Assembly: GCA_018333815.1 (NCBI GenBank)
Contig: JAGXSN010000064.1
Location: 1-39,617 of the forward strand
Source of the DNA: Sulfuritalea sp.
GTDB lineage: Bacteria; Pseudomonadota; Gammaproteobacteria; Burkholderiales; Rhodocyclaceae
Direction: 5' to 3'
DNA length: 39,617 bases
The translations under genes and the position numbers were made by a program. Under the pieces are notes generated by a model. It was not told the DNA's origin. It did no database searches and saw nothing but the letters and a program-made list of their open reading frames with translations. Shown piece after piece: positions 1 through 39,617 of the stretch. Every line of letters begins with the position of its first letter. Position 1 is the stretch's first letter.

Positions 1-1
1 C

Positions 2-481
2 CGCAACCTGCCGCACCTGCCGCGCGTGCCGGTGGCGAGCAACGCCGAAGCCGCGCGCATGGCGGCGGCGGAGCCCGAGGCCTGTGCCATCGCCGGCGAA
101 GCCGCCGCGCGTCTCTACGAACTCAACATCCTCGCCGCCAACATCGAGGACGATCCCAACAACACGACGCGTTTCGTCGTGCTGGCCGGCCACGATGCCG
201 GCCCGTCGGGACGCGACAAGACCTCCTTCGTCTGTTCGGCACAGAACAAGCCGGGCGCGGTGCATGACCTGCTGACGCCGTTGAAGAACCATGGCGTATC
301 GATGTCGCGCTTCGAGTCGCGTCCCGCGCGCGGCTTCGGCAACTCGCGCTGGGAATACGTGTTCTTCGTCGATATCGACGGCCACCGCAACGACCCGAAA
401 GTGGCGACGGCGCTGGACGACCTGCGCGGCTGCGTCGGTTTCCTCAAGGAGCTCGGCTCCTATCCCAAAGCCGCCATTTGA
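2..481 (+). CDS. pheA: Prephenate dehydratase / chorismate mutase (P-protein), C-terminal part, truncated by window start
   Basis: Open frame from base 2: RNLPHLPRVPVASNAEAAR..., ACT-domain motif KPGAVHDLLTPLKNHGVSMSRFESRP; followed directly by hisC and tyrA. Confidence 0.93.
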   Translation, partial: RNLPHLPRVPVASNAEAARMAAAEPEACAIAGEAAARLYELNILAANIEDDPNNTTRFVVLAGHDAGPSGRDKTSFVCSAQNKPGAVHDLLTPLKNHGVSMSRFESRPARGFGNSRWEYVFFVDIDGHRNDPKVATALDDLRGCVGFLKELGSYPKAAI

Positions 482-489
482 GGTTTGAC

Positions 490-1578
490 ATGAGCATCAC
501 CACGCAGGCGCTGTCCTATATCCGCGGCATTTCGCCCTACGTGCCGGGCAAGCCGATCACCGAACTGGCCCGCGAGATGGGCCTGCCCGTCGAACGGATC
601 GTCAAGCTCGCTTCCAACGAGAACCCGTTGGGCATGAGCCCGAAGGCGCGCGCCGCCGCCGGGCAGGCCATGGCAGGGTTGGAACGCTATCCCGACCAGT
701 TCGGGCTGGTGGCGAAGCTGGCCGAGCGGCTCGGCGTCGCGCCGAATCAGGTGGTCATCGGCAACGGCTCGAACGACGTGCTCGATCTCGCCGCACGCGT
801 CTTCCTCGCGCCGGGGCGCTCGTCGGTGTTCTCTCAGCATGCCTTCGCGGTCTATCCGCTGGCGACGCTGTCCACCGGGGCCGAGTGCGTCGTCGCGCCG
901 GCCAGTCACTACGGCCACGATCTCGCGGCCATGAAGGCCGCTATCCGCCCCGACACGCGCGTGGTCTGGATCGCCAACCCGAACAATCCGACCGGCAACT
1001 TCCTGCCTTACGCCGATGTACGCGAATTCATCGCCGGGGTGCCGGCCGACCTCGCCGTGGTGCTCGACGAGGCCTACAACGAATACCTGCCGCCGGCCGA
1101 GCGCGCCGATACCGTCGCCTGGCTGCGGGAGTTCCCGAACCTGATCATCACGCGCACCTTCTCGAAGATCCACGGCCTGGCCGGCCTGCGCGTCGGATTC
1201 GCGGTCGCCTCGCCCGAACTGGCGGACCTGATGAACCGCGTGCGCCAGCCGTTCAACGTCAACAACCTCGCCATTGCCGCTGCCTGCGCGGCGCTCGACG
1301 ACCACCTGTTCGTCGCCGAAAGCTACCAGCTCAACCGGCGCGGCATGGAGCAGATCGTCGCCGGCCTGAAGCGGCTCGGCCTCGAACACATTCCCTCACA
1401 CGGCAACTTCGTCACCTTCGCCGTCCGGGACGGGGTTGCGGTCGACCAGAAGCTGCTCAAGCAGGGTGTCATCGTGCGGCCGATCGGCGGCTATGGCCTG
1501 CCGAACCACCTGCGCGTCACCATCGGTCTCGAAACCGAGAACGCGCGCTTTCTGGAAGCTTTGGAGAAGTCGCTCTGA
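490..1578 (+). CDS. hisC: Histidinol-phosphate / aromatic aminotransferase
   Basis: PLP class I/II aminotransferase with NPNNPTGN and RTFSKIHGLAGLRVGF motifs; ATG at 490. Confidence 0.93.
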   Translation: MSITTQALSYIRGISPYVPGKPITELAREMGLPVERIVKLASNENPLGMSPKARAAAGQAMAGLERYPDQFGLVAKLAERLGVAPNQVVIGNGSNDVLDLAARVFLAPGRSSVFSQHAFAVYPLATLSTGAECVVAPASHYGHDLAAMKAAIRPDTRVVWIANPNNPTGNFLPYADVREFIAGVPADLAVVLDEAYNEYLPPAERADTVAWLREFPNLIITRTFSKIHGLAGLRVGFAVASPELADLMNRVRQPFNVNNLAIAAACAALDDHLFVAESYQLNRRGMEQIVAGLKRLGLEHIPSHGNFVTFAVRDGVAVDQKLLKQGVIVRPIGGYGLPNHLRVTIGLETENARFLEALEKSL

Positions 1579-2453
1579 TGGCGGGCAAGCTGGTCGTCTG
1601 CGGCGTCGGCCTGATCGGCGGTTCCTTCGCCATGGCCGTAAAGTCGGCGCTGGCGGGACGGCATCCCCGGATTGTCGGCATGGGCCGCACCCGCGCGCCG
1701 CTGGAGCAGGCGTTCCAGCTCGGCGCGATCGATGCCATCGAAACCGACTGGGCCAACGCGCTGAAGGGCGCCGACCTCGTGCTGCTCGGCATGCCGGTCG
1801 GCCAGATGGAAGGGGCGATGCGGGCGATGGCGCCCTATCTCGAACCGCGCACCGTCGTCACCGACGGCGGCAGCACCAAGGCCGACGTGGTCGCCGCCGC
1901 GCGCGCGGCCTTCGGCAACCAGGTTTGCCGGTTCGTGCCCGGCCATCCGATCGCCGGCGCCGAAAAAAGCGGGGTAGGGGCGGCGAAGGCCGACCTCTAC
2001 GTCGGCAAGCGCGTCGTGCTGACGCCGCTGCCGGAAAACCGTCCGGAAGATGTCGCCGCCGTGCGCAAGGTCTGGGAGCTGTGCGGCGCGAAAGTGTCGC
2101 AACTGGCGCCCGAGGAGCACGACCGCGTCTTCGCGGCGGTGAGCCACCTGCCGCATCTGCTCGCCTTCGCGCTGGTGCATGACCTCGCCGGCCGCGACAA
2201 CGCCGACCAGCTGTTCGGTTTCGCCGCCAGCGGCTTCCGCGATTTCACGCGCATCGCCAGCAGCCACCCCGAGATGTGGCGCGACATCTGCATCGCCAAC
2301 CGCAAGGCGCTGCTCGGGGAGCTCGACGCCTACATGGCCGAGCTGCTCAAGACGCGCGTGCTGCTGGCCGGCGCCGATGGCGCCGGGCTGGAAGCAGTGT
2401 TCGCCACGGCGCGCACGCGGCGCGACGCCTGGCTCGATACCCTGGACAAGTGA
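1578..2453 (+). CDS. tyrA: Prephenate/arogenate dehydrogenase
   Basis: [10 protein letters not shown] Rossmann motif, [17 protein letters not shown] overlap with hisC. Confidence 0.93.
1640..1662 (+). repeat. Dispersed 23-bp repeat, exact copy (AAAGTCGGCGCTGGCGGGACGGC)
   Basis: Within tyrA, encodes KSALAGR. Confidence 0.85.
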
Positions 2454-4417
2454 TGGAACACCTCGATCTGCCGCCGCTGCGGCGTGCCGCCGGCACCGTG
2501 AAGCTGCCGGGTTCGAAAAGCATCTCCAACCGCATGCTGCTGCTCGCCGCCCTGGCTGAGGGCGAAACCGAAATCCGCGACCTGCTCGATTCCGACGACA
2601 CGCGCGTGATGCTGGCGGCGCTCGCGAAGGTCGGCGCCAACGTAACACCTGTGACGGCGCTGGGCAACAACGCCTATCGCGTCGCGGGCTGCGCCGGCGT
2701 GTTTCCGGGCAAGGCAGCCGAACTGTTCATGGGCAACGCCGGCACGGCGATCCGTCCGCTGACGGCGGCGCTGGCGCTCTCCGGCGGCCACTACACGCTG
2801 AGCGGCGTGCCGCGCATGCACGAGCGGCCCATCGGCGATCTCGTCGATGGCCTGCGCCAGATCGGCTGCGATGTGCGCTATGCGGGGAAGGAAGGTTACC
2901 CGCCACTGGAAATCCTGCCGGCCAGCGTGAAACTCGCCGCGCCGATCAAGGTGCGTGGCGACGTGTCCTCGCAGTTCCTCACCGCCTTGCTGATGGCCCT
3001 GCCGCTCACGGGAGAAAAAGCCGTCATCGAGATGACCACGGAACTCATCTCCAAGCCCTACATCGAGATCACGCTGAACCTGATGGCGCGCTTCGGCGTC
3101 ACGGTCGAGCGCGAAGGCTGGCAGCGCTTCACGATTCCCGCCGGGCAGCGGTATCGCAGTCCCGGCCGGCTGCATGTCGAAGGCGACGCTTCGGCGGCCT
3201 CCTATTTCCTTGCGGCGGGCGCCATCGCTGGCGGTCCGGTGCGCGTCGAGGGCGTGGGGAAAGGCAGCATCCAGGGCGACGTGAAGTTCGCCGATGCGCT
3301 GGCGGTCATGGGCGCGAAGATCATCCGGGGCGACAACTTCATCGAGGCATCCGCTCCCGCAGGAAAGCTGAAGGCCTTCGACCTCGATCTCAACCACATT
3401 CCCGACGCGGCGATGACGCTCGCCGTCGCCGCGCTGTTCGCCGACGGCAAATGCACGCTGCGCAACATCGCTTCGTGGCGCGTCAAGGAAACCGACCGCA
3501 TCGCGGCGATGGCGACCGAATTGCGCAAGCTCGGCGCGACGGTGGAGGAGGGCGCGGATTATCTCGCCGTCCTGCCAGCGCCGACTTTGACGTCCCACGC
3601 CGCCATCGACACCTACGACGATCACCGCATGGCGATGTGCTTCTCGCTCGCGGCGCTCGGCGGCGTGCCGGTGCGCATCAACGAGCCGGGCTGCGTGGCC
3701 AAGACCTTTCCGCATTACTTCGACGCCTTCGCGCGCATCACCGCGCCGGTGATCGCCATCGACGGCCCCTCGGCCTCGGGCAAGGGTACCGTGGCGCAGC
3801 GCGTGGCGGCCGCGCTGGGCTTCCATTTTCTCGACAGCGGGGCGCTCTATCGACTGACCGCGCTCGCCGCGCTGAAGGCCGGCGTGGCTCTCGACGACCA
3901 AGCCGCCGTGGCCAGGGTCGCCGCCGAGCTGCCGGCGGAATTCGTCGGTGACAAAATCTTTCTTTACAAAGAAGACGTTACCGAGGCGGTTCGCGCCGAG
4001 GAGGTCGGCAACGGCGCCTCGAAGATCGCCGCCCTGCCTGCGGTGCGCGCGGCCCTGCTGGACCGCCAGCGCGCCTACCGACGCTTTCCCGGCCTGGTCG
4101 CCGACGGCCGCGACATGGGTTCAGCAGTGTTTCCCGATGCGCCCGTGAAAGTATTTTTGACCGCCTCGGCGGCGGCGCGCGCCGAAAGGCGTTATAAGCA
4201 GTTGATCGACAAGGGAATGCCTGATAACATGCGTCCCCTTTCGCAGGACATCGTGAAGGATCTCGATGAACGGGATGCCCGCGATGCCGCAAGACCCGTA
4301 GCACCCCTGAAGCACTACCCCGATGCCGACCGGGTGGATACCACTGCGTTGACCATCGAGCAAGCCGTGGCAGCCGTGCTGGACAGCGTCCATCGCAAGC
4401 TGCCGTTTTTCAACTAA
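2453..4417 (+). CDS. aroA-cmk: Bifunctional 3-phosphoshikimate 1-carboxyvinyltransferase (EPSP synthase) / cytidylate kinase fusion
   Basis: AroA motifs ([48 protein letters not shown]) run without a stop into Cmk ([46 protein letters not shown]); junction near 3735-3750. Confidence 0.95.
3566..3588 (-). repeat. Dispersed 23-bp repeat, 22/23
   Basis: GCCGTCCTGCCAGCGCCGACTTT in aroA. Confidence 0.75.
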
Positions 4418-4457
4418 CCCGTTGTCAAGACGGATAAATCTTGGAACCTTAACCGCC

Positions 4458-6170
<1,713 letters not shown>

Positions 6171-6194
6171 ACCACTGCTGAAGGTGTTTCTGTC

Positions 6195-6482
6195 ATGACC
6201 AAGTCCGAGTTGATCGCTCGTTTGGCGCAGCGCTTTCCGCAGTTGGTGGCGAAGGATGCCGATCTGGCCGTGAAGATGATTCTCGATGCGATGTCCGACG
6301 CCCTGGCCAAGGGGGACCGCATCGAGATTCGCGGCTTCGGCAGCTTTTCGCTCAACTACCGTCCCCCGCGGGTCGGCCGCAATCCGAAATCCGGCGTGAA
6401 GGTGGAGGTGCCTGCCAAGCATGTACCGCATTTCAAGGCCGGCAAGGAACTGCGCGAGCGGGTCGACCAGGGCGTCAGCTAG
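6195..6482 (+). CDS. ihfB: Integration host factor subunit beta
   Basis: [43 protein letters not shown]; downstream of rpsA. Confidence 0.97.
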
Positions 6483-6494
6483 GCGACCGCCTCG

Positions 6495-6788
6495 ATGAGC
6501 GCATTGCTCTGGGTTCTGCGCGGTATCCTGTTCGTCATTCTGCTCGGACTGGCGATCAAGAACAGCGCCGAGGTCGAATTGCGCTTTTTCTTCGACGCGA
6601 GCTGGCACGCGCCCTTGTCGCTGGTCCTGCTCGTGACGCTGGCCATCGGCATTGCCCTGGGGTTGCTGGCGCTGTTGCCGCAGGTCGTCCGCCTGCGGCG
6701 CAGTGTCGGCCAGTTGCGCCGCGAAATGGGAGATTCCCTGCCCGCCGCCGACAAGGCGAAACACCTTCCGCTGCCCCCGCAGCCCTGA
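6495..6788 (+). CDS. lapA: LapA-family membrane protein (DUF1049)
   Basis: Two hydrophobic segments; canonical position between ihfB and lapB. Confidence 0.85.
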   Translation: MSALLWVLRGILFVILLGLAIKNSAEVELRFFFDASWHAPLSLVLLVTLAIGIALGLLALLPQVVRLRRSVGQLRREMGDSLPAADKAKHLPLPPQP

Positions 6789-6794
6789 AAATCC

Positions 6795-7982
6795 GTGGAA
6801 ATAGAACTCTGGTGGCTGCTGGTTCTGCCCTTGTTTTTCGCCTTCGGCTGGTTGGCGGCCCGCATCGACATCCGCCATGTTCTCAGCGCCTCGCGCGCCC
6901 TGCCGCGGTCCTATTTCACCGGGCTGAACTTCCTGCTCAACGAGCAGCCCGACAAGGCGATCGAGTCCTTCCTCGAGGCGGCGAAAATCGACACGGAAAC
7001 CGTAGAGTTGCATTTCGCGCTCGGCAGCCTGTTCCGCCGGCGCGGCGAAACCGATCGCGCCATCCGGGTGCACAAGCACTTGATCGAACGTGACGCCTCG
7101 CAGGTGCAGCTGACACCGGAACAGCGCCTGCACGCCCTGTCCGAACTCGGCCAGGACTACCTGAAAGCCGGTCTGCTCGACCGCGCCGAGGAGATCTTCC
7201 TCAAGCTGAGGGGAACCACGCGCGATGAGGAGGCGTTGCACCACCTGCTGGAAATTTACCAGCAGGAAAAAGACTGGGAAAAGGCGATCGCCATCGTCGC
7301 GCAGATGCCCGGCCAGGCCGAACATCTGTGGCTCAAGCAGATTGCCGAATTCCATTGCGAACTGGCGGCCGCCGACCTGTCGAACGGCCGGCTCGAAGCC
7401 GCGCGCCGGCGACTCGAAGCCGCCCTGGCGGCCAACCGTCGCTGCACGCGCGCGACCCTGATGTTGGGAGAGCTCGAAGCCAAAGTCGGCGCTGGCGGAA
7501 GGGCAATCGAAATCTGGCAGACCATCGAGCAGCAGAACCCCATGTTCCTCTCCCTCGCCGCCGAGAAGATGATGGAGACTTATCGCGAGTCGGGGCGCGA
7601 GCAGGTCGGCATCGATCTGTTGCGCGCCTACCTCGAACGCCACGCCTCGCTCGATTTGCTCGATGTCGTTTTCCAGGCGGAACTCAAGGCGCACGGCCCC
7701 GAGGCCGCCTACGCGCTGGTGCGCGCCGAACTGCGGCGCAACCCAACCCTGCTTGGACTCGACAAGTTGCTCGAGGCGCAGATCCTGCTCGCGCCGGCGG
7801 AGAAGCGCGCCGATCTCGAACTGATCAAGAACCTCATCCACAACCACACGCGGCGCGTGGCGCGCTATCGCTGCGAGGACTGCGGCTTCAAGGCGCGCCA
7901 GTTCCACTGGCGCTGCCCGGCCTGCGGCGGCTGGGAAACCTTTCCGCCGCGCCGCGCCGAGGAATTCGACATCCAGCCATGA
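6795..7982 (+). CDS. lapB: Lipopolysaccharide assembly protein LapB (TPR plus C-terminal rubredoxin-like zinc domain)
   Basis: GTG start; TPR repeats; C-terminal YRCEDCGFKARQFHWRCPACGGWETFPP. Confidence 0.93.
   Translation: MEIELWWLLVLPLFFAFGWLAARIDIRHVLSASRALPRSYFTGLNFLLNEQPDKAIESFLEAAKIDTETVELHFALGSLFRRRGETDRAIRVHKHLIERDASQVQLTPEQRLHALSELGQDYLKAGLLDRAEEIFLKLRGTTRDEEALHHLLEIYQQEKDWEKAIAIVAQMPGQAEHLWLKQIAEFHCELAAADLSNGRLEAARRRLEAALAANRRCTRATLMLGELEAKVGAGGRAIEIWQTIEQQNPMFLSLAAEKMMETYRESGREQVGIDLLRAYLERHASLDLLDVVFQAELKAHGPEAAYALVRAELRRNPTLLGLDKLLEAQILLAPAEKRADLELIKNLIHNHTRRVARYRCEDCGFKARQFHWRCPACGGWETFPPRRAEEFDIQP
7482..7504 (+). repeat. Dispersed 23-bp repeat, 21/23
   Basis: AAAGTCGGCGCTGGCGGAAGGGC in lapB. 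Confidence 0.5.
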
Positions 7983-8908
7983 TCATGGAACTGCCCGATA
8001 CCCGTAAGGCCCGCGTCCTCGTCGTCGGCGACGTCATGCTCGACCGCTACTGGTTTGGCGAGGTGTCGCGCATCTCTCCCGAAGCGCCGGTACCCATCGT
8101 CAAGGTCGAGAAGAGCGAGGAACGTCCGGGCGGGGCGGCCAACGTCGCCCGCAACATCGCCGCGCTCGGCGCCCGCGTCGCGCTGCTCTCGGTGGTCGGC
8201 GCCGACGAGGCCGGGCTGGCGCTGGCGCGGCTGTTGGCCGATTCGACCATCGACGCCAGTCTGCACGAGGACGCGCAGCTCAATACCACCGTCAAGCTGC
8301 GCGTGATCGGTCGCCAGCAGCAACTGCTGCGCATCGACTTCGAGAATGCCCCGGCCCACGAGGTGCTGCGGGCCAAGCTGACCGAATTCCGGCAGCGCAT
8401 CGACGACTGCGACGCGGTGATCCTGTCCGATTATGGTAAAGGCGGGCTGGCGCATATCACCGAGATGATCCGCATCGCGCGCGAACATGGCAAAGCGGTG
8501 CTGGTCGACCCCAAGGGCGACGACTGGAGGCGCTACGCCGGCGCCAGCATCATCACGCCGAACCGCGCCGAACTGCGCGAGGTGGTCGGCCGCTGGGCGA
8601 ATGAAGACGACCTGGCGGCGCGCGGTGCGAAGCTGCGCGGCGAGCTCAACCTGGAGGCCCTGCTGCTGACGCGCTCAGAGGAAGGCATGAGCCTGTTCAC
8701 CGCCGACGGCGTCAGGCACGAACCGGCGCGCGCGCGCGAGGTCTATGATGTCAGCGGCGCGGGCGACACCGTAATCGCCACGCTGGCAGTGATGCTGGCC
8801 AGCGGCCGGTCGCTGGCCGAGGCGATGCACTGGGCCAACCGCGCCGCCGGCGTCGTGGTCGGCAAGCTCGGCACCGCGACCTGCTCGCTCGATGAATTGA
8901 AAGGCTGA
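7979..8908 (+). CDS. rfaE1: D-glycero-beta-D-manno-heptose-7-phosphate kinase (RfaE domain I)
   Basis: PfkB/ribokinase fold: [40 protein letters not shown] overlap with lapB. Confidence 0.93.
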
Positions 8909-8910
8909 TC

Positions 8911-9909
8911 ATGTATTACGTCGTTACCGGCGCCTGCGGGTTCATAGGCTCCAACCTGGTGAAGGCCCTCAACGACCGGGGCATCACGGAGATCATCGCC
9001 GTCGATAACCTTGCCAGGGCCGACAAGTTCAGGAACCTGGTCGACTGCGAGATTGCAGACTACCTCGACAAGCATGAGTTCCTTGAACGCCTGCAGCATG
9101 GCGAATTCGACGGTTCGGTCGAGGCGATCCTTCATGAGGGCGCCTGCTCTGACACGATGGAGACCGACGGCCGCTACGTGATGGAAAACAACTTCCGCTA
9201 TTCCTGCGCGCTGCTTGATTTCTGCCTCGACCACGAGGTGCAGTATCTCTACGCCTCGAGCGCCGCGGTGTATGGCGCGGGACGCGTGTTCCGCGAAGCG
9301 CGCGAGCACGAAGGGCCGCTCAACGTCTATGGCTACTCGAAATTCCTTTTCGACCAGGTGGTGCGCCGCCGTCTCGCGAGCGCCGACTTTGTCTCGCAGG
9401 TCGCAGGCTTCCGCTATTTCAACGTCTATGGCCCGCGCGAGCAGCACAAGGGGCGCATGGCCTCGGTGGCCTTCCATCATTTCAATCAGTACCGGGCAAC
9501 CGGCAAGGTCCAGCTGTTCGAAGGCTGCGACGGCTACGCCAACGGTGCGCAGAGCCGCGACTTCGTCTATATCGACGACGTCGTGAAGGTGAATATGTTC
9601 TTTCTCGACCATCCCGAGAAATCCGGCATCTTCAATCTCGGCACCGGCCGCGCCCAGCCTTTCAACGACATTGCCCACGGCACCGTCAATGCCTGCCGCG
9701 CGCTCGCCGGCGAACCGCCGCTGGCGCTCGCGGACATGGTAGCGCAGGGCATTATCGAATACATCGCTTTCCCCGCAGCCCTGAAGGGCAAGTACCAGAG
9801 CTTCACCCAGGCCGACGTCTCGGCCGTGCGCGCTGCCGGATACGCAGATGAATTCGACACCGTCGCCGCGGGCGTGACGAAATACGTCCGGCATCTGGCG
9901 GGCCGATGA
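8911..9909 (+). CDS. hldD: ADP-L-glycero-D-manno-heptose-6-epimerase
   Basis: [46 protein letters not shown]. Confidence 0.95.
9368..9390 (-). repeat. Dispersed 23-bp repeat, 21/23
   Basis: GCCGTCTCGCGAGCGCCGACTTT in hldD. Confidence 0.45.
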
Positions 9910-10808
9910 AAACCGTCACGCTGGAATCCACCGTGGGCAACACCCCGCTGGTGCGCCTGCCGCGCCTGCCGGGCGATGAAAACGCGCGCCGCAACAATGT
10001 CATTCTCGCCAAGCTCGAAGGCAACAATCCGGCCGGCTCGGTGAAGGACCGCCCCGCGCTGTCGATGATCCGGCGCGCCGAGGAGCGCGGCGAGATCAGG
10101 CCGGGCGACACGCTGATCGAGGCCACCTCGGGGAACACCGGGATCGCGCTGGCCATGGTCGCCGCGATGCGCGGTTACCGGATGATCCTCGTCATGCCGG
10201 AAAACCAGAGCGTCGAACGGCGCCAGAACATGAAGGCCTATGGCGCCGAACTCGTGCTGACGCCGCGCGAGGCGAGCATGGAAGGCGCACGCGACATGAC
10301 CGAGCGCATGGTGAAGGAAGGCCGGGGCATCATGCTCGACCAGTTTGCCAATCCGGACAACCCGCGCGCCCACTATGAGACGACGGGGCCGGAAATCTGG
10401 CGCGACACCGACGGCCGGGTGACACACTTCGTCTCCAGCATGGGCACCACCGGCACCATCATGGGTTGCTCGCGTTACTTCAAGGAAATGAATCCCGCCA
10501 TCTGCATCGTCGGCTGCCAGCCGGAACAGGGTGCGCAGATTCCCGGCATCCGCAAGTGGCCGCAGGAATATCTGCCGAAAATCTGCGACTTCTCGCGCAT
10601 CGATCGTCTCGAACTCGTGGGTCAGGTCGATGCGGAGGACATGACACGGCGGCTGGCGGCCGAGGAGGGCATCTTCTGCGGCATCTCTTCGGGCGGGGCG
10701 ATGGCGGTGGCGCTGCGCATCGCCGCCGAAGTCGAGAACGCCGTGATCGTCGGCATCGTCTGCGACCGCGGGGATCGCTACCTGTCCACTGGCGTGTTCC
10801 CGTCGTGA
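9906..10808 (+). CDS. cysM: Cysteine synthase B
   Basis: [46 protein letters not shown]. Confidence 0.95.
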
Positions 10809-11575
10809 CTCCGGTGCTCGGCTTCGACATCGAAACGATCCCGGACGTCGCGGGACTGCGCAAGCTCCATGAACTGCCGATGACGCTCGCCGACGCCGAG
10901 GTGGCCGAATTCGCCTTCCAGAAGCAGCGGGCGAAGAATGGTTCCGATTTCCTGCCGCTGCACTTGCAGCGCGTGATCGTGATCTCCTGCGCTATGCGCA
11001 ACGCCGAGGGCTTCAGGGTCTGGTCTCTCGCCGAGCCGAAGTCGGGCGAGGGGGAAATCATCCAGCGTTTCCACGACGGCATCGGGAAATACACCCCCAA
11101 CCTCGTTTCCTGGAACGGCGGCGGCTTCGACCTGCCGGTGCTGCACTACCGCGGCCTGATCCACGGTGTCGCGGCCCCGCGCTACTGGGATCTCGGCGAG
11201 AATGACCGCGACTTCAAGTGGAACAACTACATCAGCCGCTACCACACGCGCCACCTCGACCTGATGGACCTGCTGGCGCTCTACCAGCCGCGCGCCAATG
11301 CGCCGCTAGACGAGCTGGCCAGGCTGATGGGCCTGCCCGGCAAGCTGGGCATGGACGGTAGCGCGGTCTGGGGCGCCTGGCTGGCCGGCGAGATCGACGC
11401 GATCCGCAACTACTGCGAGACCGACGTCGTGAACACCTACCTGGTCTATCTGCGCTTCCAGCAGATGCGCGGCCAGCTAACCGCCAAGGCCCACGCTGAG
11501 GAAGTCGCCTTCGTGCGCGGCGAACTGGCGGGAAACGACGCGCCACACTGGCGCGAATTCCTGGCTGCCTGGTAG
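10805..11575 (+). CDS. Predicted 3'-5' exonuclease of the PolB-like DEDDy family
   Basis: FDIETIPD, SWNGGGFDLPVL, YCETDVVNTYLVYLRF; GTG start overlapping cysM stop. Confidence 0.85.
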   Translation: MTPVLGFDIETIPDVAGLRKLHELPMTLADAEVAEFAFQKQRAKNGSDFLPLHLQRVIVISCAMRNAEGFRVWSLAEPKSGEGEIIQRFHDGIGKYTPNLVSWNGGGFDLPVLHYRGLIHGVAAPRYWDLGENDRDFKWNNYISRYHTRHLDLMDLLALYQPRANAPLDELARLMGLPGKLGMDGSAVWGAWLAGEIDAIRNYCETDVVNTYLVYLRFQQMRGQLTAKAHAEEVAFVRGELAGNDAPHWREFLAAW

Positions 11576-11610
11576 TCTTCGGCGCGCGGGGTATGCGGGT
11601 TTCGAGCATC

Positions 11611-11703
11611 TGGCGGAGACGGAGGGATTCGAACCCTCGATGCAGGTTTTGCCCGCATGCTCCCTTAGCAGGGGAGTGCCTTCGACCTCTCGGCCACGTC
11701 TCC
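11611..11703 (-). tRNA. tRNA-Ser (anticodon GCT)
   Basis: Reverse complement GGAGACGTGGCCGAGAGG...CTCCCCTGCTAAGGGAG...GGTTCGAATCCCTCCGTCTCCGCCA; long variable arm, encoded CCA. Confidence 0.96.
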
Positions 11704-11869
11704 GCAATGCGCGCATGATACGTGCGCTCCATTTGGCGGTCAAATCACGGCAATCAAGCAATTCCGGGGACGAGTCTCCCGCAATATCTTGTCGACCGTG
11801 TTGCGTAGCAAAAGATGGGCGCAAAATTGGTAGCATCCGCGGGTCAATCCAATTTGCTGTGGAGCTGTC

Positions 11870-12085
11870 ATGGATATCAACCGAGTAGGGAAATTCGAGG
11901 CGTTGAAGATCGTCAATGACTTCGATCAGGCGCTGATTGAAATGTTTGGGCTAAACATGACGGACGCACACATCATGCGCTTCGATGCGCTTGCCGCGTT
12001 CGCGGAAACCGGTAACGTCAAAAAGGCGGCGGAACTGCTCGGGCTGCAGCGTGGCTTGAGGCCAATCGAAAAACCCGCCACCTGA
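11870..12085 (+). CDS. Small hypothetical protein (71 aa) with a helix-turn-helix-like C-terminal half
   Basis: MDINRVGKFEALKIVNDFDQALIEMFGLNMTDAHIMRFDALAAFAETGNVKKAAELLGLQRG...; ATG start, no family recognised. Confidence 0.55.
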   Translation: MDINRVGKFEALKIVNDFDQALIEMFGLNMTDAHIMRFDALAAFAETGNVKKAAELLGLQRGLRPIEKPAT

Positions 12086-12230
12086 TGGCGGCATCGCTCC
12101 GATCTGGCAGCTTTATTTAACATAATGCTGATTATGCGAATCAAGTGTCGCTTGTATAACCGAAACAAAAGGTGTATTAATAGGCCTATAAGACGGCTGT
12201 ATCGAACAATCGACAGAGAGTGTGCCTGGC

Positions 12231-13238
12231 ATGAGCGATCACATCGACGCCAGCGAACAGGGCGGCATGGCTGCCGACGAGCAATGGTTTCGCATGCTGC
12301 TCAATGCGGCCGTCGACCCGGCGCGCATCATGGAAGCACGCCTGCGGCTGGCCAGCAGCATCATGGAGAGCACCAGCGAAGGCATTCTGGTCACCGACGA
12401 ACGCGGCTCCATCATTGCCGTCAATCCGGCTTTCAGCCACATCACCGGCTATAGCCCCGGCGAAGCCATCGGCAATAAGCCGAGCCTGCTCAAGTCCGAC
12501 CATCATCCGCCCTCCTTCTACGAGGAACTCTGGAACGCGCTGCTGACCGAGGGACGCTGGAAAGGCGAGATCTGGAACCGTCACAAGAACGGCACTGCCT
12601 ATCCGGTCCTGCAGACGATCAATCGCATCGCGGCGCACGACGGCATGCCGGCCTGCTATGCCTCGGTGTTCCACGACATCACCGCCTTCCATCGGGCCAA
12701 CGAACGCTTCCAGTATCTCGCTTTCCACGACGCGCTGACCGGCCTGCCAAACCGCGCGCTGTTCCATGAACGGCTGGCGCATGCCATCGAACGTTCGCGC
12801 CGGGACAGCCTGCCGCTCGCCTTGATCTTCATCGACCTCGACGGCTTCAAGGAAATCAACGACCGCTGCGGCCACGACATCGGCGACCTGCTGCTGCGCG
12901 AGATTGCTCAACGCATCCGTCATAGCCTGCGGCGCGCGACCGACACAGTGGCCCGACTCGGCGGCGACGAGTTCCTGATCCTGATGGAAGATCTCGGGGA
13001 AGGCGGACTTCCGCACGAGCTGGCCGCCGAAATCATCGCCGCCATCGCGCTGCCGGTCAAACTGCGCGACCACGTCGTGACCGTCGGCGCATCGATGGGC
13101 GTGGCCTGTTTTCCCGAGGACAGCCGCGATGCCGCGGGGCTGATGAAATGCGCCGACCTCGCGATGTATGCCGCCAAGGCGGCGGGCAAGAACTGCTACT
13201 GCCGCTTCACCGATGACCTGTGGCCAGCGCGCAGCTGA
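12231..13238 (+). CDS. PAS-GGDEF diguanylate cyclase
   Basis: PAS: ESTSEGILVTDERGSIIAVNPAFSHITGYS; GGDEF: HDALTGLPNRALFHERL, RLGGDEFLILMEDL. No EAL domain. GTG at 12222 is an alternative start. Confidence 0.93.
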   Translation: MSDHIDASEQGGMAADEQWFRMLLNAAVDPARIMEARLRLASSIMESTSEGILVTDERGSIIAVNPAFSHITGYSPGEAIGNKPSLLKSDHHPPSFYEELWNALLTEGRWKGEIWNRHKNGTAYPVLQTINRIAAHDGMPACYASVFHDITAFHRANERFQYLAFHDALTGLPNRALFHERLAHAIERSRRDSLPLALIFIDLDGFKEINDRCGHDIGDLLLREIAQRIRHSLRRATDTVARLGGDEFLILMEDLGEGGLPHELAAEIIAAIALPVKLRDHVVTVGASMGVACFPEDSRDAAGLMKCADLAMYAAKAAGKNCYCRFTDDLWPARS

Positions 13239-13260
13239 ACGAAAAATCCCGAGTGCGTTT

Positions 13261-13289
13261 GTAAGAAATCTGGCCCATGCTCCGACCAA
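13261..13289 (+). promoter_or_regulatory. Candidate ECF-type promoter upstream of the RiPP operon
   Basis: GTAAGA - 16 nt - CGACCA, about 50 nt before the 13337 ATG; resembles the general GTAAC / CG-type ECF architecture only loosely. Confidence 0.25.
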
Positions 13290-13336
13290 TGGGCGCAATC
13301 CCTTGCACACCCCTCAACCACCACAGGAGACACACC

Positions 13337-13654
13337 ATGAAAAAGAAAACCACCCTTGCCCTTGCCGCCGGCGCCGCCTTCGTCGCCACCACCGCATTCG
13401 CCCCGCTCGCCAGCGCGGCCGACAATCCCTTCGGGATGGCCAAGCTCGACAGCGGCTACCAGCTGGCCCAGGCCGACAAAAAGGCCGATGGCAAGTGCGG
13501 CGAAGGCAAATGCGGCGGGGCCAAGAAAGTCGACGACAAGAAGAAGGACGGCAAATGCGGCGAAGGCAAGTGCGGCGGCGACAAAAAGGCAGCCGACGAC
13601 AAGAAGAAGGACGGCAAGTGCGGCGAAGGCAAATGCGGCGGGACCAAGAAGTAA
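13337..13654 (+). CDS. HvfA/bufferin-like copper-binding RiPP precursor (signal peptide plus Cys-rich repeat region)
   Basis: MKKKTTLALAAGAAFVATTAFAPLASAA signal peptide, then three DGKCGEGKCGG units; directly upstream of DUF692 and DUF2063 genes. Confidence 0.85.
   Translation: MKKKTTLALAAGAAFVATTAFAPLASAADNPFGMAKLDSGYQLAQADKKADGKCGEGKCGGAKKVDDKKKDGKCGEGKCGGDKKAADDKKKDGKCGEGKCGGTKK
13487..13642 (+). repeat. Three in-frame 33-nt direct repeats encoding DGKCGEGKCGG
   Basis: Units at 13487-13519, 13547-13579 and 13610-13642, spaced by D/K/A-rich linkers. Confidence 0.95.
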
Positions 13655-13660
13655 ATCCCC

Positions 13661-14503
13661 ATGTCTGACACCGCCCTTCACGGTGCCGGCCTCGGCTTCA
13701 GGCGGGAACTGATTCCCGACCTGAAGGCCGGGGTGCCGTCCTCGATCGGGTTCTTCGAGCTGGCCCCGGAAAACTGGGCCGGCATGGGCGGCCGTTCGGC
13801 GAAGGACCTGCGCCATTTCACCGAGCGCCATCCCTTCGTCTGCCATGGCCTGTCGCTCGACCTCGGCGGTCCGCGCCCGCTCGATATCGAGCTGCTCAAA
13901 CGCATCCGGCGCTTCATGCGCGAACACGGCATGCGCCTCTACACCGAACATCTTTCGTGGTGCGGCGACGACGGCCACCTCTACGACCTGCTGCCGATTC
14001 CCTGCAGCGGCGATGCCGTGAAGTGGGTCGCCGGCCGCATCCGCCAGGCGCAGGACCTCCTCGAAATGAAGATCGGCATCGAGAACGCCTCGTACTACGT
14101 CGCCCCGCCGGGCGCGGAGATGAACGAAACCGAGTTCATCCGCGCGGTGATCGGGGAAGCCGATTGCCTGCTGCACCTGGACGTCAACAATGTCTATGTC
14201 AACAGCGGCAATTTCGGCTTCGACCCGCTCGCCTTCATCGACGCGCTGCCGCTCGAACGCAGCTGCTACCTGCACATGGCCGGCCACTACGTCGAGCCGG
14301 ACGGCATCCGCGTCGATACCCACGGCGCCGACGTGATCGACCCGGTCTGGCAGCTGCTCGACGCGGTTTATGCGCGCGTCGGCCCGCTGCCGACCTGTCT
14401 CGAACGCGATTTCAACATCCCGCCGCTGGGCGAACTGGCCAGCGAAGTCGCGCAGATTGCCGCCGCGCAGCGACGCGCCACCCAACTTCGCGAGGCCGCC
14501 TGA
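13661..14503 (+). CDS. DUF692 family (MbnB/TglH/HvfB/BufB-type) multinuclear iron RiPP-modifying enzyme
   Basis: GLGFRRELIPDLKAG, FFELAPENWAG, HGLSLDLGGPRPLD, YTEHLSWCGDDGHLYDLLPIP, ENASYYVAPPGAEMNETEFI, LLHLDVNNVYVN, HMAGHYVEPDG. Confidence 0.93.
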   Translation: MSDTALHGAGLGFRRELIPDLKAGVPSSIGFFELAPENWAGMGGRSAKDLRHFTERHPFVCHGLSLDLGGPRPLDIELLKRIRRFMREHGMRLYTEHLSWCGDDGHLYDLLPIPCSGDAVKWVAGRIRQAQDLLEMKIGIENASYYVAPPGAEMNETEFIRAVIGEADCLLHLDVNNVYVNSGNFGFDPLAFIDALPLERSCYLHMAGHYVEPDGIRVDTHGADVIDPVWQLLDAVYARVGPLPTCLERDFNIPPLGELASEVAQIAAAQRRATQLREAA

Positions 14504-15237
14504 TGCCCCCTGCTCTCCAATTTCAGGAATTCCAGCGCGACTTTGGCCGCCACCTGCGCGACCCGCGCAAAGCCGCGCGTCCGGCCGGCGTGCCCGCGCG
14601 CCGCGCCGCAATCTACGCCGACCTGCTGTTCAACAACCTCACCGGCTTCCTCGACGCCTGCTATCCGGTCACGCGCAGCGTGCTCGGCGCAACGCGCTGG
14701 CGCCGTCTCCAGCGCGCCTTCTTCCGCGCGGCGCGCTGCCATACGCCTTACTTCCGCGAGATTCCGCGCGAGTTCCTCGACTGGCTGCCCGCCGACACGG
14801 GCCCGCGCTGGCTCAGGGAACTGGCGCATTACGAGTGGGTCGAGCTGGCGCTCGACGTGATGGACGCGCCAACGCCCGCCCACGCTCCGGCCGGCGACCT
14901 GCTGGCCGGCATTCCGGTACTCGCGCCGGCGCTGATGAATCTCGCCTACGCCTGGCCGGTGCAGCACATCGGACCGGACTACCGGCCGCGCCAGCCGCGG
15001 CCCGCCCATCTGCTGGTGTATCGGGACGCCGCCGACGAGGTGCAATTCGTCGAGCTGAACCCCGTCAGCGCGCGCCTCGTCGACCTGCTGCTGGAGGGGC
15101 GACAGAGCAGCCGCGCCGCCTGCGCCGCCATCGCCGCCGAACTCGGCCATGCCGATCCGCAGGCGGTGATCGCCCATGGCGCAGCCTTGCTGGCTGAATT
15201 GCGCGCCGCCGGCGCCATTCTCGGAGTCAAACCATGA
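14503..15237 (+). CDS. DUF2063 family (HvfC/BufC-type) RiPP recognition/partner protein
   Basis: LQFQEFQRDFGRHLRDPRKAARPAGVPARRAAIYADLLFNNLTGFLDACYPVTRSVLG; TGATG overlap with the DUF692 gene. Confidence 0.9.
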   Translation: MPPALQFQEFQRDFGRHLRDPRKAARPAGVPARRAAIYADLLFNNLTGFLDACYPVTRSVLGATRWRRLQRAFFRAARCHTPYFREIPREFLDWLPADTGPRWLRELAHYEWVELALDVMDAPTPAHAPAGDLLAGIPVLAPALMNLAYAWPVQHIGPDYRPRQPRPAHLLVYRDAADEVQFVELNPVSARLVDLLLEGRQSSRAACAAIAAELGHADPQAVIAHGAALLAELRAAGAILGVKP

Positions 15238-15320
15238 AAAAGCTCATCGGCAAACTGATCCTCGCGGGACCGGGACGCCTCTCCATCGACGCGCTGATCC
15301 GGCGTAGCATGCGCGGATGA
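15234..15320 (+). CDS. 28-aa micro-ORF, candidate internally deleted DoxX remnant
   Basis: MKKLIGKLILAGPGRLSIDALIRRSMRG*; ATGA overlap with the upstream stop and with the downstream sigma-factor start; tail resembles the GPG(R/K)LS-D-L terminus recalled for DoxX proteins of DUF692/DUF2063 operons. Confidence 0.5.
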   Translation: MKKLIGKLILAGPGRLSIDALIRRSMRG

Positions 15321-15901
15321 ACTCCGCCGGTGAACTCGCCCCTCAGTTGGCCAAGTTCCGTCCCGACCTGCTGCGCTTCGCCCGCCTGCAGCTGCGCGAC
15401 GACCCGCTCGCGGAGGATGTCGTGCAGGAGGCGATGATCGCCGCGCTCGCCGGCAGGCGGGATTTCGCCGGGCGTTCCGCGCTGAAGACCTGGGTGTTCT
15501 CGATCCTCAAGAACAAGATCATCGATGCCATCCGCAGCCGCGAGCGCACCGTCAATCTCTCGGCGCTGTCCGGGGAGGAAGAGGCGTTCGAGGAGGCCTT
15601 CGACCGTCTGTTCAAGGCCAACGGCCACTGGCAGCGGGACCATCGTCCCGGCGATTGGGGCGATCCCGAGGAAACGCTGCGGCAGGCGCAGTTCTGGCAG
15701 GTTTTCGACGCCTGCCTCAACCACCTCCCGGAAAACACGGCGCGCGTGTTCATGATGCGCGAGCTGCTCGAATTCGAGGTCGACGAGATTTGCACCGAGC
15801 TGCAGATCAGCTCCAGCAACTGCTACGTCATCCTGCACCGGGCGCGCAACAACCTGCGCGGCTGCCTCGAACGCAGCTGGTTCGGCCCCGGAGAGTCATG
15901 A
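15317..15901 (+). CDS. ECF-type RNA polymerase sigma factor
   Basis: RFARLQLRDDPLAEDVVQEAMIAALAG (region 2), LKTWVFSILKNKIIDAIR, LPENTARVFMMRELLEFEVDEICTELQISSSNCYVILHRARNNLRGCL (region 4). Confidence 0.92.
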   Translation: MNSAGELAPQLAKFRPDLLRFARLQLRDDPLAEDVVQEAMIAALAGRRDFAGRSALKTWVFSILKNKIIDAIRSRERTVNLSALSGEEEAFEEAFDRLFKANGHWQRDHRPGDWGDPEETLRQAQFWQVFDACLNHLPENTARVFMMRELLEFEVDEICTELQISSSNCYVILHRARNNLRGCLERSWFGPGES

Positions 15902-16101
15902 TGTTGAGCTGCAAGGAAGCCACCCACGTGATGTCCGCCGCGCATGAACGCGAACTGGGCCTGCGCGAACGCATCGCGCTGCGCCTGCACCTGCTGATGT
16001 GCCGGGGTTGCCGGAACTACGAACGGCAGATGGACTTCCTGCGTCGCGCCTGCGGCCGCGTCGGGACTTCGACCGCGGATGACAAGGCGAGCGGGGATTG
16101 A
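15898..16101 (+). CDS. zf-HC2 anti-sigma-like small protein
   Basis: SCKEATHVMSAAHERELGLRERIALRLHLLMCRGCRNY; ATG overlaps the sigma-factor stop; no obvious TM segment. Confidence 0.85.
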   Translation: MMLSCKEATHVMSAAHERELGLRERIALRLHLLMCRGCRNYERQMDFLRRACGRVGTSTADDKASGD

Positions 16102-16103
16102 GA

Positions 16104-16126
16104 AAACTCGGCGCTGACAGGACGGC
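16104..16126 (+). repeat. Dispersed 23-bp repeat, 20/23
   Basis: AAACTCGGCGCTGACAGGACGGC, intergenic, followed by GC. Confidence 0.6.
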
Positions 16127-16175
16127 GCTTCCTGGGGTAATCTGCGCGCTTCGTTTTCCATAGCCGGTCAATGCC

Positions 16176-17264
16176 ATGTTGCAGCATGTCCTGATGTTCC
16201 TGCTCGGTCTGGCCGCCCTGGTGGCGGGCGCCGAACTCCTGGTGCGCGGCGCCGGCCGCCTGGCCCTGAGCCTGGGCATTACGCCCCTGGTGGTCGGCCT
16301 GACGGTCGTCGCCTTCGGCACCAGCGCCCCGGAGATGGCCGTCTCGATCGACGCGGTGATGGTCGGAAACGACGACATCGCCGTCGGCAACGTCGTCGGC
16401 AGCAATATCGCCAACATCCTGGTGATCCTGGGGATTTCCGCCCTCATCACCCCGCTCCTGGTCCACGAGCAGATCATCCGCCAGGAAATTCCGATCATGA
16501 TCGGCGTCAGCCTCCTGCTCATCGTGATGGCCATGGACGGCAACTTGGGCATGATCGAGGGCATCGTCCTCTTCGCGCTGCTCGTGGTCTATACCGCGTT
16601 CCTCGTCATCCAGTCGCGCCGGGCGAACCGGGCGACGCAGGAAGAGTTCTCCCACGAGTTCCCGACCGCCCAGGCGAGCCGATGGGATGCCCACTGGAGC
16701 GTTCAGGGGCTGCTCATCGTGGCCGGCCTGGGGCTGTTGGTGCTGGGAGCCGACTGGCTGGTCGACGCCTCCGTGGCGACTGCGCGCATCTTCGGAATCA
16801 GCGACCTGGTGATCGGACTCACCATCGTGGCCGTGGGCACCTCGATGCCGGAAATCGCCACCTCGCTCGTCGCCGCCATCCGGGGCGAGCGCGACATCGC
16901 CGTCGGCAACGTCGTCGGCAGCAACATCTTCAACATCCTGGGCTGCCTGGGGCTCTCGGCCGCCATTTCGGGCGACGGCATCGTCGTTTCCGAGGCGGCG
17001 CGCAACTTCGACGTATGGGTGATGCTGGCCGTGGCCCTCGTCTGTCTGCCGATCGCCCTTACCGGACGGGAAATCGCCCGCTGGGAAGGCGCCTTGTTCA
17101 TCGGCTACTACGCGGCCTACGTCACCTATCTCATCCTCGCCGCCCAGCAGCACGCCCAGCTGCAGGCCTTCTCGGCCGTGATGCTCACCTTCGTTCTGCC
17201 CCTGACGGTGATCGGTCTGATCGTTTGCTTCGTGCGCGCCAATCATCTTTCCCGACCTTCCTGA
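16176..17264 (+). CDS. Calcium/sodium (K+-independent) antiporter, CaCA family, YrbG-like
   Basis: Duplicated alpha-repeats GTSAPEMAVSIDAVMVGNDDIAVGNVVGSNIANI / GTSMPEIATSLVAAIRGERDIAVGNVVGSNIFNI; multiple TM segments. Confidence 0.93.
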   Translation: MLQHVLMFLLGLAALVAGAELLVRGAGRLALSLGITPLVVGLTVVAFGTSAPEMAVSIDAVMVGNDDIAVGNVVGSNIANILVILGISALITPLLVHEQIIRQEIPIMIGVSLLLIVMAMDGNLGMIEGIVLFALLVVYTAFLVIQSRRANRATQEEFSHEFPTAQASRWDAHWSVQGLLIVAGLGLLVLGADWLVDASVATARIFGISDLVIGLTIVAVGTSMPEIATSLVAAIRGERDIAVGNVVGSNIFNILGCLGLSAAISGDGIVVSEAARNFDVWVMLAVALVCLPIALTGREIARWEGALFIGYYAAYVTYLILAAQQHAQLQAFSAVMLTFVLPLTVIGLIVCFVRANHLSRPS

Positions 17265-17299
17265 CCGGGCATCGGGACGACCGGAGCCGAGGCCCGGTC
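17263..17299. terminator. Candidate bidirectional terminator or hairpin between convergent genes
   Basis: Inverted repeat GACCGGGC...GCCCGGTC (17263-17270 / 17292-17299) between converging stops; no U tract. Confidence 0.3.
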
Positions 17300-17312
17300 A
17301 TCCCCGGCGAAG

Positions 17313-17639
17313 TTACTTCAGCGTGAGGACGAACTGCACCAGCGTCTTGATGTCGGCGTCCTTCACCGTCGCATTGGGGGGCATGGGTATCGGCCCCCAG
17401 ACGCCCTTGCCGCCCTTCTTCACTTTGGTGAGCAGCATGGCCTCGGCATCGGCCTGACCGCCATACTTCTTGCCGACTTCCTTCCATGCCGGGCCGACGA
17501 GCTTCTTGTCGAGCTGATGGCAGGCGAGGCAGCCGTTCTTCTGGGCGATGACCATCGCCTCGGCCTCGGTAACCGCGGCCGAGGCGCCGCCCGCCAGCAG
17601 GCAGCCGGCGGCGGCAAGCGTGATTACGATTGTTTTCAT
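17313..17639 (-). CDS. Periplasmic class I cytochrome c (c551/c552-like)
   Basis: Signal peptide MKTIVITLAAAGCLLAGGASA; CLACH heme motif; axial-Met region GPIPMPPN. Confidence 0.92.
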   Translation of the reverse strand: MKTIVITLAAAGCLLAGGASAAVTEAEAMVIAQKNGCLACHQLDKKLVGPAWKEVGKKYGGQADAEAMLLTKVKKGGKGVWGPIPMPPNATVKDADIKTLVQFVLTLK

Positions 17640-17656
17640 GCGGTTTCCTTTCCCGT

Positions 17657-20332
17657 TCAAACGATGTGACGCGGCTTCAGGCTCATGCGGCTCAGGTCGG
17701 TCTTGTATTCCGACTCGCCCACCTTGGTCAGCGTGCCGCGGCCGAGCTTATAGCGGTAGTTGTTGGTGACCGGGTCGGGCACGGCCGACACCACCGCGTT
17801 CGCCATCGACTTCGGCGTGTTGAAGTTCGACTGGGTGATCCCCTCCTTCATCTCGTCCGAGACGATGGCCACCGCCCTGAACTTGCCCGCCGTCGTCTTG
17901 ATGTGGCCTTCCTTCAGCAGATTGTTGAAGTTGAGGTCGGCGTCGAGCACGCCCTGCGGCTGGCCAGTCTGGACATAGACGGTGTCATTGACGATTTCTA
18001 CCCAGTCGCCCGATTCGATTCCCCGCTTTTTGGCGTCGTTCGGGTGGATCAGGATGAAGTTGTCGGGCCAGCGCTGGTGCAGGTAGGGCTTGCGACGGTC
18101 ATCGAAGGCCGACTGCCAGGTCTCGTTCACCCGGCCGTTGGTCACCCACAGCTCGTCTTTCTCGGTGCGCGGCTTGACGGCGTCGAAGAACTGGATCCAG
18201 CCGGGGAACTTCCACGGGGTCTTGAGCAGGATCGCCTTGCCGGTGAACGTGTTGAAACTGTGGAGAAAATGGCCGTGCACCTCGCTGCCTTCCATTTCTC
18301 CCCAGTCGTTGGCGGGGTCGTGCAGGCGCTGGGTGCCGACGAGCTTGCCCTCCTTCACCCGGATCGGGGTCTGGATGCCGGTGGTGCCCAGGGAGCGCAG
18401 CAACTCGTGCCCCTTCAGGCCCCGGCTCTTCGCCATCTGGACGAGCGGTTCGTAATTGAGCACGCCGCCGCGACCGAAGCGGGCCGCTTCCTCGAAGACG
18501 TCGTTGGAGGTCTTCCACGAGTAACTGCCGTCGACGGTGAAACCCATCTTGTCGGCGAACTTCATCACCGCCCACCAGTCCGGCCTGGCCTCGCCCGGTG
18601 GGTCGTAGAACCGGGAATAGAGGCGCAGGCGGCGCTCGGAGTTGCAGCGGGTGAGGTCGTCCTCGCCCCAGGTGGCGGCCGGCAGCACAAAGTCGGCGAA
18701 CTCGGTGCCGACCGGCTCGCAGGGATAGATGTCGGAATCGACCATCACCATGCCGCCCGAATCGACGCGCCGCTTCAGGGTCTGGAAAATCGCCGCGCGG
18801 TCGAGACTGGTGATCTGGTGCGGGCTGCCGTTGGTCAGCTCCCTCATTCTCGCGCCGAGGGCGTCGGAGGCCATCATCGCCGCCACCCAGGTGGTGCCGA
18901 ACACCCAGGCGAACTTGATCTCGCCCACCATCAGCCAGCGATCCAGGTTGAAATCCTTCTTGCGCCGTCCCGGATATTTCTCGGGGGAAAGCCAGCCGGA
19001 GCCGCCGCCGGCGCCCATCCAGCCGCGCTGGTGGCCGCCGCCGCGCGAGATCATGCGGCCGGGGCGGTTGCCCGAGCCGCAGATCAGGCCCAGCGCCGCG
19101 AAGGAAGCGGTGTTCATGTAATTGTTCGACCAGTAGTTGCCCTTCTCGCACATGAAGGAGGCCTTCGGCCGCTGGCCATTTACGGGCTTGGCGAGCCATT
19201 CGGCGGCGAGGCGGATCTTCTCGGCCGGGATGCCGGTGATCTGGGCCGCGACCTCGAGCTTGGACTCCTCCTGCGCGACGATGAATTTCCGATAGTCCTC
19301 CCAGTCGCTTTGCCAGGCGCCCCAAGTGGTGCGCCACTGCCAGCCGGTGTTGCGGGTGCCGCGGCCGTAACCGGAATCCACCTCCCAGGGTTTGGCGATC
19401 CAGCGGTCGATGAACTCCTGATCCTGCCAGCCGTTTTCGATGATGATGCGCGCCAGGGCCAGGTGCAGCACCGTGTCGGTGCCGACATTGATCGGCAGCC
19501 ACATCCCGCGATTGTTCGCTTCGGCCCACGCCACGCCCACGGTCTTGTGGGGTGTGACGAAAATCAGCTTGGCGTCGCCGGGCATCATCCACTGGGTGAA
19601 CAGCGTGGTCTTGGTTTCATACGGATCGACGCCGGAGAGGAAACCCACGTCGGCCAGGCGCCAATCCTCGTAGCAGGACGAAAACGAGTCGATGCCGGCA
19701 TCGTCCATGCCGGTCGCGTCGTTGGTGGCGGCGCACTTGTCGTGCGGCGCGACGGACGGCGTGCCGATGCTGGTCATCGCCAGCTTGGTGATGGCGTAGG
19801 TGTTCTCGAAATACTGGTAGGAATACATTTTTACCGCCCAGCTGTGCTCGCCGTGCTGGGTCAGCACGTATTTCGAGATGTCGGCCATCGCCTCGGTTGC
19901 CAGATCCCACGAGACGCGCGTGAGTTTTCCATTGACGCGGATCATGGGGTGGAGCAGCCGCTCGCGCGTCGGGGTGTCCGGGTTGTAGCACTTCTGGCCC
20001 AGCGTGCCGCCGCGGATCGAATGGTCGCCGCCGACGTTGACCACCTTCGTGTCCTTGTCGGGCACGATCACGACGTGGTGCGGTTTGCCCCGATGGGTGA
20101 CGATGTTGTGCTGGGTCGGACTGATCCAGGCGGTCATCATGTTCGGGTGGGGAAAATCGGTCTTCAGGGCGTTCTGGCTCGCAGCCATGCCCCCTTCCCG
20201 GCCGACCGGCCAGCGATAAACCTTGTAGCCGCAGGCGATGGTGCAGTAGTCGCAGGCGGTGGTCAGCACCTCGGCATCACGGGGCGGCAGGGGGATGCGG
20301 TCCGCGGGAATGAAACGTTCGCTCTTGCTCAT
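17657..20332 (-). CDS. idrA: AioA/IdrA-family molybdopterin oxidoreductase, large catalytic subunit (putative iodate reductase IdrA)
   Basis: N-terminal CDYCTIACGYKVYRWP (C-x2-C-x3-C, 3Fe-4S type), VVNVGGDHSIRGGTLGQKCYNPDTPTRERL, SRGGGHQRGW, ELWVTNGRVNETWQSAFDD; adjacent Rieske and two di-heme peroxidases. Confidence 0.75.
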   Translation of the reverse strand: MSKSERFIPADRIPLPPRDAEVLTTACDYCTIACGYKVYRWPVGREGGMAASQNALKTDFPHPNMMTAWISPTQHNIVTHRGKPHHVVIVPDKDTKVVNVGGDHSIRGGTLGQKCYNPDTPTRERLLHPMIRVNGKLTRVSWDLATEAMADISKYVLTQHGEHSWAVKMYSYQYFENTYAITKLAMTSIGTPSVAPHDKCAATNDATGMDDAGIDSFSSCYEDWRLADVGFLSGVDPYETKTTLFTQWMMPGDAKLIFVTPHKTVGVAWAEANNRGMWLPINVGTDTVLHLALARIIIENGWQDQEFIDRWIAKPWEVDSGYGRGTRNTGWQWRTTWGAWQSDWEDYRKFIVAQEESKLEVAAQITGIPAEKIRLAAEWLAKPVNGQRPKASFMCEKGNYWSNNYMNTASFAALGLICGSGNRPGRMISRGGGHQRGWMGAGGGSGWLSPEKYPGRRKKDFNLDRWLMVGEIKFAWVFGTTWVAAMMASDALGARMRELTNGSPHQITSLDRAAIFQTLKRRVDSGGMVMVDSDIYPCEPVGTEFADFVLPAATWGEDDLTRCNSERRLRLYSRFYDPPGEARPDWWAVMKFADKMGFTVDGSYSWKTSNDVFEEAARFGRGGVLNYEPLVQMAKSRGLKGHELLRSLGTTGIQTPIRVKEGKLVGTQRLHDPANDWGEMEGSEVHGHFLHSFNTFTGKAILLKTPWKFPGWIQFFDAVKPRTEKDELWVTNGRVNETWQSAFDDRRKPYLHQRWPDNFILIHPNDAKKRGIESGDWVEIVNDTVYVQTGQPQGVLDADLNFNNLLKEGHIKTTAGKFRAVAIVSDEMKEGITQSNFNTPKSMANAVVSAVPDPVTNNYRYKLGRGTLTKVGESEYKTDLSRMSLKPRHIV

Positions 20333-20343
20333 GTCTTCTCTCC

Positions 20344-20919
20344 TCAAGCCCGTTTGGCGGTCATGGCGGCATAGCCATACACGAGGCCTTGCACGCCGAC
20401 GGCGTAGATGTCGTCGCCCTGCACCTCCAGCACGATCTGCGGCAGGCTTGCGGTGGCCTGGCCCGAAATCACCATGCCGTAACGTGTCAGGTCGAAGGTG
20501 GTCAGATGCAGCGGACAGGGGCCGAGCGCCTGATGGGCGTCCTTGTAGGTGCCGTCCAGCGGCCCGCCCATGTGCGGACACTGCTGGTTGAACGCCACGA
20601 TGTCGCGCTCGGGGCCGCTGCCGCCACCGGCCCGGACGCCGAGTTTGACGAGGACGTTACGCACGTTCGGGTAGGGATAGTTGAAATTGACCGGCGCCCC
20701 CTTTTTCAGGGCGGACAGGCTGCCGATCTTCACTTTCGGGTAGCTGGCCCGCAGGGCATGCAGGGGCGCGGCCATGAGCTCGCCAGGCAAGCCGACGGCG
20801 GCCAGCGTCACCATCGCTCCGCCGGCCAGCAGGAACTGCCGGCGGCTCATGCACTGACGATCTCTCTCATGCTCGGGGTCGGGGCGTTCGGCGTGCGCCT
20901 GAATGGTTTTTTCAGTCAT
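20344..20919 (-). CDS. idrB: AioB/IdrB-type Rieske [2Fe-2S] small subunit with TAT signal
   Basis: SRRQFLLAGGAMVTLAAVGL twin-arginine signal; Rieske motifs CPHMGG and CPLHLTTFDL, lacking the extra disulfide cysteines. Confidence 0.78.
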   Translation of the reverse strand: MTEKTIQAHAERPDPEHERDRQCMSRRQFLLAGGAMVTLAAVGLPGELMAAPLHALRASYPKVKIGSLSALKKGAPVNFNYPYPNVRNVLVKLGVRAGGGSGPERDIVAFNQQCPHMGGPLDGTYKDAHQALGPCPLHLTTFDLTRYGMVISGQATASLPQIVLEVQGDDIYAVGVQGLVYGYAAMTAKRA

Positions 20920-20931
20920 CTTGAGTCTCCT

Positions 20932-22071
20932 TTATTTCAGGGTCATTGCCGGCGCAGCGGGAGGTGGAAGGGGCTGGTAATCGCCGGGCAGCTTCGGGTC
21001 GTCGTGGATCAGCGGCTCGTCCATCGACAGGGCCTCGAGGAAGGCGATCAGCTCCTTCTTCTCCTGCACGGAGAGCTTCAGGGGCTTGACCAGCGGGCTC
21101 TTGTTCTGCACCGTGCCACCGCCCTTGTCGTAGAAATCGACCACCTCGGCGAGTGTGGCGAAGATGCCGTTGTGCATGTAGGGTGCGGTGTATTTGAGTT
21201 CGCGCAGGGACGGCACGCGGAACTTGCCGATGTCACCAGGATTCTTGGTGACGAAAAACAGCCCGGCATCCCCGGTGGCGTTGCGATAGACCGCCTCCGG
21301 CACGCCTTTCTGGTAGTGCTGCCAGCGGTGCGTGACCTGGGTGAGCGGATCGTCCCGGAAACCCGGATGGGGCGGCACCCCGGTGGCGTGGAACTGCTGG
21401 TTGGAAGCGAGCGGACCGTTGTGGCACTGGATGCAGCCGGCCTTACCGTGAAAGAGCGCCATGCCCCGCTTCTGACTGGCATTGAGGGCCTGCTTGTCGC
21501 CCTTGACGAAACGGTCGAAAGGCACCTTTCCGGCATCCGAGACGACCGTTCGCTGGTAGGCGGCGACCGCACGCCAGGCGTCATTGATGCGCGGCCATTC
21601 AGTGCCGAACACCTGCCGGAATTCCGCGACGTATTCCGGCAGGAAACGCAGGCGCATCTCCATCACCGAATCGTCGCCGTTGCCGGCGACCGAGCCGCCG
21701 GCGGCGGCAGGGGCCTGAGCCTCGAGGCTGGTCACCGAACCCTCCCAGAATAGCTTGTTGTAGTAGGCCGAGTTCAGGATCGTCTGGGAGTTGCGCCAGT
21801 GCTTGGTGCCGGGATAGCCGCGCGAGAGTTGCCCGCCGTCGCCCCAGCCCAGTGCGGGCAGGTGGCAGGAAACGCAGGGCATCGAGTTGTCGCCGGAAAG
21901 CCGGTTCTCCCAGAAAATCTTTTTCCCGAGGGCGATCTTCTCCGGCGTGTTCGGGTTGTCCTGCGGGATCGGCGGCGGCGGCAGCGGGCCGAGCCTCGGA
22001 TACTTGTCGGCGGCGGCGGCCGAACAGGCCAGCAGGAGCGCGCCGGTCAAAAGGGTGCAGCGAAGTTTCAT
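20932..22071 (-). CDS. Di-heme cytochrome c peroxidase / MauG-family protein (IdrP-like)
   Basis: Signal peptide; CVSCH and CIQCH; KYTAPYMHNGIFATLAEVVDFYDKGGG. Confidence 0.9.
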   Translation of the reverse strand: MKLRCTLLTGALLLACSAAAADKYPRLGPLPPPPIPQDNPNTPEKIALGKKIFWENRLSGDNSMPCVSCHLPALGWGDGGQLSRGYPGTKHWRNSQTILNSAYYNKLFWEGSVTSLEAQAPAAAGGSVAGNGDDSVMEMRLRFLPEYVAEFRQVFGTEWPRINDAWRAVAAYQRTVVSDAGKVPFDRFVKGDKQALNASQKRGMALFHGKAGCIQCHNGPLASNQQFHATGVPPHPGFRDDPLTQVTHRWQHYQKGVPEAVYRNATGDAGLFFVTKNPGDIGKFRVPSLRELKYTAPYMHNGIFATLAEVVDFYDKGGGTVQNKSPLVKPLKLSVQEKKELIAFLEALSMDEPLIHDDPKLPGDYQPLPPPAAPAMTLK

Positions 22072-22081
22072 GTTCGGCTCC

Positions 22082-23170
22082 TCAGTTCTTGCCGTAGGCG
22101 GTCCAGACCTGCAGGTCGGGCTGGCCGGGATCCTTGACGATGACGGGGTCGCCCGAGAGCGACAGCAGGAAGGACTTGATCGCCTGTTTCTCGGCGGACG
22201 ACAGACTCAGCGGCTTCAGCGCCGAACCGCCCCCGCCGCCCCTGTCGTAGAAGTCGATGACTTCATCGAGGGTCGAGAACACGCCGTTGTGCATGTAGGG
22301 CGCGGTGTATTTCAGGTCGCGCAGCTGGGCGGTCCTGAACTTGCCCAGGTCGCGCTTGTTCTTGCTGATGGCATAGTGACCGACATCGGTGCGGGCGTTC
22401 ATGTAATTGGGCATGCCGGAAGTCGAGTAATGCCGCAGCATGGTGATGGTGCGCAGCGGATTCTTCAGCACCTCCGGGTGTTCGGGCACGCCGGTGCGAT
22501 GCAGATTGCCGTCCGATCCGATCGGGCCGTGATGACAAGCCACGCAGCCGGCCTTGCCCCGAAACAGCGCATAGCCGTTCTTCTGCTCGGCGGTGAGCGC
22601 GTTTTCATCGCCCTTTTTGAACCGGTCGAAAGGCGCGTTGACGGTTTCGAGCGTGCGGATGAACTCGCCGATGGCGCTATAGACACGCATGCCGTTGATG
22701 TCGTCCTTGCGCCATTTCGCCCACATTTCCCGGTATTCCGGCACCTGCTTGAGGCGCTCCTGCATCAGGCGCGAATCCATGTTCATGGTGTGCGACTCGG
22801 TGATCATGTCGCGCGCCAGGGTGCCGGCGTCGGCGCCGTCCAGTCGCCCGTCCCAGAGGAAACGCCGTTGGTGTCTGGCATTGAGCACCGTGGGCGCGTT
22901 GCGGAAATACTCCATCGACGGATAACCGGTCGACAGCGCCTGGCCGTCGCCCCAGCCCTTCTCGGGATTGTGGCAAGTCGCGCAGGACACGCCCCAGTCG
23001 CCGGAAAGTCGATTGTCGAAGTAGAAATACCTGCCCAACTCGATCATCGCGGCATTGCCCGGCTTGCTTTCCGGCATCGGCGCGAGATCGGGGCCGCTGC
23101 CTTGCGCCTGGGCCCCGCCCACGACGGCGACGAGACCCGCGGCCACGAGCGTCCTGCAAAATGCGTGCAT
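22082..23170 (-). CDS. Di-heme cytochrome c peroxidase / MauG-family protein (IdrP-like), paralogue of the adjacent gene
   Basis: Signal peptide; CATCH and CVACH; KYTAPYMHNGVFSTLDEVIDFYDRGGG. Confidence 0.9.
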   Translation of the reverse strand: MHAFCRTLVAAGLVAVVGGAQAQGSGPDLAPMPESKPGNAAMIELGRYFYFDNRLSGDWGVSCATCHNPEKGWGDGQALSTGYPSMEYFRNAPTVLNARHQRRFLWDGRLDGADAGTLARDMITESHTMNMDSRLMQERLKQVPEYREMWAKWRKDDINGMRVYSAIGEFIRTLETVNAPFDRFKKGDENALTAEQKNGYALFRGKAGCVACHHGPIGSDGNLHRTGVPEHPEVLKNPLRTITMLRHYSTSGMPNYMNARTDVGHYAISKNKRDLGKFRTAQLRDLKYTAPYMHNGVFSTLDEVIDFYDRGGGGGSALKPLSLSSAEKQAIKSFLLSLSGDPVIVKDPGQPDLQVWTAYGKN

Positions 23171-23222
23171 GAAGTCCTCCTGTAGGCTCCGCGCGGGACG
23201 ATCCCGCGCTGGACCCCTTCAC

Positions 23223-23237
23223 GCACAGGCCGTGCCA
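23223..23237 (-). promoter_or_regulatory. Candidate sigma54 (-24/-12) promoter of the peroxidase-Rieske-Mo enzyme operon
   Basis: Minus strand TGGCACGGCCTGTGC with GG-N10-GC spacing; about 50 nt upstream of the 23170 ATG; gene upstream encodes an NtrC-type activator. Confidence 0.65.
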
Positions 23238-23244
23238 GCCCGGA

Positions 23245-23267
23245 AAAGTCGGCGCTGGCGGGACGGC
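23245..23267 (+). repeat. Dispersed 23-bp repeat, exact copy
   Basis: Intergenic, between the candidate sigma54 promoter and the palindromic sites. Confidence 0.9.
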
Positions 23268-23270
23268 AGC

Positions 23271-23319
23271 GGTCACAAACTGACCGAAAATCCCAATCCT
23301 GACCGGTCAGGAAGTGACC
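23271..23319. promoter_or_regulatory. Candidate upstream activator sites (TGACC/GGTCA half-site cluster)
   Basis: Perfect 14-bp palindrome CCTGACCGGTCAGG (23298-23311), inverted repeat GGTCA-CAAAC-TGACC (23271-23285) and a further TGACC (23315-23319). Confidence 0.55.
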
Positions 23320-23322
23320 GGG

Positions 23323-24690
23323 TTACTCGACATCGGCCTCACCGGCCTCGCGCAGCTTGTTGCGCAGGGTCAGCCGGGTGATGCCGAGGATTTCGGCAGC
23401 ACGTGTCTTGTTTCCCGCACACTGGGCCATGATGCGCCGGATGTGGGCGAGTTCGACGGCGGCAAGCGTGGCCGGCGGAACATCGGCTGAGAACAAAAAA
23501 ATCGGCGCTGGCGGGACGGCGCCCGATATTTCCGCCGGGAGCTGACCGGCCGACAACGCGCCGTTTTCGCACAGGATCACCGCCCGCTCGATCACGTTAC
23601 GCAGCTCGCGCACGTTGCCGGGCCACGCATACGCCGCCAGCAGGCCCTGGACATCGGCGGGCAGTTCGGGGGGCGCGATGCCCATCGCGCGCGCGCTGGC
23701 GAGTACGAATTCACGGGCCAGCGGGGGAATGTCGTCGCGTCGGGCGCGCAGGGGAGGCACCTCGATGGCGCCGACGTTGAGGCGGTAATACAGGTCCTCG
23801 CGGAACGTCCCGACCTTGACCATTTCCGGCAGGTTGCGGTGGGTGGCCGCGACGAAGCGCACGTCGACCTGGATCTCGCGGCTGCCGCCGACGCGCCGGA
23901 AACTTTGGGTTTCCAGCACGCGCAGCAACTTGGGCTGCAAGGCGAGCGACAAATCGCCGATCTCGTCGAGGAAGAGCGTCCCGCCGTCGGAAAGTTCGAG
24001 CAGGCCGCGCTTTTGCTGCTTCGCGTCGGTGAAGGCCCCCTTCTCGTGGCCGAACAATTCGGACTCCATCAGACCCTCGGGCAGGGCCGAGCAGTTGAGC
24101 GTCACCCACGGCCCGGCGGCACGCGAAGACTGGCAGTGGATGGCCCGCGCGACACGCTCCTTGCCCGAGCCCGACTCGCCATGGATCAGCACCGGCACGC
24201 GCGACGCTGCGGCGATCTTCTGGGTCACGCGCATCAATTCGCGGCAGGCCGGACTTTCGCCCGACAGCCCCTCATGAGTGCAGGCGCCGGATTGGGCGCG
24301 CCGCCAGGCGACCTCGCGGCGCAGCGAACGCGTTTCGAAGGCGCGGGCGACGAGTTCGCGCAGATCTTCGAGATCGAAGGGTTTGTTGATGTAGTCGTAG
24401 GCGCCGGCCTTGAGGGCGGCCACCGCCGTGCGGACTTCGGGAAAGGCCGTCATCATCACCAGCAGGGCCTCGTCGTCGATCTCGCGCAGGCTGCCGATCA
24501 GCCCCAGGCCGTCGCCATCGGGCAGGCGCAGATCGAGCAGGACCAGCCCGTAGCGCCGCTGGCGGGCGAGCGCCAGCGCAGCGGCGACCGTTTCGGCGGC
24601 ATCGACGGCAAACCCCAGACGGCCGAGAAAGCTGGCCAGGGCAATACGCAAGGTCGCGTCGTCTTCGACGATGAGGATGGCTTCGTTCAT
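23323..24690 (-). CDS. Sigma54-dependent response regulator (NtrC family: REC-AAA+-Fis HTH)
   Basis: [65 protein letters not shown]-terminal [20 protein letters not shown]. Confidence 0.96.
23498..23520 (+). repeat. Dispersed 23-bp repeat, 22/23
   Basis: AAAATCGGCGCTGGCGGGACGGC, in the AAA+/HTH linker of the response regulator. Confidence 0.85.
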
Positions 24691-26675
24691 GGGCCGGTGG
24701 CGGCAGGAGCAGGCCAGCGCAATGCGAAGCAGGAACCTTGCCCGACGACGCTCTCAACCGTCAGCGTCGCGCCGTGCGCCTGGGCGATCTTGCGCACGAT
24801 GGCCAAGCCCAGCCCGGTGCCGTCGGCGCGCGTGGTAAAAAATGGATCGAAGATGCGCGCCTGGACTTCCGGGGCCATGCCCACGCCCGTGTCGCGCACC
24901 GCGATCGTCACCGCATCGTCCGGCCCGGTTTTGGCCGTGATCGTCAGGCGACCGCCGGCGGGCATCGCATGCACCGCATTTACGGCCAGGTTGAGCAGCA
25001 CCTGCTTGATCTGGGCCAGGTCTGCCCGCACCACCAGCGTCGGCGGAATGTCGGTGGCGATCTCGACGCCGTGGGTGCGGGCTTCCTTGCGGAGCCAGAA
25101 CAGGACATCGGCGACGACTTCCGCCAGCGCCACGTCAACGGGTTTTGCCGTCTGCGGGGCCGCGAAGCCGTGAAAACTTCGGAGAAAATCGGCCAGCCGG
25201 TCGGTTTCGGCTTCGAGACGCTCGAGCGCCTCGGCCACGCCCCGGGGCAAGTCCTCCTCATATTGCAGCGCCTGGGTCACCGCCTTCATGCCGGCCAGCG
25301 GATTGCCGATCTCGTGGGCGATGCCCATGGTCAATTCGCCCAGCGTCGCGAGTTTTTCCATCTGGAACATCTGGCGGTCGAGCTCGCGGCGTTCATCCTG
25401 CTCGCGCTCGAGCTCTGCGGTACGGGCGCGCACCTCGTCCTCGAGCCGGTCGCGGTGCGCGGCCAGCGACTCGACCAGCAGCCGGATTCTTTCGGCCATC
25501 GCGTTGAACTTCTCGCCCAGGGCCGCGATCTCGTCATGCCCGCGAACCTCCACGCGATGCGAGAAGTCGCCCGCCGCGATGGCCTCGGATTCCCGACTCA
25601 GCGCATCCAGCGGTCCCAGCAGCCGACGCGTGATGGCATAGCCGCCCAGCGCCGTCGCCAGCAGGCAGATAGCCAGAATCGCATAGAGGGCGTGCAGGTT
25701 GAAGACCGACATGAACAGCTTTTCCTCGGGGACGCCGATGGCGATCACCCATTGCAGGCGCTCCTCGGCCGGATAGGCCGCGCCGAAACGGATCGTTGCA
25801 TGGGCGATGATGGATTCGGCCGCCGCCAGCGCGCCATCCTTCTCAGCCAGCAACTGACCGACCGCCGCCTCGCCGAATTGCCCGACCAGGCTGCTCACCG
25901 GCGCCATGGCAAAACCGCCCGCATCGTCGGCGGTGCGGGTCAGATAGTGGCCCGAGCGGTCGAAGAGATAGGCCGTGCCGCCCCGCATCTGGGCCATCTG
26001 GCGGATCTGGTCGAGCAGGAAGTCGGCATGGAGATTGATGATGAGGATGCCCTCATTGACGGCGCTCGGCCCGGCGCCGACCGGCGTCGCGACGCGGATC
26101 ACGGGGCGCTCGGGCAGTTCGATCCGGCCATGCTCGACATTGAGATCGAGCGGCGACACATAAAACTCGCCCGGCCTGCGTGCCATCGCCTCGCCGAAAT
26201 AGTAGCGTTCGCCCTTGTTCTGCAACTGGTCGCGGGGCACGATAAAGACGCGCCCATCCTTCTTGTCAACCCGCACGATCTCGTGCCCGTCGGCGGCGAG
26301 ATAGCGAATCTGGTAGATATGCGGATACGTCGCCGCAAGCGTCAGGTAATCGCGCTCCAGTCGGGTTGTGGCCGCATCGATGGCCTGGGGGTCCGTTTTC
26401 TGCCGGGCCTCGCGCAATTCCTCCAGCGACAGGGCGTCGGCCAGATACAGGAGTTCGGCGGCCAACTGGTCGAAGAAGCGCCCGACGCCCTGCGCGCGTA
26501 CCGCGACTTCGTGCTGCAGATGATCGAGCGTCTCGGAACGCAAGGTATGCAGCGACACGTAAATGCCGATGGCGCCGGCGATGGCCGTGGGAATCACGGC
26601 CACCAGCAGGAAGGCGAGGTAGATGCGCCGCGCCAGTCCGCGCGCGGGGGGGTTCGGGAGCATGGCAAAGATCAT
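24687..26675 (-). CDS. Membrane sensor histidine kinase (Cache-like periplasmic domain, HAMP, HisKA, HATPase)
   Basis: N-terminal TM, about 300-aa periplasmic sensor, second TM and [25 protein letters not shown]-box, [16 protein letters not shown]; stop overlaps regulator start. ATG at 26663 is an alternative start. Confidence 0.93.
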
Positions 26676-26732
26676 AACCCCCGCCTGTCCGCGGGTGGGC
26701 GCATGGCGTTCTCGCGCGGAATGAATGCGCGA

Positions 26733-27869
26733 TCAAGCGTCGGGCAGTTCCAGCGGCACGCCGCCCGGACAGACCCCGCGCGGAGACTCGCGCGTGGTGT
26801 CGATGCACCCGCCCTTGGCATAGACGCCTTTAGGATCGCGCAGGCGCATCATGCGTTCGAGGATGGCGCGGGTCTGCGCCGGATTGGCCTGCGTTGCCCG
26901 CACGCAGGCCGCCACCCGTTCCTCGTCCATCCACAGGTCGGCGCCGTTATCGCTGCATACGCCATCGCGCCAGTGATAGAGTTCGAGACACTTGCCGGAG
27001 AGGGTGTAGGGGCGCTCGCGCTGCCAGAAATTCGAAAACAGGCCGCCGCCCAAGGAGATGACCCAGGAACCCTCGTAACCCAGCACGTCGGATGACGCCC
27101 GATCGGGATTGCGGAACCACACCCGGTCCCCCGGCACGTAAAAGCGCGGTGGCAGGGGCGCCTCCATCGAACCGTATTCGTGCAGGAAAATGTCGTGGAA
27201 GCGCCCGGACTGGATCGCTCGTGTTTCCCATTGCTTCTGCAGCCGTGCCAGCAGGGCCGGATTGCACGCCTGCAACTCTTCGGCCAGTCCGAGCAGGATC
27301 ACGTATTCGGTCGCCCGGTAGCAGGAAAACGCGTACATCTGGCCGGATACGTCGGGCTGGGTAGCCTTGCGCAGGGCGTCGATCAGCGCATGGCCGGGCC
27401 GCACGACAAAGCCGGTGTCCTCGTGATAGAGCCAGCAATCGGCCGGCCGCTCGGCGGCATCGCTGGTATCGAAGGCCAGCGCCGTGACGCGCGCGGCCTT
27501 GACGATGTTGCGCCGCACCCGGATCGCCGAGACCAGACCGTCGCAGCCGGCGAACTCCAGGACCACCGGGCTGCGCAGCAGGGCGAGCAGGATGAGGCGA
27601 TCAAGATCCTCGTCGCTATGCTCCGGGTCGAGCCCCATGCGGGCGCACAGCGCGGTCGTGTCGGCATCGGGCGTCCAGGCGGGCGAACGGGCGTCGAGGA
27701 TGATCGAGGCCCCGCCGGACGTGATACGGATGTCATCGCGGGAAGCCTCGTTCTCGAGATTCATTCGAGCCAGGCATTCGAGCAGGGCCTCCCCCTCGCG
27801 CACGGCCGCTTCCCGGCCCGCGCCCTTCAGGAACACCCCTCCCCGGCGCCCATCGTCATTTCCTGGCAT
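26733..27869 (-). CDS. Tgl-like protein-glutamine gamma-glutamyltransferase (transglutaminase)
   Basis: IRVRRNIVKAARV, DTGFVVRPGHALIDALRKATQPDVSGQMYAFSCYRATEYVILLGLAEEL, FLHEYGSMEA, FYVPGDRVWFRNPDRASSDVLGYEGSWVISLGGGLF; resembles Bacillus Tgl by hand alignment from memory. Confidence 0.65.
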   Translation of the reverse strand: MPGNDDGRRGGVFLKGAGREAAVREGEALLECLARMNLENEASRDDIRITSGGASIILDARSPAWTPDADTTALCARMGLDPEHSDEDLDRLILLALLRSPVVLEFAGCDGLVSAIRVRRNIVKAARVTALAFDTSDAAERPADCWLYHEDTGFVVRPGHALIDALRKATQPDVSGQMYAFSCYRATEYVILLGLAEELQACNPALLARLQKQWETRAIQSGRFHDIFLHEYGSMEAPLPPRFYVPGDRVWFRNPDRASSDVLGYEGSWVISLGGGLFSNFWQRERPYTLSGKCLELYHWRDGVCSDNGADLWMDEERVAACVRATQANPAQTRAILERMMRLRDPKGVYAKGGCIDTTRESPRGVCPGGVPLELPDA

Positions 27870-27946
27870 GAAAGACGGCCCTCCCCTCTGGCGGTTGTCG
27901 TTCAAGCGGATCAAAAATCCTTCCCGACCTTTCCAGTATCCCACAG

Positions 27947-27969
27947 AAAGTCGGCGCCGGCGGGACGGC
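27947..27969 (+). repeat. Dispersed 23-bp repeat, 22/23
   Basis: AAAGTCGGCGCCGGCGGGACGGC, intergenic between the Tgl-like gene and moaA. Confidence 0.85.
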
Positions 27970-28000
27970 GCTCCGGCGGGCAGGTTCATATAATCGGCCC

Positions 28001-29017
28001 ATGAAACCGCTCTCTCCCCTGCTCGATACCTTCGGCCGCCCGCTGCGCGACCTGCGCATCTCGGTGACCGACCGCTGCAATTTCCGCTGCGTCTATTGCA
28101 TGCCCAAAACGGTGTTCGGCCGCGACTACCCCTTCCTGGCGCGCGCCGATCTGCTGTCCTTCGAAGAGATCGACCGCATCGCCCGGCGCTTCGCCGCACG
28201 CGGCGTGCAGAAGATCCGGCTTACCGGCGGCGAGCCGCTGCTGCGTCATGGCATCGAGACCCTGATCGGGAAACTCACGGCCATCGACGGGGTCGAGGTC
28301 ACGCTCACCACCAATGGTTCCCTGCTGGAGAAGAAGGCCGCCCTCCTCGCCCGTGCCGGATTGCGGCGCGTCACGGTGAGCCTCGACGCGCTCGACGAGG
28401 CCGTATTCAAGCGCATGAACGATGCCGACTATCCGGCGGCGAAGGTGCTCGCGGGCATCGAGGCGGCGGCAGGCTCCGGACTCGCGCCGGTGAAGGTGAA
28501 TTGCGTCGTCAAGCGCGGCGCGAACGACGACCAGATCCTGAAACTTGCGCGGCACTTCCGTCATTCCGGCCACATCCTGCGCTTCATCGAATACATGGAC
28601 GTGGGCAGCAGCAACGGCTGGGCGCTCGACGAGGTCGTGCCCTCGGCCGAGGTGCTGCGCCTCGTGGGTGAAACCTTCCCGCTCGAACCCATCGACGCGA
28701 ACTATCCCGGCGAGGTGGCGCAGCGCTGGCGTTACCGCGACGGCGCGGGCGAGATCGGCGTGATCTCCTCGGTGACGCGCGCCTTCTGCGACGGCTGCAC
28801 GCGCATTCGCCTGTCCACCGAAGGCAGGCTTTACACCTGCCTGTTCGCCGGCGAAGGCCACGACCTGCGCGCCCTGCTGCGCGGCGGCGCCGACGACGCG
28901 GCGCTCGATGCGGCCATCGCCGCCATCTGGCAAGCCCGCGCCGACCGCTATTCCCAGCTTCGCATGGCGGCCACGGCCGGGCTCAGGAAGATCGAGATGT
29001 CCTACATCGGTGGGTAA
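28001..29017 (+). CDS. moaA: GTP 3',8-cyclase MoaA (molybdenum cofactor biosynthesis)
   Basis: [20 protein letters not shown] radical SAM motif, [13 protein letters not shown]-terminal cluster [20 protein letters not shown], terminal GG. Confidence 0.97.
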
Positions 29018-29594
29018 GGAAGCCGTCACCGGCCTGATTCTGGCCGGCGGCGAAGGCCGGCGCCTCGGGGGCGCCGACAAGGGGCTGGTCGACTATCGGG
29101 GCCGCCCGCTCGTCGCCCACGCGATCGAGCGCTTCGCACCGCAGGTCGCAACGCTGATGATCAGCGCCAACCGCAACATCGAGAGGTATCGCCGCCTGGG
29201 TTACCCGGTCGTCACCGATGCCTGTGCAGACCGGCTGGGCCCGCTGGCGGGCATCGCGGCCGGCCTGCGCGCCTGCGAAACACCCTGGCTGGCGGTCTGT
29301 CCCTGCGATGGCCCGCAGCTGCCGGCCGATCTGGTTGGCCGGCTCCTCGCGGCAGTCGGAGACGCCCCGCTCGCCATCGCGGCGACGCCCGCAGGTCCGC
29401 AGCCCACCTTCATGCTCTGCCGGCGCGAGCTGCTGCCGGCGCTGGATGCCCGGATTTCCTCAGGCGAACGCGGGGCGCTGGCGTGGTGCAGAAGCCAGGG
29501 CGCCGTTCAGGTGAGATTTCCCGACGCGGCAGCTTTTGCCAATCTCAACCGGCCGGAGGACTTCGCGGCGGCCATCAACCCCGCCGCACGCTGA
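29010..29594 (+). CDS. mobA: Molybdenum cofactor guanylyltransferase
   Basis: [38 protein letters not shown] start overlapping the moaA end. Confidence 0.94.
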
Positions 29595-31797
29595 CGACGC
29601 CGCTCACCGCGCCCAGCACCGCGAGAATCTTCTGCAGCTGCGCGGCGCTGGCCAGTTCGACGGTGAACGCCATGCGCGCGACGCCGGCCCTGGACTGGGT
29701 CCTGACCGCCGTGACATTGACCTTTTCCTTCGACAGGGCATCGGAAATGTCGCGCAGCAGGCCCTGCCGGTCCGCCGCCTCGACGCGCAGGTCGCTGGCG
29801 TAGACGCTCGGCAGCTTGCCGCCCCGCCTCGCCCACTCCGCCTCGATGACGCGCTCGGGATTTCTGGCCGCCATGTTGCGGAAGTTGGCGCACTCGACGC
29901 GGTGCACCGAGACGCCGCGCCCGCGCGTGACGAAGCCGGCGATGGCATCCGGCGGCACCGGCTTGCAGCAGCGGCCGAGCTGGGTGAGCATCTTGTCCAT
30001 GCCGACGACGAGGATCTGGCCCGTGCTCGGCGCGGACTTGGCGCGCTGGGTGAGGATTTCCGGCTCGGCCGTCTCCGCCGGCGGCTCGCCCTGCAGCGCG
30101 GTCTGGAGCGCGCGCGGGCCGACCTCGTCGCGCGCGGCGGCGAGGAACAGCGCGTCGGTGTTCTTGAAGCCGAGCTTGTGCGCCAGCTCCTCCAGGTTGG
30201 CCTGCGCGGCGCCGTCGCGCTGCAGTTCCTTGGTGACCCAGGCGCGCCCGGCCGCGAGCATCTGGGTTTCCTGCCGGGCGGCGAACCAGGCCTTGACCTT
30301 CGTCCGCGCGCGCGGCGAGACGAGGTAGCCGGGACTGAGCCAGTCGCGCGACGGCCCGCCGGTCTTGGCGACCGTGATCTCGACGCGCTGGCCGCTCTGC
30401 AAGGGGGTGTTGAGCGGCACGAGCTGACCGTCGATCTTGGCGCCGCGGCAGCGGTGGCCGAGGTCGGTATGCACGCGGTAGGCGAAGTCGATCGGCGTGG
30501 CGCCCTTGGGCAGGTCGATGACGCGGCCCTGCGGGGTCATCACGTAGAGGGTGTCGTCGAGGGCGGCGCGCTTGAACTGCTCGACCCAGACGGCCGAATC
30601 GGTGATCTCGTCGCGCCACGAGAGGAGTTGCCGCAGCCAGGCGATCTTGTCGTCGTAGGCCGAATCCGCTTTCGTCGCGCTTTTGCCAGCGGAATTGCCG
30701 GCTTCCTTGTAACGCCAGTGCGCCGCCACGCCGAGCTCGGCATGCGCGTGCATCTCGGGCGTGCGGATCTGCACCTCGAGCGCGCGACCGTCCTCGGCCA
30801 TCACGGCGGTATGCAGCGAACGGTAGTAGTTGCCCTTGGGGTGCGAGATGTAGTCGTCGAACTCGCCGTGGATCGGCTGCCAGAGCGCATGCACGATGCC
30901 GAGCGCGGTGTAGCAGTCCTTGTCCTCCGCGACGATGATGCGCAGGGCGCGCACGTCATAGACCTGCTCGAAATCGATGTCCTTCTGGCGCATCTTGTTC
31001 CAGATGCTGTAGATGTGCTTGGGCCGGCCAACCACCTCGGCCTGGGTCACGCCGGACTTGGCCAGTTCCTCCTTGAGGCGAACGACGGCATTGACGATGA
31101 AGGCCTCGCGTTCGAGGCGCTTCTCGTCGAGCTGTCTGGCGATCTTCTTGTAGGTGGCCGGCTCGAGGAAGCGGAACGACAGGTCCTCGATTTCCCACTT
31201 GAGCTGCCAGACGCCGAGCCGGTTGGCCAGCGGCGCGTAGATTTCCAGGCTCTCGCGGGCGACTTCGACGCGCTCCGGCGTGTCGAAGTCGGTCAGGAAA
31301 CGCAGGGTCTGGGTGCGCGAGGCCAGCCGGATCATGACCACGCGGAGGTCGGCGGCCAGCGCCAGCAGCATCTTGCGCAGGATCTCGGCCTGTGCCCGGA
31401 TGTCGTCGGCGCCCTGCGCCTTCTGCGCCGACGCGCGAGCCAGCGGCCGGAGGTTCTTGAGCCGGTAAAGCCCATCGACCAGTTCCGCGATCTGTGCTCC
31501 CCAGCACAGCGGCGCCTTTTCCCGTGCAGACGGAAGGAAATCGGGAACAGCGAACAGCAGCGCGGCCAGCCGGCTGTCGAGGTCGAGGTTCAGGGCGGCA
31601 AGGATCAGCGCCGTGCCGAGGCCGTGCCCGAATGCCGTCTCGCCGGAGCCGACTTTCCGGTCGCCGTAGATTTCGCCGGCCTGGCTGACGGCAAGCAGCA
31701 GCTTCTGCGCGCCTTCTTCCGGCAGGCCGGCGATGAGGCGTTCGAGCGTGGCCTGATCGATGCCGGAATCCGGCAGGGCGTGGACGACGGAGACCAT
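29575..31797 (-). CDS. relA: RelA/SpoT-family (p)ppGpp synthetase with degenerate HD domain (RelA-type)
   Basis: YDVRALRIIVAEDKDCYTALGIVHALWQPIHGEFDDYISHPKGNYYRSLHTAV synthetase; TGS (VMTPQGRVIDLPKGATPIDFAYRVHTDLGH) and ACT domains; HD signature degenerate. Confidence 0.93.
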   Translation of the reverse strand: MVSVVHALPDSGIDQATLERLIAGLPEEGAQKLLLAVSQAGEIYGDRKVGSGETAFGHGLGTALILAALNLDLDSRLAALLFAVPDFLPSAREKAPLCWGAQIAELVDGLYRLKNLRPLARASAQKAQGADDIRAQAEILRKMLLALAADLRVVMIRLASRTQTLRFLTDFDTPERVEVARESLEIYAPLANRLGVWQLKWEIEDLSFRFLEPATYKKIARQLDEKRLEREAFIVNAVVRLKEELAKSGVTQAEVVGRPKHIYSIWNKMRQKDIDFEQVYDVRALRIIVAEDKDCYTALGIVHALWQPIHGEFDDYISHPKGNYYRSLHTAVMAEDGRALEVQIRTPEMHAHAELGVAAHWRYKEAGNSAGKSATKADSAYDDKIAWLRQLLSWRDEITDSAVWVEQFKRAALDDTLYVMTPQGRVIDLPKGATPIDFAYRVHTDLGHRCRGAKIDGQLVPLNTPLQSGQRVEITVAKTGGPSRDWLSPGYLVSPRARTKVKAWFAARQETQMLAAGRAWVTKELQRDGAAQANLEELAHKLGFKNTDALFLAAARDEVGPRALQTALQGEPPAETAEPEILTQRAKSAPSTGQILVVGMDKMLTQLGRCCKPVPPDAIAGFVTRGRGVSVHRVECANFRNMAARNPERVIEAEWARRGGKLPSVYASDLRVEAADRQGLLRDISDALSKEKVNVTAVRTQSRAGVARMAFTVELASAAQLQKILAVLGAVSGVVSVRRG

Positions 31798-31800
31798 GCC

Positions 31801-32532
31801 TTATTTCAGCCTGGCAAAGGCCGCCGCGTGCGCATGCAGGGAAATCGCAAAATTGCGGATGCTCAATTCCGCGTTCGGTTGGCTATAACCGCCGCGCACG
31901 CCCTCCTTCGCCGACGAGGTGAAAAAGCAAGCAGCATCGTAGAGGCGTTCCCGAACTAGCCGCTCGCAAACCGTCTCGTAGCGTCCGGCATAGCTGAGTT
32001 GCTGAAATGTCTCATCGACCTTGAATGGATGCAGCTCGATCTTTTTCGTCGGCCGCAAAGAGGATGGCTGCTCCTCCAGCATGAACAGGTAACCCAGCCA
32101 TGGCTTCCCGCTCGGCGCTAGGATGCCCTTTCGGTAGGCAGACCAAAAGTCCGTCGCATTGCCACGCGCTTCCTCGACGCGATTGTTGAAATTGTTACCG
32201 AAGCTGCCAACCTGCGATTTGACTTCGACCGCAGCAATCAGATCGCTCCCGCACACGACAACCACATCCCATTCCTTCGTCGGGCGAAAGTAACCGGGCA
32301 AGGTGCGCGGAAGTTTTTGGGCAACATGGATATTTGCAGTTGCCAGACTTGCATCCTTGACTATCGCGGCAATCAGCTGCACAAATCCATCGGCATGCTT
32401 GCCGCCCGTGACGGCACTGCGATTGCCGGCATCCTTCTTCCCGCTTGAACTCCCCTGTCTGACTTTTTGGGCTTCGCGGGTCTTCCAGAAATGCTGGACA
32501 GATTTGGCAAGCTGCTTTTCGATATCGATCAT
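31801..32532 (-). CDS. Type II restriction endonuclease, PaeR7I/XhoI-like
   Basis: GKKDAGNRSAVTGGKHADGFVQLI, LPGYFRPTKEWDVVVV, AAVEVKSQVGSFGNNFNNRVEEARGNATDFWSAY, PWLGYLFMLEE; coupled to an upstream methyltransferase. Confidence 0.82.
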   Translation of the reverse strand: MIDIEKQLAKSVQHFWKTREAQKVRQGSSSGKKDAGNRSAVTGGKHADGFVQLIAAIVKDASLATANIHVAQKLPRTLPGYFRPTKEWDVVVVCGSDLIAAVEVKSQVGSFGNNFNNRVEEARGNATDFWSAYRKGILAPSGKPWLGYLFMLEEQPSSLRPTKKIELHPFKVDETFQQLSYAGRYETVCERLVRERLYDAACFFTSSAKEGVRGGYSQPNAELSIRNFAISLHAHAAAFARLK

Positions 32533-33515
32533 GTCTGATGCAGATGAAACGTTGCCCCGGAGAACAAGCGCTTGGTGTCGCGTTCGACGCGTTTTGCAGC
32601 CTGCTCGAAATAATGGTCGTCGATTTCAACGGAAACCGAGTTTCTGCCGTTGCGGGCCGCCGCCACGGTGGTCGTGCCCGTGCCCATGAAAGGATCGAGG
32701 ACCGTGTCGCCGACAAATGAAAACATGCGGATCAGTCGTTCGGCCAGTTCCAAGGGATAAGGCGCTGGATGGTGCTTCGTCGAGGTGCCGGTTACCCCGG
32801 TCCAGATCTGCTGAAACCAGAGTTTGTGTCTGTCGGCCGGGATGACAGAAAGTATTCTGGTAGCCAGTGAAGGGCTGCGGTATCCACCGGGTTTGCGCTC
32901 CATCAGAATGAACTCGATATCGTTCTTGATGACCGCATTGGGCTCATAAGGTTTTCCCAGAAAACCGCCCCCGCTGCCTTCCGCCTCGTAGGCCGCATTC
33001 GCGATCTTGTGCCACAGGATCGGTGCAAGATTGGAAAACCCGATGCTGCGGCAATGCTCCTGGATCGATGCATGCAGCGGAATCACGGTGTGCTCGCCCT
33101 TGTTTTTCCGGCGCGACAGGCACACATCGCCGACCACGCAAACCAGCCGCCCTCCGGGTACCAGAACGCGAAAGCTTTCGCGCCAGACCCGATCCAGCTC
33201 GCTCAGAAATTCATCATAGTCGGCGATATGCCCCATCTGCGCGTCGTGATCCCGATATTCCTTCAGTGTCCAGTAAGGTGGGGATGTCACCACCAGATGA
33301 ACGCTTTCGTCACGCAGAAAAGAAAGTTCGCGAGCATCTGCTCGATAAAGATCATGCCGCGAGGGAATTTGCGCCAGACAAGCCTCGATTGCCGCGGTCG
33401 CCTTGGCATCCTTGGCGATGCGCGGCAGGTCGGTCTGGTGGTCGACGATTGTCCCGACTTCGCGCGGAACAAATGCGGAAAAATCAAGCGTAATTGGCTC
33501 GTTAGGCTTGTTCAT
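32529..33515 (-). CDS. Site-specific DNA methyltransferase (beta-class order, TSPPYW motif)
   Basis: VVTSPPYWTLKEY (motif IV) precedes VLDPFMGTGTTTVAAARNGRNSVSVEID (motif I); ATGA overlap with the endonuclease start. Confidence 0.92.
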   Translation of the reverse strand: MNKPNEPITLDFSAFVPREVGTIVDHQTDLPRIAKDAKATAAIEACLAQIPSRHDLYRADARELSFLRDESVHLVVTSPPYWTLKEYRDHDAQMGHIADYDEFLSELDRVWRESFRVLVPGGRLVCVVGDVCLSRRKNKGEHTVIPLHASIQEHCRSIGFSNLAPILWHKIANAAYEAEGSGGGFLGKPYEPNAVIKNDIEFILMERKPGGYRSPSLATRILSVIPADRHKLWFQQIWTGVTGTSTKHHPAPYPLELAERLIRMFSFVGDTVLDPFMGTGTTTVAAARNGRNSVSVEIDDHYFEQAAKRVERDTKRLFSGATFHLHQT

Positions 33516-33524
33516 GCCCGAACT

Positions 33525-37448
<3,924 letters not shown>

Positions 37449-37553
37449 GGGAAATAGCCTGGGAAGCGGGCCTTAAGCGGGGCTTTGAGCGCGGGCGGTG
37501 ATTATACTTGCGGCCTGACAAACCCCTGCCCGCAGACGAAAGGAGTTCACTCG

Positions 37554-38429
37554 ATGCAGATCGGATTCATCGGACTTGGCCTGATGGGCCGTCCCATGGC
37601 TCTGCACCTGGCGCATGCCGGTCACGGCCTGCATCTGTGGGCGCGTCGTCCTGCTGCGCTTGAACCGTTCAAGGCAGTCGATGCGCGTGCGCACGTTTCC
37701 GCCGGCGCGGTCGCCGGCCATGCGGATGTCGTGTTCACGATGGTCGCCGATGCGCCCGATGTGCGCGCGATCTGCCTCGGCCAGGATGGCATCGCCGCCG
37801 GCGCACGGAAAGGTCTGATCGTCGTCGATATGAGCACGATCAACCCCAATGCGGCGCGCGAGATCGGCACGGCGCTTGCGGACAAGGGCATCGAGTTCAT
37901 CGATGCTCCGGTGTCGGGGGGAGAAATCGGCGCGATCAACGCCACGCTCACCATCATGGCCGGCGGCAAGCCCGAAGTCTTCGCCAAGGTGCAGCCGCTG
38001 TTCGAGAAGCTGGGCAAGTCGGTCACCCTGATCGGCGATATCGGCGCCGGCCAGGTCGCCAAGGCCTGCAACCAGATCCTCACCGGGGTCGGCGTGCTGG
38101 CGGTCGCCGAGGCCTTCAACTTCGCGGCGAAAAACGGCGTCGAGGTCGCCAGGGTGCGGGAAGCGCTGCTGGGCGGCTTCGCCTATTCGCGCATCCTCGA
38201 AAACCACGGCCAGCGCATGCTCGACCGCAACTTCAAGCCGGGGTTCAAGGCCTGGATGCACCAGAAGGACCTGCGCATCGTCATGGAAGAGGCGCACCGG
38301 CTCGGCCTCATGTTGCCCGCCGCCGCCGCCACGGCACAACTCTTCAATGCCATCGTCGGCAGCGGCATGGGCGAGGAGGATTCGATTTCCGCGCTGAAAC
38401 TGCTCGAAAAGATGAGCAGCAAGGATTAG
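37554..38429 (+). CDS. NAD(P)-dependent beta-hydroxyacid dehydrogenase (2-hydroxy-3-oxopropionate reductase-like)
   Basis: IGFIGLGLMGRPMALHLAHAGH, FIDAPVSGGEIGA; ATG at 37554. Confidence 0.9.
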   Translation: MQIGFIGLGLMGRPMALHLAHAGHGLHLWARRPAALEPFKAVDARAHVSAGAVAGHADVVFTMVADAPDVRAICLGQDGIAAGARKGLIVVDMSTINPNAAREIGTALADKGIEFIDAPVSGGEIGAINATLTIMAGGKPEVFAKVQPLFEKLGKSVTLIGDIGAGQVAKACNQILTGVGVLAVAEAFNFAAKNGVEVARVREALLGGFAYSRILENHGQRMLDRNFKPGFKAWMHQKDLRIVMEEAHRLGLMLPAAAATAQLFNAIVGSGMGEEDSISALKLLEKMSSKD

Positions 38430-38433
38430 GAAA

Positions 38434-39306
38434 ATGTCAGTACATGCTTGCGAAGTCACGGTCGTCGATTTCGACGAGAAGGTCCTCGCCGCCTCGCAGC
38501 GCGTCCCGGTCATCGTCGATTTCTGGGCGCCCTGGTGCCAGCCCTGCCGCATCCTCAAGCCCATCCTCGAAAAGCTGGCTGCCGAGTATGGCGGCAAGTT
38601 CATCCTCGCCAAGGTCAATTCCGACGAGAACCAGGAACTGGCGGCGCGTTACGGCGTGCGCGGCATCCCGGCGGTCAAGGCCTTCGTCGCCGGCCGGCAG
38701 GCCGACGAATTCACCGGCGCCCTGCCCGAAAGCCGGGTGCGCGAATTCATCGAGCGGCTGATCCCCTCGCCCGCCGAGCCGCTGCGCCAGGAAGCGCTCG
38801 CCCTTGCCGCCGCCGGCGATCTCGCTGCCGCACGCGGGAAAATGGTCGAGGCGATCAACCTCGATCCGCGCAACGACATGTCCTGCCTCGATTTCATCCA
38901 GTTGAGCATCGACCTGGGCAGTGCCGCCGCGCTGGCCGAGGCGAACAAACTGATGGCCGCGGTGGCCGACCGGGCGCGCGACCGGACCCGAGTCGAATCC
39001 TTGCAGGCTCGCCTGAACGTGGCCGGCTCGGCGGGCGAAGTCGATCTCGCCGCGCTGCGGGAACGGCTTGCGGGAGACGCGAACGATCACGACGCCCGGC
39101 TGCAACTCGCCAACACGCTGGCACTGCGACACGACTACCGCGGCGCCCTCGAAAACCTGATGGAGATCGTGCGGCGCGACCGCACATGGAATGGCGAAGC
39201 CGGCCGCAAGGGGATGCTCAACCTGTTCGCGCTGCTCGCCGCCCAGCCGCAGCATGACGATCTGGTGCGCGAGTTCCGCCTCGCGCTGGCCCGGACGCTA
39301 AACTGA
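38434..39306 (+). CDS. Thioredoxin-TPR protein (CnoX/YbbN-like)
   Basis: VIVDFWAPWCQPCRILKPILEKLA thioredoxin motif plus C-terminal TPR-like region. Confidence 0.9.
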   Translation: MSVHACEVTVVDFDEKVLAASQRVPVIVDFWAPWCQPCRILKPILEKLAAEYGGKFILAKVNSDENQELAARYGVRGIPAVKAFVAGRQADEFTGALPESRVREFIERLIPSPAEPLRQEALALAAAGDLAAARGKMVEAINLDPRNDMSCLDFIQLSIDLGSAAALAEANKLMAAVADRARDRTRVESLQARLNVAGSAGEVDLAALRERLAGDANDHDARLQLANTLALRHDYRGALENLMEIVRRDRTWNGEAGRKGMLNLFALLAAQPQHDDLVREFRLALARTLN

Positions 39307-39327
39307 AACACCCTCTCGCAACATCGA

Positions 39328-39617
39328 CTATTTGGCGATTTGCTTCTCGCGGCGTTCCTCGATTTCCTTGCAATCGATGCAGAGCGTCGCCGTCGGGCGC
39401 GCCTCGAGACGTTTCAGACCGATCTCGACGCCGCAGCCTTCGCAGTAGCCATACTCTCCGGTCTCGATGCGGGCGAGCGACTCGTCGATTTTCTTGATCA
39501 GCTTGCGCTCCCGATCCCGGTTGCGCAATTCGAGTGCGATGTCGGATTCCTGGCTGGCGCGATCGTTGGGGTCGGCGAAAACCGTCGCCTCGTCCTGCAT
39601 GGTATGGACCGTCCTCT
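39328..39617 (-). CDS. dksA: RNA polymerase-binding transcription factor DksA, N-terminus truncated by window end
   Basis: [42 protein letters not shown] and CEGC...CIDC zinc finger; frame open to window edge. Confidence 0.95.

Follow-up and report, generated by a model that had tools for sequence, protein, structure and literature searches.

A probable dissimilatory iodate reductase island with a linked two-component sigma-54 system in a Rhodocyclaceae-like draft genome

A contig of a Rhodocyclaceae-like draft genome (84% complete, 269 contigs), analysed here over a window of 39,617 nucleotides, carries five co-directional minus-strand genes at 17313-23170, among them genes for a molybdenum enzyme and two di-heme proteins. 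Which oxyanion does this group of genes serve, and is its arrangement that of a known system? All five open reading frames recognised in the initial annotation were confirmed, with domain and heme-motif matches; the gene set considered there omitted the upstream sigma-54 regulator and histidine kinase. The locus is very probably a dissimilatory iodate reductase (Idr) island, made of idrP2-P1-B-A and a cytochrome c551 gene and controlled by the linked two-component sigma-54 system. In the direction of transcription, its genes are:

24687..26675, minus strand: sensor histidine kinase with a Cache-like sensor and HAMP (domain matches; homologue in the equivalent place in Denitromonas iodatirespirans IR-12)
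23323..24690, minus strand: NtrC/AtoC-type sigma-54 response regulator (Response_reg, Sigma54_activat and HTH_8)
22082..23170, minus strand: idrP2 (Pa), first gene of the operon, di-heme MauG/CcpA-type protein of 362 aa (CATCH and CVACH, Pfam CCP_MauG)
20932..22071, minus strand: idrP1 (Pb), adjoining idrB, di-heme MauG/CcpA-type protein of 379 aa (CVSCH and CIQCH, Pfam CCP_MauG)
20344..20919, minus strand: idrB, Rieske subunit, predicted to be Tat-exported (TIGR02694 above cut-off; CxH-X18-CxxH)
17657..20332, minus strand: idrA, catalytic bis-MGD/[3Fe-4S] subunit of 891 aa (TIGR02693, tree, residues)
17313..17639, minus strand: c551-like monoheme cytochrome c of 109 aa (CLACH, Pfam Cytochrom_C, ATG at 17639)

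The kinase and regulator genes overlap by 4 bp, the gaps within idrP2-P1-B-A measure 10-12 bp, and about 17 bp separate idrA from the cytochrome gene, all of these genes being head to tail. The assignment of IdrP1 and IdrP2 follows, by inference, the accession order of Azoarcus DN11; the name idrABP1P2 runs opposite to the direction of transcription. The initial annotation had read the gene order as a mixture of Aio-like and Idr-like arrangements and as a possible mark of an uncharacterised oxidoreductase. Neither reading holds, since P-P-B-A is the order of every Idr locus with full context, IR-12 being identical from kinase to cytochrome, and idrAB always has the two peroxidases ahead (PMC8801600). 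With the ordered set present in dozens of genomes that are independent of each other, chance is no issue for this arrangement. The two-component system, the c551-like cytochrome and moaA are known accessories of idr islands (PMC8801600), and the cluster described here belongs to an already known kind of system.

The closest counterpart is found in IR-12, which has the same seven genes in the same order and the same active-site set, with moderate sequence divergence. In Azoarcus sp. DN11, an atoS/atoC pair lies upstream as it does here, and the motifs CX2CX3CX70S and CXHX18CX2H are shared. The idr clusters of this strain and of Aromatoleum toluclasticum TC-10 also have an island character but, unlike the present one, no c551-like cytochrome beside them (PMC10149662, PMC8801600). 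A homologue of this cytochrome, the presumed electron donor to IdrAB, occupies the equivalent place in IR-12 (57% identity) and is found at about 10 other loci. Roseovarius azorensis and Notoacmeibacter marinus share the P-P-B-A order and the active-site set, their IdrA being about 63% identical; however, their clusters have other regulators, a Rieske X19 spacing, and neither palindromes nor a sigma-54 promoter.

The island lies within an insert of about 10.7 kb between caxA and moaA, with an imperfect direct repeat at both ends. The features at its borders are:

17248..17261, plus strand: left copy of the direct repeat, TTTCCCGACCTTCC, within the final codons of caxA
26733..27989, minus strand: transglutaminase-like ORF (PF20085), within the insert, start codon uncertain
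27920..27933, plus strand: right copy of the direct repeat, CTTCCCGACCTTTC, some 70 bp ahead of moaA
28001..29017, plus strand: moaA (GTP 3',8-cyclase; TIGR02666 above cut-off), resident, adjoining the insert

In the 2.34 Mb draft genome searched, YTTCCCGACCTTYC occurs at 17248-17261 and 27920-27933 only. An insert with such repeat borders is apparently undescribed in the idr literature searched. The NCBIfam match of the transglutaminase-like ORF is weak, far below cut-off, and this ORF was not seen near idr in the other loci compared. The IR-12 island is reported to lack molybdopterin genes (PMC8801600), whereas moaA adjoins the island here. Its import with the island was considered and rejected for this genome, because caxA, moaA and mobA are adjacent, and thus resident, in genus mates that have the empty site.

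Four lines of evidence speak strongly for Idr rather than Aio, as already proposed in the initial annotation: the phylogeny, the residues of the active site, the Rieske spacing and the presence of a peroxidase pair. IdrA shares 73% identity with its IR-12 counterpart, the deletion of whose gene abolishes iodate respiration (PMC8692401); knockout proof of iodate reduction exists in this one relative only. In the trees, IdrA stands deep in the Idr clade, which holds IdrA proteins with experimental support, and is bracketed by the IdrA of IR-12 and those of R. azorensis and N. marinus, the Roseovarius IdrA being active. Placement within the AioA clade had been set beforehand as the contrary outcome; constraining IdrA to group with AioA costs 259 log units and is rejected by the AU test (p-AU 3e-39). 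AioAB of NT-26 and Alcaligenes faecalis shares the superfamily, the cofactors, the B-A order and His199, Lys413, Arg447 and His451. Among the eight Aio second-sphere positions compared, taken from PMC10448176, four differ between Idr and Aio, and IdrA has the Idr state at all four: Asp169, Arg201, Glu207 and Glu453 of NT-26 correspond to S171, K199, D205 and R436 (D169S, R201K, E207D, E453R). IdrA contains Rieske_3 [3Fe-4S] and molybdopterin domains and the [3Fe-4S] motif CX2CX3CX70S, and its N-terminus (MSKSERF) has no signal peptide; IdrB carries a twin-arginine motif, SRRQFL. The Rieske spacing of IdrB is CXHX18CX2H, as in Azoarcus DN11, vs. X15 in Aio. Finally, peroxidase genes are absent from the Aio loci of the same family among those compared.

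From these data we infer iodate as the substrate. An enzyme of Idr lineage that has shifted to another oxyanion (e.g., bromate, chlorate, selenate or periodate), or that uses iodate merely as an electron sink or for detoxification, is improbable. The terminal branch of IdrA is about three times as long as those of its nearest sisters (0.14-0.15 vs. 0.04-0.05), and Roseovarius relatives reduce iodate without growing anaerobically on it (PMC11445184). However, the active-site set shows no change specific to this IdrA, G274N is the sole departure at positions with 93% or higher conservation in Idr, and the layout of the locus is that of proven iodate respirers; a functional shift was therefore not retained as the meaning of the long branch. 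It is still less probable that the operon is foreign to this genome through mis-binning or a chimeric assembly. Although the draft is fragmented and idrA is present in only 2 of the 19 genus genomes sampled, the contig matches a genus mate with 93% DNA identity at 13.2-16.0 kb and 80-90% at 28-30 kb, and a 21-mer dispersed in the lineage occurs both in the regulator gene and in the promoter region of idr. A chimeric join within the contig is unlikely. The least probable alternative is an AioAB-family arsenite (or antimonite) oxidase with peroxidases adjoining by happenstance: both subunits pass the curated arsenite oxidase cut-offs (E 8e-135 for IdrA with arsenite_ox_L, TIGR02693; arsenite_ox_S for IdrB) and AioA provides the closest solved structures by sequence, but such family models and solved structures fail to tell Idr apart from Aio, and the AU test, the four replaced residues, the Rieske spacing and the peroxidase-free Aio loci all stand against it.

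Within the iodate reductase island, IdrP1 and IdrP2 each have two CX2CH motifs and a hydrophobic N-terminus, of Sec type by eye. The axial Met of cytochrome c peroxidases is replaced by Tyr in both proteins, as in 20 of the 21 sequences sampled per family. The same holds in MbnH and MauG, which also have two CxxCH motifs, with Tyr axial to the six-coordinate heme, but are only about 25-30% identical to IdrP. The place of the distal Glu is taken by Ala or Thr in the IdrP alignment, in a loop that aligns poorly and is modelled with low confidence; this residue is not clearly conserved. The structure models (pLDDT 72 and 74, moderate) matched the whole CcpA/MauG fold family, with ordinary cytochrome c peroxidases as best matches. 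A plain peroxidase role is doubtful because the axial Met is replaced and the distal Glu not clearly conserved. The axial Tyr is apparently undescribed in the idr literature searched, in which no paper treating idrP1 together with MauG was found.

Upstream of idrP2, three putative control elements were located:

23304..23320, minus strand: putative enhancer palindrome CGGTCA-N5-TGACCG, copy 1, directly past the regulator's stop codon
23270..23286, minus strand: putative enhancer palindrome CGGTCA-N5-TGACCG, copy 2
23223..23237, minus strand: putative -24/-12 sigma-54 promoter TGGCACGGCCTGTGC, which differs from consensus at 1 position and begins 67 bp ahead of idrP2

With at most one mismatch allowed, the sigma-54 promoter is present at 13 of 15 loci with a linked regulator vs. 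2 of 50 without, and the palindromes at 12 of 15 vs. 0 of 50 (Fisher p 1e-10, from counts that ignore the relatedness of loci). The response regulator is 61% identical to the homologue in the equivalent place in IR-12, where the palindromes are degenerate, and rpoN is present in the draft genome. The tandem palindromes with their -24/-12 promoter are apparently undescribed in the idr literature searched. Two other exact palindrome sites occur in the genome (C54:3273 and C146:2428); as no good sigma-54 promoter lies near them, no regulon beyond idr is claimed.

The most likely course of events can be proposed. The sensor kinase would respond to iodate or to low oxygen and phosphorylate the NtrC-type regulator, which would bind both palindromes and activate the sigma-54 promoter. 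IdrAB would be exported by Tat as a folded pair, using the IdrB signal. Electrons from quinol would be relayed by bc1 and c551 to the Rieske centre of IdrB, the [3Fe-4S] cluster of IdrA and the Mo centre. There, iodate would be reduced to hypoiodous acid, which would disproportionate into iodide and iodate. By-product oxidant (H2O2 or HOI) would be handled in the periplasm by the pair of di-heme proteins. A step catalysed by chlorite dismutase, which has been proposed for strain SCT, was set aside: the 84% complete draft genome gave no match, in agreement with the IR-12 model.

The present locus adds a well-supported idr island with identifiable borders in a Rhodocyclaceae-like lineage, and the four-position residue signature offers a simple Idr/Aio test where curated family models still merge both. 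We regard as evenly balanced the broader proposal that betaproteobacterial idr islands carry a self-contained switch for iodate, which moves together with the enzyme genes and consists of a Cache-type kinase, an NtrC-type regulator, tandem CGGTCA-N5-TGACCG enhancers and a sigma-54 promoter, and that IdrP proteins are Tyr-ligated di-heme enzymes of MauG/MbnH type, not ordinary cytochrome c peroxidases. If so, the IdrP proteins may act on HOI or generate high-valent heme species rather than simply remove H2O2. Direct experiments can now address the sensing of iodate, through the promoter/enhancer motif, and the role of the peroxidase-like proteins, through the Tyr ligation of IdrP.

The five minus-strand genes at 17313-23170 recognized in the initial annotation are borne out: they encode two di-heme CCP_MauG proteins (idrP2 and idrP1), a Tat-type Rieske protein (idrB), an AioA-superfamily molybdoenzyme (idrA) and a small class I cytochrome c. 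The draft genome to which they belong measures 2.34 Mb in 269 contigs and is 84% complete; by matches of its contigs to named records, the family is Rhodocyclaceae-like. A search seeded with an alignment of relatives, covering a single genome for each species, yielded 80 loci. IdrA of the window is 77% identical to that of Aromatoleum toluvorans Td21, 73% to that of Denitromonas iodatirespirans IR-12, and 63% to those of Roseovarius azorensis and Notoacmeibacter marinus. Deletion of idrA in IR-12 abolishes iodate respiration (PMC8692401); R. azorensis has iodate-reductase activity in a band containing IdrA, and N. marinus cells reduce iodate (PMC11445184). In both trees, the 17657-20332 product lies within the betaproteobacterial Idr clade, sister to loci L040/L041 and L039 and bracketed by IR-12 and alphaproteobacterial enzymes, while NT-26 AioA, same-family AioA-like proteins and two intermediates remain outside the Idr clade. 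Grouping it with AioA costs 259 log units of likelihood and is rejected (p-AU 3e-39), in agreement with the Idr-like assignment first proposed.

The active site gives a matching signature. Second-sphere residues of AioA (PMC10448176; PMC3758308) were read off an alignment of 44 Idr, 5 Aio and 2 intermediate sequences. His199, Lys413, Arg447 and His451 are conserved throughout. Asp169 and Glu453, in contrast, are replaced by Ser and Arg in 44/44 Idr enzymes (S171 and R436 in the window), Glu207 by Asp in 38 and Ser in 6 (D205), and Arg201 by Lys in 37 (K199); all four are retained in the 5 Aio and both intermediate sequences. Fewer acidic groups at the substrate funnel would fit a substrate change in which anionic iodate takes the place of neutral arsenite. 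Among Idr-like enzymes, one gammaproteobacterial/KSB1 branch (L119-L123 and relatives) has Ser rather than Asp at the Glu207 position, and its substrate may differ. The Rieske spacing of IdrB is X18, as in Azoarcus DN11, vs. X15 in Aio.

The gene order had been taken to mix Aio-like and Idr-like arrangements, which does not hold. The order idrP2-idrP1-idrB-idrA is found in all Idr loci with complete context, IR-12 matches the window from kinase through cytochrome, and the two peroxidases are described as always preceding idrAB (PMC8801600); the arrangement is therefore canonical. No peroxidase genes were found at same-family Aio-like loci, where idrB-like precedes idrA-like. The island accessories listed include a two-component system, a c551-like cytochrome and moaA (PMC8801600). 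An apparent exception to the synteny is L124, with IdrA-like (54%) and IdrB-like genes and no peroxidase pair nearby. One idr locus, L077, occurs in a record titled Euryarchaeota archaeon, which may be a binning error.

In both window IdrP proteins, alignment with solved di-heme peroxidases places Tyr at the axial Met of CcpA, as in 20/21 sequences of each kind (P1 denotes the idrB-proximal gene, following DN11 accession order). MbnH has Tyr at the same position, and bis-Fe(IV) chemistry is associated with a heme ligated by Tyr and His in MauG and BthA (PMC6405878). The distal Glu required for peroxide turnover is not evident at its aligned place, although this loop is poorly aligned and weakly modeled by AlphaFold.

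Upstream of the idr transcription unit are the following features:
24687-26675, (-), sensor kinase, same strand as idr
23323-24690, (-), sigma-54 response regulator, same strand as idr
23304-23320, exact palindrome CGGTCA-N5-TGACCG, between regulator and idrP2
23270-23286, exact palindrome CGGTCA-N5-TGACCG, between regulator and idrP2
23223-23237, putative -24/-12 element TGGCACGGCCTGTGC, between regulator and idrP2

Within 300 bp upstream of idrP2, palindromes (at most 1 mismatch) occur at 12/15 loci with a linked regulator vs. 0/50 without (Fisher p 1e-10), and -24/-12 promoters at 13/15 vs. 2/50, although such p-values overstate independence because the loci are related. Despite this relatedness, spacer and arm sequences vary between loci. 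At L053, the kinase/regulator pair lies downstream of idrA and the palindromes elsewhere in the locus. DN11 also carries atoS/atoC upstream (PMC10149662), and rpoN is present in the draft genome. The linked regulator is proposed to bind the palindromes and drive the operon in response to iodate. Iodate induction is known in relatives (PMC10149662; PMC11445184), and we infer its link to this regulator; a two-component system has likewise been suggested, in general terms, as iodate-responsive control (PMC8801600). Sulfuritalea bin.273 has two different idr loci, L039 and L064, with the kinase/regulator pair and palindromes only at L039.

A 21-mer, GTCCCGCCAGCGCCGACTTTT, has about 205 copies (at most 2 mismatches) in the 2.34 Mb vs. 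0 in a reversed control. It is dispersed over coding and intergenic DNA, at densities differing between genus mates; window copies lie at 1639-1659, 23244-23264, 23497-23517, 27946-27966 and 37079-37099. A copy in the idr promoter region is shared, at the same place, with L041.

In genus mates G126 and G579, caxA and moaA adjoin with a gap of about 26 bp, and mobA comes next. In the window, about 10.7 kb on the opposite strand lies between caxA and moaA, carrying the idr genes with the cytochrome, regulator and kinase, plus a transglutaminase-like ORF that is not found near other idr loci. Imperfect direct repeats lie near the insert ends:
17248-17261, TTTCCCGACCTTCC
27920-27933, CTTCCCGACCTTTC

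Their pattern, YTTCCCGACCTTYC, occurs only at 17248 and 27920 in 2.34 Mb, and the CaxA C-terminus departs from those of genus mates at the left repeat. The genome G571 shares 93% DNA identity with the window over 13.2-16.0 kb, yet different genes precede its moaA; in G568, caxA and moaA are separated by about 11 kb of different DNA. The interval is thus variable in the genus, where idrA is found in 2/19 genomes.

Elsewhere, an MNIO maturase (HvfB/BufB type) operon with an ECF sigma factor and zinc-finger anti-sigma occupies 13159-16101, preceded by a small ORF with internal repeats (comparison with G571). An XhoI-like restriction endonuclease and an N6/N4 DNA methyltransferase lie between relA and purL (31801-33515), where G+C dips to 0.59; the relA-purL distance is shorter in genus mate G080.

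The locus is a canonical Idr island, ordinary in kind. What makes it of interest is a switch supported by motifs, a changed axial ligand in the IdrP proteins and clear island borders, all three being predictions.
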